This document shows positions 1 to 64,000 of a stretch of 64,000 nucleotides of DNA, piece by piece; position 1 is the first letter of the stretch, and every line of letters starts with the position of its first letter. The notes beneath the pieces are model-generated. The model was not told the DNA's origin, ran no database searches, and saw only the letters and a program-made list of their open reading frames with translations. Source of the stretch: Polytrichum commune (taxonomy: Eukaryota > Streptophyta > Polytrichopsida > Polytrichales > Polytrichaceae); assembly GCA_950295325.1 (NCBI GenBank), contig OX485804.1, positions 2,978,001-3,042,000 on the forward strand, in the 5' to 3' direction. The position numbers were made by a program, and so were the translations under genes.

Positions 1-980
1 TGGCGACTATGTGATTCATCAAAGGGAGCAAAACATCCAAAGTTAGACCCCTAAGTCCTAATAACATCCACAACATGAAATGCTATTTGAATAAACACAA
101 GACCAATTAGTATATTACGTTTAAACGTCCCAAATAACAACTTAACATACTCAACATCATCTTTACTATAACCTTCCTATAAGACTCTTCTCACCAGTAA
201 GTCAATGTTGTACATTAATATTGGATAGATTAATATGTTATAACCATGACTCCTAAACCCTAAACCCTAAACCCTAAACCCCAAATCTTGTAGTTGTTCA
301 GTGCTACCTCCATATACAAACAACATCAAGTTTGTCTTGCGCCATTATCTAATATACTTGGAGCGAACCTTCAATAACAACATGATTGCTTGAAGGGCTT
401 CATATGATGTTGTGGTTCTCCGATTTGCTTTTATATCACATTCCAAGTACATATATCACGATCTATGGTTTATTGGCGACTATGTGATTCATCAAAGTGA
501 ATATCTAGGGGATACCCTATAAAACTTGAGCATGTTAGCATTTTGAAATAAAGATCATGCAATTCCAAACCCTCACAATATGCACTTGGGGAAGGTATTC
601 ATTTAGGCTCCATATTCAAATATCCTCAATTTCCGAATTTCATGTTGGGGGGTGGGGATTGTCTTTTTTATTCATTGCATATTATGTGAGTTGTTGGCAT
701 CAATGGTAAAATCTATTGTATTTGGCACGTAATTGTATTTTTTTTATAACGTGCTCAAACAAACGAGAAACCAATGACTTCAACTTGTTTGGAAAATTTA
801 GTTAATGGTGTCATGTAAGTAGGAATTAAGTATTAGTGTTAGCATAAAGTTGCGTTGTAAAGATGTATTAGTTGTATAAATGGTTTAGTTTTTTAGAATA
901 CCTCATTTGATGTATACCTTAGGCTACTCCAAAGTCTATTCAAAATTGTACTACCCGCTAAGGGTTTACTCCTTAGAGGG
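1..980. other. AT-rich spacer
   Basis: No convincing gene. The first 24 bases recur at 474-497, so a dispersed or tandem repeat of about 473 bp may start at the window edge, but only these 24 bases match visibly. A telomere-type tract lies at 252-286. The rest shows no recognisable coding or structural signal. Confidence 0.6.
252..286. repeat. interstitial telomere-type repeat (CCCTAAA)n
   Basis: About four head-to-tail copies of CCTAAAC/CCCTAAA, the plant telomere unit, in the C-rich orientation on the + strand. Shorter relatives lie at 2038-2052 and near 45,990-46,013, and a longer G-rich tract lies at 60,345-60,428. The tract is too short to mark a chromosome end. Confidence 0.85.
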
Positions 981-1262
981 ATGGGAGTTAGGGTTCCCCG
1001 TAACCCTATTCCCGTTGCTGCCCTAATCACGTTGGCACCCTATTCGCGCGGTTGGGGGCCAATTCCCGAGGGTAACAAAACCCCAGCCGCCAAGCATTCT
1101 CCTCCTTTCTCTCTCTTTCTCCCGCCAACCTTTCGCTCCGCGCCTCTTGTGGAAGCGCCGTGGCGATTTAGGGTGGCGCTTTTCTTTACATTCCTTCTCC
1201 ACCCTTTTTTCTTCTCCTTCCCTCCCTTCTCTTGCTGTAGCGGGAGATTGCACTAGTGTTGC

Positions 1263-1270
1263 AATATATA
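1263..1270 (+). promoter_or_regulatory. TATA-like box upstream of locus 1
   Basis: AATATATA sits after a CT-rich, GC-rich stretch (about 1000-1250) and before a long untranslated-looking leader. The spacing suits a transcription start near 1,295. It is a composition-based guess with no cap-site evidence. Confidence 0.35.
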
Positions 1271-1845
1271 GCATTGTTGAAGTGTTTTCCAGATTGTTGA
1301 AGGGTTTTCCAACATTCTGTGTGAGCTTTAGGCAGTGCTTGCGAGAGTTCGAAGTGCGGATGAGTGCATGTGAGTGCTTGTGAGTGCATGTGAGTGCTTG
1401 TGAGTACATGTGAGTGCTTGTGAGTGTATGTGAGTGCTTGTGAGTGCATGTGAGGGCTTGTGAGTGCATGTGAGTGCTTGTGAGTGCATGTGAGTGCTTG
1501 TCAGTGCTTGTCAGATTAGGAAGTTCTATAAGAGATACAAAAGTGATACAAAAGTGCTTTCAGAGATTTAGTTATTGTTTTGAGAGATTCAGTTGTTGTT
1601 TTAACAGACTCAGTTGTTGTTTGAGAGTTACAATTGTTGTTTGAGTGATTCTGAAGAGACTCAGGAATTGTGTGAGAGATTGTGGGTTTATTGAGAGATT
1701 CAAGAAAGGTTTGAAATCTTTGGTAGTTGTTTGTGAGTTTTAGCGTGTCTGCGAATAGGAATTCACTGATTCTGTCTTAGTCGAAGAAGAGCACTTGTTC
1801 AAAAGCAACCATCTGCAACGACTACAACAGAAACCCTCAGCAAAG
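1271..1845 (+). other. putative 5' leader exon of locus 1
   Basis: A T/G-rich region without a sustained reading frame, made largely of short repeats built on GTGAGTG and GAGAGATT. It ends in a plausible donor, CAAAG|GTATTG (exon end 1845). The following intron would run to about 2355 and carries five palindromes. Locus 2 has the same layout: pyrimidine-rich promoter, repeat-rich leader, palindrome-bearing intron, then ATG. The leader and intron are inferred from this parallel. Confidence 0.45.
1360..1513 (+). repeat. 20-bp tandem repeat (GTGAGTGCATGTGAGTGCTT)
   Basis: About seven tandem copies of a 20-bp unit that is itself two related 10-mers, with scattered single-base changes. It lies within the putative 5' leader of locus 1. 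Confidence 0.9.
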
Positions 1846-1966
1846 GTATTGTTTTTCAAGGGGTTCCAATATGTGTTTTTTAATTGACAGTGTTGTAGCA
1901 TACACAATGCATAAGCATTGTATATGCTACATGCCAAGTTTAAAAAACTATATTAAAATAGAACAG

Positions 1967-2328
1967 TTTGGGGAGACGACCCAAACACAGCCTATAGTTT
2001 GGGTCGATCGACCCAAACAGCACGATGTGCTTTGGGTCCCTAAACCCTAAACACAGCCTATAGTTTGGGTCGATCGACCCAAAGCACATCCTGCTGTTTG
2101 GGTCGGTCGACCCAAACGCAACCTCTATAGTATAAACTTTTCAAGAAATCCTTGATGACAATATAAAACGCAAATCCACCCAAGATAACGAAATACCATA
2201 TAAACATATAAATGAAGTTCTAAAATAACAAGACACAATCCAAAAATAAATGCGTTGATGCATTACATTTCCCTTCCATCACGTGACATCTAATCTATTG
2301 TGAAGAAGTTTGGGTCGAACGACCGAAA
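1967..2328. repeat. palindrome cluster A, 5' intron of locus 1
   Basis: Copies of a 20-bp palindrome with arms TTTGGGTCG and CGACCCAAA around a 2-bp centre. Perfect copies lie at 1998-2017, 2064-2083 and 2097-2116; a one-mismatch copy at 2309-2328; a degenerate one at 1967-1985; a half-site at 2031-2037. Between them, 24-base segments at 2015-2038 and 2076-2099 are inverted copies of each other with one mismatch, so the sites are nested in a larger hairpin. The last copy ends 27 bp before the chosen ATG. Confidence 0.9.
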
Positions 2329-2355
2329 CTAACATCCTTGCTTCTTTCTTTGCGG

Positions 2356-3681
2356 ATGGCCCCAAAGAAAAGACCAGGAGAAAGGTGGTTCATGCTTGCG
2401 CTAGACGTGTTATGGCAGGAGCACGAAACACCTCAGGATGACTCATATGTCCCTAAGGACGGGCTTGTCCTTGCCTGGTCAATTCAAGTAGTAAAAACCT
2501 CCATTTACAAACTGATATTCGTTGTCAAAGTAGGGACCGTGGAAAAACATACCTGGGCGACTCTTACGGGATGGGAGGTGGCGTCGGTCCAGTCTTTTGG
2601 AGACTACGCAGACGTCATCCTTGAGAACAGCGCTGTGCAGAATGCTCATATGATTCTGCACCAGTTCGTCGAACCCTTTGACGCTACATATGCAAGGGAG
2701 TCATGTGTCGAACCTGACGTAATCAAACCCGAGACAATTTTCATCGATGCCAGTACATCGAACACAAAGGTCTCGAGCCGGTTTACGAAACTAAAGCATG
2801 CAATCAGCGTGCTCAACAAAGCCCTGCAGAGCAAAACAAAGTCTCAGCAAGCCGTCAGGCGGAAGGTACCCACTGAGGAAGGTGCAGGGTCGTCAAGGCC
2901 TCAATCGGTGAGGATGCCGCAACCAGTCCCGGCTAGCTCAAGACGAACCACTCCATCGGAGACACCGGCGGATAGCCAGACTCCTACGCCTTCTGGTAGC
3001 CGCCAAACAACTCCCTCCAAGAGGGCGAGAGAGTCATCTGTGATGACTGACGAGCCAGTCTCTCCAGAATTGCGCATGCCGAAGCCAGGGCAGGAAGTGG
3101 ATGCAGGGGAGATCCAAAAAATCGTGAACAATTTCACGACCAAGTGCTCCCATTGCTTTTTCATGGGCAGGGATTTCAAATTCGACGTGAACATCAGTCA
3201 GTCTCATCTCGTGCCACCAGAAAAATGTGTCCGGGCAAAAGAAGACGCCTACGTCGATTGGATAATCGCGCAGATCGTTAGCGAACAATTCAAAGACGAC
3301 AGACAAACCATTGTAGTGATGCCCCAGGGACTGAAGAAAATGCCTACCCCTGAAATGTGGGCGACAATTCAGAAAGGTGATTTTTGGCTCATAGACGGCC
3401 AACACAGCGTTGAGGCTTCCAAGAAAATCCAACTGATGACTGAGTGGGACAATCCCAACCATCAGAAGGAGAAGTTGAAGGTGTGGAAGGCACTGGTAGT
3501 GTGGTCTGACGATGAGACCCGACTGAACGACATCTCCCGTTACTTTAACATGGGGAATAAGAAAAGGGCCTACCAAGCTTCCTGGATAAGGAATATCATG
3601 GCCTCGCGGGAGGTGTGGGAGTTCTATGGTAGGCCTCCCAAGGAGAGGGAGAATGCAAAGGACAAGAATCCCAAGTGGGAG
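2356..3681 (+). CDS. locus 1 exon A: DGQH (ParB-like) domain protein
   Basis: N-terminal coding exon. I prefer the ATG at 2356, which opens MAPKKRP and aligns with the locus 2 ATG (MARSSRS); an in-frame ATG at 2338 is possible. An N-terminal domain (about residues 1-170) is followed by a Ser/Thr/Pro-rich linker rich in TPS motifs (about 175-250), then a domain ending in FWLIDGQHSVEASK, with the GAC of DGQH at 3394. IDGQHR-like motifs mark ParB/Srx and DndB-like nucleotide-binding domains in bacteria and phages; here Arg is Ser. The exon ends at GAG|GTGAGT (3681), phase 0. Locus 2 encodes a clear paralogue with the same order of blocks (VMPQGL/VMPKGL, IDGQHS, VWSDD). Function is not established; DNA binding or nucleotide-dependent clamping is inference from the motif. 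Confidence 0.7.
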
Positions 3682-3691
3682 GTGAGTATTG

Positions 3692-3803
3692 TTTGGGTCG
3701 ATCGACCCAAACTCCTTTTGCAGCTTTATTTGTGTACTTTGGGTCGCTCGACCCAAAGTCTTGTTGCAGTCATGTTTTTTTAGTTTGGGTCGATCGACCC
3801 AAA
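3692..3803. repeat. three palindromes in locus 1 intron (3682-3893)
   Basis: Perfect copies of the 20-bp palindrome at 3692-3711, 3738-3757 and 3784-3803, spaced about 46 bp start to start. They differ in the 2-bp centre (AT, CT, AT). They fill the first half of a GT-AG intron bounded by GTGAGT at 3682 and ATGCAG ending at 3893. Confidence 0.93.
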
Positions 3804-3893
3804 CTCTTGGTGCAGATACTGGTCATGATATGTTTTGGAAATCACATGTTCATATCTAACATGCATTCAAATGATTGTTTTGATCACATGCAG

Positions 3894-5225
3894 GACTTCA
3901 AATACCAAATGATAAATAAATTCTCCTCCATTGATAATGCTAGTCACAAACAGAAGAAATACAACGAGCTTAGAGGGGAGATTTATTTAATAACAGCATC
4001 CGACTCCGTTTGGATGAAGTGGAAGAGTGTATTTGAGAAGCATGAGATGGGTGAGCTCATCGACCCGGACACAGGAATTTTCTTCAACCAAACCACGCGC
4101 TTCAAACAAATGAAGCCTCTCGTGAGAGAGTTCTTTAGAACTCTTCAAGGCCTTTCCGAGACGGAGATGGAGAAGGCGGCGGCGCACATCCTGCATTTCA
4201 CGCCCACGGCGAAAAGGTGCTGGGTGCACCCGAAGATTGTCTTCTTAAAGCCCAAATCCTTCGTCCCTTCATGCTACACCATGAAGGAATGGACGGAGAA
4301 TAGGAAAAAGAAGACAACTATAGTGCAGGAGCTGCATAAATTGGTGCCGGAGAGGAATATTGTCGTGGACGGCGAGGTTCATGAGGCTAACTGGAGAGCA
4401 TTCAAAGCTGAATATAAGTTCACCAGTGCCTCCATGGCGGCTCTAATAAGGGAAGCGGGGGATGACTTCTTGCGGGCCAAGATGGTGAAGGGTGGGAAGA
4501 ACCGGGCGCTTCCAGATCACACAGCGCGTGCGTTCTCGAACTTCATCAAGGAGAAGAAGATTGTCCAGTTTGAAGGGGACGCTTACTTCAACCTTGTCAC
4601 CTTCGAGCCTTTGAAAATTCAGGGCTGGCCAGGTCAAGACGCCAGAATGGCGATAAGGACGAAAGCAGGGGGGCGTTTCCCATTCGAAATGATAGATTTC
4701 AGGAACATTCCTGGAAGCTCATTTGAGGGTACGATGAGCACACTGTTTTACGACCCCTTCCTATCTAAGTTCGTCGATTATGCGAGTCCTAAGTTCAGGG
4801 AGGTTGATGTCTGGCTATGGATAGTCGAGGATAGGAGGGCGGAGCAGGTGTACGACCTTGTCCGGAAATTGCAGCCGGAGTATGCAGTGTCCAAGTCTCA
4901 TTATATCGCCGCACCGGCGGAGGGGGCCTACACGTCGTTGAAGGACAAGAAGACCAAGGTCGTCAACGTCCTGTGTTTGTACTTCGTGTACAAAGCGGAG
5001 TTGTTGAAGGTGCCGAACCACCCTATATCCCGGATGGACAAGCTCTTCCAAGTTCCAGATGGGTTAGGTTCCAGCAAATGCCTATACGACGAGGCCAAAT
5101 ACGCAAACTATCCTGCAGATGAGCTGCGGATGGAATTCTACATGCGGATGCTGAGGACGCTGACTAGGAGAGGGGACTGTATCTTCAACGTGTTCGGGGG
5201 CTCGAAACCCCTCTATGCTGCCATG
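3894..5225 (+). CDS. locus 1 exon B: methyltransferase-like region
   Basis: Internal exon of 444 codons, phase 0 at both ends (CAG|GAC at 3893/3894 and ATG|GTAAGT at 5225). It continues the exon A protein. Toward its end are, in order: STLFYDPF (about residues 283-289), DVWLWIVED (305-313), a long mixed stretch, and CIFNVFGGSKPLYAAM (429-444) running across the splice into LGLNIYSYIEDG. This order, a DPPY-like motif first and an FxGxG-like motif later followed by an acidic residue, is that of beta-class N4/N6 amino-methyltransferases. Both motifs are degenerate (DPF for DPPY; FGGSKP for FxGSGT), so the enzyme may be divergent or inactive. ParB-domain and methyltransferase fusions are known from phages. 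The fold call is inference. Confidence 0.6.
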
Positions 5226-5254
5226 GTAAGTTACATTCTTTAGCTCTTGCGCAG

Positions 5255-5274
5255 TTTGGGTCGGTCGACCCAAA
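5255..5274. repeat. palindrome in locus 1 intron (5226-5343)
   Basis: One perfect copy of the TTTGGGTCG-armed palindrome with centre GT, 29 bp into a 118-bp GT-AG intron (GTAAGT at 5226; GTGTAG ending at 5343). Confidence 0.92.
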
Positions 5275-5343
5275 CTAGATATTGTTTTTGGTCTTGTTTT
5301 TTGTCTTGCAAATTCTAATTTCTATATAACTTGGATTGTGTAG

Positions 5344-6840
5344 ATGTTGGGGTTGAACATCTACTCGTACATAGAGGATGGCGATCTGCAATTTTACAGG
5401 ACGCAGAAATCGCTGGCAAAGAAGATGGATATCCTCGATTGGATCCCGGGAAGCTACGTGGACGAGGTTGTTGAGGGGGGTGAGAACCCTCTTGATAGGG
5501 CGAGGCGGATCAACCCGGAAGAAATTACGATGAGGGCAACAACCCAATTACCCGAACCTCTAGTCGGGTTGCATCCGGGCAATCCGTCCCGTACAGGAGG
5601 TGGAGAGGTGGAAGAGGAGGAGGAAGAAGAAGAACACGGAGAGGAGGAAAAGGAGGGGGATGTGGAGGAAGGGGCAACGGGATTCACGCAAGAATCTGAA
5701 GCCCCTCAGAGGAAGAAGGCTATGCGTGTGGCAACCCCGCAGAGTAAGATGATGCCCGTCCTTACGGTGGACGATGCGAGGGACATGTACTCCAGGGACG
5801 CGACTGCCACGTTCCGGGAGAGGAGGAAGTTAAAGGGAAAGAAGCTCTATGGCGATTACGCATTGGAGGAGACCATTGCCATTAGCAGCGAGGACGACGA
5901 CGACATTGAGCTCGCCAAACGGCTCAGATCGGATCCCCCCTCCCCGACAGCGTTCGCAGGCATGGTTAGGGTGAAACCCGAGGTCCTCACTATGGAGGAA
6001 GCCAACGAGAAGATGCGTAGAGACGAGGAACAGCGCGTCCGCCTGCAGAGGGCTGCCGCAGAAGAACCCTCCGTGCGGAACGAGGTCGCAGAGCTGAGGG
6101 CTCTCCTCTTGGAACAAGAAAGACTAAGGGCGATGGCCCAACCTCCATCCAGCGCCGACTTGATATCGCAAGTCATACAAGGGATGTGGGCGCAAGGATT
6201 GGTGGTGGCTCCATCCAGCTCGTTTCCGCACTTGCCCCCCGGTTTCCCAGCGCAGAGCATCCCTCAGCACCCAGTGTCGCAAGGGTCATTCAGCTTCCAG
6301 CACATGATGCGGCCGCCCCATGTTCCGTACGCGCCGGTCCAACAAGTGGACGATCCCAACATCTGGCGCGTATCTGGAGCCTCCTCCCCGTTGGGCCCTC
6401 CACCACTACGGCCCCCCATAGTGATGGCGCCCCCTCACCAGCCGGACGATCCCAGGATGTTTGGGTCGACTGACCCAAACCCACCCTCGACTGTAGTGCC
6501 CCAAGGCGCCTCCCCCGATGCAAGACAGTTTGGGTCGCCCGACCCAAGCCCCGGAGCAGCTCAGTACTCCTTTGACGAACTTGTGTCTCAAAGAGACACG
6601 ACCATGTTAGATGTTGAAGGCCTCCAAGGGCCTGGTGATACCTCTAATCCTAACCAAATCGATGAACCCATGCATGATGCATATGCGGAGATTGATTTAG
6701 GACAAGGGCCTGATGCTCAACCTTTGCAGGACAAGGTCCCTGACGTAGGCGGAGAAGGCGGTGGCGAGAGAGGTGGGGCACCGGGGACGGTGGAGGCATC
6801 CACATCGTCGAGACATGACCAGGGCGAGGTAACACACTGA
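5344..6840 (+). CDS. locus 1 exon C: C-terminal acidic and Pro-rich region
   Basis: It begins right after the TAG acceptor and opens MLGLNIYSYIEDG, completing the methyltransferase-like motif left open by exon B. Later parts are low complexity: a Glu-rich block (about residues 80-115), a charged helical segment near 215-270, and a Pro/Gln-rich tail with two in-frame copies of the palindrome that encode MFGSTDP and QFGSPDP. The open frame ends in TGA at 6838-6840, but a GAG|GTAACA donor at 6828/6829 followed by another palindrome suggests splicing to an exon now beyond the retrotransposon (see 17212-17340). Acidic and Pro-rich tails are common in nuclear proteins; no further function is claimed. 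Confidence 0.6.
   Translation: MLGLNIYSYIEDGDLQFYRTQKSLAKKMDILDWIPGSYVDEVVEGGENPLDRARRINPEEITMRATTQLPEPLVGLHPGNPSRTGGGEVEEEEEEEEHGEEEKEGDVEEGATGFTQESEAPQRKKAMRVATPQSKMMPVLTVDDARDMYSRDATATFRERRKLKGKKLYGDYALEETIAISSEDDDDIELAKRLRSDPPSPTAFAGMVRVKPEVLTMEEANEKMRRDEEQRVRLQRAAAEEPSVRNEVAELRALLLEQERLRAMAQPPSSADLISQVIQGMWAQGLVVAPSSSFPHLPPGFPAQSIPQHPVSQGSFSFQHMMRPPHVPYAPVQQVDDPNIWRVSGASSPLGPPPLRPPIVMAPPHQPDDPRMFGSTDPNPPSTVVPQGASPDARQFGSPDPSPGAAQYSFDELVSQRDTTMLDVEGLQGPGDTSNPNQIDEPMHDAYAEIDLGQGPDAQPLQDKVPDVGGEGGGERGGAPGTVEASTSSRHDQGEVTH
6460..6548 (+). repeat. two palindromes inside the coding sequence
   Basis: 6460-6479 (centre AC, one mismatch) and 6529-6548 (centre CC, last base changed) are near-perfect copies of the locus 1 palindrome. 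They lie in the same reading phase of exon C, so both translate to FGS-x-DP. Confidence 0.88.
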
Positions 6841-6850
6841 GCCCTCCCAG

Positions 6851-6870
6851 TTTGGGTCGACCGACCCAAA
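6851..6870. repeat. palindrome in interrupted locus 1 intron
   Basis: A perfect copy with centre AC, 22 bp after the GTAACA donor at 6829 and 29 bp before the retrotransposon target duplication. Confidence 0.92.
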
Positions 6871-6899
6871 CCTCCTTGGTCATTGTCTTGTTGGCGTGG

Positions 6900-8354
6900 T
6901 GTGAGCCCAAAATGGTGCCCACATGTGGTGATTAAGTCTTCGAAACCAATTTTAGTGTGACTTTGATGTGCTATGATTATTCACAAAACATAAAAAGAGT
7001 GAAGTGTGGTATGGATTTAAGTTTAGGCATTAGAATGTGTTGTGTAGTAATTTCAAGGTTTAACTTCAATAAGAGGATGCCTTGATTAGGTGAGTGGGGG
7101 GTAAGGTGAAGCAAGGTGAGCTCCGCGAGTTAAATGCCCACTTTTGGATCCACCTTGGTAGTTTGGGAAGAAGGAAGCTTGGTGGATGGGGATTAGTCCC
7201 TACTTTGGAGGAGAGGGTTAAAGGATTGTGATTGGAGGTGCCAATCCTCTCACCCTATCCTCACCTCTTTCCCCCTCTCTCCCTCTCTCCCTCTTTGCTA
7301 CTTAAGGTGTTTTTTCTCTCATTTCTCTCTCTCTTCATCAAGCGCTCTCAAGGGAGCAAGCTCTTAAAAGCTTGAGCTACGCGTGTAGGACATTAGTTTT
7401 TAGTGAATTTAATTAGTTAAGTTCTCTCTCTCAATTCCTCTCAAGTGGAGTGAGCTCTTAGAGCTTGAGACAACATGTGGGGATTAGGTAGTTATTTAGT
7501 GGAATTAGTGGGTTAGATTAATTCATTAGTAAAGGATCGAAAACAAAGACTTAGGGAAATGCTCGATTAGCGGCTAGGGGAGACTGTATCAAGAGGCAAC
7601 TGGTTAACTGCGGCTGCGACTGCATCGGAGGCAGCTGGTTAGCTGTGGTTGCGACTGCATTGGAGGCAGCTGGTTAGCTGTGGTTGTGATTGCATTGGAG
7701 GCAGCTGGTTAGCTGTGGTTGCGACTGCATTGGAGGCAGCTGGTTAGCTGTGGTTGCGACTGCATTGGAGGCAGCTGGTTAGCTGTGGTTGTGATTGCAT
7801 TGGAGGCAGCTGGTTAGCTGTGGCCGGGACTGTATTTTGGGTAGCTGGTTAGCTGCGGCTGAGACTGATTAGTTTATATTATTACATTAGTTTATAGACT
7901 ATATTAGACTATATTAGTTTATAGATAAGTAGTTGGCCACATTAGGTTAGGTGGAGGCACGTGTGGGTTTCATAAGTAATTGCACTTAGGATTGATTATG
8001 GGAAATAGCGTTTTTTAACGCTTGTATCCTCTCTATTAAATAAATCAAGTGCACAAGTAATGGAGAAGGTGGAGGACTTCCGCGAGGGGAAGACAAAGGA
8101 GGTTGGGTCAAAGTATGCAAGGGGAAAATCATTGAGGGCATGTGCGGCTAAAGCCGCGGGTTGGACTCTTGAGAAAGCCAACTCTAGCACAAGCCAAGAG
8201 GCCAACATTAATAAAGTACAATGAGTGAGACAATGCATGTTCATTTAAACATGAAAATCACCTTGCATATGGTTCCATGTTGTGATAGATAAATGTGATT
8301 CTCAAAGTCATCACCCGGACTAGGACGCTTAAGGGTGGTGGATTTGGTCTCACA
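6900..8354 (+). repeat. 5' LTR
   Basis: 1,455 bp, with ends TGTGAGCC and CTCACA. It contains a CT-rich tract near 7255-7340 and a 35-bp tandem array at about 7590-7866. It matches the 3' LTR almost base for base. Confidence 0.95.
7590..7866 (+). repeat. 35-bp tandem array within the LTR
   Basis: About eight copies of a 35-bp unit containing GGAGGCAGCTGGTTAGCTG. The same array occurs at the equivalent place in the 3' LTR (about 16,420-16,696), with the same number of units as far as I can read. Confidence 0.9.
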
Positions 8355-8358
8355 TAAT

Positions 8359-8376
8359 TGGTGCGTCCGCCGGGAG
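8359..8376 (+). other. primer binding site
   Basis: TGGTGCGTCCGCCGGGAG starts four bases after the 5' LTR. It is complementary to a tRNA 3' end of the form GGACGC-A-CCA. The acceptor resembles some arginine tRNAs, but the donor tRNA is not assigned. Confidence 0.6.
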
Positions 8377-9296
8377 CGAAGCGGGAGGTAGTTACAAGAC
8401 TTGGAGGCGACTAGGAGACTTGGAGGCAACTAGGAAAATTTGGAGGCAACTAGGAAAATTTGGAGACACAAACTTGAGAGAGGGGAAGGAGCACCCGAGA
8501 CTCGGTAAGTGTTCTCTCTTTGGGGTTTACATTTGAATTTATTAGATTAATTGTATTTCAATTATTCCTTGGAATGGATTGCATTGTCAATTACGCAAAT
8601 TTATTTTTAAGGAAGGAGCGCGGCGAAGGTACGTCCTCAACCTTTTTGGGGATTTGCTAAGGACTTAGAAGGAACCTATAACCGAGTAGCTCATTAAAAC
8701 ATTAGAGGGTAAATTCACCTTAGGACATTGAACTTTGACACTCCCCTCGGGGTGAGTCTCAAAGTTTTGGGAGTTGTCATTTCATGCTCTAGATTAAATT
8801 AATATTTTAGGAAGTTTGTTGTGTTGTCACATTGAGTCACGATTGAGGGGAGTGCTAACTCACAGGGGGATGCGATTGCTTAAGGTACGTTTGTTTCTTC
8901 AAAGTGAAATTATTAACCAATTAAGGAATGCCTTTTGTATTCGTGATTGTCGTTATCCGTTGTAGAGGGTAATTCCCGAATTGTGGATAGTGTGAGAAGT
9001 CGAAGGGTGAAGCCTCGACTTTTTAACATAATCTATAAGGAAGGTCACCCCCTCACAATCGGTATTGTGGCAAGTGTTTAATTTGCGGAAAAGTGCGGAG
9101 GTGATGCTCCGGCTTAACCAAAAATTAACATGAGCATGCCTATCCCCTATTGGGATTTCTTTACTTAAGTGGGCTTGCAGGGTCTTTCTCCTCACCTCCT
9201 AAAAATTTAAATCACACCAAGATAAGTGGAAACATTAAGAGGGGAGGGTTGTGAGAGATGCGATTGGTCAAGTGAGGGTTGATCGTCTTATGGGGA

Positions 9297-10495
9297 ATGC
9301 AAGGTAAGACTCGATCCCAAAAACCGAGTTTAGTGTTAGGCTTAGAAAAATCTACCCGTAAGAGAAGGACTTCTAGAATTAGTGAAGTTGTAGGTGAAGC
9401 TCATGTTAGATTAGAGAGTTGCTTAAATATTGAGCCTAGTGTTAGTTTGTTAGTGGAGACATTAGGAGTGGACACTCAACTTGAGAAAGAGGTAACTCCT
9501 TCCAAGTTGGGTAGAGAAACCTCATCGGAGGCACATAAATTAACAAAGAAAAATTTTATAGGCTTGGGTGAGGGGTTAGAAAATACCTTACCGGACACTA
9601 TGGCCGAGGAGCGGGGGATGGATCCGCCACCCATACCCCCAATTCCGCCTATACCTCCGGTACCTCCTATAGACCCATTGGTTAGGCCAAGAGGCCTACC
9701 CATTGTGGTCCCACAAAATTTAGCGGCGATGGATATGCCATCTCATCTCCCTAAATTTTATGGGACCAAGGATGAGGATCCCTCTCGCCACATAGAACGG
9801 TATATCGAACGGTTGGCTAGCTCTCTCATAACCAACCCGGGTTATTGGTTAGTGTGGTTTCCGACCACTTTAGAGGGAGAAGCCTATGAATGGTATCGGG
9901 ATCATGCCGAGGGTCATTTTAGGGGATGGGATAATTACAACGGGAAATCCTAAATGAATTTAGGCCGGAAGTAGGTCAAAGTACCGCCTTAAGGGCATTA
10001 TCCTCATTAAAGCAAGGTAGGGAGGAAGAAATTTCGGCTTACATTAGGAGGTTTGATTTAGTGTGCACTAGGTTCGTGGGTACTATGCTCAACGACGATA
10101 CACTAAAACAATTTTTTATCCAAGGGTTTTTCAAGTCCGGAACTATTAGGGGTGTTCTAGAAAGAAATCCCTTAACCTTAGCGGATGCCAAGCGGGCGGC
10201 TAGGGATATTGAAAATTTGGATAAGGATCACGAAAGGTTATGGAGAAGGGAGGATGAATTAATCCCTCAATTCATCCCTATCCGACCTAGAGTAGTTTCG
10301 GGAGAACCGGTTAAATACGAAGGTCAAATCCCCTATGCTATGGTGGATACCGGCCCCCAACCTTTGGCGGTTAGGGAACCGGCACCTCTTTTGGCACTAC
10401 CGGCCCCTAGAACGGATCCACACTTAGAAGAGGTTGAGAGGAGATTAGGTGCTAGCCAACTAGGATTCCAAGAGGTTATGATAAAACAAATGTAA
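9297..10495 (+). pseudogene. gag region with frameshift and premature stop
   Basis: The first part (ATG at 9297, same frame to 9953) has a Pro-rich run and then a capsid-type segment with HLPKFYGTKDEDP and LEGEAYEWYRDHA, typical of plant Ty3 Gag. Near 9930 one base appears to be missing: the homologous frame resumes one phase over and continues to 10495. There a TAA separates it from the in-frame nucleocapsid and Pol. With these two lesions this copy could not make a full Gag-Pol by ordinary translation. Whether the TAA is a mutation or a programmed gag/pol boundary cannot be told from one copy, but the frameshift looks like decay. Confidence 0.75.
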
Positions 10496-10510
10496 AGCCT
10501 CACGGATCAA

Positions 10511-13500
10511 ATGTCATTAATGATCCGGAGTCAACAACCGGGACTTCCACCCCCGGTTGAGTCGGGGAGGCATTCTTCCGGATTATGGTGCGTCCAATGT
10601 GGCCAACCGGGCCACACTCGGCAATTTTGTAGAGGTGGACAAAACCGTGACCAAAGGGGAAACGGTAATCCACCTCAACAAAATCAACGAGGGCAAATGC
10701 CACCTCACTATGGAAACGGCAACAATAGAGGATCACAACCTAGAGGGCAAGGTGGCCAAAATTATGAGAAAAAAGAATTTCACCCATTTTGTGGTAGGTG
10801 GCACGCTCAAGGACAATGTTGGTCCGAAGGTCAAGGGTTAAATTGTAGCAATTGCGGAGGGAGTCACCCCTCGGATGAGTGTCGCCAACCGGACAAAATA
10901 ATTAATGTCCCTTACCCGGTGGCTAATCCACAACAACAAGCAAGGGATAATATGCGAGGTGCTAGGCCACAAGGAGTACCGGCTAATGAACTTAGGCCAC
11001 CTAACTTATACTATGACCATAGTAATGCTAGGCAAACTTTTCACCCGCCGGCGGGATTGCAAACCACAACCGGGTACATTCCGATACAAAATAGACAAGG
11101 AAGTTCACCTAATGTCAATGGCGGAAGACAAGCGCCTCCAATGGATCCGGGTCCATCTAACTCCCAAGACGTTAGGTTTATGAATGGTGTGTTGGAGGCC
11201 ACTTGTGATGACATGCTTCCTCTCCCAATGGGAATTGGAGAGGAACAAAGTCAATGGCCCCCCCACACCAATGCTATTACACATGAGTTAGTGAAGGGTA
11301 AGGGTGTGGTTGAAGAAGCACCCGCATTAGCGGTAACTACTAGAGCTAGGAGAGGGGATGCCCCATTGGAGGTAGGAATAGGAGAGCAAGGGAATTACTC
11401 TTCGGATGAAGAGCTTAACCTCTCCGAATTAGATAGGGTAGCTAGGAGGGCTACCAAGGATGTGGAAAGGGAGAATGTAATTCTACAAGCTAGGGAGAGG
11501 CCTAATGTAGTACATGACTTGGATGGTAGCGATGTGGGCGAATGGGACGGACCGGGAATTCCCTTGGATGAATTTGACGGAGTGGGTAATTCCAAGATGG
11601 ACAAGTCTACCGGGTACAACTTGTGGGCGGATCTTAGCACACTCAAGGCGGATATTACTTTCGGCCAACTATTGGAGATTTCACCCGCGGCAAGGAAAAC
11701 ATTAAAGGAAGGGATGCCGGTGCATAGGAGGGCTAGGAAGGTCAAAACTAAAGTAGCCGCTAGAATCCAATCACAAGGCGGAAGAGATGTGAAAGCCATA
11801 GAGATAGAAGTTGTGATTGTAGACAAGGTAGTTCCTAACGTATTAGTTGATGGAGGGAGTAGTTTAAACATACTACCGGAACATACCATGAAGAAGTTAG
11901 GACTTGGACTCACGGGGCCTTCACCTTTGATCATCAATATGGCAAATCAAAGTTCAACTACACCTTTGGGGATGATCAAGGATTGTAGGATGACTACCGG
12001 GGGTCAAGAGTACTTAGTGACCTTCCATGTCATTAAAATGCACTCCAACAAGGACACATTTCCCATTTTGCTAGGAAGGCCTTGGCTACGGATGGCGAAT
12101 GCTATGGTTAATTGGGGTGGACCAAAACCATCCATAACTTATGGTCCTAAGGATAATAGAGTAGTGGTGTCGATTGGGTCACTAGGAGGTTGGATGAAGA
12201 AAGAATTGTGTCTACCATCGGAAGAGGTATTTGATGACGAGGTTAAAGATAACTGTGATGAGGCTTTAGTGGGAGTTGTTCAACCCAAAGGTCAACACAC
12301 ATTTATACGCTCAAGTTCGGGGAACTTAAGTCCTAAGTTCTATCACCACGAGAAGGACGGAGATGATGCCAAGGAGGCTAACAAAAATGAAGATGTGTTG
12401 ATAGGGGAAGTGCATTCGGGAGGTCGTAGTAGGCCCATATATTATGGATCGGGAAGCTTAGGTCCTAATTTCTACCATTATGGGGATGATGGGGATTATG
12501 CCCAATGGTTAAGGGAGTACCCCGAGTCGGAATTTGATGTCATGGTCACATCTCACCAATTGGAATTAGGTGATAAAATTCTTAATGCTAGTTTAGAAGA
12601 GTGTTCATCATTGGAGCCATGTGAGGTGCTCACCGAGGAAGAATGGGTTAGAGGTGGGTTAACACCTTGGGTAGATGACGTGGAAGAGGGTGAAGTTAGT
12701 TTAATCCATGTGGATGGAACTCAAGAGGAGGAGGTTATTATCGAGTCATCAAAATTGGAGGAGCCCTTACATTTTAAGACCACTTCTACGGGGATAGTTG
12801 TGGGTCAAAATGTGAAAGACTACCCCAATGTGCCTTCCGATTGGTATCGAAATAAAGATGAACAAGCACATGTGTCGGAAGCGGATTGGCGGTACGTGGA
12901 CGTGAAATTGAAGAATGGCAAGGTGCGACAAATGAAAATGGGATCCAAATTGGGGGAGAAAGAGGTTAGGGAGTATAGCAATTTGGTAGATGAGTTTAGT
13001 GATACTTTTGCTTGGTCTTACGATGAGCTTAAAGGAATTCCTAGGGAGATGGTAGAGCACCGGATTCCTTTGATTCCGGGTGCTAGACCAATTAGACAAA
13101 AGGAGCGGAGGATGAATCCTCAATTGCAATTGTTGGTGAAGGCGGAATTGGAGAGGTTGTTGAAGGCCGGGTTTATTAAGCCGGTTGAAATTACGGATTG
13201 GGTTTCTCCTATGGTCCTAGTGAAGAAAAAGAATGGGAAACTAAGGGTGTGTGTAGATTATAGAAAATCAAATTCGTGCACACAAAAGGACCATTTCCCC
13301 TTACCTTTCATCACCTTATTGCTTGAAGAGGTTGGAGGTCATGCGAGGTATACTTTTATGGATGGGTATGCGGGATATAATCAAATTTCCATAGCCCTTC
13401 AAGATATCCATAAGACGGCCTTTACCACACCATGGGGAACCTTTGTATGGATTGTGATGCCATTTGGATTATGTAATGCCCCGGCCACTTTTCAAAGGTT

Positions 13501-15667
13501 GGTGATGTATATTTTCACCGACTTGTTGTTTAAATCCATGACCGTGTTTGTGGATGATTTTAGTACACAAAGTAATGTGGATGAGCACTTACATTGTGTT
13601 AAGGAGGCATTGATTAGGTGTAGGAAGATGAGGTTAGCATTGAACCCGGATAAGATATTTTTGGGTGTCAATAGGGGAGTGTTGTTGGGTTATGTAGTTA
13701 GTGAAAAGGGGAGAGAACCGGATCCGGAAAAGGTTGCGGCCATAAGCGAATTGGCAACTCCAACCAATTCTAAGGGGATATCTAAATTGTTAGGGCATGT
13801 GGGTTGGTACCGGGAGCTCATTCCTAATTTTTCAAAGATAGCGGTGCCCATTACACAATTGCTCAAGAAGAATGTGAAATTTGAGTGGACGGATGCGTGT
13901 CAAAGAACCTTTGAAGAATTACGGGATAGGTTGAGCACTTACCCGGTATTGATGCCACCAAATTGGGGTAAGCCTTTTCATGTTTATTGCGATGCGAGCA
14001 ATGTGGCGGTTGGGAGCGCACTTTGTCAAGCAACGGGGGAAAAAGAGAAGGATCAACCTATAGCTTACGCAAGTAAGCAATTGACACCGGCGGAGCGAAA
14101 TTATTCAACCACAGAACGTGAATGCCTAGCGATGGTATTTTCGGTAAAAAAATTTAGACATTACTTAATGTGTAACCCGGTTGTATTTTTCGTTGACCAC
14201 ATGGCTATCAAGTATCTAGTTAACAAGGCGGAATTAAGTGGTAGGTTAGCTAGGTGGGTCTTGTTGCTAGAAGAATTTGATTACATGGTAGAATACAAGC
14301 CGGGTCGCATGTATTTACAAGCCGACCACTTGTCTAGGTTGTCGGAGGAGATAGGAGAAAATCCGGTAGATGATAGGTTGGTAGATGATAGCCTATTCGT
14401 AGTTACTTCGACACCGGAATGGTATGCCGGAATTGTGGAGTTCCTAACAACCCACAAGTTGCCCGAAGAATGGACAAAGGAGGAGAGAAGAAAAGTAAGG
14501 GTAAATAGTAGGCAATTTGTTGTGGTAGGCCATAGGTTATTTAGGAGAGGATCCGATGGTCTTTTACGACGATGTGTGTCGAAATCGGAGGTTGAAGCGA
14601 TTTTAATCGCTTGCCACGATAGCGCTTGTGGCGGGCACTTCTCCGGTCAACTCACCGGGCAAAAAATCCTTAGGGCGGGTTATTTTTGGCCCACACTATT
14701 TAAGGATGCACACGATTATGTGAGAAAATGCGATGCTTGTCAACGTTATGCCCGGAACGACCTAAGGATGGAAATGCCACTCCATGTGTCATTGCCTTTA
14801 ATTCCTTTTGAGAAATGGGGAATTGACTATGTGGGTGAGGTGCACCCTCAATCTACAAAAGGGATGAAATATATTGTGGTTGCTACGGAGTACCTTACGA
14901 AGTGGGCGGAAGCCAAAGCGGTAAAGACCGATACGGCGGAACATGCGGCAACTTTCATGTACGAAAATATTATTTCTCGGTTCGGAGTGCCGAAAATTCT
15001 AGTAAGTGACCGGGGTACTCACTTTTTGAACGACTTAATCCGGGAGATGACCGAGAGGTTTCAAATCGATCACCGGAAGACCACTCCTTACCACCCACAA
15101 ACAAATGGACAAACGGAACGAGTCAACGGTATTTTGGTAAGTATTCTACGCAAAACAATTTTGGACTCAAAGCGGAATTGGGATACAAAATTAACGGCGG
15201 CACTTTGGGCATATCGTACGACCTACAAGGTAACTACGCGTGCTACACCATTTTCCTTAGTCTATGGCCTAGAAGCTACACTTCCAATCGAATATGAAGT
15301 CGAATCACTTCGGGTGGCCGTAAGTGCAAGACTTACCGAAAGTCAATCCTTACGAAATCGACTAACCGATTTGGAAGCACTTGACGAAAGGAGGAGAATG
15401 GCGGCTCAACATGTTGAAGCGATCCAACGAAGGCGAAAGATTACTTTTGACAAACGACATAAGAAAAGGGCTTTAACACCGGGGATGATGGTCATGATCC
15501 AAGATGCGCGGAAGCTTGAATTTCCGGCAAAATTCGATGCGGTGTGGTTGGGACCTTACCTTGTCTATGAGGTTTTTCCTAATAATTCAATCCAATTGGA
15601 AACATTGAACGGTGAGCTCTTTCCTAGTCGTACATCGGGAAGTAGGTGTAAGGAGTACCGAGCTTAA
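10511..15667 (+). CDS. Pol polyprotein (nucleocapsid knuckles, PR, RT, RNase H, INT)
   Basis: One uninterrupted frame of 1,718 codons; the frame is open from 10496. Zinc knuckles: C-x2-C-x4-H-x4-C at residues 27-40, and a second C-x2-C-x3-H-x4-C near 116-128. Protease: LVDGGSSLNIL with Asp at 447. Reverse transcriptase: VFVDDF, with Phe where Tyr or Leu is usual, Asp at 1015. RNase H: YCDAS with Asp at 1161. Integrase: a Cys/His region ending CDACQRY, then D1439, D1500 and E1536, exactly 35 residues between the last two (DD35E). The C-terminus ends shortly after GPYLVYEVF with no chromodomain. All catalytic acidic residues are present, so the enzymes could be functional even though gag is broken. 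Confidence 0.93.
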   Translation: MSLMIRSQQPGLPPPVESGRHSSGLWCVQCGQPGHTRQFCRGGQNRDQRGNGNPPQQNQRGQMPPHYGNGNNRGSQPRGQGGQNYEKKEFHPFCGRWHAQGQCWSEGQGLNCSNCGGSHPSDECRQPDKIINVPYPVANPQQQARDNMRGARPQGVPANELRPPNLYYDHSNARQTFHPPAGLQTTTGYIPIQNRQGSSPNVNGGRQAPPMDPGPSNSQDVRFMNGVLEATCDDMLPLPMGIGEEQSQWPPHTNAITHELVKGKGVVEEAPALAVTTRARRGDAPLEVGIGEQGNYSSDEELNLSELDRVARRATKDVERENVILQARERPNVVHDLDGSDVGEWDGPGIPLDEFDGVGNSKMDKSTGYNLWADLSTLKADITFGQLLEISPAARKTLKEGMPVHRRARKVKTKVAARIQSQGGRDVKAIEIEVVIVDKVVPNVLVDGGSSLNILPEHTMKKLGLGLTGPSPLIINMANQSSTTPLGMIKDCRMTTGGQEYLVTFHVIKMHSNKDTFPILLGRPWLRMANAMVNWGGPKPSITYGPKDNRVVVSIGSLGGWMKKELCLPSEEVFDDEVKDNCDEALVGVVQPKGQHTFIRSSSGNLSPKFYHHEKDGDDAKEANKNEDVLIGEVHSGGRSRPIYYGSGSLGPNFYHYGDDGDYAQWLREYPESEFDVMVTSHQLELGDKILNASLEECSSLEPCEVLTEEEWVRGGLTPWVDDVEEGEVSLIHVDGTQEEEVIIESSKLEEPLHFKTTSTGIVVGQNVKDYPNVPSDWYRNKDEQAHVSEADWRYVDVKLKNGKVRQMKMGSKLGEKEVREYSNLVDEFSDTFAWSYDELKGIPREMVEHRIPLIPGARPIRQKERRMNPQLQLLVKAELERLLKAGFIKPVEITDWVSPMVLVKKKNGKLRVCVDYRKSNSCTQKDHFPLPFITLLLEEVGGHARYTFMDGYAGYNQISIALQDIHKTAFTTPWGTFVWIVMPFGLCNAPATFQRLVMYIFTDLLFKSMTVFVDDFSTQSNVDEHLHCVKEALIRCRKMRLALNPDKIFLGVNRGVLLGYVVSEKGREPDPEKVAAISELATPTNSKGISKLLGHVGWYRELIPNFSKIAVPITQLLKKNVKFEWTDACQRTFEELRDRLSTYPVLMPPNWGKPFHVYCDASNVAVGSALCQATGEKEKDQPIAYASKQLTPAERNYSTTERECLAMVFSVKKFRHYLMCNPVVFFVDHMAIKYLVNKAELSGRLARWVLLLEEFDYMVEYKPGRMYLQADHLSRLSEEIGENPVDDRLVDDSLFVVTSTPEWYAGIVEFLTTHKLPEEWTKEERRKVRVNSRQFVVVGHRLFRRGSDGLLRRCVSKSEVEAILIACHDSACGGHFSGQLTGQKILRAGYFWPTLFKDAHDYVRKCDACQRYARNDLRMEMPLHVSLPLIPFEKWGIDYVGEVHPQSTKGMKYIVVATEYLTKWAEAKAVKTDTAEHAATFMYENIISRFGVPKILVSDRGTHFLNDLIREMTERFQIDHRKTTPYHPQTNGQTERVNGILVSILRKTILDSKRNWDTKLTAALWAYRTTYKVTTRATPFSLVYGLEATLPIEYEVESLRVAVSARLTESQSLRNRLTDLEALDERRRMAAQHVEAIQRRRKITFDKRHKKRALTPGMMVMIQDARKLEFPAKFDAVWLGPYLVYEVFPNNSIQLETLNGELFPSRTSGSRCKEYRA

Positions 15668-15729
15668 CTAGGCAACTTACCTTGGGAGCAAGTGATTTTT
15701 GGGATTCATCCCCCGATGGTCGCCAATTA
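15668..15729 (+). other. gap between Pol and 3' LTR without a clear polypurine tract
   Basis: Only 62 bp lie between the Pol stop and the 3' LTR. The bases just before the LTR (GATGGTCGCCAATTA) are not purine-rich, so no standard polypurine tract can be assigned. Confidence 0.5.
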
Positions 15730-17184
15730 TGTGAGCCCAAAATGGTGCCCACATGTGATGATTAAGTCTTCAAAACCAATTTTAGTGTGACTTTGATGTG
15801 CTATGATTATTCACAAAACATAAAAAGAGTGAAGTGTGGTATGGATTTAAGTTTAGGCATTAGAATGTGTTGTGTAGTAATTTCAAGGTTTAACTTCAAT
15901 AAGAGGATGCCTTGATTAGGTGAGTGGGGGGTAAGGTGAAGCAAGGTGAGCTCCGCGAGTTAAATGCCCACTTTTGGATCCACCTTGGTAGTTTGGGAAG
16001 AAGGAAGCTTGGTGGATGGGGATTAGTCCCTACTTTGGAGGAGAGGGTTAAAGGATTGTGATTGGAGGTGCCAATCCTCTCACCCTATCCTCACCTCTTT
16101 CCCCCTCTCTCCCTCTCTCCCTCTTTGCTACTTAAGGTGTTTTTTCTCTCATTTCTCTCTCTCTTCATCAAGCGCTCTCAAGGGAGCAAGCTCTTAAAAG
16201 CTTGAGCTACGCGTGTAGGACATTAGTTTTTAGTGAATTTAATTAGTTAAGTTCTCTCTCTCAATTCCTCTCAAGTGGAGTGAGCTCTTAGAGCTTGAGA
16301 CAACATGTGGGGATTAGGTAGTTATTTAGTGGAATTAGTGGGTTAGATTAATTCATTAGTAAAGGATCGAAAACAAAGACTTAGGGAAATGCTCGATTAG
16401 CGGCTAGGGGAGACTGTATCAAGAGGCAACTGGTTAACTGCGGCTGCGACTGCATCGGAGGCAGCTGGTTAGCTGTGGTTGCGACTGCATTGGAGGCAGC
16501 TGGTTAGCTGTGGTTGTGATTGCATTGGAGGCAGCTGGTTAGCTGTGGTTGCGACTGCATTGGAGGCAGCTGGTTAGCTGTGGTTGCGACTGCATTGGAG
16601 GCAGCTGGTTAGCTGTGGTTGTGATTGCATTGGAGGCAGCTGGTTAGCTGTGGCCGGGACTGTATTTTGGGTAGCTGGTTAGCTGCGGCTGAGACTGATT
16701 AGTTTATATTATTACATTAGTTTATAGACTATATTAGACTATATTAGTTTATAGATAAGTAGTTGGCCACATTAGGTTAGGTGGAGGCACGTGTGGGTTT
16801 CATAAGTAATTGCACTTAGGATTGATTATGGGAAATAGCGTTTTTTAACGCTTGTATCCTCTCTATTAAATAAATCAAGTGCACAAGTAATGGAGAAGGT
16901 GGAGGACTTCCGCGAGGGGAAGACAAAGGAGGTTGGGTCAAAGTATGCAAGGGGAAAATCATTGAGGGCATGTGCGGCTAAAGCCGCGGGTTGGACTCTT
17001 GAGAAAGCCAACTCTAGCACAAGCCAAGAGGCCAACATTAATAAAGTACAATGAGTGAGACAATGCATGTTCATTTAAACATGAAAATCACCTTGCATAT
17101 GGTTCCATGTTGTGATAGATAAATGTGATTCTCAAAGTCATCACCCGGACTAGGACGCTTAAGGGTGGTGGATTTGGTCTCACA
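15730..17184 (+). repeat. 3' LTR
   Basis: 1,455 bp, the same ends as the 5' LTR. The differences I see are a G/A change in the ATGTGG/ATGTGA word and a TTCG/TTCA change shortly after it. Confidence 0.95.
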
Positions 17185-17211
17185 CGTGGTCTTGTCCCCC
17201 CTAGCTATGAG

Positions 17212-17340
17212 GAACTACACCCCCCCGACGCACCCAACAACGTGCTCCCCCCGCGATCCCCTTCGTCTCACCTCACTCGACTACGCTCAACCTTGGCGGC
17301 GCGCAACCAATTTTGTAGATGTACAATTAGGATAGTGTGA
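17212..17340 (+). CDS. candidate last exon of locus 1 (beyond the retrotransposon)
   Basis: With the retrotransposon and one CGTGG removed, the locus 1 donor at 6829 is only about 95 bp from this point. A pyrimidine-rich stretch ending CCCCCTAG (17204) or CTATGAG (17211) offers an acceptor. From 17212 a phase-0 frame runs to a TGA at 17338-17340, Pro-rich at first (LHPPDAPNN, VLPPRSPSS). If the TAG acceptor is used instead, translation stops almost at once. The exon is a prediction from splice geometry; there is no domain support. Confidence 0.35.
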   Translation, partial: ELHPPDAPNNVLPPRSPSSHLTRLRSTLAARNQFCRCTIRIV

Positions 17341-17356
17341 ATGCCCTCGTTCACCG

Positions 17357-17370
17357 CCCCCCCCCCCCCC
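17357..17370. repeat. poly-C run (14 bp)
   Basis: A C14 homopolymer just past the candidate last exon of locus 1. It has no evident function. Confidence 0.9.
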
Positions 17371-17581
17371 TCAAATTGTACATAGAGATTTGTAACAATA
17401 AAATTATTATTTTTGGCGCCCATATGTTAGCATCCGTGTCCCAATGTATGTTGTTCCCCTTGTATGTTTTTGTTGCCACCAATGGTCCAATTCTTCTTGT
17501 GTTTGCACAAAATTTCCGTTCTGCTTGAATTAAACATAGCATAACATAGTCCTCGCCGCCTTCTCTCGCTCGTCGCCGCAG

Positions 17582-17641
17582 GGATCGGAGCATAGCGTCG
17601 TGGCTCCCCACCGGTCCTCCCCGAGGAGCGTGGAGGACAGC
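17582..17641 (+). CDS. 5' part of FCP1-like exon, cut by TIR element
   Basis: An acceptor-like CGCCGCAG (ending 17581) is followed by an open frame (GSEHSVVAP, then RSVEDS) that stops at the TIR element. Removing the element and one copy of the AGGACAGC duplication joins this frame in phase to VVVPPIL of the downstream exon. No start codon is visible in this piece, so an upstream exon is expected but not identified. Confidence 0.5.
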
Positions 17642-18671
17642 CTCGGGGAGTTCACTAGACATGTATATATGTATACACGTGCGTGACAAGGGTATTTATT
17701 CAAGGGGTATTTAATTATCCATCCTTAATTTTTTGTACCGTATTATTATATAATTTGCTAATTTCTTGTTTTTTAAATGACCCCATAATTACTTTTAAAT
17801 TTGATGAAGCTCTAATTTTAAGCTAGGTATGTTCATTATAATTATTTGATTTTGCTCCAAAGGGTTTAAGAGCATTCAAAGTACTTAGTCACCAAAATCC
17901 AAGGCACAACAAGGTTTTACATTAAGAGTTTTCATAAACAGTTTCAAACAACAAAACTAGCCCATGTTCCTCAATCAAGTTACACGCACAATTAAACACA
18001 ACGATACTGAGTGTAAAAAAACAATTAAAACACCAACAACAAACGGATGGCAACCATCGGTCTGGACTCAGGACTTGGGAGTGAAATGGGACTTACATGC
18101 AAGCACGAGTTCCAAAGCTGGACTTGTGTGGTCGTTATGAAGATTCGACCTCCACTCAAAGTAGAGAGAGAGAATGACCTGCACAGGCCGCCTGCAAACC
18201 CCACCTCTCAGAATGTCAACAACGTCGAAGAAAAAACTCTCGGCAACACTAAACCGCAAACCCCACCTCTCAGAACGGTGAAAAAAACTCTCAAAACCTA
18301 ATCCTCCAGCAATGTTCTCCCCCAATTTTTCCTAAACCCTAATCCGTCAGCCACCCTCATCTATCTTTCATCCCATTTTTTCAACTGAATCGACGTAGTT
18401 TTTCATCCAAAATCTTCCCGCCTCTGAACACAAAGGACACCCTATTTCAAAAAAAACCTAGGATCCTTAAATCCTACGGTATATTTTTACAAATATTTTA
18501 AAAATATGCGTTATTTGTATCAAGCCTATATTATTTATAATACAAATTTTATCATACATACTCACCTATATTACTTCTAAGAAAATTCTAAGTTTTTCCT
18601 TTTGTGAATATAAATTACCCTATATTTTCCCGCACGTTGTTTTCTAATATTATCACAGTGAACTCCCCGAG
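17642..18671. mobile_element. non-autonomous TIR DNA element, 1,030 bp, 8-bp target duplication
   Basis: 15-bp perfect terminal inverted repeats (CTCGGGGAGTTCACT and its complement) are flanked by a perfect 8-bp duplication AGGACAGC (17634-17641 and 18672-18679). Subterminal words CACGTGCGT near the left end and CGCACGTTGTT near the right end recur in the relative at 33,824-34,109. No transposase frame inside. An 8-bp duplication fits hAT-like elements among others. A 22-bp segment is repeated internally at about 18,190 and 18,250. The insertion is in coding sequence. Confidence 0.9.
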
Positions 18672-18679
18672 AGGACAGC

Positions 18680-19432
18680 GTGGTGGTCCCCCCGATTTTG
18701 CCCTCCCCGTCTCCGCCGCCCAAGACACGGTTCCTGGTGCTAGACCTCAACGGGGTCCTCGTCCAGTGCGTGCACTGTCCCAAGGTCCCCACGGTGCCTT
18801 TCTGCAAGCCCGAGGACGGGAACTACGATGGTCCCCCCGCGTACATCAAAAGCAAGCTAGTGTACCTCCGCCCGTGGCTTCGGCGCTTCCTGCAGGTCGC
18901 CCTATCCAAATGGTGGGTGATCGTGTGGAGCTCCATGAAGTCCGAGAACACCCAGGCCGTCGTGGAGTTCATCTTCAAGGGACTCCAACCCCCGTGCTTG
19001 GTCCTAGGACAGGATTCTTGTAAAACATTATACACCCCCGAGGGCAGGGTTGTGAAGAAGCCCAACAACCCCGCCGTAAACCAGTTTCTTAAGGTCTTGA
19101 AGCCAGTCGTATGGGACCAGCGTCCAACTATGGTTGGCTGTCCCTACGATGTTCGCCCCACCCGTGACAACACGTTGATGGTGGACGACAGCGCTTCCAA
19201 GAACATTTTGAACCCGACCTCGAACTTCATAGTTTGCCCCACGTGGACGGTCGAGAAGGTCCGAGACCGCTTTTTGTTAGACCTACTTAAGTACCTTCAA
19301 ACGCTCGTGGGGAGCGGACTACCCGTGCCCCGGTTCCTTAGTTGTAATCCGATAGGCGAAAGATACATGGATCCGAAGGACTATATGTACAGAGAGTTGT
19401 ACTCTCACGCAAAATATAATAAACTCATTTGA
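18680..19432 (+). CDS. FCP1/NIF-like (CTD phosphatase-fold) protein, main exon
   Basis: HAD-superfamily, NLI-interacting-factor type. The frame opens at a GTG (18680) because the true N-terminus is cut off by the TIR element. Counting from there, FLVLDLNGVLV holds the DxDx motif as D22-L-N24-G-V; WSSMKSEN (83-90) fits the second motif; LMVDDSASKN (166-175) is the Asp-Asp motif near the C-terminus of the domain. The second catalytic Asp is Asn, as in several plant relatives that I recall, so phosphatase activity is doubtful. The family normally acts on phosphoserines such as those of RNA polymerase II. The frame ends in TGA at 19430-19432; how it joins the next exon is unclear. Confidence 0.7.
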   Translation: MVVPPILPSPSPPPKTRFLVLDLNGVLVQCVHCPKVPTVPFCKPEDGNYDGPPAYIKSKLVYLRPWLRRFLQVALSKWWVIVWSSMKSENTQAVVEFIFKGLQPPCLVLGQDSCKTLYTPEGRVVKKPNNPAVNQFLKVLKPVVWDQRPTMVGCPYDVRPTRDNTLMVDDSASKNILNPTSNFIVCPTWTVEKVRDRFLLDLLKYLQTLVGSGLPVPRFLSCNPIGERYMDPKDYMYRELYSHAKYNKLI

Positions 19433-19542
19433 GATACTACATGGTGTGCCATTGTGTGTGATATATTATGCCTCAATTGTATATCGATTTTCACATGCTC
19501 CCCCCTCCCCTTGGGTTTTGTTTGTTTTAATTTTCCCATCAG

Positions 19543-19896
19543 CGTTTGGAGCCCTCGATTGACATCGTCAGCGAATCAAACTTGGGGAGCTTCTTCTACG
19601 AGACCGTCTACGATGCCGCGTCCACCATCGACTACTCCAAGGAGCCTATTGACGCCGGCGTCGTCGATAGCCCCCCACCCAAGCAAATCTTCCGGCCATC
19701 TCCGTCCCCGTCGCCGCTCAAGGGCATAAATCGCAAATGCGTCCGGACGTCCCCCTCTCGGCCCGGCGGCAGTAGTACACCTCAACGGCGGCTGCGGATG
19801 GACGCTCGGCCAACGAAGAGTGGCACCCTTCCTATTCCTTTGCGGGACGCATTGCCCCTCCTCGCCGACTCCGACGGGAACGTCCCCGGTGACAAG
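19543..19896 (+). CDS. downstream exon, Ser/Pro-rich, of FCP1-like gene
   Basis: It starts after CCATCAG (19542) with RLEPSIDIVSESNLG and ends at GACAAG|GTGAAC (19896/19897), phase 0 at both ends. The middle is Ser/Pro/Arg-rich, disordered-looking sequence. The ORF could instead read through to 19953 if unspliced. Linkage to the FCP1-like exon is by position and strand only. Confidence 0.5.
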
Positions 19897-20026
19897 GTGA
19901 ACCCCACCCCCCAAAACATGGTTATCCGCGCATTACAATCATCCCGCACTTAAAAAATGAACGTGTGACACGTTTGGGTCTTCCTCCCTAAACTAACACA
20001 TGTGGTCTTGCATTCACGCGTTGCAG

Positions 20027-20329
20027 GTTGCTCCCACCCGTAAACCTATGCGGTCTAGTGCATCCGTCGAGTTGGAGCGTTTCTACTCCATGACCAGGAA
20101 TGCAAGACAGTCCACTTCATCGTATTCGAATTCTTCGTCGTATAATTCGGGCGGCCGACGGAATCCAAAATGTGTTATTGTTGGCGCTCACCCCAAGAAT
20201 GGCTATAGTCGCGGGGCGGAGATTTTCAGGAATGTTGAAGCAATGCGAGCAAAAGAAGCCACAGCAAAAGAAAAAGAGGCAAAAGAAAAAAAAGCAAAAG
20301 AAAAAGAGGTAGTCTCCGAGGCTAGATAG
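20027..20329 (+). CDS. terminal exon with Lys/Glu/Ala-rich helix
   Basis: It starts after GCGTTGCAG (20026) in phase with the previous exon (GDK joined to VAPTRKP). It encodes a Ser-rich stretch, then a long charged run of AKEKEAKEKKAKEKE type, predicted as one straight helix or coiled coil, and stops at TAG 20327-20329. A half-site TTTGGGTC of the locus 1 palindrome lies in the intron just before (about 19,973), probably by chance. Confidence 0.5.
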   Translation, partial: VAPTRKPMRSSASVELERFYSMTRNARQSTSSYSNSSSYNSGGRRNPKCVIVGAHPKNGYSRGAEIFRNVEAMRAKEATAKEKEAKEKKAKEKEVVSEAR

Positions 20330-20470
20330 GCCATAGTAGGCGTAGGGTTGTGAGCCATAGGCAAGAACATTTTGGGTCGCACTATCCAATGGATGTGTGG
20401 TGTTAGCATGCTATGCATTTTACATGCCATAATTTGTATGTATTTTTTGCAATAATATAAGTGTCACATG

Positions 20471-20722
20471 ATTTCCCCTTCAATATGGTCTAAGGTTTGG
20501 ATTGCCCTACCTAAACCATCACAAATATGAGTTTGGAATATTTTGTATGTTATATTATATTGGTTCACATATTTCCCCTTCAATATGATCTATGGTTTGG
20601 ATTGCGCTACCTAAACCATATTCATACAAGTTTTTGTGCGATAATATAAATGTTTTAAGATTTCCCCTTCAACTTGGCCTAAGGTTTGGATTGCCCACCC
20701 TAAACAATCCCAAATATGAGTT
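20471..20722 (+). repeat. degenerate tandem repeat, about 90-100 bp unit, three copies
   Basis: Copies begin at 20471, 20571 and about 20660. Each opens TTTCCCCTTCAA and contains GGTTTGGATTG followed by CTAAAC, with scattered differences. It fills the spacer after the FCP1-like gene. Confidence 0.85.
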
Positions 20723-20869
20723 ATTAATGGGGTTCTTGTTCTAAACACCCGCTTCAAAGTGTTCGCATCTTACAACTTTCTCCAATATGTGTTCCATTTA
20801 TCCTTGTTCTTATTTCTGTGATTGTCTCAAAATGCCCAAAAAGTCTCAATTTAACGAATATAGTGTTAC

Positions 20870-21343
20870 ATGTTGAACCATGTCTATGACATCACGGATG
20901 AGAACCTCCCAATCACACCATTGTTGGAAGCCTGTCATATTGCCGATCCACAGAATGATGAAGGAGACCCAGTGGAACCCACAATGGGGGAGCGTAACAT
21001 TGATTACGAGTTTTACTACTTAGCATCGCAGATCCATGACGTAACGCGCGAGTTTATGGGACTACAGAGGACCATGACAACTGCTCTACAGAGATATACG
21101 GGCACTCTTTTGCTCAGCGATCGCATACACCGCCTTTGTATGTTGGTGTTAGCGGCAGAACACATTGGCTTTGACTCTCAGCAAAAAGCCTATCTTGGGA
21201 GCAAAATACCGGACTTGGCTTACATGGAGAAAGTTACATGGGAGCAATCTCAGGAAATCAAACCTCACTTGCCAAACATCTTTGAGTCCATGGCCAACCT
21301 GGACTCCACAATTTGCGAAAGCCAAGGCACAAATGTAGAGTAA
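20870..21343 (+). CDS. hypothetical protein, 157 codons
   Basis: An ATG-started frame with a mixed, protein-like composition: an acidic start, then helix-rich segments such as LASQIHDVTREFMGLQ and LSDRIHRLCMLVLAAEH. No family is recognised. It is in the same orientation as, and 540 bp downstream of, the FCP1-like gene and could be a remnant of a larger gene. Confidence 0.35.
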   Translation: MLNHVYDITDENLPITPLLEACHIADPQNDEGDPVEPTMGERNIDYEFYYLASQIHDVTREFMGLQRTMTTALQRYTGTLLLSDRIHRLCMLVLAAEHIGFDSQQKAYLGSKIPDLAYMEKVTWEQSQEIKPHLPNIFESMANLDSTICESQGTNVE

Positions 21344-21660
21344 TTTAAGTTATGGCATGTTACAGGCATTTATAGCACAATATTCAATCGAGTGGACGCC
21401 TCCTAGCATAGAATTGGTGTTTCAATGAAGAGGATTGTGGGTGCAAACCTCCTGTTGTGTGACAGTCTATGCAAAAGCCCATTGGAAGCAAAGAGTATTT
21501 GTCTCGCATGGGCAGGTCCATCCAAAGTGTCCACGAGTTCCCAATGAGTTCCCAATGAGTTCCCCATGAGTTCCCCACATACATCCCAGAAGTCCCAAAA
21601 TCATCCTAAAGTCCCATAATGTTTAATATCGCGTTCAATGCAAGAGCTTGGCGACATGAA

Positions 21661-21829
21661 ATTATTAAGTAGTGTGCCTTTGTTCATGTGGTCCTTGAGA
21701 ATATAACCATGTGATGCCTCAACCTAGTGTAGATTCAAAACTTAATTTGAGTCTCGTTGCACTAGGTTGGGGCATCCCATGGTTATATTCTCAGGGCCCA
21801 CATGAACCATTTGCACACAACTTAATAAT
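21661..21829. mobile_element. foldback element with long inverted arms
   Basis: About 70-bp arms pair across a loop of about 30 bp near 21,733-21,762: ATTATTAAGT...GTGTGC and GAGAATATAACCATG...CAACCTAGTG on the left match their complements on the right. The related foldback at 44,485-44,646 and a single arm near 47,238-47,290 show a dispersed family (shared GGGCCCT-GAGAATATAAC and GGGATGC words). The transcript would form one long imperfect hairpin. Confidence 0.8.
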
Positions 21830-23399
21830 GTTTTATACTACACTATATATTGTATTTAGTGTCACTTACAATTTGGAGTAACACAATCGGAAGAGAGAGA
21901 GAATTTTCCCTTTGACCTACTATAACTTTTGCATCTCAAATACGATCTTGAAACTGACAATTTGTGTGGTTTGCAACATGGCTATATAGCTTACGTGAAA
22001 CAACATGTGACTATTGGATTATGTGTTCAAGAAATATTAACTAGTATTCTATATTCAATTGTTGACACCATTGTGATGGGCTATGTGATCACTCAAAAGA
22101 GGGAGAGAATCTTCGCCTTTACCTCCTATAGCTTTTGCATCTTAACTCCGATCCCCAAACTGGAAATTTGTATGATTCGCAAAAGGGCCCACATAGGTTA
22201 TGTCAAACAGCATATGAAAGGATCCTTGCGACTATAGGACACGCTGTCAAGGCATGACGCATCTTGTGAAGGAGCAAAGATTATACATTTGTTGGAGACA
22301 ATTGCACGATCTGCACAACTCTGTGCGCTATTTGATTGAGGGTGGAACACTAGTGCTGGTATGAGCAAAACTGCCCAAATCAATTCTAAGTGCATTCTTC
22401 GCACAACACAATGGGAACGTTAGAAAACCGCTTTAGACTGTGGACCTCGGAAACAGTAAAGACGGAACAGATTAAGATCAAGAGCCGGAAGAGGAAAGAA
22501 TCACGAGATTGGGCGATGCAAATTATAGCGAGGATTTTCTGCAATGGTATCCCAACCCACCCTTCACCTACCCAAGGTTTAGGATTTACGTCACCTCGAT
22601 TGAAGAGATTGAAGCCTCGCTTGAAAAGGTTAAGCTTTCAGAACATTATAGAGGACTGGAAATTTCTTCCAAAATATTTTGTTGAAGAGGTAGAATCGAA
22701 GTTGGATACCCAAGAAATCCTACACTCCAACCTATTACTTTGCTGACAGAGCTAGGTATAGAATTTCTGAAACTCCGACATGAATTCCACCCCATCAAGA
22801 AGCTAAGTTAAAAGTTGAGTACAGGGAGCAGATTGATCTGCTCCCATTCTTGCAAGACTCCTTCAACTCTTGCAATGAATGGCTTCAGTACGTTCATCTT
22901 AATCACCACTTTGTCCATTATCGAGCATTTCGATATCCTCTTCAGAGTCGCAGCCCACTCCAGCAGGCGACTCGTACTCAAAAGTTATTATCTCATAATT
23001 CTCAAGACAACAAGTCCCCTCCCTCTATTGAAGCTGCATTCATTAGCATTAAGGTATGTGGGCACTCTTAATTGGACAACTATACTTGAGTGGTATATGG
23101 CAAGGCTTGTAGTCAAGAATGGGCACCAAAATATGCTTATTTGTATTGCTATCTTGAGGTCCATAGTCAATTATAATGAAGTGGGTAACTTACAAGAGGT
23201 CCAAATGTGAACCACACTCATCCATGAAATTTAAGCTTTAGGATGAGAGGGGGAAGACCATTCTTTAGAAACCCTAAAGGATTCTCATTGTGGTGCTTGC
23301 AGGTGGAGTGAGGGTGGAGCTCGTAGGTGGTTTTTCCTCCTCTTCTTCTTGTGGTTGCTTCTTGTTTTGTTAATGAGATTGTTGTTATAAACTGTGTGT
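21830..23399. other. spacer
   Basis: No convincing gene. A 5' end typical of the CTACACTAAAT element family appears near 21,838 (TTGTATTTAGTGTCA), without a visible partner end. ORFs of up to 131 codons at 22,390-23,210 have no recognisable features and overlap one another in several frames. Confidence 0.45.
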
Positions 23400-23412
23400 T
23401 TTAGGGGTTGTT

Positions 23413-23602
23413 TTTTATTTTTTGTTGAGACAGAAGGCCGACATGCCAACGCCAAAGCACAGGAGGTAGTTCACCACCTGCCAAGTTCTTCCGTCAAGTA
23501 GAGAGGAGATTTTACAGCCGGGATTCGAACCGCCAACCTCTTCCTTGAGATTTGGGTATCTCTCCACCATCATCCGGTAGTTTAAGGTCATCTTGGACAT
23601 GG
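23413..23602 (-). mobile_element. tRNA-derived SINE with 13-bp target duplication
   Basis: On the - strand a pol III B box GGTTCGAATCC (complement of 23521-23531) lies about 75 bp from the 5' end, with a weak A-box-like GATGGTGGAGAG upstream, and the element ends in an A-rich tail (complement of TTTTATTTTTTG). It is flanked by a perfect 13-bp duplication TTTAGGGGTTGTT (23400-23412 and 23603-23615), with the tail adjoining one copy. These are the hallmarks of a SINE inserted by LINE machinery. It is about 190 bp long. Confidence 0.82.
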
Positions 23603-23615
23603 TTTAGGGGTTGTT

Positions 23616-25075
23616 GTAGCATCAACATTTAGACGTCAGTTTATGATGCCTATCTTCATCTTCAACATCAACAGTTTTTGGCCATGATTGCCTTACCTCT
23701 ATTCTACATTATTACTTGCACCGCATTTTTGTTCAACTGAATGAATTGGTGTTTCTTAGTGACGGTCATCACCTACTTTTGTTCATATTGGATACGAGAG
23801 CAAGATCGGTATATGTCTTGCTAGGGTCACTGGCTCCTGCAACCCCCAATTTTATTATTTAAGTGTGACTCACGTTGTCCAAGATATGCTCATTAGAAGT
23901 AAGTTTAGTATGTTGTACGTCAAACCTAAAGTTTGACTATCTAGGGCCATGAATAATGATTGTTCATTAAAATTGGGATATGATTGTGTAGTAATATTAA
24001 TCTCTTAAGGAGTAGTTGAAGAAGTCAAGAAAAGAGGGACAACAAGAAAGTTGTCCAAAATATTAACCTTGAAGACTTGATATTCATAAAATGTCTATAG
24101 GATGCGTCGCAAAATGGGCAATAGATGGATTAAATATCAACAATTAATTGACCTCTTGGACTGGCCTTCCAATATGAAAACGTGGTTATGTTGGTATAAA
24201 AATAAGAATAGGCCAATGTGGACCTATGATGAGATAGATCATTTGATGGTAAGGTTAGATGCCATCATTGCATTCGCCACAATCACTTATAATGTGAGAA
24301 TAAATTCATGAGTTACATCCAATGAATGAACAAGTGTTCAAGGATTCATCAAAGATAAATAGATGTCTTGCTAAAAACATTTTAGCCATATTTTCCACAT
24401 GGTCTTTTTGACACAAACATATGATTGGGTTCTATATGATTTATATATTTTTCAAATATGTATGTGTCCAAGGGGTTTTCCTAGTTACATAGTTGTATAT
24501 ATATTATTTTTAGGAGGGATTTTTTCGTATATCAAAGGTATTGATTTCATGGTCATCCATGCACCTGATCTAATTCCTAGTTCTAACATCGAGTGCACCC
24601 TCCGAGAGATTGGACTACATTCTCAAAATATGCTAACTCTTGAGCAATCAATAGCCAACCATTCCACCCTCTCAACGAAATTCAATCCAACTTTGCACTC
24701 GTCCTCGATAAACTTCCTCAATTTCACAAGAAGTCCCATGTCTGCATCCGTCCCCCTCCCAAAACGATGCTGGCCAACGCCTCGAAGTATTTCAAACATG
24801 CACGAGTTCTCTCTTGCCGTTTGGCAAAACCGGGCAAGAGCATTCATCCTGGGAAGCATACTTAAATACCAACAACAATGAGACCTACAATGAGCAGCGC
24901 AAACAAACAGCTACGAACAGTGTAGCCATGCCCAGAGACACAAAAGCCGCAGTTGAGAGTGTCGGAGCCGCGACCTTTGTTAACCAATCGGCTCAGCGAA
25001 CTGTCAGTGATGTCGAGCAGTTGCCTCGCCCATTGCACTATAACCTCCCAAGCCCCTCTGCCGCTCAATCACAAG
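23616..25075. other. spacer
   Basis: AT-rich with no recognised gene. An ORF at 24102-24311 (69 codons, Trp-rich) and others at 24,399-25,080 show no family resemblance. The latter abut the solo LTR. Confidence 0.45.
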
Positions 25076-25080
25076 GCTAG

Positions 25081-27238
25081 TGTGAGCCCAAAAAGCCGTG
25101 CTCACATGGTGATTAATCTTAATATGAAGTAGTGGGGAAGTAAGGAGCACATAAAGGAGGTGAGAGTCACCCAAAAGATAAGAGAAAAGTCAAAAGTTAT
25201 GTAAGCTTCAATAAGATAAGTTAAGGGGGAAGAAAGAGTCAGATAACAACATAAGGTCAAGAGAAGAGGTCAAGTCGTTTTTTTTCGGGCGGTCCCAAGA
25301 TGCCGGGCAGTGCGACAAAGAAGGTGGAGCTTGGAGGGGTCTCGGGAGGTAGGGGAAAGAGAGGTTCATTAGGAAAAGAGAAGGGAGAGAGACTTGGGGT
25401 AGGAGGCGGAAGCACTGCCTCATCTCAAAAAAATTCCTTGCATAAGCATGTTTGTGGAAATCCAACGTGGATCCAGTAGTAGTAGCATGGGGAGTTGATG
25501 CACAGGGGAAGTGAAGTTCAAGGATGGGTGAGTTAGAGAAAGTATAGCAGAGATGGAAGGTAGGTAAGAGAGCGAGAGAAGAGACCAGCAGAAAGTAGGC
25601 GAAGCCTTGTTGCGATCGGGAGGGGTTTCGCTTAGAAGATTGTTTTTGTTGTGGCTAGAAAAGAAAGAAAAGATGTAGTGAGCACTCTCCGGGAGGACTG
25701 GGAACATAACTAGGAGGAGTTCGGCTGGTTGATGCCAACGGGATGTGGAGATTCGGAAAACTCAACAGCTGGGGAGTGGGTGAGACCGGGATGCCTCACC
25801 ACATGGAGTTGCAACTGGAGGGGGACAACCAATGTTGCCCTACAAGGAACATCTCCGAGCAACAAATTAATCACTAGCAGTGGGAGAAGGAGAAGGTCAA
25901 TGTGGATCTCACATCCTCGTGATTAAGATGGTGGCTTGCCGAAAGGAAGTGTGAGGGAGATCGGACAGAGGAGTGGACGTGTGGGGTGCCTTCAAGTGGC
26001 GGTTCGGCTCAACACTTGTTACGAGATTGAGGCCTGGTCACTGGCTCCGTGTAACTGTGGGTGTATTCATGCATGTGCAAGCTGCCGGTGCATCATCCAT
26101 AGTAATCGTTTTAAGCTAAGCTCCACTCACCCTGGGGGATCCTAGCTCAACTGGTGGGGGAGAGAGGGGCAGTTCAGGTGGAAATTTGCCTGCTCATGAC
26201 GAATGGAGGATCCAAGCAATTGTTGGCGTCTGCCAATGATGGACGCTGGAGAGCAACCCATGGAGGTAGAGTGGTCACGGGTGGTATAGGCTCCGGATAT
26301 CTAGCGAGGGCATGCGGCCATCAGATGACAATGCAGTGCACGTCCACCAGGGTGACGGTGGAAGCGAGGCGATTGAACTTCAGCTATTGGAAGCATCAGC
26401 AAGGCTGTGAGCCCGTTGAATCACTCAGATTTTGGTGGTGGTTTAGCTCGGCTGGTTGCACTTGAGAAGAGGTTCTCGGGAATTCAGCGGGGGAAAGGCT
26501 GACGGTTCAGGCCAACGGAAGCGGCTCTAGAAGAAGCCGTGGAAGTAACCTTGTATTAAGGAAGTGAGAATGAGGGAGGTTGAATTGGTGTTGGGGGGGT
26601 TAAGTTGCAACGTAGAGGAAGGTACGATGGGACCGCGTGGGTGAGACTCATCATTGTCACAGGGCATTGATTGGTTGTCGAAAGCCAACACTTAAAAAGG
26701 AAAATTGAGAAATAACAAGAGTTGCTGGTAAGGTCTAGACGAGGCATGAATTGAGAGGTTCGTGGTGCAGCGTTTGAAGGAGGTCAACAAGGTGGGAGGA
26801 AGGGCGTCCCTCATAGACCCCACTCACACTGTTGACACCCTAGTTGGCTTACAGATAATAGTGCTGAGGCTGCGCACAAGGGCTCTAAGGCCGCAGCTCA
26901 GCGATGATGGACTTTCCACAAGGAGTTGAGGTTCAAAGTAGGAGAATGAAGAGTGTGGGGAAGGGTTGGTAGGACATTGGGTGGCGAGCATTGGAAGAAT
27001 TGGGGTGAGGTAATTAGGTCTATACTTTTAGGAATGTTGTAAGGACTTACGCATGTTGTTGAAACACGAGTGTTTGTAAATGCTTGTGGGTTCTTAATAA
27101 ACGGGTGTTCTACACACCACTTCACGCACAATTCAAGGGAACGAAGATGCATGTGTAAGAGATGACTTAGGATATGTGATGAAGGATTCTCCACCCGGAC
27201 TAAGACGCATTCAAGGGGGGTAAGGATTCTTGCTCACA
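25081..27238 (+). mobile_element. solo LTR, related to the complete element
   Basis: It begins TGTGAGCCCAAAAAG...CTCACATGGTGATTAA and ends CACCCGGACTAAGACGC...TTGCTCACA, matching the ends of the complete element's LTR. It is flanked by GCTAG (25076-25080) and GCTGG (27239-27243), a 5-bp duplication with one change. At 2,158 bp it is longer than the 1,455-bp LTR and its middle differs, so it is a separate subfamily. There is no internal region, so recombination between LTRs is the likely origin. An A-box-like TAGCTCAACTGG occurs at about 26,142 without a matching B box. Confidence 0.85.
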
Positions 27239-27243
27239 GCTGG

Positions 27244-28353
27244 TCCCAACTGGCAGCCCCAAACTAATGTGCCTGAACAGGCTCTATATATTGAGCATGT
27301 ACAAGAATTCCCTTGGGTTTGACAGTTAGATTTTTTGACCAAGCCAGCAATGCATCAATAAGATGCAACCAGGTAGTTCTTCTCTGCTTGTAGCCAAAGA
27401 CATACTAATAAGCATTAAGTCGGTTAGAAATCATCAACACAAAGAGAGCTTTACAATTTTGTGCATTGGTGAAGACTCGCAAATCAAAGTTCGATCCAAA
27501 TACTGTAGAAGGTCCGATTGTATTGAGGGTGATGAGATCAGGAGGATGAACTAAGGCAAGGTTGCCGAGCTCCTATTACCCACACCATACTAATCAGTAC
27601 TTCGAGCCACCACTGTACAAGTTTAGAAAAAGGAAATCACAGATTCCAGATCCACTTGCGTTGAGAAACCAGCTAGCTGTCTAGGAAGATAAATTCGTGT
27701 TGAGAATCAGCTGTAATGAAAACCCAAAATCTCCACAATCCCTCAAGGTGCAAACTTCTCTGCATAGAGAACTTGATAAGCAGGTATAAGTTGCTCTCAA
27801 GCATTCCAATTCAGGACCAACTCCCACTGTTGCCTGAGCCAGGAATAAAGGCGTATCATTCGAATCTGTTTATGTGGATGTTGCATATTGATTTGTACAC
27901 GAACAGGGACATGAGGAGCTCCTCGCCTATTGATCAAGAAATTTCAACCACAGGTATCAGTCCTTGGCCAGATTGGAAATCCTCATTTGAATAGTTGGTA
28001 CCAGTCATGTACTTTGGATAGTCTAAAATCCAAGCACAACTTACTAGAAAATTGTAATGCTAGGGACTTGCTACATATTCGCTTGAGCTGAATCTGGACA
28101 CTAGCTTACGTTGACAAGAAATATGATACCATATGTATGACCACCTGGTCTCTTACATTCATAGGTGAGGAATGGTTGTTCTTGTGTTTTCCAACTATTT
28201 CGCTCCAAGAGCGAGGAGAAAATTGAACGAAAGATTTGAATTGATGCAAAGATTCAAAATGGAAGAACTATTCCCTCAAATAATAAGCTGTGTTTACATA
28301 AATGATCTGAATAGGCAACCAATTAGTTTCTAGAGAACTCCCACATGGAAAGC
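27244..28353. other. spacer downstream of kinase gene
   Basis: Low coding signal. Short ORFs at 27,363-27,994 have no recognised domain. The right end may hold the 3' untranslated region of the - strand kinase gene. Confidence 0.4.
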
Positions 28354-28650
28354 TTACCAAGCGGGTGACAGTGGTTGCCGAGGTGATGACAGACCTTTGT
28401 GCCAAAGATAATTCAGCACAAGCCACACAGAGAGAAAGATTATGAACAACCAAAATGCCGATTGAGGAAGACCAGGAACATCCTCCGATGAAGCGTCTAG
28501 AGGATGTCTAGGCTCCTCGTTGTTTTCTTTTGGTATAGCTACTGGGACTTCTTCTTCAACACATTGCAAAATTTCGACTATGAGATCCTTCTCCTTTTCG
28601 CTGCGCTCTGCATCTCGACGCAGTACAGTTGTGTAATATTTGCGTCGGAC
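28354..28650 (-). CDS. in-frame C-terminal extension of kinase gene with membrane segment
   Basis: After the TAG at 28651-28653 the same frame stays open for 98 codons to TAA at 28354-28356. It starts Arg/Lys/Glu-rich (VRRKYYTTVLRRDAERSEK), then carries a hydrophobic stretch AFWLFIIFLSVWLVLNYLW that would serve as a C-terminal membrane anchor. The protein-like composition right after a stop suggests the stop is a mutation, is read through, or is removed by splicing; GTAGGT overlapping the stop is a good donor, with AG acceptors 47 and 54 bp on, the latter in phase but very short for an intron. Confidence 0.5.
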   Translation of the reverse strand, partial: VRRKYYTTVLRRDAERSEKEKDLIVEILQCVEEEVPVAIPKENNEEPRHPLDASSEDVPGLPQSAFWLFIIFLSVWLVLNYLWHKGLSSPRQPLSPAW

Positions 28651-31209
28651 CTACCGTGCGGCCTCTGGTGAAAGCTCTTCTCCTTTCGAAATTACCTCCA
28701 TATCCTCGATAGAAGTTGGTTCCTCACAAGAAGTTGAATCTTTTAGCTTGCGGAGGGCAACTTTATCCTCATCAAATGCATATTTAAGAAGCTTCCTCCC
28801 AGGGGATTCCGTGGGAGCAATTGTCAGATCTAGTAGTCTACTTGCAGCTCTTTCGCAACATTCTGTAGGTGCTATTAAGTGACCAGGTCCATCTAGGTCC
28901 TTCCTTACAAGGATTTCAATCTGCTCCTTGATTGACAAAATGGTGGATGCCACTGGTAGACATTCCAGAGCTTTCACCCAAAACTTTGAAGCAAGTTCAA
29001 CATTCTTTGGCACTCCACGACCCAATGCATAGCATCGGCCAAGCTCCACATATGCTCTTCCAAAACGATCATCCATGATAGTAGCAATCCTATAGTGCAA
29101 TGAAGCCTGTTCGAAATCTTCAGCGACACCGAGGCCCAACTCAAAGCAGTAGCCCAAACGCCAATGCGCTTCAGGATCATCATAGTCCCCCGCCAGATTC
29201 TGTAGGAGTTTGACTGCATTATTGTACTGGTGCTCAGCCCCTGTCCAGTCCCCCAAATAATTTGCAAAATCCAACTGCACTTGTATTCTTTTCACACAAT
29301 CTAACTCCATCCACTTGCGTTGTTGAATTGCAAGCATGACAACGTGTCTATACACGTCATCTGAAAGCCGTGGTGAGCCATTCTCATCCTTTTGAAGGCA
29401 CCATCGGAGGCCAAGGTGTTTCAAAAGCACTCGTGCCTCATTCTCATTGAAACTTGGTACATTAAATGCCAGTTCATTTCTGAGCAACCTCACCTTGCAA
29501 TATCGCAAAAACTCACATATATCAGAAAATGTCGGTCTAGACTTCGGATCTGTAGACCAACATTTACAGATGTATGCAGATAAAAATGTCGGGCAACTTT
29601 CTGAGTCAGGTAATTCCGGTCTGATCTGTCCATTCACTACTGCATTATGTAGCTCTCTTCTTAAGTTGCCATCGAAAGGAATTTTCCCTGTTAAGATCTC
29701 TGAGCAAGTGATTGCAAAACTGTACACATCTGCTGCCATTGTGTATTTATGCACGCCTCCTTTACTCCAGACTTCTGGGGCTATCCATGATCGAGTCCCT
29801 CTGTCCTTGGTTGTAATTACAGATGAGTTCGGCTTATGCTTGGATTCCCCAAAATCCGCAAGCTTGACAACCAAACAATTAGGGTCGCCACATCTGCAGC
29901 AACTCACCAAAATGTTTGTTGCCCTCAGATCCCGATGTACCACTCTACATTCCTCGAGATACTTCATGGCCTCTGCTATTTGTACCATGACGTTAATTGC
30001 TTGGAAAATAGAGAGTTTCGGTCCCTTCTGTATGCGTTCCCATAAATTTGCCCACATTATGTGTTCTGCATCAAAAGCTCCCATGAGCTCCATAGTAAGC
30101 GTTCCTTGGCTTTTATCTAGCCAGTAATCGAGAACTGGTACAATATGCGGATGCTGCAAGTCAGCAAATTCACTTTCTTTTTCAAAGTGGATTCGATAAT
30201 TCTCGTCCATGAACACCTTCACAGCCACCTCTATTCCTAGCCATTTCGTTCTGCTGACATTTCCATATGAACCACTCCCCAGGAGCCTTATAAATGTCAT
30301 ATTGTTCCTGCTTCGAAGCTGGGCTTCATTTGCAGGGGGTCGGCCTTGCAGTCTCCATACCATGAACTGAGCAAATTGATAATCTGTTGTCATGCCCAGC
30401 TCACTGGACGATGGAGCGTTGAGGTACTCAAGAAGACCTTTTGAGAAGGTCTGTCTGTCGTGTCCCACCACAGCATTATTTGGCATTTGCTCCGTGAGGG
30501 TAAACATCCTCAAGATGTCTTCGTTGTCAACATTAGGTGTCCTATCTTCAGATACGGTCAAAATACTAGCAATTGTTACTCCAACAACATGCAATATCCA
30601 TTGAAAATCTTGGAGGTGGAGATAAATCGGCGTAACTGCTTCCCATTGACGATGCTTCGGCTCAATAGTCACCCGTGTTAGGGCAGCAGGTATCCAGTCT
30701 TCACCGGTGCAATCTTGAACAAGAATCTCTCCATGTTTCATAACCCTTGTTAACTCCACAAATGTATCAAGAACGCATCGTAGCGTACGGATTTCATCGG
30801 GCCTTCTCATTGAGAATTTCAGGTAGTCCTGAGGATATTGCATCAAGACTTCGACGTTCAAGTAGGTCTCGATCATGCTTTCACATTGTAAGTGGTTAAA
30901 TTTGATCCTCTTCCTCATTTTCCTTAGCGACTTTATGACTTGCAAGCGCTTTTTCCACTCCTTGTTCATGGCCTCCCAAAATTGTTGATGAGAAATATCT
31001 TCTCCAATTGTTTGACTCTGTTCCTCATTCTCCGCCTCTTCGGTTTCTGAACCATTACCCTCACTTTCGTTCTGGAGCACATCTTTTCCAAGTCGATGTT
31101 CTTGGGTACTTCCTTCAGATACCCTCATCTTTGGCGAAGTAATTTCTGCCAATGCATCTACACTTTGTAGTCCTTGCAAATTCCTCTCCTCTTGCAGGCG
31201 AGGACTCAC
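28651..31209 (-). CDS. protein kinase with Sel1-like repeats
   Basis: Residues are counted from the GTG at 31209; the first in-frame ATG is codon 28 (31128). An acidic N-terminus and a helical region (about 70-300) precede a kinase domain: GSGSYGNV loop (311-318), Lys in VAVKVF (331), HRDLRATN (425-432), DFGES (452-456), IAPEVW (476-481). Arg in HRDLR replaces the Lys usual in Ser/Thr kinases, as in tyrosine-kinase-like families. At least two Sel1-like helical repeats follow (about 680-745: AHWRLGYCFELGLGV and AYVELGRCYALGRGV). All catalytic residues are present, so the domain could be active. The coding frame is unspliced. A diverged partial copy lies at 45,540-45,945. Stops occur in frame just before and just after this frame (31216-31218 TGA, 28651-28653 TAG). 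Confidence 0.85.
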   Translation of the reverse strand: MSPRLQEERNLQGLQSVDALAEITSPKMRVSEGSTQEHRLGKDVLQNESEGNGSETEEAENEEQSQTIGEDISHQQFWEAMNKEWKKRLQVIKSLRKMRKRIKFNHLQCESMIETYLNVEVLMQYPQDYLKFSMRRPDEIRTLRCVLDTFVELTRVMKHGEILVQDCTGEDWIPAALTRVTIEPKHRQWEAVTPIYLHLQDFQWILHVVGVTIASILTVSEDRTPNVDNEDILRMFTLTEQMPNNAVVGHDRQTFSKGLLEYLNAPSSSELGMTTDYQFAQFMVWRLQGRPPANEAQLRSRNNMTFIRLLGSGSYGNVSRTKWLGIEVAVKVFMDENYRIHFEKESEFADLQHPHIVPVLDYWLDKSQGTLTMELMGAFDAEHIMWANLWERIQKGPKLSIFQAINVMVQIAEAMKYLEECRVVHRDLRATNILVSCCRCGDPNCLVVKLADFGESKHKPNSSVITTKDRGTRSWIAPEVWSKGGVHKYTMAADVYSFAITCSEILTGKIPFDGNLRRELHNAVVNGQIRPELPDSESCPTFLSAYICKCWSTDPKSRPTFSDICEFLRYCKVRLLRNELAFNVPSFNENEARVLLKHLGLRWCLQKDENGSPRLSDDVYRHVVMLAIQQRKWMELDCVKRIQVQLDFANYLGDWTGAEHQYNNAVKLLQNLAGDYDDPEAHWRLGYCFELGLGVAEDFEQASLHYRIATIMDDRFGRAYVELGRCYALGRGVPKNVELASKFWVKALECLPVASTILSIKEQIEILVRKDLDGPGHLIAPTECCERAASRLLDLTIAPTESPGRKLLKYAFDEDKVALRKLKDSTSCEEPTSIEDMEVISKGEELSPEAAR

Positions 31210-31215
31210 TTCAAT

Positions 31216-31329
31216 TCATAAGTTATGGCCCTCTCTTTCATTGAACAGCCAATCCAAGCAAAAGTCATCCTCCACCGCCGTGTCATTCAGGTCACGAATC
31301 ACGACCTTCGTTGAGATTAGGTCGGACAT
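31216..31329 (-). CDS. upstream in-frame segment of kinase gene
   Basis: An ATG at 31329-31327 opens 37 codons (MSDLISTKVVIRDLNDTA and on to NEREGHNL) and closes with TGA at 31216-31218, in the same frame as the kinase and only two codons before its GTG. It is either a real N-terminus cut by a nonsense change, or a regulatory upstream ORF. The composition looks coding. Confidence 0.4.
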   Translation of the reverse strand: MSDLISTKVVIRDLNDTAVEDDFCLDWLFNEREGHNL

Positions 31330-32845
31330 ATTACACCTAGCTCTTAAATGTAGCAATGAAGCGTTCAATTTTCAGCTCTCTCCGGTGATCTGGTTATGTC
31401 GCCCTTCTCCAGCCCTCTTTTAAGTCTCCTTTCATTGTCTTGTTTTAATATGTTTACAATTCACGAGTCTCTGCATCACCAAAAAACCGCCCTAAATTGC
31501 GCGTACAAGTTTATCATACAATTGTGGTATCCAAGCTTTCTTCACTATCTTCTTTCTGTGAGTTCAATAACACGCTAGCACTTCACAGTTTGCCTCCTTG
31601 TGTGCAGATCGTGAGTCCAGCCTGCAATACTACATGCTGTGTGGCGTGGTGGAACAATAACATGTGTTATGGAGAAGTGGAACTAATCCTACACCAAGTT
31701 ACACTCTTCCACTACAGAACCGCAAAAGGGACAACAGTTCGCGGGTACATGCGCACTTTCGATGTACTCGACAAGCTGAATACCGCATAGAGACTGTCTC
31801 TTACAGTTTGTGGATCGTTTGTTGGTTTTTATACATTCTTTGCTTTGAACACATGATAAGGAATGGAAATAAGTGTCAAAGAGCAAACTTGATGTAAATT
31901 ACTCGAACCTTAACGTCGAAGTCGGCACAATGTTTGGCACAGCCGAAGCACAAGCAGGTTCACATGATGAAGACACTGCAACCGAATGCACTGCAGCTAC
32001 ATCACAAAGAACAAAGACGAACATTAGCACATAAACCACTCAAATGATCACTGGAAATGAAATTGTGGTACCAGACAAGCGATGCTATGTTTCTCACGTG
32101 AAGTGTCTGATCTATCTGCCCCCTCTCAACTTCAAAAGTACGAGGTAGGGACAGAATACCCTCATTCTTAGCTCATGCTCCTCAGAGTGTGCCCTGGGCA
32201 CACAAAAAGCTGCCATTTACCTTCAATGGAGATAAACAACCGTCGAGCTGGTCTCTCACGACATGCTTGAGCGGCGTGTGTATTGTCTGCACTCGTTCGA
32301 TGAGCCTGTTCATTATTGAGAATTTTATACATTAGGTAAAACTCCGAAAGACTGCACGACTCATTTCTGGGTGGACTAATCTTTCTCCACTTGGTCAATT
32401 GTGGTGACCAAGCTTCTTGACATCGTGAACTGTCCAGGCCGCAGTACCTTCCTTGTGTGTACATCGTGAACTGTCCAGGCCGCAGTACTACATGCTTTGT
32501 GATGATGTTAGGTTTTCTAATAAAGTGTTGCGCCCAGTCTGTGGCTTTCTCAATTTCAAAATTACGAGCTAGGAACACATAATCCTCATTCTTCGCTCCT
32601 ATTCCTCGTAGTGCTTCCTAAGTTAACAAATTAGCTCACTTTCAACTTCAAAAGGAGATAAAACAGCCGTCGAGGTTTTGCTACTACATGCTTCAGCGGC
32701 GTGTGTAATTGTCTGCATTTGTTCCATGGCCCTATTAATATGTTCCTTGCAAGTCTGTACTAAGGCAGACATTAAACATGTGTGATTGTCTGCACTTGTT
32801 CCATGGTCCTATTCCCTGCAAGTCCTATGCTAAGGCAGACAATTA

Positions 32846-32869
32846 ACACCCCCGAACTTTCGGGGGTGT
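32846..32869. repeat. short perfect hairpin
   Basis: 10-bp arms ACACCCCCGA and TCGGGGGTGT around a 4-base loop. A second, imperfect GC-rich stem (GGGCGGGGCAGC with GCTGCCCGCCCC) follows at about 32,877-32,936. Both are conspicuous in AT-rich surroundings. Confidence 0.8.
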
Positions 32870-33620
32870 CAGATCCGGGCGGGGCAGCCCTCCCTGGAAA
32901 ATTTTGAACCCTGCCCAAAACAGCTGCCCGCCCCGCTCAACTTCGAAAAAAATATTGCCTTTGCATTCTTGAAGGCCGCTTGACTACAAATTTCATATTG
33001 AGTGCACTTCAATTTCAAGGTCGAAAATCCAATATATATGTTCACTGCCATTGAGTAAATAAGTGATTGATTGGGATTTCATTCTCGAAGTGAAACCGTC
33101 AATAAAGCATGTAATTGACTTGGAAGTCAAAAATATTACAAAACACCCTCACTAGCACTGAGGTTATAATTTTTGTGACTTACAATTTGAAATTGTCTTT
33201 GTCATTCTAGAATGACACTTAAATTAGTGTGTTGATCTAGTATGTATATTTTATAATATTTTAGGTAATGTCGTCTACTTTCACAAGTATTCATACGCAT
33301 TCATTAATCAATTGAATGTGGACTTGTAAACGGTGTGGATGTGAGTTAGAGTATTTCCTTCACATTAATGTGGAGCCACATGATGTACCACAAACTTAAC
33401 GAGCAAATATGCAAAATTCATCACATGCCATGATGTGTGGAGATTCATCTTATGTGTATGATTCTAACACAAATATTAGTCACATGTGATTCACAACATA
33501 TCACATGTGATTACCGTGCAAGAAGTTGTACAAATTGCTAACATTATTGAACACTATATATAGCAAATTGTGGGCCTCCAGAGCAAGGGGTGGAAATTGG
33601 ATGGAATGTGGATGATTGAT

Positions 33621-33656
33621 TGATAGGTAGATAGATAGATAGATAGATAGATAGAT
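33621..33656. repeat. (GATA)n microsatellite
   Basis: About eight GATA units in tandem. Confidence 0.9.
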
Positions 33657-33823
33657 GGCTTCAAAAACCAAGCATATTATTTGAGCATTACGTTATGGCA
33701 CGGATTCAGTTAGTGCGTGTCTAAGAAAAACTTGTACATCAGAACCTAGTTTAGCTAAAACTGGACATGGACATTAAATTTTGGATATCGTAATTACCTT
33801 AGTTCTATGAGCAGGTCCCTTCA

Positions 33824-34109
33824 CTCGGGGGGTTCACTCCCTCTTATATTTTTCATACACGTGCGTTCGGGACCTATTTATTAAGGGGCTATTTACCTTG
33901 CAGAAAAGATTATAAGGTATGGTATTTTTCAAAATAAAGGTGTGATGGTATTTTACATGTGATGGTATTTTATATGTAATCCTTTTTCACTATTTTAAAA
34001 CCCCCTATATTATATGTAAGTTTTTTGCAAAATTTATCTACAATGAATATATTAGACCCTATTTTTTATCGCACGTTGTTCTACGATTTTTCGCCAGTGA
34101 ACCCCCGAG
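33824..34109. mobile_element. short TIR element, same family as 17642-18671
   Basis: 286 bp. Ends CTCGGGGGGTTCACT and AGTGAACCCCCGAG are inverted repeats with one indel. Flanks TCCCTTCA (33816-33823) and TCCTTTCA (34110-34117) form an 8-bp duplication with one change. It shares subterminal CACGTGCGT, TATTTATTAAGGGG and CGCACGTTGTTCT words with the larger copy. Confidence 0.88.
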
Positions 34110-34117
34110 TCCTTTCA

Positions 34118-36221
34118 ACACTCTTTCAATATCTCTAAATTTTATGTGAGATATGTAAATCCTCAATGATTAATTGAATGTTATGTGTTGAAATATGTTG
34201 GAAAAACTTCATGATGCTAGTTTTTGATGTTAGATTCATAATATAATAAATCAATTAATCAAGAGAACCTAATGAAAACAATTCTTTTCTTATTATCATC
34301 ATTAACTCTACATATTCTATTGAGAATCTTACAATATAATTAAGCATGTTGTAATTATGGACCATGATTTTTGTCTAGTTTCACGTAAATGTTAGTATGA
34401 TGCTACCCCTACTATATATGGTACTCATGAAACCATGATCCAACATTTGCCATGTATTTCAAAACCTTTTCAAATTTGAATGGTTGCTCAATTAGACCTA
34501 ATTGTGTTGGTTTGCAAGTTACTTCTAGTTCTTTGTACAAAAATTGTCTAATATCATTCATTCTTTGCTTAGGGACTTCCTTCTAGCATGTGCCTGGTTA
34601 AGTAGCGGGCAGCTTAAGGCAACAAAATTGACATCTATAGGAGTTTGTATGTAGTCTAACCGGACGAGTGCATGGTGCTTTTCTAGGTTTCTTTTATTAA
34701 GGACCATATAAGTAAGGTAGTTGGTGGCATATAGTGACTTTTTTCCATAAGGATTTTGATTTTGGCATATATGTGATTACTAAGTTGGTGTATGCTCTTA
34801 AGGGAGTCTTTGAAAATGAAGATTTCATGGGGCACAATTTTAATGTGCTCTACCACTAGGAGGAGAGCATATATAGTTATGCTCTTAAGATGTTGGGGTA
34901 GCTTGGTACACATCATTGTCCTATTAAGACAAGCGAACCACATAAGCTTATAAACCTTAACCCTTAGACAAAAAGTATGCATGTGTTATTTGATTAATCA
35001 AACACCTACATTTGAATGTTGCATGGTTTGGTGAGGATCTGAGAACAAACACTGTATTTAAAAGAGATTGAACTACGTCTTCATACTTCATTAACTACTT
35101 TACACTCAAAGGACAACATAGTTGGGGACATCTATGTATTCATTTTTGAAATTAACACATATGTATGCACTTCCGATAATCAACACTAAATTAGGGGAGG
35201 TTTGATTTTCAATCCAATATATGTTGATGTTTCATCATAGATCTACTAATTCAAAAAAATTGAAGATGTAAATCCAATCATTGCAAGATGGAGAACAAGA
35301 ATAACTAGCCGAATAAGGTAAACAACCCGTGTTTGGCTACTTTTCTTATCAAGACACCTATAATTGAGTGGTATGTGATTTGGTGTGGCTCCAAGATGGT
35401 GCCAAAAAGACTCGTGTTCAAAAGAAAATGAGAAACATGTTGAAAATATTCTAACCATTCTAGACTTAATGATTGACATAATTGGGGGGGGGTCCCTATA
35501 TGACCATTCAATAATCACAAGGATCCTCACTTCAATAATGAATAAGATATCCATATGAGCTTCGAAAATGATGAGGAAAGTGGCTACGCCTCAAATTAGA
35601 TTTGCCAACCATCTTGTACAAATTGCGTGGTCCATATCCTAGGCGTTTCAAGTGGCTAGGTTGAAAAAATTTAACCATTTAAGACCCATCTACTTTAACA
35701 TTTGCATGATACCACATTAGATTCAGCCACACTAGGTGCTCTTGTTGGTTATTCTAGAGATATCAAGAGGCACTGGGGCATATATACATATATATATATA
35801 TGAGTAGCTCAATGGACATGGAGAACAAACCGCTAGTTACAGATGAACTGGTTGAGTTTGAAAAATAACCAGATGAAGTTCAAATCTTCAGGATAATTAA
35901 CAATCATTTTAGAGGAATCTATGGAACGTGTTTCAAATAACACCCTATCCTCTTTAATGTGACTCCTCCTCTTATATCTCAAAATCCTCGGGAACAAATG
36001 TTCTCAATTTAAATCTTTCTCATTGTTATATTTTCTTCCCATATATCACGGGTTTTGATGTTGAAGTAATCCACCAAAGAATTCAAACCACATACTCATA
36101 CGCACAACGTTGTCATCATTGTCATTATTCCCATGTTGACTTTGTGTTATTCCATAATGTCACATGTTGCACTATTTCTCTTTTTTAATCACGCACCCAC
36201 GTGAACACTACACACCTCCTT
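34118..36221. other. AT-rich spacer
   Basis: No gene recognised. A copy of the repeat described at 37,000-37,092 lies at about 35,845-35,925 in direct orientation. (TA)n-like tracts occur at about 35,785-35,802. Confidence 0.5.
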
Positions 36222-36655
36222 AATATCACGTGCACTTTGGTTGCCACATGCGTAATATTAGGGAAGTTAGAGTGTAATAAAGAAAAAACCAAAAACACCA
36301 ACAAGTAACCGGCAGGATTCGGAAAACACTAGAACATTGACCGATTATGTCCCAAAAATTCCCTGGACATTGATGTAGCTGGTCTTGATCTCTTTGTATG
36401 TTAGCACTACATATGAACTTAATATCACGTGCACTTTGGTTGCCACATGTGTAACATTAGAGAGGTTAGAGCGTAACAAACAAGAAACCGAAAAACCCCA
36501 ACAAGTAACTGGTTGGATTCGGAAAACACTAGCACTTTGACCGATTATGTCCCAAAAAATCCTTGGACACTGATGTAGCTGGTCTAGATCTCCTTGTATG
36601 TTAACACTACATACCTCCTTAACATGATGTGCCTTTTGGTTGCCACATACGTAGT
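36222..36655 (+). repeat. tandem repeat, about 199-bp unit
   Basis: Unit 1 starts at 36222 and unit 2 at about 36421; both contain ATATCACGTGCACTTTGG, TTCGGAAAACACTAG and GACCGATTATGTCCC. A third copy from about 36,610 is truncated by the element starting at 36,658. A diverged relative is near 38,559-38,670. Confidence 0.87.
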
Positions 36656-36657
36656 GG

Positions 36658-36884
36658 CAACTACACTAAATCGTCCATTTAGTGCAGGTTACCATGAGTT
36701 ACGTATTGCTATGACATTTTAATGAGAGTATCACTTGTTACCCAAATAACATTAGTGGTTAGTATGCACACTGAAGAATATGGTATAACTTAGTTGGTAA
36801 ATAATGATAATGTTGGTAAAAAAGCTATAGCAACACGTACCTCCAAACAAGAACCCACTCGAATGGGACGATTTAGTGTAGTTG
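36658..36884. mobile_element. MITE-like element, 227 bp
   Basis: Perfect 19-bp terminal inverted repeats CAACTACACTAAATCGTCC and complement (36866-36884). No coding capacity. The target duplication is unclear. The element has a relative at 38,075-38,450. Confidence 0.75.
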
Positions 36885-36999
36885 TAGGTTCTCCCTGTTC
36901 ATTGATCTGGGGATATTTTTAGGCATAATTGGTTGAGATCCTAGTGTTTTGAAGTCCAACTGGTTACATTTTGACATCTTTAGTCTTTCTTTATTAATT

Positions 37000-37092
37000 T
37001 GAGATGTTTTCCATAGATTCCTCTAAAATGATGAGTATTTTTCCTGAAGTCTTGAACATTGACCGGTTATTTCTCAAACTCAACCGGTTGAT
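37000..37092 (-). repeat. dispersed repeat, inverted relative to 38459-38540
   Basis: The complement of this stretch matches 38,459-38,540 over about 80 bp (CCGGTTGAGTTT...GTTCAAGACT...AGAGGAATCTATG) with modest divergence. A third, direct copy is at about 35,845-35,925. The family is unnamed. Confidence 0.8.
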
Positions 37093-37618
37093 CTGTAACT
37101 AGCTTCGGTCCTCCCTGCTCATCGATTTAACCCTTATTGGCACCAGTTTATAGTTATGTAGCCTAAGCGGTATTTTATTCCAGTATTCCCTAATAATTTT
37201 CTCACTCATCACTGACACACGTTCACCTGTGCATGGATTCCACTCCCCTTTGGCGGTGCCTTCATTGTAGTCTACTTACATTATCATTCACCATGGGGAG
37301 GTCACTGTTGCAATTTTATTAAACCATATGAGAAAAAATACATGGTATTTTTAATTCAAGAGAATAAAAGTTCATACAGATTTCAAAATTGTTATAGCTT
37401 GGATGAAACGACACATACAATATTATATCTAAAATTGGGTAGGTGAAAAATATAGGTAGTCTTTTATTTTTAATCGTAAAGTGAGGTCTATTATATATGG
37501 AGGAATGAGGAATTTATGTGAGGTTCAATGAATGTCTTCGGATTGGATGAGAAGTTGCATCGATTGATTGGAAGTCATCGAGTTTAGATTAACCCTAAAC
37601 TTGGGGTGGTCACTCAGA

Positions 37619-37671
37619 GTTTCAAGATAGTGCTGGATTGTTTCAAGATAGTGCTGGATTGTTTCAAGATG
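37619..37671. repeat. 21-bp tandem repeat
   Basis: Two full copies and a partial third of GTTTCAAGATAGTGCTGGATT. Confidence 0.9.
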
Positions 37672-38074
37672 GTGATATAACCAAGTACCATTCAATTTTA
37701 TTTGCAAGTGCTACTAATGTATTTTTAGTTTAATTTTTGTTATGGATTAACATCAATTTATTTCAAAATTCCAATATTCTGATACATGGTGTAGTTTACA
37801 AACAATAATAAGTTTATAAAATAAATTCACAGTGTATATAATATTTACGGATGGGTTATCGAAAAATACCTCAAAGCACCCTTGTATCTACTTATAGGGT
37901 GCCAATTACTTAATTAAAAAAATAAATATGCCATCTTTAATTAACCCCTGACTGCATGTGGTTTACAAAAGTGTATAGCTTGTGATCTACCTAGGCCTTC
38001 CAATCTCCATCACACATAATCTCCATCAAGTAGAGAATCTTCAAGTGTAGACAAATGAGCGGGGAGAACTGACT

Positions 38075-38450
38075 ACTACACTAAATATTGTATTTAGTGT
38101 CATACGATATTTTATGTCATTATGATAAGTTTTTCAATGACATTTTTAATTAATAAGTTTGCATGTACTTGTCACCCCAACTTACTTTTAGTTCGTCCAC
38201 TTTTGGTACATTCTACATCCTAATATATCTGTAATGAAATATTGTCATGGATAATTGAAATTTGGATGGAAAAACACTTAGTAATTGGCAATAATTGCGA
38301 TATTATAAATCTATAATGCCCAAATTTATGTACAAGGAATGACCAATAATGTTAGGCTTACATGTAATGTTGGTTACACTACATGGGCAGTTTACAATGT
38401 TGAGCATGACAAATAAAATTGGTGACACTAAATACCATATTTGATGTAGT
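38075..38450. mobile_element. MITE-like element, about 376 bp
   Basis: The left end ACTACACTAAATATTG...TTTAGTGTCA and right end TGACACTAAATACCA...GATGTAGT are imperfect inverted repeats resembling those of 36,658-36,884. No coding capacity; the target duplication is not resolved. Confidence 0.65.
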
Positions 38451-38540
38451 TGAAGATGATCCGGTTGAGTTTCAGAAATAACTGGTTGAAGTTCAAGACT
38501 CCCGGAAAGTTACCCATCATTTAAGAGGAATCTATGAGAT

Positions 38541-41500
38541 TTACCCGAATTTAATAAAGGAAAACCGGAAGATGTCAACATGTAACTGGTTGGACTTGGA
38601 AGTTGAAACCATTGGGATCTCGACCGACTATGCCAAAAAATATTCATGGACACTGGTCTAGACTGGTTTTACATTGTATTCAACCCTTATTGGCACCGGT
38701 TTTTATATGTATAGTTTTATTATTTGAATCAAAATGTTTGAACTTAAATTTATTTTTAACATGCACTCATTTGATAAAGTATCGTTTTAACATTGAAGGG
38801 GATGGAATTCAAAATTGTTACAAATTGAACATAGGCAGATGGTGAAACTCTTCTTTTTTCCTATCACCGTGCGCCAATTTTCTTATTGTTGCACAAGTCA
38901 TACAATTGAAGAGGAGGTTTCAACCAAGATGCCCCATACTTGGGAAAGAATAGAGCAATATAGGAGAGGTGCCTATTCTTTATCAAGATCCCATCGGCAA
39001 TTTATAGGGTACTGTAATTTTAATCAGGCCAGAACCAATAGTGCCATGACACATGTTGTGGTTTTGAGTGTTAAAGTGGGGAGGAATGAGTGGTTATGGT
39101 AGACTCTAGACATTGCCAATATGTTCGGGCCAACTTTTGGCTTCAAAAATCCACAGTCATTTCATTTAGAGGAATGAAATTACCAAAGAAATTGTAGTCC
39201 TCTTGATTGTTATCTTCCTACATGGGAGAATTTTGCACCGCCTTATACTTCTCTAGACCTAGTGCATAATCTCTTAAATGATTGGTGGTGCGTGCCTCTA
39301 CTCTAACTCCTAATCCAAGATATAGGTGCAAAGGGTGCGCAATTATAGGATTATGATGTGCAACAATCATAGCTACGCTTACCCTATGTTTTACGCAAGC
39401 TACTACAAAGAGGAGGTTCAAATATATCACTAAGACCATCATGCAAGGCATATAAGGATTGGATCAAACTTTGACTTTCTCCCAATCTACTATCCAATCC
39501 AAATGCATTGAATACATTTTCCAAAAGTTGAGTATTGAAGTTAACTATTTGGTCCAAGAGAATTCATGAAAATGCAGATACTACCTGTGCACAACAAGTA
39601 CTTAAGCAAAACTGGGAGAAAAACAGATTAAGGTTTTAAGATTGGAAGCCCTTCAATAGTAATGAGATCAACCTGCCAACGAGTGCTAGGGTAGTTGATA
39701 GATAGTATATATATATATATGTAGGTGTAGGTGTTGGAACCTTGAATGCCGACTTATGGGAGCTCCTTAATCCTCATAATTAGAGCCACGCCACTAGCAT
39801 TTGAGAGCATTAATCACATCCTCTCTATTCAATTATCAGTTCATGTGATTTTGACATGGTTAGCCGCATAATTAATTTGCTACGCCGGCTTGTTTTAGTA
39901 AAGCACTTGACTGAACTCACACACCACCACTCCTTCATCAGAGTGATCAAACACCCACTTCTTCTTTTGCAAAATTTTAAGAAAGTCGAAGTGGCGACAG
40001 ATGTTGGAGTTATGAAGCCACATATGGATGATGTTACCTATTTTTTATATTCTAATGTGAAGGCATTCATCCATATACCATGATTTTCAAAACATTTCTG
40101 ACAATTTATGCATCAAAAATATGATAGACTATTTGGTGTTTGTTTTTTAGATTTTTAAAATATGACCCTTTCACCTAAAAAAATTAAGGTTGTCACAAAC
40201 ACAATAAATTGAACAAGGCTAATCATCCAACTTCTGTAGTTATTTTCTCATAATAGTTTGTGAGAGTCATATTGTGGAGTTGCAGTCAGTTACATCAGTT
40301 CCATCATTGTGCAATTACAACCTTACCCTTGACAATCTTTCAACTCATGTCTAAGCAAGGGGATGGTTAGTATGGAGTCTCATGTATGAACAACCTTCAA
40401 CTCATGTCTCTTGTTTCTTACATAAAAAAAATTGAATTATATGTGAGAGAATAACAACATCTTCATGAATCTATGCTTGGTTAGTACGTTGGAATGACTT
40501 CAAACAGGGTTGAAGAGTAGATAACATTCTCATTATGATTCACTTTGTGGATTTATCATTGCATGTCTTCACATACCACAACATTACTCAGCTCAGCCAT
40601 GGCGTTTTGTGTGGCCATGGCTAAGATTCTCGCGTATTTGACAAGTTCAGACCAAACATCAATGCCTCAAATAATACCCTTTTATACATTTATGTTATTT
40701 CGTACATTATATGAGGAACCCATCCCCCAATATCGTGATAGATCATATGCGTGCTTGAATTATGCATTCTTGAGCAACCCATGTTTAAAATTTATGCGAG
40801 CTTTGCAGTGCCATTTCATCCATAGATCCATTGGTTTTTGTATTTTATTCACGAGAGCATGTGGCAAACCTTTGGGATTGCCATTATTGCACTCCCTCAT
40901 TTTTTTCATTTCAATTGAATGTGTGCAGCGAAAACTTGGTGATTGTCATTGTGGAATTTCGATTTCAATGCATCCTTACTTGTATTTTCATGATGATCAA
41001 CTTCCATTGCTACACCGCCGAAGGCAACGGAGCTTCGAGTTCTGCTCATCAAACTCTCCTTCATTGGCAATGGCCTTTGGAGTTGCCACATGCCTAAATC
41101 CATGTTTCACAGTAGGAGAACCGGTTGATAGTGGTTGACAGGATTCCACTATTATGGCGCGAGGTCCTAGCATTAATTGGCAAGCTTGAAAATACATGTT
41201 GGGCCCTTCATTGACACCTAGGCGGTTGGGACCTTTGGGTGGTATGATCCCTGCTTAGGTAGGATTTGGGCAAAGCCATGTGACCAGAGTTCGGGAAGTT
41301 TTTGAAGCCTTAGTGGCTAATTGCCGGTAGTTGCTACGAAGGGTCGGATTTTTTCCAATTTACATCGGCAAGAGCCAGTCTTTTGTAAAATCAATCGTCC
41401 AATTGCCTATATTTTCATATTTCATTGGCCAATATCCAATTAAATGGAATTCATATCGGCACTAATTGTTTAAAAAATGTATGAAAATTTATTAGAAATC

Positions 41501-41694
41501 ATTTCTTAGTACAAAATCTTGAATAAGTGAAAAGAAAGGCATGTTCAAAACTTTAAATTTGGAGAGTTAATATCCTTGGCAGGAGTTGAACCTAGCAATG
41601 CCTTCACCGCTTGAAGGCCAAGGGTCCCCCAATTCTTCATAGAAGCAATTGGATTTGGTCATGGAAAGGTTGCATAATTCAAAAAGTTTAAGGT
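38541..41694. other. spacer
   Basis: No recognised gene. ORFs such as 38,603-39,102 and 40,545-41,138 (197 codons) lack family features and overlap other frames. A GGCTAATTGCCGG word near 41,310 recurs at 42,119 on the other side of the hAT-like remnant. Confidence 0.45.
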
Positions 41695-42078
41695 TTAGGG
41701 TACTTCCTCAAGTGCATCATCAGATGCCCTAGACAAATAGCGCTCTGCATTGCTATACAAATATCGAAACTTAGCAGCATCCTTCCAAAGATCTAGAGCA
41801 CTTGTTAGAATGTCATCAAAATCATTGTCTGGGCCTTGTATAGCAACACGCATCATACTTTCTAAGTTAGATGTAGACATTCGATTACGAAGTTTTTGTT
41901 CAATAGTATTTTTAAGAGAAAACACCCTTTCACATGTTGCATTACTCACACATTGGCACTTAGCAATCTCAGCAAGAATCCCATGCTCATGACCCGGAGT
42001 GTATCGATTACCATTTCCCGGGTATCGGCCAGTATTTGAAATTTGAATACTTCTTCTGGCTGAAATCCAGTAACTCAC
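41695..42078 (-). pseudogene. hAT-type transposase C-terminal remnant
   Basis: 127 codons. SNATCERVFSLKNTIEQK, then LRNRMSTSNLESMMRVAIQGPD, resemble the C-terminal dimerisation region of hAT-family and ZNF862-like proteins (pattern CERxFS...I..KLRNR.S...L..LMRI.I.GP). Upstream catalytic parts are absent, so this is a fragment. It does not lie inside one of the 8-bp-duplication elements, so a link to them is not shown. Confidence 0.6.
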
Positions 42079-44484
42079 AAGAAGAATCAGCTACATTTCC
42101 GGGACATTTTATGGTCCATCGGCTAATTGCCGGAGGATTGAAATTACAGTCGAATTGCCATTCGATGGTTGGAAATTTGGACCGGCCATGAGGGGAAATC
42201 CATCGGCTGATAATGAACTAGCCGTCGGTTTTCCCCGACCATTGCATGTGACACCAGATAACATGCTAAGTACGGCTTCCCAGGCCCGAGAGGTTCAATT
42301 CCTTTCAAGAAGGCCTAACCGGTGTATCTTTGGAAAAAAAAAACCCCTAGACCACAAATCGTACTTGATTGTATAAAATTTGAACCGACGATTCACAAAC
42401 TGTATAGCACCCAACCTCCAAATATATCAAAAATTAGGGATCCAATTAAGATTCCCATAGCCCCGAAAAATATACGCATTTTGGCACAGTTGGACGTCTC
42501 AAGCATTCGGGGGTTAATACCTTACAAAGTGTGACCTCCAGTGGAGATTTTAAAGATAAATCGTTCCGACATCTTGTACTATGATCATGATTCACAAATG
42601 ACACGGTTTTTTGACGTTCTCATTTATCTTCTTATGCCTCTGCTTGATGTTCACTGATTCCAAATAGCATCCTCATGAAAGTACATACATAGGCACCTAA
42701 AAATTCCCTTGACTTTCACATGTCCAAAGGTGATGTCATAAGTCCATCGATCTCCATCCAAAACCCGCTTGGTAAAGAGAGGCCACAAGCAGCCGGGGCT
42801 GTCTCTCATCATGTGCTTTGGGTTTGGGCTCAGGTGGTGAACGGAGAGCAAAGGCTGCCACTCGCACGGGAAAGTGAACGAACCTATCATGAACAAATGT
42901 ATTTTTCGCATACGCAAGTCTTTCATGTACATGATATCACACTCATCACATGCGCATACTAGGAGTAGATTCATCTTGTGTTGATGCTAGCTATGTTGCT
43001 ATTGCATCTAATGTGCGTGTGCCTATTGTGGGTACTTCGAACTCCACAAACTAATATGACCATTTATCTATGGGCTGCTTCACACATGAGATTGAAGGCC
43101 TGTGACCATTTCATTCTAAGACATTAAATTGGTCAAAAAGGTCGAGACCGTCCAAGTTCATGTCACATTAGAAGGTGAAGGCCTAAGGGTCCAAAGAAAT
43201 TATCGTGGATGAAATGTCTACACATATTCCTCCATGGGAGACTATAGGGGTTGTTTCACGGATTGTCGGGATTTGCATCAAGTCTATCTTTAAGAATTAG
43301 GCTTGACGTAAATTCCGACAGACCACATCAAAGTCAAGGGCCTTATACAGCTGGTGCTACCTTTGGGTGAGAGTCAAGGGCCCTCACAATAACATGGTCA
43401 CGGCCCTTGGCTCGTATGTGTGAAGTGGCCCTAAGACTCTAAGACATGGACCTTTTAAATCCAATTTGTGACAAGTTTAGTGACTTGAATAACTGAAGGT
43501 TTTTTTTTCACCAAAATATGAAACTCGACTTACTTTTAACCAATGAGTAGTCAATCCTATCACAGTTCAAGTGATTTTAATTTATTTTGGAGTTTGATTT
43601 CTTTAAAGAAACTACTTCTAAGATAAATTTGATGGTGATTGATGGTGATTGATGGTGATTGAAGGTGATAAATTTTATTCCAACCATATGCATGTGGTTT
43701 AAATTCTACTCATGCATAACTTTCTCTTGATTCTTGTCAACTCCAAATAAGGTCCTTGAATTTATGCCACATCTTCAAGTCAAGCTAGAACCCCCAGGAA
43801 TTTCAGATGTCAAGATGGTGGGACCCACCCACCCGCATGTGGGCCCCGTCATGGGCTTGGGGTTCAATCTCTTGATTTATGAAGGAGCCCGGATGGCCGC
43901 CTGTCTGAGCACGAAACCCATTCGCCCCACCTGCCAACTTCCAACTTACCCCCAATCAATATGTTTAATTTGTGTTTCATATCCTACAAGAAGTGGGTGC
44001 AGAGAGAAAAGTGTATGTTTAAGACCTACTTACTTTCCCAGGAGACCTGCACAACGTTGGTCAGCATGATCATTTTAGGATATGTAAGGTAGACGGCTCT
44101 TTTTCTTTTTGTTGTTTGCTATCTTGTACATCTCATATTCACGACTTTGATTTTTTGTGCAATTGCAAATATATGTATATATATATGTAGAAGTCAACAG
44201 TAGTTCTAGGAAGTTTTGGAGATAATCTCGAATTGTTATGCATGATTATCAAAGTCCATTAACAACGAGCCATAAGAAGGCCACATAATATCTTTACTTT
44301 GTGCTTGGGATTCTTGAGGACCTCCTGTAGCTCTTGAGTTCAATGTAGTTGCATATGTCTATATATGCAAATGCGTATATCTATTATAAATGAGGCCACA
44401 ATGTCAAAAATACATTGGCAAAGGTTTTGACTAATTTTAGAGTTGTCCAGTTAAAGTTTGAAAAGAGAAGCATGCCTCAATTTC
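42079..44484. other. spacer
   Basis: No gene recognised. An imperfect inverted repeat lies at 43,265-43,322 (19-bp arms TGTCGG-ATTTGC-TCAAG). A short tandem repeat of GATTGATGGT lies at about 43,631-43,671. (TA)n tracts occur at about 44,169-44,187. Confidence 0.5.
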
Positions 44485-44646
44485 ATAACATTACTAAACG
44501 TTCAACTCTCATTATTTGGGCCCTCGAAATATAACAATGGGATGCTAGAAAAGTTGCGCATGGAGACTCAAATTTGGATTGAGCTCCCGAGTTCCAACAT
44601 CCCAATGTTATGTTTTGAGGGCCCACGTTGCTGAGTAATGTTATGT
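44485..44646. mobile_element. foldback element, relative of 21661-21829
   Basis: Arms start CATAACATTACT...GGGCCCTCGAAATATAACAATGGGATG and return as CATCCCAATGTTAT...GAGGGCCCA...AGTAATGTTATG, with a loop of roughly 50 bp. It shares the GGGCCC and GGGATG words with the other copy. Confidence 0.75.
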
Positions 44647-45539
44647 TCAACTACAAATCTGAATGTACAATCTCAACATACACTTGGGATGCTTTCAACC
44701 ACTCTACTTAACCCTTAAAGGACAATGCTGCCCCACGGGCTTGGTATTATTTTGGGAGAATCTTGTTCAAAACTTCTACTCCATTGCACCAAATGGGGTT
44801 TTTAGAATGCCAAATCGAGCACCTTAGCAAGATCTATACTTCTTTAGAATAGAGCCTATGTAAATTAATTGGTTAATCATGCTTAAAATGGATTTTAAAA
44901 GATATTTTGGGTGTGGTATCGGGAAAGCATATGTCCTTTAAGGGTTAAACGTGTGGTTAGCAAAATCAGCTCGAGTGTGGATGATCACCTGGCTTAAGGC
45001 ATAAAAAGAAAAGCAGATTTGTTCACAAAAAGACTCAAACTGATCGAGGAGGCAGCAGGAAGGAACAAGCACCTGAATAAGCCTCCAAACAATGATAAGT
45101 TATTGTAAGTAAATAATTGTTAATTAATTGCACACATAAATTATCCACGCATATTGCTGACAGTAGCTGAAATGTCGGGGCAAGAGACAATAATGTGCCG
45201 TGACCTCTGAGAGTAAACAGAAGTCAATCCGGAATCAGATCAAGCAAGAGGTAAAGAATAGACGAAATCAATCGTAAAGAATAGACGAAATCAATCGTAA
45301 AGAATGATCGTGTCTTGGAGGTTGAGATCACCTTTGCAAATGTGTTGCAATGTTTCTTCGAGACAGCCTTCTTTTCAAGTGTACTGTCCTGATATTTCTT
45401 ATGGCCACATGATTCTTGGGGCTGCATACTGTCCACCTTGGCCTCCATGGAAACCTTGTCCTTCTAGTTTGAATGATTGATTTGCATGAATTGGAAGACA
45501 TCCTGGACCGAGTTGTTTTTTTTCCCCTGTCACACAATG
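44647..45539. other. spacer
   Basis: No gene recognised. A GTAAAGAATAGACGAAATCAATC segment of just over 20 bp is tandemly duplicated at about 45,250-45,300. The right part may be additional, unrecognisable remains of the kinase-like pseudogene. Confidence 0.45.
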
Positions 45540-45945
45540 ATGTTGAATGCATGTTTAAGCAACCTTCTTGGAACGTTTGTCAGATGTAGGAGTCTATTTG
45601 CAGCTCCCTCATAAATTATGTTGCTGCTGGTAAAAGACTGAGAAGATGGGGTTGATCCCTCAAGCATTTGAATTTGCTCCTTTGATTCACTGGAGGGGAA
45701 ACCTTAGGAATAAATGAGATGGCATTTTACCAGACCTAAGCAGCACTCGAGATTTTTTCCCACGTTTCAGAGCTCAATGCAAAGCGTCGCCAAAGATCTG
45801 CATATATGCACTCCCGATTTGTCAGAAGCCACCATTCAAGTCGTCCTGCTTCATCCTCATTTTCACTCAATGATTTGGATAGTACTTCATTTCTTAGTAA
45901 CATCTTGCACTATCGCAAAACCTCACATCTCAGAGATTGACCCTT
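45540..45945 (-). pseudogene. fragment of kinase/Sel1 gene
   Basis: Nucleotide similarity to the C-terminal third of the gene at 28651-31209, in the same orientation and collinear: GTCAGATGTAGGAGTCTA...TTGCAGCTC matches about 28,824-28,850; CAATGCAAAGCGTCGCCAAAG matches about 29,020-29,045; CTATCGCAAAACCTCACAT matches about 29,500-29,520. Deletions and stops break the frame. The intermediate Sel1 region is partly missing. Confidence 0.7.
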
Positions 45946-46319
45946 TCTAAGACACTGACAAAGAAGAAACAACAGATTCAGTGGTGTACTGAATTCCTAA
46001 ACCCTAAACCCCAAACTTTAGGAACTGAAAAGGAAGGATAACAGCTTCTTCTGCAGCATCAATAAGGGTTCGACACGGACAATATTTCACACCAGAAATG
46101 CAGGAGAAGAGTTGCACCTGTATTTTCCATGAGATCTATTATGGTGAGATAACTCTTATTCTTGGATGCTTGATAGGCTCTTTCCGTTTTCTATTTTTCC
46201 CATAACTCATCAGGTCATGCAGTTTCCATCTATTTGAGAATTAATATCGGGAAAAACTAGGTCCCTCCTCACCATTCACCCATTCAAATCCAGGATATTT
46301 GAGTTTAATTTTCTCGATG

Positions 46320-47162
46320 TCATCTGCGCTTAGGTGTATTCCATTGTACTCCACTATGAAAATTCTCAATAAACTGTGAGCCACTAAACTCCGTCAATAT
46401 GCTGCAGTACTTCATATAAACATGACTCAATGCAGGCAAGGTCACACAACTGGTCCGTCTAGTTAGCAAATTGCATCTTGGGAGCGTGAGTTGTTTAAAT
46501 CGCAGAAACTTGCTCAGATCTGGTAGTTCACTGATTGGAGAATCGGCGATTTTTAGAATCTCTAGCTGGGGAAGAGTCCCAGAGCTGCCCAGATTTGAAG
46601 CTCCAATTGTTCCATATGGCATCGAACCATGACTGGCGGCACCTTCCCATTCTCTAGACACCCACAAAGCAGGGGCTCAAGTGATTCCAACCTCGAAACT
46701 CGATCCAAGTTAGGTAAGTTAGCTTGCAAGTTACCTAACTGCAACAAACTTACAGTGACCTTACTGCAACTGCAACTTGTTGTTGCAAGTTAACTGGAGT
46801 AAGTTAGCTTGTTGTACTCTTCAAAATTTAAACTTTGCAAATGAAATTAAGTTGCTCAAAAACTGACACATCCCTGACATCTCATCTCCAAAGCCTCAAG
46901 TTCTGCATTCTTGACAAAACGCTCAAGACCTGCCATTTCATCCACTCCCGTACGTGCGACCACTGATCACAAGGCGCTCCAAACCCATCAACCCAATATT
47001 GACACAGAGTAGTCCTTGTGGTCTCCATCCCGTAGTCGATGATTTCTGCAACTTAGTGAACTTGGGCACAGGATGCCTGTCCTGGTTCACCGCGTCAAAG
47101 TGAACCCCGAGTTCCCGCAAGGCACTGAACTCATGCAAGCCCGGTATTTCTACCACCACCAC
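46320..47162 (-). pseudogene. leucine-rich-repeat (NLR-like) remnant
   Basis: Three short frames on the - strand carry LRR-like sequence: LPQLEILKIADSPISELPDL with a following LPALSHVYMKYC (46320-46667), NLPNLDRVSRLESLEPLLCG (46562-46747), and LHEFSALRELGVHFD with GLMGLERLVISG (46938-47162). The frames differ, so the gene is broken. The spacing resembles LRRs of plant NLR immune receptors; no NB-ARC motif is seen nearby. Confidence 0.55.
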
Positions 47163-48100
47163 AGACTTCCACTGAGAACACTTTAGAGGAATGTCTGTGA
47201 AAGAGTCCAGTTTGAATCTTGCACTTTTGAATCTGCACTAGTTACGGCATCCCATAATTATATTCTCAGGGCGCACATGAACGAACGTGAATTGTTTAAT
47301 AATGTTACATCTAGTAGTGAGTGTATTAGATAATTACAAAAGGTTGTGTTAGCATAGAATTATTCAGATTTATAACAATGTTCTATGGGACCGACAATAT
47401 TTTGCAGAATATTCCTCAAATTTAGTATGAATGTGAGGAACATTCCGCATATTACTGTCAGTCCCACATAACACATGTATGGATTTGAATAATGTTATGA
47501 GTAATTTTGGTGTACCATATGTTTATTATAATTCAACAAGTGGATGGTTGGAAGAGTGCTATCCCGTATGATTATCCTCCACATGTGACCAATTCTAGTT
47601 GGTTGATTGATCAAGGCAAAACTTCGGCCCATGGCAAAGCCAATAAATCATGCAATGTGGTTTAGTCTCAAATTTTCATCCACTATGGGTGGGACGGGGG
47701 AATGTATACATTTTCCTATTTGCCATGGGCAAGTATCCATATGTGCACATGTCCATTCGAGTTTAGCTACAGAGAGGTTCTTCTCACCATGTTCAAATAA
47801 ATCGGCAACCAATAGGAGTTTGTTCTCTTCTTTGTTTCTAGTGCCCTCATTTTTATAATAATCCAACCCACATTGGGACCCCCTTGTGGCCATAGCATAA
47901 TTGGTTAGAAAAGAGGAACTTAGAAGGAAATATAGAAATTTGTACACTAATTTACTTGGTATGTATTTTTTTTCTTGTCAAGGTGATGTGTCACTAGAGC
48001 TCATCAACGTGAGGAAGTCAAACGAAGTCTGGATGGCAACCCCAGTGGGTCAGCATCAAATAGGAATTCGGGTGGATACTTGGTGCAGTTGTAAGTTTTT
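47163..48100. other. spacer
   Basis: A single arm of the foldback family lies near 47,238-47,290. A - strand frame at 47,648-47,947 has a suggestive stretch (KLEWTCAHMDTCPWQIG) but no family I recognise. Confidence 0.4.
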
Positions 48101-48480
48101 GGCATGATATATGGCCATGGCACATGTGGACACATGGACTAAAAGCCATACTCTTGTGTGGCTTGCTTCAAATAGAATATGAACATGAACTTACTTAGGT
48201 TGCCACATATTGTTGTTAGATTGGATCTCACTTGTCTAGTTGATATCTTGTGTGGCAATCTAGATGGGTAGTTGGAGTTGTGATATCGGTGCATGATATG
48301 GCCATGGCATACGTGCTCACTTGAAGAAGGAAGCCATATTATTGTGCGGCATGTTGTTTCACATAAAATATGAACAAAAACTTGATTAGGTTGGCGCAAA
48401 TTGTGGTCAACATTGGATCTCACTTTTGTCCAATTGAAGTCTCGGATGGCACTCCAAATTGGTAGTCGGTGGAGTTTCGC
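48101..48480. repeat. tandem repeat, 190-bp unit, two copies
   Basis: Copies start at 48101 and 48291 (GCATGATATATGGCCATGGCA and GCATGATATGGCCATGGCAT) and share TTGGATCTCACTT. A rearranged third copy occupies about 48,690-48,825, partly inverted. Confidence 0.8.
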
Positions 48481-48825
48481 CATGGCCAACAACTCTAGCA
48501 TCGGCCACTTGGTGCGAGTGAAAAATTCCTCTAACAGAATCACCACCCCAACTTGACATTGTTGAATAGCATGGAAGATGAGGTGTGGGAAATTGTCGCC
48601 AATTGACAAGCTACTCCCACGCTTGTCAAAGGACGGATAACGATTTTGTCTTTCAATATCCGAGCACAATTGGATCACAATCCAACTTCAATTGGACAAG
48701 TGAGATCCAATGCTAACCACAAATTGTGGCAAAAAGCTTACTGAGTTTGCCACATATTGTGGGTCAATCTTGGATCTCACTTGTCTACTAGTTGATCTCC
48801 TTGTGTTACCACAAATCACCCAACT

Positions 48826-50627
48826 CTGAAGCCTATACCAAAGGTCTTCCTCAACCACAGTGGTGCCCAAAAAGATCATTCTAATGATACCGTGCGTTAT
48901 TGAAACGTCTTCGAATGGCTCAGCATGACACATGGAAGAGGTGTTGATGATGACATGAAGAGGCGGGGTAAAGTTTGTACAATATCTTGGTTTGATATTA
49001 TCAATACAAGTAGTTTGTGTGTTTTGTTTGTTTTGTTTGTTTTGTAATTGTTAGACGTGACAACTTTAATGATGCGTCTCTGAAATGATGCTGCAATTCA
49101 GAGTTTCACTTAGTCCCAGAGGTTTTTCGAAGACTGAAAAAACATGTTTGGCAGGAGGTCCGGGTTTTGGTGAGATTTTTCAATAAATTTTGAATCTAGG
49201 AATAATACAACATTTAGGAAGCGAATTCAATTCAGGTATCTAGTACACCTAATATCAGAATTAGGGCCCATCATCAGCTACACCTGGGATCGCATACTTC
49301 AAAATATCAATCTGTTGGGAATATGGATTATGTTGTGAAAGAGAGGAGGAAAAAAATTTGTGCTCTTAAACCCCCTGAAATACAGTTTGATGCGAAAAAT
49401 TTGATTTAAACCCCAAAATTTTCAGAAATCTTGGGATGCACAGTTATAGGTAGTCAGCCCCTAGGTTTTTGCAATGGAAATCAATCCAGTGCAGATGTAA
49501 TCAACAACTACACAAAACCGAAATATGGTTTTTTGTTGCAAGTTTTATGCTCTTAGACCCCTGATTCAAACAAACAAAAACATCCATAAGATGTTGTATA
49601 GCAGGTCATCTCACCCGGCAATCGCTGCCACTTGGACTGCACCATCCGCATCACCAATTTCGAACCACACTTTCTACGGAAAAAGGATAAGAAATTGCAT
49701 GTCGAAATTCCTCCTGTCTTCTGCAAAGCATCGAAATTCTCTGCACTGGAGTTTCACAACCCAATGCTTCCGATATTATTTGAACCTTTCCACTTGCGCT
49801 TCAACATCTTCTGAAATCCATTCAAGTTTTTGTAACAGAAGGAAAAGGAGCAACAATGTGAGTTTAGTGGGCAAAACACGATTATTTTGCAGTTGGGTCT
49901 TCAAATTTATAAGGCCTCAAACAGAATCTAATCTTGTATGCAACTGGGAGAAAATTTTAAAACTTCACCTTGAAGCTCAACATACAAACCTGGGGAGCAA
50001 TTTCCACTTCACTTCTGAGGAATCTCCAACTAATCACTTGACAAGTTACTTGACAAAATTGAGCAGCTGGGTCTCAAGTTCGCGGAAGTTCATCACGGAG
50101 TGAGGAATTTAGTGCTCCAAAGATTTAAAGCTTCATCACACCATTGAATTTTTTTGGCATGTGTTGTGTGGCAATCATGTAAGGTGACATGAGACACTTG
50201 ACGCTACATGACGAATCATGGAAGTCACTCTAATTAGCATGCCACGTAAATTTTGATGCTATGCTAAATCAAGATGTAGTGTGTCTCCAAGTACTATATT
50301 AATTATGGTAATTAGTGTGGGCGGTGGTAATTTTGAGATGGGATGGATAGCGTGGATGCCACATATGTCCTAGTTGCACTACGTGGCGGTTGATATTTAG
50401 TGTGATATTTAAGTTAGTGGAGACGTTCCTATAGCGTAAACCATTTATCTAGCCGTACAACACACCACATGCACCACACTATTGGACAAAGTATAAGAAG
50501 TTTGGGGGCCATTATCTCCTATATTTTGTGGCGATGGGTTCTTGGAAATATGTTGAGAAGAATTAGAATATAGACTCTTCAACTCTACCTTCAATAGTGG
50601 ACCCCCCTTTAGAATCTCCCAAAATTA
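48826..50627. other. spacer
   Basis: No recognised gene. The longest ORF (49,525-50,103, 192 codons) has an irregular composition without domain signal. A short GTTTT-GTTT run lies at about 49,016-49,045. Confidence 0.45.
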
Positions 50628-50635
50628 CTTAGAGA

Positions 50636-50977
50636 CTTGGGGGGGGGGGGGGGGGCAGTGTGTTAAAAAGTTAAGGATATAGGTGCGAACAACCACTATT
50701 TTTATAGGGGGGTATTACTTTCAATTTTTTTTTTCACATGCTATCATTATGTAAATTTCTACTTTGGGTTAATAGAAAAATGGCTTGCATTACTTATAAT
50801 TCCAAATTACCTATTATTCCATACCCTATAGTACTTTAAAGATGTCCAGTGCCATTTTTGATACCCTATATTACTCTTAAGTCCATTTATAATTTTTAGC
50901 CCCCATGTTTTTAAAATACCCTATCATTTGTTTGCACGTATACTGCTACTCCAACCAATGACTACCCCCCCCCCGAG
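50636..50977. mobile_element. TIR element with G-run ends, 8-bp target duplication
   Basis: 342 bp. It starts CTT followed by a run of 17 G and ends in a run of 9-10 C followed by GAG. It is flanked by a perfect 8-bp duplication CTTAGAGA (50628-50635 and 50978-50985). Subterminal GGTGCGAAC, TATAGGGGGGTATTA and TTTGCACGTATACTG words correspond in order to those of the two CTCGGGG elements, so it is a diverged third member. Confidence 0.85.
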
Positions 50978-50985
50978 CTTAGAGA

Positions 50986-51774
50986 ACAAAAAAATTTAGA
51001 GGCGTCCCATCCCCACCATATTGAATGGAGAGAGGGAATTATCGCATACAAATATATCTCTCATCCATGCAAGATAGAAGCTTGGCCCTCACTAGGTTCA
51101 TGGTCACTTCATCTATATTGACTTCGACTCTCCTATTTCAAGGTCTCTAAAGCTAATTATAGTTTTCAAGTGTATTATAAATAGTATCATCCGGGCTACA
51201 CACTATTTCAAGGCTTTTATGTTGGATGTATGAGAGATACGCTTTTGTGGGCGTTTCCAAAAACAAATCAGTCTTGCATTCTTAAAGGCCGTTTGTCCAC
51301 ATCAAATCCCATATTAAGTGCACTTCACCTTGAAGGCGCAAAATTCTCTCTCTATATATATACTCTCTCTATATTACTCTTTTTTTACGTTAGCCTTAAT
51401 GATATTACTAGATATCAAGATTTCAGCCCAAAGGAAATTACCTTAGGGTTTCATCAAAGTTTACCTAACACATATCCACCGTAGATTTGACACTACACAT
51501 CTAAGGTGGAGATTCTTTACTTAATCCTATATTAAGTGTAGAGAAATGTGAGCACCTTCTTTCGAAGGTTTAGCCACAAGTGGATGCTTACCCTAAGTAA
51601 AAAAAATTAAGATTAATGTAAGTGGTGCGGGCTAGTAAAAGCGGGTGGTGCGTGTAACCTACCACAATCTTTGGTTACACAAGGTCTGAATGGCTAAGGA
51701 ACATGTGGAATACTCAAGAAAGGGGTGTTTATTCTTTGATACAATGTATTTGGTTAATTATGCCATGATTGATT
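50986..51774. other. spacer
   Basis: It contains a diverged copy (51,276-51,350) of the repeat seen at 32,964-33,035. No gene recognised. Confidence 0.5.
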
Positions 51775-51779
51775 GTGTG

Positions 51780-53430
51780 TATGAGCCCAAAATGGTGTGC
51801 TCATATGTGTCTTAGGATTAAGAATCAGTTGCATTTAGGATTTGATATTTTCTATCAATTGTTTAAAACATAAAAAGAGTGGGGATGGTGTTTAAATGTC
51901 CCTGTAAGCTTACGGGACTGAGTGTGCGTAATTTGGTAATTAGGCATTTAGAAATTAGAGTGTGTGGTGTTAAGATTAGGGAAGGCTTGATAAACGGAAT
52001 GGCGGGGTTTATGTGGCTTTCGTTTTTCCACTATCAAGGCTCGGACCAGGGGGGGCTATTGTTTGTTTAAGGCTTCCAAAGGTGCAGATTAAGGGGAGGG
52101 GGGTCAGATTCGAATGAAGATCAGGTGCCGAATTCCCAGCAGCAAGGGAGGTCACAGGGGCGACCCCGACCTCGGAACTCTCTCTCATAACACACAGAGC
52201 TGAGAGCTGGTGGCAGGCGCAAGGGATAGGGGGTCCCAGCTGCGAGTGTGAATCTCTCATCCGAGGAGAGGGTAACAGCATTGGCTGCTGTCACATTAAC
52301 CAAGGGTGGGGAAGGTAACTGAGGGAATCAGACAACATTGCCTCGGCAGTGTGAGGGACCAGCCGCCGAAGGGGGATCGATTTATCACCAAAGGTGGCTA
52401 CCTGGGTGAGGGAACGGCTGCCGAAGCAGGCTGTGGGCACGGCGCATTGCACCCAAGTAATCACCATATGGTAGGAGGGAGCAGTCGGGAGTGAGCCAAA
52501 AATCCGAGAGGGATCCGTGAGGATTCGGAATAGAAAGTAATGCGAGAGCTCCTCTGCTCATAGATTCGAGCTCAAGGTGGGGTGGTTGCTGCATTCGGGA
52601 TTCTTAAGTGGGCAAGGCTATGACTGACAAGTGCCGCAAGCAATTGGTAGCATAATCTGAGATTCGGTGGAAGAATGGGCGAGGAATGCTTTGTTCTGCA
52701 GCAGCTAATGGGCACTGAGCTCGACTCCGTGAGATGTTCAATAGCAGAGGCGCTCCCCTTAATCTGAATCAGGAGGGGAGGGGTCCTGACCCCCCGATTG
52801 GGAAGAGCGAAATTGCAGGTGAACACAGACGGTGGATTGTGGCCGAAAGGGAGTTGGGCTAGCGCCTTCGGTGCCTGCCCTTGAGAGCTCCCGAATGCCT
52901 CAGTCTCACAGCCAGGGGCCGGGCCAGCAAGGGAACAACAGTGAGGACGTGTCCAGAAGAGGCAGATCACGGAAACGCTGGGCTGGGTGTAGAAGGCTGC
53001 AAGGAACGAGGTAGACCAGCAGCTGTCTGCCATAATTGGGTGTGGGTTGCATCAGACCAGGGGACTAATTAAGTGTTGACACATTATGGTATCCATGGGT
53101 TAATTAGTTAGAAGAGGGGGGGGGTGGTCTAACATCAAATGTGGGTGATGTACACTAAGGCCATTAGCATTAGGGTTAATTAGTGGTTAGGTTGTTGTGG
53201 TGTGAGAAAGGCTAGAGAGGGAATGGTGTTGGGGATGCCCACACAAGAGGTAGGGAAAGTATTCTTGAATACTGAATTCAAGATCTTCAAATAAAGAATT
53301 GTGAGTTCAACATAAAATTGGGAAGGCATTGGCAGAGGGACGTTAACTACAAAAGGATAGATCAGTGACATGTGAGTCAGAGGCTCCCACCCGGACTACG
53401 ACGCATAGGGGTGGGGGTTTCTGGCTGACA
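51780..53430 (+). mobile_element. solo LTR, second relative of the complete element
   Basis: It begins TATGAGCCCAAAATGGTG and ends CACCCGGACTACGACGC...GGCTGACA, the same end motifs as the complete element's LTR with degenerate terminal dinucleotides. A perfect 5-bp duplication GTGTG flanks it (51775-51779 and 53431-53435). 1,651 bp, GC-rich middle, no internal region. Its ORFs have no retroviral features. Confidence 0.83.
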
Positions 53431-53435
53431 GTGTG

Positions 53436-54122
53436 ACTTGGATAAACAATTGGTCTTTGTTGTTATTCACCTCGTGTATGCTACTAACCCTCTATGTGGA
53501 TTTGGTTGGTGATATGGGCACATCCGAGGCAAACTCTCAACAAACTTGGCGGTATTCTTAAACTTTGTATCTCATCTTTTGTTACAAATAGTATGTATAT
53601 TGTTTAGATATTCTACAAGAAAGTTTGGAATACAAAGCATTTTTTATTAGAGAAAAAAAACCTTTGAGGATAGCTTGTGTTGATATTACATGCATCTTTG
53701 TTTTTGACTAAGTGAGAGATGGAACACTATATTCGTTAATCAGAGACTTTTGAAAGTCTCAAAATAAAATATGCCCATAGTTTGGGATGCCAATATTGTG
53801 GGCATACGGAATATTGGGAACATCAAGAACATGACGATTTAAAAATTCGCACGTAAAGCATATTATTATTACTAAAAATAGAGAATTTCAATTAAAAAGA
53901 AAAAGTGAGTTCCATGTGGAAAATAACAATCGACTCTAAAAAATAAATGGTTTATGTCATTATAGAGTTTGGGGTGCATCCCATAAGTAAGGCTCTTATG
54001 AATTTGGATGGCACATCCCAAACGTATACCACAATGGAATGTGACAAGTCCACTAAGTCTATTAAAAACCAAGTCTACTAAGCGTCCATGTTTTTCGCCA
54101 TTAACTCCCACCTATGTTATGT
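53436..54122. other. spacer
   Basis: AT-rich, no gene recognised. The right part is probably the 3' untranslated region of the - strand gene that ends at 54,123. Confidence 0.45.
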
Positions 54123-55642
54123 TTACACATCTCCATCTTCCGCTTCATATCCATTCTCGGCGTCATTTTTTGCCGCTGCAATACGTGCCAAGTTGTCTTT
54201 GGCAAAATCTATATGTTTTTGGGGGATGGTCATTGTTTCTGTTTTGGAACCTTTACGCGGCTTCCAAGCACAAAGTATAGTGTCCGTATTTATCCAAACC
54301 GGTGTGTACGCTGAGTCCATTGTCCACTTAAAATTCTTTTTGGTGTCCCAACCTAAATAAGTGCGTAGCACGTTTTGGTCTTTAGTGCTTGGACGACAAT
54401 ATTCCACCTCAATTTGACGAAAATTGGGGCTAGTTCGAACAAAATTGGGTGAAGACAATGCTTTCACCAACCAAATTGGCTTGGGATGTTCCTCATCCCC
54501 TGCTCGTACAAGGACCAAATAACCTTCATGGCAATCAACACCTACACGAAACGACGGTGCCGGTCGATTGCGGGCAGGGCCAACGTAATGCTCGTCCATT
54601 GCGAACTCTTCACGAACGTCTCCATTGCTAAAAAACATGGTGTCGGACTCGACAACCGTTAAACGGCTTTGTGGCCAAAATCCTTGTGTTAAAGTTGTAC
54701 AGGTGTCGCCACCAAGTGTCATTAGGGCCGAGCGAATGCGATCCCAATACGCAATCAAAGGTTCATGAGTATCTCTAACACGTCTAGTGATGTCCTCCTC
54801 ACACAACTCTTTCCAATATTCAATGAATCCGGATATGCCTTTGATGATTTCCGGCCCATTTCTCATGGGGTCGGGTTTGCAAGGCTTTGGATCCCCATCC
54901 GGAAGCAAACATTTGCCATCATTGTCTTGACGCCATACGAGTATACCATCATCCGGGCCCCAATTAGGAGATGTGCACAAAAACTTGAATTGCATGGCCG
55001 GGAGACCATCATCCCTTATATAGAATCGGAATTGTTGTGCTTTGGTATGCCCCACCAAACGGTCCCCTCCCTTCAACATGTATGGCTTGATGAAGGCCTT
55101 GAAATCTGGTACTTCCTCAATCAAGTGCGGAATTACTGGCATATGATCCAAATCCATATACGATTTCATAAGAAGAGGTATGGTTGGAAAATCTTCTTCA
55201 TGCAACTTCATGCTCCACCGTCCGAATGATGCATCAATGTCGTCGTGTGTATGTCCCACCATCAAGAAAGACACAAACACCTCCTTGAAGATTCCTTTCG
55301 CCACGAGCAATGACCAAAAACAAAATACGTATCGACATTTGTTGTCCTTCGCACAATTATCAAGTTGAACGTGGAGAGATGGAGGCAATGGTTTTGCACA
55401 AATGGGTTCTCCGGGTGGTTCTGGCAATGACGACATACAAACCTCCTTCCCCGCAAGCACTGCCTCATAAAGGGATGTGGTTCCACAACCATCAAAAAGT
55501 GCATGGGAAGAATGTACCGGTGGCTTCTCAAGATCGCGCAAGAATTTTGCAAATGAACCCACCGTGTGGTTAGCATCCCCAGGGTAAAAATCCAAACCAT
55601 AATGGGCATACTTTACGTCCCCATGGCCGTGGGCAATCATAC
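54123..55642 (-). CDS. DUF7869-like protein, last exon
   Basis: It starts after TTTTCCAG on the - strand and continues the previous exon in phase 1 (VVVTG joined to MIAHGHGDVKYAHYG). Conserved-looking core: LHVQLDNCAKDNKCRYVF, then VSFLMVGHTHDDIDASFGRW. I recall this pattern from a large family labelled DUF7869, common in mosses and some algae. The spaced acidic residues (QLDN, HTHDDID) resemble an RNase H-like transposase core, which is inference. The exon ends with an acidic tail and TGA at 54123-54125. No frameshift is visible within the exon. Confidence 0.7.
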
Positions 55643-55775
55643 CTGGAAAAAACAAACGATGCGTGACCAAAATAATCAAATAACCACTAAACGGATGTAT
55701 GGAGTTGGACATTTGCCAAACACACCCAAGAAAATTGGATAGACTTTAAACACGTAGTTGTGATTTCATACAAAC
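55643..55775 (-). other. intron of DUF7869-like gene
   Basis: 133 bp. The - strand donor ACAG|GTTTGT ends the exon at 55776; the acceptor TTCCAG|GTATG starts the exon at 55642. Splicing keeps the frame. Confidence 0.7.
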
Positions 55776-56706
55776 CTGTGACAACTACGGGCAACTTGAA
55801 GAGACCATCCGTGGCCTTTATTTTGCGTGCATAACAAGGGCATGCGGTTTTGGCGTGGTCCATTTTATCATGGATGACTGTTAGAACCTCTGTGGGCCTC
55901 ATTATGGATAGAGCACGATTCTTATAGTAATCTTGACGGTGTGCCTCTTGATTGTTGACATGCTCAATATATTTTTTCTGGTGTCTGGAATGAGATTCAG
56001 TGCCTATGGGATAGGCGTCTCGAAGACCTTTGTATTTTTTACACGTCGTACACCTTGCGAACTTGTCCCCGGGTCTTTTCAGAATGTATTCCGCAAACTG
56101 CTGGTTTTTAATCACACTCAACTTGGACAAAGAAATGGGCCCACATCCCGCTATGCGACCCACTTCATTGATGTCCGTTAAGATGTTCTTCCATTTTGTG
56201 CCCGTGGGCAACACCATTTGAACAACCTTCTCCCCTGACGACAATGTCCTCGTCTTGTGGGGCATTGCATCGGCCAATGGCACTATGATGGTGGATAGTG
56301 TCGCGGACGCTTGCAGTGTAGCCTCCCTAGGTTTCTTTGTGCCCGAGTTGCCATGAAATCGAGAGCAGCGACCCAACGATGAATACTTTCGAAACCTATA
56401 AAAGTCAGCCTTGGAGACGGCGTGGATGGTATACCACGCTGTACAACACACATCAACATTCTCAAGTGTCACCACCTTATGCCCATGTGTATCAAGGTGC
56501 AAATTTCTGTGGACCTCGAGTTTCTTAGCCGACCTCATACGAAAATCCGCAAGCCACATCTCTTGACGCAGAGACCTAATTTTCTCCCGCGGGAAAAATT
56601 GGCAACATTTCCTCGCGCAACAATCCTTGCCGGACACTAGATTCGTCCCCCAAAAGCCGATCCCGTCGACGCTCCTTATCTCCGCGAGGCACACGGTTTG
56701 AATCAT
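55776..56706 (-). CDS. DUF7869-like protein, middle part
   Basis: It carries a Cys-rich N-terminal block (CCARKCCQFFPREKIRSLR), then a His/Cys-bearing stretch (LENVDVCCTAWYTIHAVS) and, near the end, CTTCKKYKGLRDAYPIG and CPCYARKIK. Cys pairs suggest zinc binding ahead of the core in the next exon. The frame is open on both sides; the coding frame before it is one phase off, so a short intron or frameshift lies near 56,700. Confidence 0.6.
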
Positions 56707-57244
56707 ATCTACGGAGGCCTTTGCGAGGACGTGTTTTGGCCAACAAAGCTAATTGTGTTTGCTTATGCCGCCGCTCATGATCCCACAAACTCACTTCCTC
56801 ATGTAGAACTTGACGAAGCGGCCATCGAAGCAAGGAAAATCTCCATGTCACCGGGACCTCTAGCGGAAGCAAAGAGTTCAAGATGCACACGCCAACATCA
56901 TCGAGACCTAGGGCGTTGGCATCGACACAATCACGGGGATTGGAGTTTCTACATATGCCATCTGCCACCGGGACACCAACCTCGTTGAGTAGAACGACAT
57001 CAAGGCCAACCCATTGTTCCCTCCCGAAACCGGCACACAACGGAATGTCATCGTGGTCATCTCCGGAATGCAGAGATTGTTCGTGGACTTCCAAAGATTC
57101 ATGGGAGGATGTATCCACAAACACCCCCCTCACGTTTGGCACACCATTACTATTTGCCGACGGGGAAGACACTTCACTTTCAGCATCGGATGATGATGCA
57201 TATGTCGACAACTCCAATGAACTATCACCCACATGCAACGCCAT
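56707..57244 (-). CDS. DUF7869-like protein, N-terminal part
   Basis: Preferred ATG at 57244 (MALHVGDSSLELST); the same frame is open upstream to 57544 but that part looks non-coding. Acidic and Ser-rich start, then a basic stretch (HERRHKQTQLALLAK, TRPRKGLRRYD) that runs on past 56,707 in its own frame to 56,576. The meaningful frame shifts to the next segment near 56,700, so either the gene is broken by a one-base change or a short intron is present. Confidence 0.5.
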
Positions 57245-57566
57245 ACCACCTAGACCAACGACCAGGAAATGATCAACCCAACCACCACCGCAATGCATAT
57301 AAGAGAGGATAGAATATATGTGGAGATACATGGCCCAAAATTGACAAACAAATTTTGGTGCACCATTGGAGAACCTCACGCACAAAGACGAACGTGCGTC
57401 CCAAAAAAACGTTTTAAGCATACGTCTAGGAGCCTCACTAATGTAAACAATACATGGACAAAGAGGAGAACAATCGTTAGTCGTCCAGGAGGGCCCTGCT
57501 GTTCGGACCAACGTCTGTCCCCATACAACCAACGACGAAATCACAAATCCGAGAACGCCACATGCA

Positions 57567-58818
57567 TTTACGAACGCGCGTTCGTGACCTCAGTAACTTC
57601 TCCATGTGCATCCGGCGGCCTTCGAGATCCCTCATCTGAGAGTACCCTCAGGAATATCGGTTGTGTAGGTCAAAGTACCATGTTCACTTAGGAACCTGCA
57701 CGATACATTATCACAAGAGAACACTTGTCCATACGCACAAAAGTAGTAAATCTGAAGATGATGCCTGAATCAAGTCCAACAATATTTTGAACACTGAGCA
57801 CCTTCATATTGTGAATTTGATTATGTTGACTTTTGCTTAGCTACCCATTCACGAACGGACGTTCGTAAATGAGTGCGACCCCGTGTTCACATCCTTCACG
57901 GACGAGCGATAAGCATATTTTTCTTGCTATTATGTGTTCGTATATAACTGCCATACTGATGTGTATAAATGAAGATGTGTTGCTGGATGCGTAGACAATA
58001 ATGACATGTATTTACGAACGCACGTTCGTAAATTCCTGACCATCAGGTACCAATAGATACGGGTCAAATAAGTATGTATGATCCTCGAAGGCATATTTAC
58101 GAACGCACGTTCGTAAATGACTGTCATGAATTATGTGCATGTGACTAACCATATGAGTAGCTCAATCCAGAACATGCTCTCATGTGGGATTTACGAACGC
58201 ACGTTCGTAAATTACCGACCATCAGGTACCAACAGACACGGGTCAAATATGTATATATGAACCTCGAAGGCATATTTACGAACGCACGTTCGTAAATAAA
58301 TGCCATGGATGATGTGCATGTGACTATCCATGAGTAGCTCAATCCAAAACATGCTCTCCTGTGGGATTTACGAACGCACGTTCGTAAATTACCGACCATC
58401 AGGTACCAATAGATACGGGTCAAATATGTATGTATGATCCTCGAAGGCATATTTACGAACGCACGTTCGTAAATAATTGCCATGGATTATGTGCATGTGA
58501 CTATCCATGAGTAGCTCAATCCAAAACATGCTCTCATGTGGGATTTACGAACGCACTTTCGTAAATTACCGACCATCAGGTACCAATAGATAAGGGTCAA
58601 ATATGTCTGCATGGTCCTCGAAGGCATATTTACGAACGCACGTTCGTAAATAACTGACATGGATTACGTGCATGTGACTATCCATATGAGTAGCTCAATC
58701 CAGAACATGCTCTCATGTGGGATTTACGAACGCACGTTCGTAAATCCTTGCCATGTACAGGTCCGAATCATTTGTCTAAACCTGAAGCTCCTCATCTTTA
58801 CGAACGTGCGTTCGTAAA
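57567..58818. repeat. palindrome cluster B1 with 178-bp higher-order tandem array
   Basis: Twelve copies of a 22-bp palindrome, arms TTTACGAACG and CGTTCGTAAA around a 2-bp centre: 57567, 57848, 58010, 58096, 58190, 58275, 58367, 58452, 58544, 58629, 58723 and 58797 (starts). Nine are perfect; 57567 has two mismatches, 57848 and 58544 one each. From 58010 to 58744 they sit in about four tandem units of 177-180 bp, two palindromes per unit (starts 58010/58096, 58190/58275, 58367/58452, 58544/58629). The centre is mostly CA. The cluster lies just upstream of the - strand DUF7869-like gene. Confidence 0.95.
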
Positions 58819-60340
58819 GTTCCGGTATTTACGGCGGTATATGCGGTAGGTACAGCCTGTACTGTACCTGGGTGGTGTAGGGTTGGCGCACACGATATGG
58901 CTTGAGTGCGTTCAGTGAGGTCTGTAGAGCGCACACTTGCATGTGCCGCTGAAAAGAGCTTTGTTGTGGGGGGAAGAGCTTTAAGTACTTCACACCGCTG
59001 GTTCAAAATCCCTTGGATGCTCTTTAAAAAACGGATTCCCGCCGCCTTCTTTGACCTAACAATCTCCCATTCCATCCATGCGGAATTATATAAATAGCAC
59101 TATCATGTATGGAACATGCCTTGCATGCACGCCAAAATATTGAAAATATATAAATCGGTTGCACACCTTAGTTGTGACCAAGGTCTCATCGAAATATATG
59201 TATATACATATATATATCTATATCTATATATACACATAATGTCTAAATATGGAGATGGTTAACATTGAATATTTAATGATTTGCGACTAAGGTATGAAGT
59301 CCAAGTTAATTGACAATTAATGCCTAATAAAGTTATGAATGTCTAAGTCATAGATATATATATATTTATTTATACACATATACACACACACACACAATGA
59401 GGTCAGAGTGGCTAAGAACATGTTGCAGACGCCCCTAAAATTATAGGTATCATATGTTTCACATCAAAAAATGACCGTAATATGGTCACCAAGTGCATGA
59501 ATACAACTAAAACATCGGGTTAATCCATAATGGCTTGCACTAGGGTAGATTGAGGACATTATGAACTAATTATACCTAATAATATATGTAAGTTAGGTCT
59601 TCTTTCAAATGGTATCTAGGTGTGAAAATAAGGAATTAAAATGACATGAGTAGGAAGGATTAATCAATTTGTAATGCTGCATAGTATGATAGCGTAATGA
59701 TCATTGAGACTTGAAACCATACTAGCTACCGTAACGTTGAATCATAGTTACAATTATTATGTGTTTGACGTCCTATTGGAAATTGAATTTTCCTCCACTT
59801 GTTGTAAGGGTACGGATACACATTGGTTAAATGTTTATTAGATCATTGGTGATATTTATAGTTGACACATGATTAAATGAGTTGAGGTCCTATTGGAAAT
59901 AGACTTTTAGGGTTTTGGGAAATGCACTATTAATTTGGAATGGTGCATACAATAGTATGTACTTACAATTAATATATGTTTTGCATCCTATGAGAAGGAT
60001 GTGCATCATGATAGCTTAAAGTGTTGATATAAATTGAAGTCTTAAGACATGCATGTTATTATAATAAGATCGTGGATTGTGTGATGAAATTTCACTCATA
60101 ACTATTAAGGTGAAACAGGGAATATTTGAAATTTCACTTATCACCTAAACCAAAGTTTTATCTCAAATCTATTAATTTGGAATGTGAAAATGACAATTGG
60201 CATCATTATCAATTATTATAGTTGTTATGAACGGAATTAAGCATTCTCCATCCAACCAACATTGGTAGACCAATTTGACCTGCCCTCAGACAACAACATG
60301 GCCACATATAAGAAAGGTTGGTAAGATAAAAAGATGCAGG
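58819..60340. other. AT-rich spacer
   Basis: No gene recognised. (TA)n and (CA)n tracts occur at about 59,200-59,240 and 59,360-59,397. Confidence 0.5.
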
Positions 60341-60344
60341 GATG

Positions 60345-60428
60345 TAGGGTTTAGGGTTTGCGGTTAGGGTTTAGGGTTTAGGGTTAGGGTTTGGGTTTGG
60401 GGGTAGGGTTTAGGGGTTTAGGGTTTGT
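60345..60428. repeat. interstitial telomere-type repeat (TTTAGGG)n, degenerate
   Basis: About ten imperfect copies of TTTAGGG/GGTTTAGGG in the G-rich orientation on the + strand, opposite to the tract at 252-286. Confidence 0.88.
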
Positions 60429-60964
60429 GAAAGTTGTGTATGTGGTATTTGGGTTTAGGTTTTAGATTGTTACTAGGATACCTTACACACACAAACAATA
60501 TTGACTCCTCAAAAACCCTTGTAATTGCACTGACTTCATTCATCGCAAGCTCGTAGTTGATGCTAGCAAAATAGTTGACCACTCCATAAATGCATTAGTT
60601 CAAGCTAACACCTAATATTGGAACTTGAATTGACATCCTATCGTATAGCAACTCTCCGCAATCTCATATTATGAATTCCTTTTTGCATGTAATATTTATT
60701 TGAGGAACCATCGAATTAATTGAAAGATATCTAGCTCTTACATAAACTATATTTTAAAACACCATATACATATCTTTGGGGGTGGATTCTACATTGACAA
60801 CCTAGGAAATGACATGCATTGTTTATTACGAATTAAATGAGCATACTTTTCTAAAATATGTTTACAAGGAATCCAAATGTAGAGGTACTAAGGAAATAAA
60901 ACGAGTAAAATTCATGTATTTGAACTAAGCTTTTCAAGTTAATGCCCTAAACGCGTCCATTACA

Positions 60965-60972
60965 TATAAATA
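60965..60972 (+). promoter_or_regulatory. TATA-like box upstream of locus 2
   Basis: TATAAATA lies 50 bp before a (CCCAT)n-rich stretch and about 1.8 kb before the locus 2 ATG. The long repeat-rich leader and intron between them match the locus 1 layout. No other promoter signal is claimed. Confidence 0.35.
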
Positions 60973-61013
60973 TGTCAAAGCATGAGTATAACATGAAGGG
61001 TTCCAATATACAA

Positions 61014-61088
61014 CCATCTCCCATCTCCCATCGCATCCCATCCCATCCCTTCCCATCACCTCCCATACCATCCCATCCCATCTCTCTC
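61014..61088. repeat. (CCCAT)n pyrimidine-rich microsatellite
   Basis: Imperfect repetition of CATCCCATCC and CATCTCC in the putative locus 2 promoter. Confidence 0.85.
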
Positions 61089-61244
61089 CCAGCCCTAGCC
61101 AGTGGAGCTGTGCCACGTGGCAGGTGCTGGGAAACCCTAGCAGCGCAGCTACCTCCCCGCGCCCCTTCCTCTTCTCCTCATTTGTCATTTCGAGGAGAGG
61201 AGGAGCGGAGCCCTTAGAGAGCGAAGCTCTTGCTTTTTTTAGTC

Positions 61245-61769
61245 TTGAAGTTTTAAATTAGCTTTGTTGCAAGTTTTGAGAGATTTCAGATTGAGAGCTT
61301 GTGTGAAAGCTTGTGAGTTTGTAAAAGCTTTCAGTGTGAGAGTTTGTGAGTTTCAAAAGCTTGAGAGCTTGAGGAGGAAAGCTTCAGAGTTTCGGATTGA
61401 GAGCTTGAGGGTGATCTTTAGAAGCTTGAGAGTTTAAGGAAGCTTCAGAGTTGAAGCTTGAGAGTTTAGGGAAGCTTCAGAAGTGAAGCTTGAGAGTTTA
61501 GGGAAGCTTCAGAAGTGAAGCTTGAGAGCTTAGGGAAGCTTGAGAGTTAAGGGTTTGCTTAAGAGTTCAGAAGCTTGAGAGCTACAAGCTTGTGAGTTTT
61601 GTGTACATGGGAGTATACTAGGGTTTGTATATAAGCTGTGAATGCTTGAGGTCTGTATTAGAGAGTTAACTGAGTGTGCATTTGAAAGGCAATTGAGTGT
61701 GCAGTTGTGAGGATTTCTGGGATTTTCAGAAAGAGAAGAAGCAGGATTTGAAGTGTGCAGCAATTCAAT
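61245..61769 (+). other. putative 5' leader of locus 2
   Basis: Built of repeats on GAGAGCTTGTG and a 32-bp tandem unit containing GAAGCTTGAGAGTTTAGGG (about 61,421-61,560; copy starts 61453, 61485, 61517). It ends in a weak donor CAAT|GTAATT (61769/61770). The following intron would run to the GTTGCAG that ends at 62774 and carries ten palindromes. Same layout as locus 1. Confidence 0.45.
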
Positions 61770-62060
61770 GTAATTTCTTATCCTTTCCAATTCCTCTCAC
61801 ATTCTGAAAATGTTGCTTCTTGAATTCAATTTGTTTTGTTACATGCAATGTGAATTATTACTTTCTTCTTCATGTTTCATTCTCAATCTCATTCTGCATC
61901 TCAATTGCGTTCTGATTCAAGATTTGCATCATTCTGACCAAGATCTGCAGACATGGCTGCAAGCAGGTTGCTAATAAATGAGACATATACGTATATATAT
62001 ACGTATTCGTATATATACGAATACGTATATGTACGGACAGGGGATCCCAAAACCATCACA

Positions 62061-62746
62061 TTTACGAACGCTCGTTCGTAAATGGACATACACTGCATAC
62101 CCACCTCCATTTACGAACGCTCGTTCGTAAATGGACATACACTGCATACCGAACCTCCATTTACGAACGTGCGTTCGTAAATATGCACTCCACGTTCATT
62201 GGAATGCTCTATATTTACGAATGCACGTTCGTAAATACGCACTCCACGTTCATTGGAATGCTCTATATTTACGAACGCACGTTCGTAAATATACGCCACA
62301 TATCACTCAGATGGAACCTTAACTTTAATATGAACCTATCCGAATATCTAAAGAACAAATATAAAATTGCGAACACCAATAAAACAACTCACATGTACTT
62401 ACGAAAACTAAATCAACCAAATGTCCGAAAAGATAGACCAAATGGAAATACTTACGAACGCACGTTCGTAAACAAAATCAAATCTAGAAAACCTATATCT
62501 TTTACGAACGATCGTTTGTAAAAATAACAAAATATATTGCAAATACATTCATGACGAGTAGTCTCTTTGATCTTAATATCGTTTACGAACGCTCGTTCGT
62601 AAACTCAATACTAAAAATTTATATTATCTTGCAACCCCTCATTTACGAACGAACGTTCGTAAATATAATTACATCAATTGCAAAGACGCATTAACACTGC
62701 TTAGTATGTGGGATATGCATGTCATTTACGAACGTTCGTTCGTAAA
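62061..62746. repeat. palindrome cluster B2, 5' intron of locus 2
   Basis: Ten copies of the TTTACGAACG-armed palindrome start at 62061, 62110, 62160, 62214, 62268, 62451, 62501, 62582, 62642 and 62725. Seven are perfect; 62214 and 62501 each have one CpG-to-TpG change in an arm, and 62451 has one changed end base. Centres vary (CT, CT, TG, CA, CA, CA, AT, CT, AA, TT), so the arms but not the centre are conserved. The last copy ends 28 bp before the ATG. Confidence 0.95.
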
Positions 62747-62774
62747 GTCACTAATTGTTTATATTCTGTTGCAG

Positions 62775-64000
62775 ATGGCAAGATCAAGCAGAAGCGCCAT
62801 TGAGATGTTCGCGGTGAAGGTCGATCGCCTCCCAGAGTCGGTGTTAGACGACAACGGCAACGACAACTATGTCCCCAAGGAAGACTTCATGGGGGAGTGG
62901 ACGGCACTGCCAGAGAAGATCGGGGACGGCCTCTTCTGCATGCGCTTCACCTACGAACTGGAGACCAGATCGGACCAGCCTGAATAGTGGGTTCAAATGA
63001 AGACGTGGGAGATAGAGTCCATAGAGGCCCAGGGGGAGTATGTAATTCTGGACATGAAGAACAAGAAGGATCATATCAACCTCTTGTTGCATTTCCAGAA
63101 ACATACCTTCTCCTACCAATACGCCACCAATAACGTAGTGAAAGATGCCAAACACTTCGACCTGGACGCACTCTTCTCGAAGTATGCCTTGAGCCCATAC
63201 TGGACGGCAAGGAAATTGACAGCCCTCGCCTTGAACATCTCGAAGTACAACAGTGTGGTCACCGAGGCCAACAAGAAAAAGAAGAGCCCCAGGAAACCAT
63301 CCACATCAGGGGCAGGAGGATCAAGAAGTGCACCCAAGCCTGTGCCTTCCGCGAGTAGGTTGACGGAGGGCCCCAGCAGGCACTCCACGCCATCCAAGAG
63401 GACAAGGGAAGAGATGGAGAAATCGGTAGTAACAGATATCGCGGAGGTGAGCTCGCCGGTATTGATGCCTACCCCCTTGAAAAAGGGCGAGAACCCAGAC
63501 GCTGTGAAGGCCACCAGAATCCTTCGAGACTTCAACAACTACTCGAAGGATTGTTGGCCCATGGGACACCACTTCACATTCAACGTGGACTGCTTCAAGT
63601 GCGAGAAGTCCCCCAACAAGTGGGTGGTTCGGTCTCGCGAGAGCGGTGGTGTGAAGTGGCAGATCAACAATCTCATGAACAACGTCAAGTGGGATAGGCA
63701 GACCGTCTGCGTCATGCCGAAGGGGCTGACATCCCGTCCGACGGAGAAGGACTGGCCACGGATCCAGAATGGGGAGTTCTGGATCATAGACGGCCAACAC
63801 AGCTTGGAGGCGTCCCAGATAATCCTCAAGGACGACAACTTCCAGCACGAGCTGAAGGCAGATTTGCGCTACTGGAAGGCGTTCCTGGTGTGGTCGGACG
63901 ACTGGGACAAGCTGCGGAAGATTTCCACCTTCCTCAACTCCGGCAACAAGATCAAGGCATTCGAGGCGTCGTGGGCTGCCAACATAGTGGCTGTAAGAGA
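62775..64000 (+). CDS. locus 2: paralogue of locus 1 DGQH protein, with in-frame TAG, cut by window end
   Basis: The ATG follows an ideal acceptor GTTGCAG directly. After 70 codons a TAG (62985-62987) interrupts the frame, yet the frame continues open to the window end with sequence that aligns across the stop with locus 1 (block around TWATLTGWEVASV / WVQMKTWEIESI). Later blocks match in order: a TPSKR linker, VMPKGL, FWIIDGQHSLEAS (DGQH Asp at about 63,790), LVWSDD, and FEASWAANI. Any methyltransferase-like part would lie beyond the window. The TAG may be a nonsense mutation, may be read through, or may mark an unrecognised short intron; the parts on both sides look under similar constraint. 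The palindrome associated with this gene differs from that of locus 1. Confidence 0.65.

Follow-up and report, generated by a model that had tools for sequence, protein, structure and literature searches.

Bacterial ParB, Noc and KorB, the antisilencer VirB and DndB are among the closest known systems to the transposon protein described here. VirB, a relative of ParB, counters H-NS silencing, and DndB has a DGQHR motif. DndB has been described as a ParB-like repressor (PMC12704722). Sola1-1_Ec32 of Ectocarpus, an element of 21.5 kb, encodes a ParB-methylase accessory protein, and green and red algal cases are cited alongside it (PMC12477816). Sola elements duplicate 4 bp of their target and are present in the moss Physcomitrella (PMC10741241). 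For VANC of the Arabidopsis VANDAL transposons anti-silencing has been shown (PMC5735166, PMC10398659). ParB-methylase transposon proteins have already been reported from algae, and the new part of our analysis is the diversified arrays of sites found with them.

In the window, that is, the whole 64,000-nt stretch of DNA that was analysed, there are two loci whose elements each encode a DUF7869 protein, a putative transposase, and a three-exon ParB-methylase-fold protein, divergently and on opposite strands. The features are as follows.

1998..2328, no strand: locus 1 palindromes TTTGGGTCG(NN)CGACCCAAA, four sites, the last with 1 mismatch, 5' of the gene
2356..3681, + strand: exon 1 of locus 1, with PH-like domain, linker and ParB-type (DGQH) domain (predicted folds)
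3682..3893, + strand: intron 1 of locus 1 (GAG/GTGAGT ... TGCAG/GAC), with three palindromes at 3692, 3738 and 3784
3894..5225, + strand: exon 2 of locus 1, with a helical region and a beta-class N6A/N4C methyltransferase fold (predicted) that has DFRxxPG in place of DPPY
5226..5343, + strand: intron 2 of locus 1 (CATG/GTAAGT ... TGTAG/ATG), with one palindrome at 5255
5344..6840, + strand: exon 3 of locus 1, a low-complexity tail with in-frame near-palindromes (1 mismatch each) at 6460 and 6529
6851..6870, no strand: palindrome 3' of the locus 1 gene, about 10 bases past the stop codon
18662..19432, + strand: NIF/FCP1-like phosphatase ORF of the locus 1 element (PF03031)
20839..20867, - strand: right terminal inverted repeat of the locus 1 element, with ACAT flank
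53723..53751, + strand: left terminal inverted repeat of the locus 2 element (AACACTATATTCGTTAATC...), at an alignment break common to copies A and C
54123..57544, - strand: DUF7869 gene of locus 2, in three overlapping ORFs
57567..58818, no strand: palindrome cluster 1 (locus 2), with 12 copies, in the space that separates the ParB-methylase-fold gene from the 5' end of the DUF7869 gene
62061..62746, no strand: palindrome cluster 2 (locus 2), with 10 copies, directly upstream of the start codon
62775..64000, + strand: exon 1 of the locus 2 ParB-methylase-fold gene, with an in-frame TAG at 62985

The 22 palindromes of locus 2 lie within a large DNA transposon. Its inverted ends (AACACTATATTCG...) are imperfect, agreeing at 26 of 29 bases, and its left terminal repeat recurs in inverted form where copies B, C and D end on the right. 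In its DUF7869 gene the ORF at 54123-55712 matches Pfam PF25273 (E 2.8e-39), and intact copies of its ParB-methylase-fold gene are present elsewhere in the genome. Copy C, one of three elements of which both ends were seen, has no clean target duplication. Element D, which is shortened and gene-less, has kept its inverted ends, has CATA duplicated on either flank and retains 39 palindromes; a 257-bp element with similar ends has only a single, decayed palindrome. At locus 1 there is another element, which has inverted ends like those of locus 2 and a 4-bp target duplication (ACAT on both flanks), its left end lying 6.2 kb before the window. The duplications at locus 1 and D fit a Sola-type element, although a length of 4 bp is perhaps shared with other superfamilies. 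Repeats of the TTTAGGG type, together with the moss occurrence of Sola elements, suggest that the genome is plant-like. As in Sola1-1_Ec32, a giant DNA transposon has ParB-like and N4C/N6A methyltransferase domains (predicted here) in one protein, the gene for which is on the strand opposite the transposase. Unlike the algal ParB-methylase transposons, for which the account consulted describes no target sites, the elements here have palindrome arrays in seven versions and a methylase motif that looks lost. The PF03031 matches of NIF/FCP1-like phosphatase ORFs have E values of 2.3e-14 and 2.9e-16, and for the locus 2 element such an ORF is present in copy C.

The palindrome of locus 2, TTTACGAACG(NN)CGTTCGTAAA, had been noted in the first-pass annotation as 22 copies in two clusters beside a paralogue of the locus 1 gene, and our count agrees (12 + 10), the right arm of the first copy (57567) being degenerate. 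With at most 1 mismatch the half-site TTTACGAACG has 44 matches in the window, 43 within the arrays and one outside at 54609; shuffled windows had a mean of 2.3, and 44 was reached in none of 100 shuffles. Cluster 2 probably sits in a 5'-leader intron, judging from a candidate acceptor (...TTGCAG/ATG). Four further palindromes of this type lie in the next 18 kb, and 12 further locus 1 palindromes, nine of them exact, lie upstream of the window. Each palindrome was also claimed to be absent from the other locus, and this holds in the window and 30 kb upstream. Genome-wide (408 Mb, ≤1 mismatch) the locus 2 palindrome has about 5060 positions, with none for a reversed-pattern control, an abundance that reflects the repetitive nature of the element itself. 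In arrays of the En/Spm TnpA type the sites stay close to the ends of the element, a few hundred bases away at most. Such an arrangement was considered and rejected: loci 1 and 2 have their nearest site 3.8 kb from the left end, copy C has it about 2.6 kb from the right end, and the figure for D is 0.9 kb. The earlier comparison with subterminal transposase-binding arrays is not supported, in view of the distance at loci 1 and 2 and also of palindromes inside introns and 3' of the stop codon.

Directly upstream of the window a third paralogue has a third version of the palindrome in matching positions. The proposal of paralogues with differing, cognate-looking sites in corresponding places is supported. 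We examined 23 paralogue stretches, picked for diversity, and all 23 share one palindrome design, N8-CG-NN-CG-N8'; paralogues lacking palindromes, or one palindrome irrespective of protein type, would have spoken against the proposal, and neither was seen. Among these stretches there are seven half-site versions, which largely match the protein subfamily and differ between subfamilies in a mostly concerted way. The sites span 22-26 bp, with the 2-bp centre free in several families, and the arrays lie between the DUF7869 and three-exon genes, within introns and 3' of the stop. A sequence-blind CG-NN-CG detector found 29 sites in the window, every one at locus 1 or 2, where 0.02 were expected. 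Half-sites have changed at only 1-3 of 8 positions against near-saturated synonymous sites. In one comparison the palindrome columns were chosen by similarity (≤2 mismatches in any row), a choice that tilts the result somewhat towards conservation. In pairs of the same type dN/dS is 0.24-0.28 at low dS, with the exception of L030-L031 (0.08).

The three-exon protein is predicted, from models in which exons 1 and 2 were folded apart, to combine a PH-like domain (weak), a ParB/KorB-type CTPase domain ('DGQH') and a beta-class DNA methyltransferase fold. The likeness to ParB/parS that had been suggested is in keeping with the ParB/Noc/KorB-type fold predicted for the DGQH domain. None of 49 family members has a ParB profile match in Pfam at E 0.1. 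Active beta-class enzymes of the N6A/N4C type have a DPPY catalytic motif. The protein has both folds of the ParB-methylase accessory class in one gene but, at the putative catalytic position (assigned by eye from fold order), it has DFRxxPG instead; in the A2 alignment R is invariant and D, F, P and G are nearly so, and DFRxxPG is also seen in clade 3. The catalytic motif therefore looks lost, and the transposon protein probably has a methyltransferase fold without catalysis. The DGQH domain is the portion of exon 1 most conserved between site types, which makes it unlikely that palindrome specificity resides there.

The protein is most likely a sequence-specific anti-silencer or regulator at its own sites, working like VANC without being a VANC member. 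As in the VANC system, a transposon-encoded protein goes with short-motif arrays in non-coding parts of the element that encodes it (introns, intergenic and terminal DNA), and the motif differs between related elements; unlike there, the sites are palindromes of 22-26 bp and not YAGTATTAY, and anti-silencing is only inferred. We suggest that the protein would bind the palindrome of its own family as a dimer, one subunit per half-site, would load there as a ParB-type clamp and would then keep the promoters and introns of the element free of silencing. With private sites each family would help itself and its gene-less derivatives, and the host would not be derepressed. That the palindromes are cognate sites of a protein from the same transposon, acting as an anti-silencer, is to our mind an evenly balanced proposition. 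More tentatively, and on balance doubtful, there may be at least seven lock-and-key specificities of ParB-type clamps fused to a dead methylase fold, each spreading on its own element and shielding it from silencing; if loading is indeed private to a family, families would evolve private addresses and no longer cross-activate. Anti-silencing, if true, would mean that VANC-like self-protection arose a second time from an unrelated source, a bacterial-type clamp. Eukaryotic ParB-methylase transposon proteins gain a concrete candidate target sequence, and a protein series with matched sites is natural material for reading a recognition code.

A role in transposition, in which the DUF7869 transposase (or both proteins) would bind the palindromes as enhancer or synapsis sites, is unlikely. 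Gene-less D retains inverted ends, the CATA duplication and its 39 sites, as a transposition requirement would predict, and one cluster adjoins the DUF7869 gene at its 5' end. Against it, loci 1 and 2 have no site closer than 3.8 kb to the left end, sites are present in introns of the other gene, and the 257-bp element has one decayed site. KorB is reportedly a sliding clamp and long-range repressor (PMC11790492). The best Foldseek matches of exon 1 are to KorB (E 0.035-0.12) and palindromes surround both gene starts, as might be expected of a KorB-type auto-repressor or copy-number control that loads at palindromes, slides and shuts down the two divergent promoters of the element that encodes it; we regard this as distinctly unlikely, dense arrays in a gene-less copy being easier to understand as a benefit than as extra repression.

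It is quite improbable that the protein places N6A or N4C methylation on its own palindromes, as a self mark for the host or the element to read, given the replacement of DPPY by DFRxxPG at the presumed catalytic position. Very improbable is the view that the palindromes, instead of being protein sites, arose by mutation (cruciform or template switching) or work as intronic RNA hairpins. Some arms do extend far past the shared part, with perfect flanks of 51 bp in L030 and of 19-23 in L031, L034, L035, L038 and L039, but the CG-NN-CG core and the subfamily half-sites are also found in intergenic DNA, and half-sites are conserved against near-saturated dS and kept in gene-less D.

The first-pass annotation had also asked whether protein divergence tracks palindrome divergence. 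On an in-frame stretch of 89 residues, site distance and protein distance are correlated in clade 3 (14 loci; r 0.58, p 0.0002), and also when L037 and L038, partly out of frame in a first run, are left out (r 0.48, p 0.002); half-site labels in that run were set by hand, L029, with two differing detector sites, taking the label of its neighbour. The relationship does not stand when near-copies are thinned to six loci (r 0.22, p 0.29), and common descent may therefore explain it. A clade 1 tree of 21 of 48 metagenome proteins, with the frame running into intron 1 and P0048 as an outlier, has 5 changes of palindrome label (read back from the translation by eye) versus 6.9 in shuffles, a number as low being reached in 3 of 200.

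The second palindrome family reported at locus 2, one of two transposons in the window that each carry their own palindrome type, is borne out by our analysis. The 22 palindromes lie where the first-pass annotation had placed them, in clusters of 12 (57567-58818) and 10 (62061-62746). The half-site TTTACGAACG has 44 matches in the window with at most one mismatch, 43 of them inside the arrays, while shuffles give 2.3 and none of 100 reaches 44. The locus 1 palindrome, TTTGGGTCG(NN)CGACCCAAA, occurs 11 times at 1998-6870 (at most one mismatch), and 12 further sites, nine exact and the others with up to three mismatches, lie just upstream of the window. Two near-palindromes, at 6460 and 6529, are in frame within locus 1 exon 3 and are translated as FGSTDPN and FGSPDPS. 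Neither of these two types is found at the other locus, as had also been claimed. Across the whole genome (408 Mb, 64 contigs) there are about 5060 matches to the locus 2 palindrome when one mismatch is allowed, and none to the reversed control. A detector using no sequence knowledge beyond the design, CG-NN-CG with at least seven of eight complementary flanking positions, found 29 sites in the window's 64 kb, every one at locus 1 or 2, where 0.017 were expected from 60 simulations of first-order Markov sequence. In 242 kb fetched in blocks it found 176 sites; counted irrespective of element ends, 168 have the inner end letters of one of three types and the remaining eight are one- or two-base variants.

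Loci 1 and 2 belong to a single superfamily of large transposons. Its members have inverted ends, and two of them clearly show a 4-bp target duplication. Three further places on contig C1 (copies A, B and C) match the window at about 91-98% across kilobases, and their ends are imperfect inverted repeats starting AACACTATATTCG; in copy C the two repeats share 26 of their first 29 bases. Of the three, only copy C was seen to both ends; it measures 16.1 kb (C1:5765316 to about 5781390) and has no clean target duplication. CATA flanks both sides of element D, a gene-less copy at C1:639070-648560. In both window elements a minus-strand DUF7869 gene, a putative transposase gene (E 2.8e-39 and 4.8e-43), is followed by the palindrome region and then by the plus-strand three-exon gene, and a NIF/FCP1-like phosphatase comes next at locus 1 and, for the locus 2 element, in copy C. 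The locus 1 features are:

6.2 kb before the window, left terminal repeat of the element; ACAT flanks the element on both sides
2356-3681, 3894-5225, 5344-6840, plus strand, three-exon gene, both introns of which have consensus splice borders
20839-20867, right terminal repeat of the element, similar to the ends of A, B and C

In the window, a stop codon at 62985 interrupts the locus 2 gene, and there are also intact copies; 88 copies of 1085 candidates were scored with the locus 2 type query. With locus 1 exon 1 as query, the 95 best-scoring copies of 1155 candidates have 90-100% identity, 71 of them without an internal stop. The locus 1 copy has been lengthened by a nested LTR retrotransposon (7000-17300; gag-pol-like ORFs by eye at 9279-15667), whose two long terminal repeats are probably marked by the same 35-bp tandem array, present at 7593-7867 and again at 16423-16697. 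ORFs at C2:2971300-2971791 and window 20864-21343, alike by eye, directly flank the locus 1 element, which perhaps sits inside the third element, described next. Between the two window elements, an 852-aa minus-strand ORF (28651-31209) with a protein-kinase-like stretch by eye is probably a host gene.

The 30 kb before the window hold another DUF7869 gene and a third paralogue of the three-exon gene, although the ends of its element were not found there. It has a palindrome of its own, CTTCCTCTCG(NN)CGAGAGGAAG, which is found close to the DUF7869 gene, ahead of the gene start and within intron 1. Its exon 1 has genome relatives at 96, 77, 71, 68, 62, 54 and 47% identity, the last two being partial matches. 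We fetched 13 of its 117 matches, picked for diversity (about 900 bases upstream and 450 downstream), and six out of 183 matches of the locus 1 and locus 2 types; with the loci themselves (LOC1, LOC2 as window copy and copy C, LOC3) this gave 23 stretches. All 23 have at least two detector sites, so that paralogues lacking local palindromes were not encountered. The half-sites are TTTACGAA, GTTTGGGT, CTTCCTCT, GTTCCTCT, CTTCCACT and CTTTCACT, with GATCCACT in one stretch, each followed by CG, two centre bases and CG; the centre is free in some families and AT in others.

Half-sites within one stretch agree at 7.0-8.0 of 8 positions. Two copies with 91-92% protein identity retain the exact locus 1 site, and four copies with 72-74% identity to the metagenome query P0048 retain that of locus 2. 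Among four locus 2 element copies, CpGs changed in 7 of 78 cases in palindromes versus 30 of 123 elsewhere (p 0.008), and variable columns number 13 of 419 versus 278 of 4943 (p 0.03). Element D has no DUF7869-like or DGQH-gene-like ORF (ORFs of at least 100 aa, by eye; no GQH motif found) and retains parts of the intergenic region, 73-79% identical, with 39 palindromes (at most two mismatches), mostly in two dense arrays. The sites therefore seem to be of use to an element served in trans. A short stretch of D resembles the NIF phosphatase ORF by eye.

The palindromes would be dimer sites of the three-exon gene product, a protein with predicted PH-like (weak), ParB/KorB-type CTPase and beta-class DNA methyltransferase folds. 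That they are sites of the element's own protein, with an anti-silencing role, is our first choice, at about even odds. The sites are placed near both gene starts, within introns and after the stop codon, not at element ends, which points to control of expression or chromatin rather than end recognition. This placement speaks against the subterminal transposase-binding arrays proposed earlier, and also counts against the rival that the sites serve transposition. Further rivals are an auto-repressor acting through the sites and a protein that methylates its own sites. In the portions of the literature consulted, VirB, a bacterial relative of ParB, acts as a CTP-clamp antisilencer (PMC10770331), and KorB is both clamp and repressor (PMC11790492). 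The anti-silencing reading would resemble the VANC proteins of Arabidopsis in having element-specific sites in non-coding DNA of the own element that differ between related elements: the VANC motifs, as far as the parts consulted describe them, lie in introns, intergenic and terminal non-coding DNA, in tandem arrays diverging between related elements, and methylation is lost (PMC5735166, PMC10398659). Proteins joining a ParB-like domain to an N4C/N6A methyltransferase domain are reported from algal transposons, among them Sola1-1_Ec32 of Ectocarpus (PMC12477816). A survey has covered eukaryotic ParB-CTPase folds and phage methylase fusions (PMC12704722), and Sola elements, present in Physcomitrella, make 4-bp duplications (PMC10741241; PMC9033089 table). 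The consulted portions of this open-licence literature on ParB-methylase proteins, ParB folds and Sola elements gave no description of target palindromes. The kind of protein is thus already known, and what is new is its likely target sites, which come in several versions.

Protein divergence was expected to track palindrome divergence. It did so for 14 clade 3 loci (r 0.58, p 0.0002), whereas six thinned loci showed no such agreement (r 0.22, p 0.29). This speaks against strict co-evolution and weakens one argument; the others stand. Between clade 3 types half-sites differ at 1-3 of 8 positions, although the synonymous sites of exon 2 have reached a roughly estimated dS of 1.0-4.2 or are past saturation. 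Comparing site types across nine clade 3 loci gives identities of 75-82% in the ParB-like stretch, 54-62% in the N-terminal stretch, which matches the PH-like domain modelled for locus 1, 49-82% in exon 2 and as little as 22% in the linker. Should the protein read the sites, these alignments suggest that specificity more likely resides in the N-terminal domain or exon 2. One stretch, L031, mixes two site types: its upstream sites are of the CTTCCACT type and those of intron 1 of the GTTCCTCT type. This too speaks against strict co-evolution, and may be a switch of site type in progress.

In some palindromes the perfect arms extend well past the part that is shared: L030 (245-352) has 51 bp outside its core, L031, L034, L035, L038 and L039 have 19-23, and L029 has 29-bp perfect arms around an imperfect core; these are unlike simple binding sites. 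A 257-bp element at window -29895 to -29639 (C2:2948105-2948361), which has similar terminal repeats and a single decayed site of the TTTGGGTC type, resembles a MITE belonging to the locus 1 family. Among metagenome proteins P0005-P0032 and P0052-P0116, relatives with reading frames that continue into introns seem, when read back by eye, to encode TTTCGGGCG, TTTCGGTCG and TTTGGGCCG half-sites, so that further versions may exist outside the P. commune genome.
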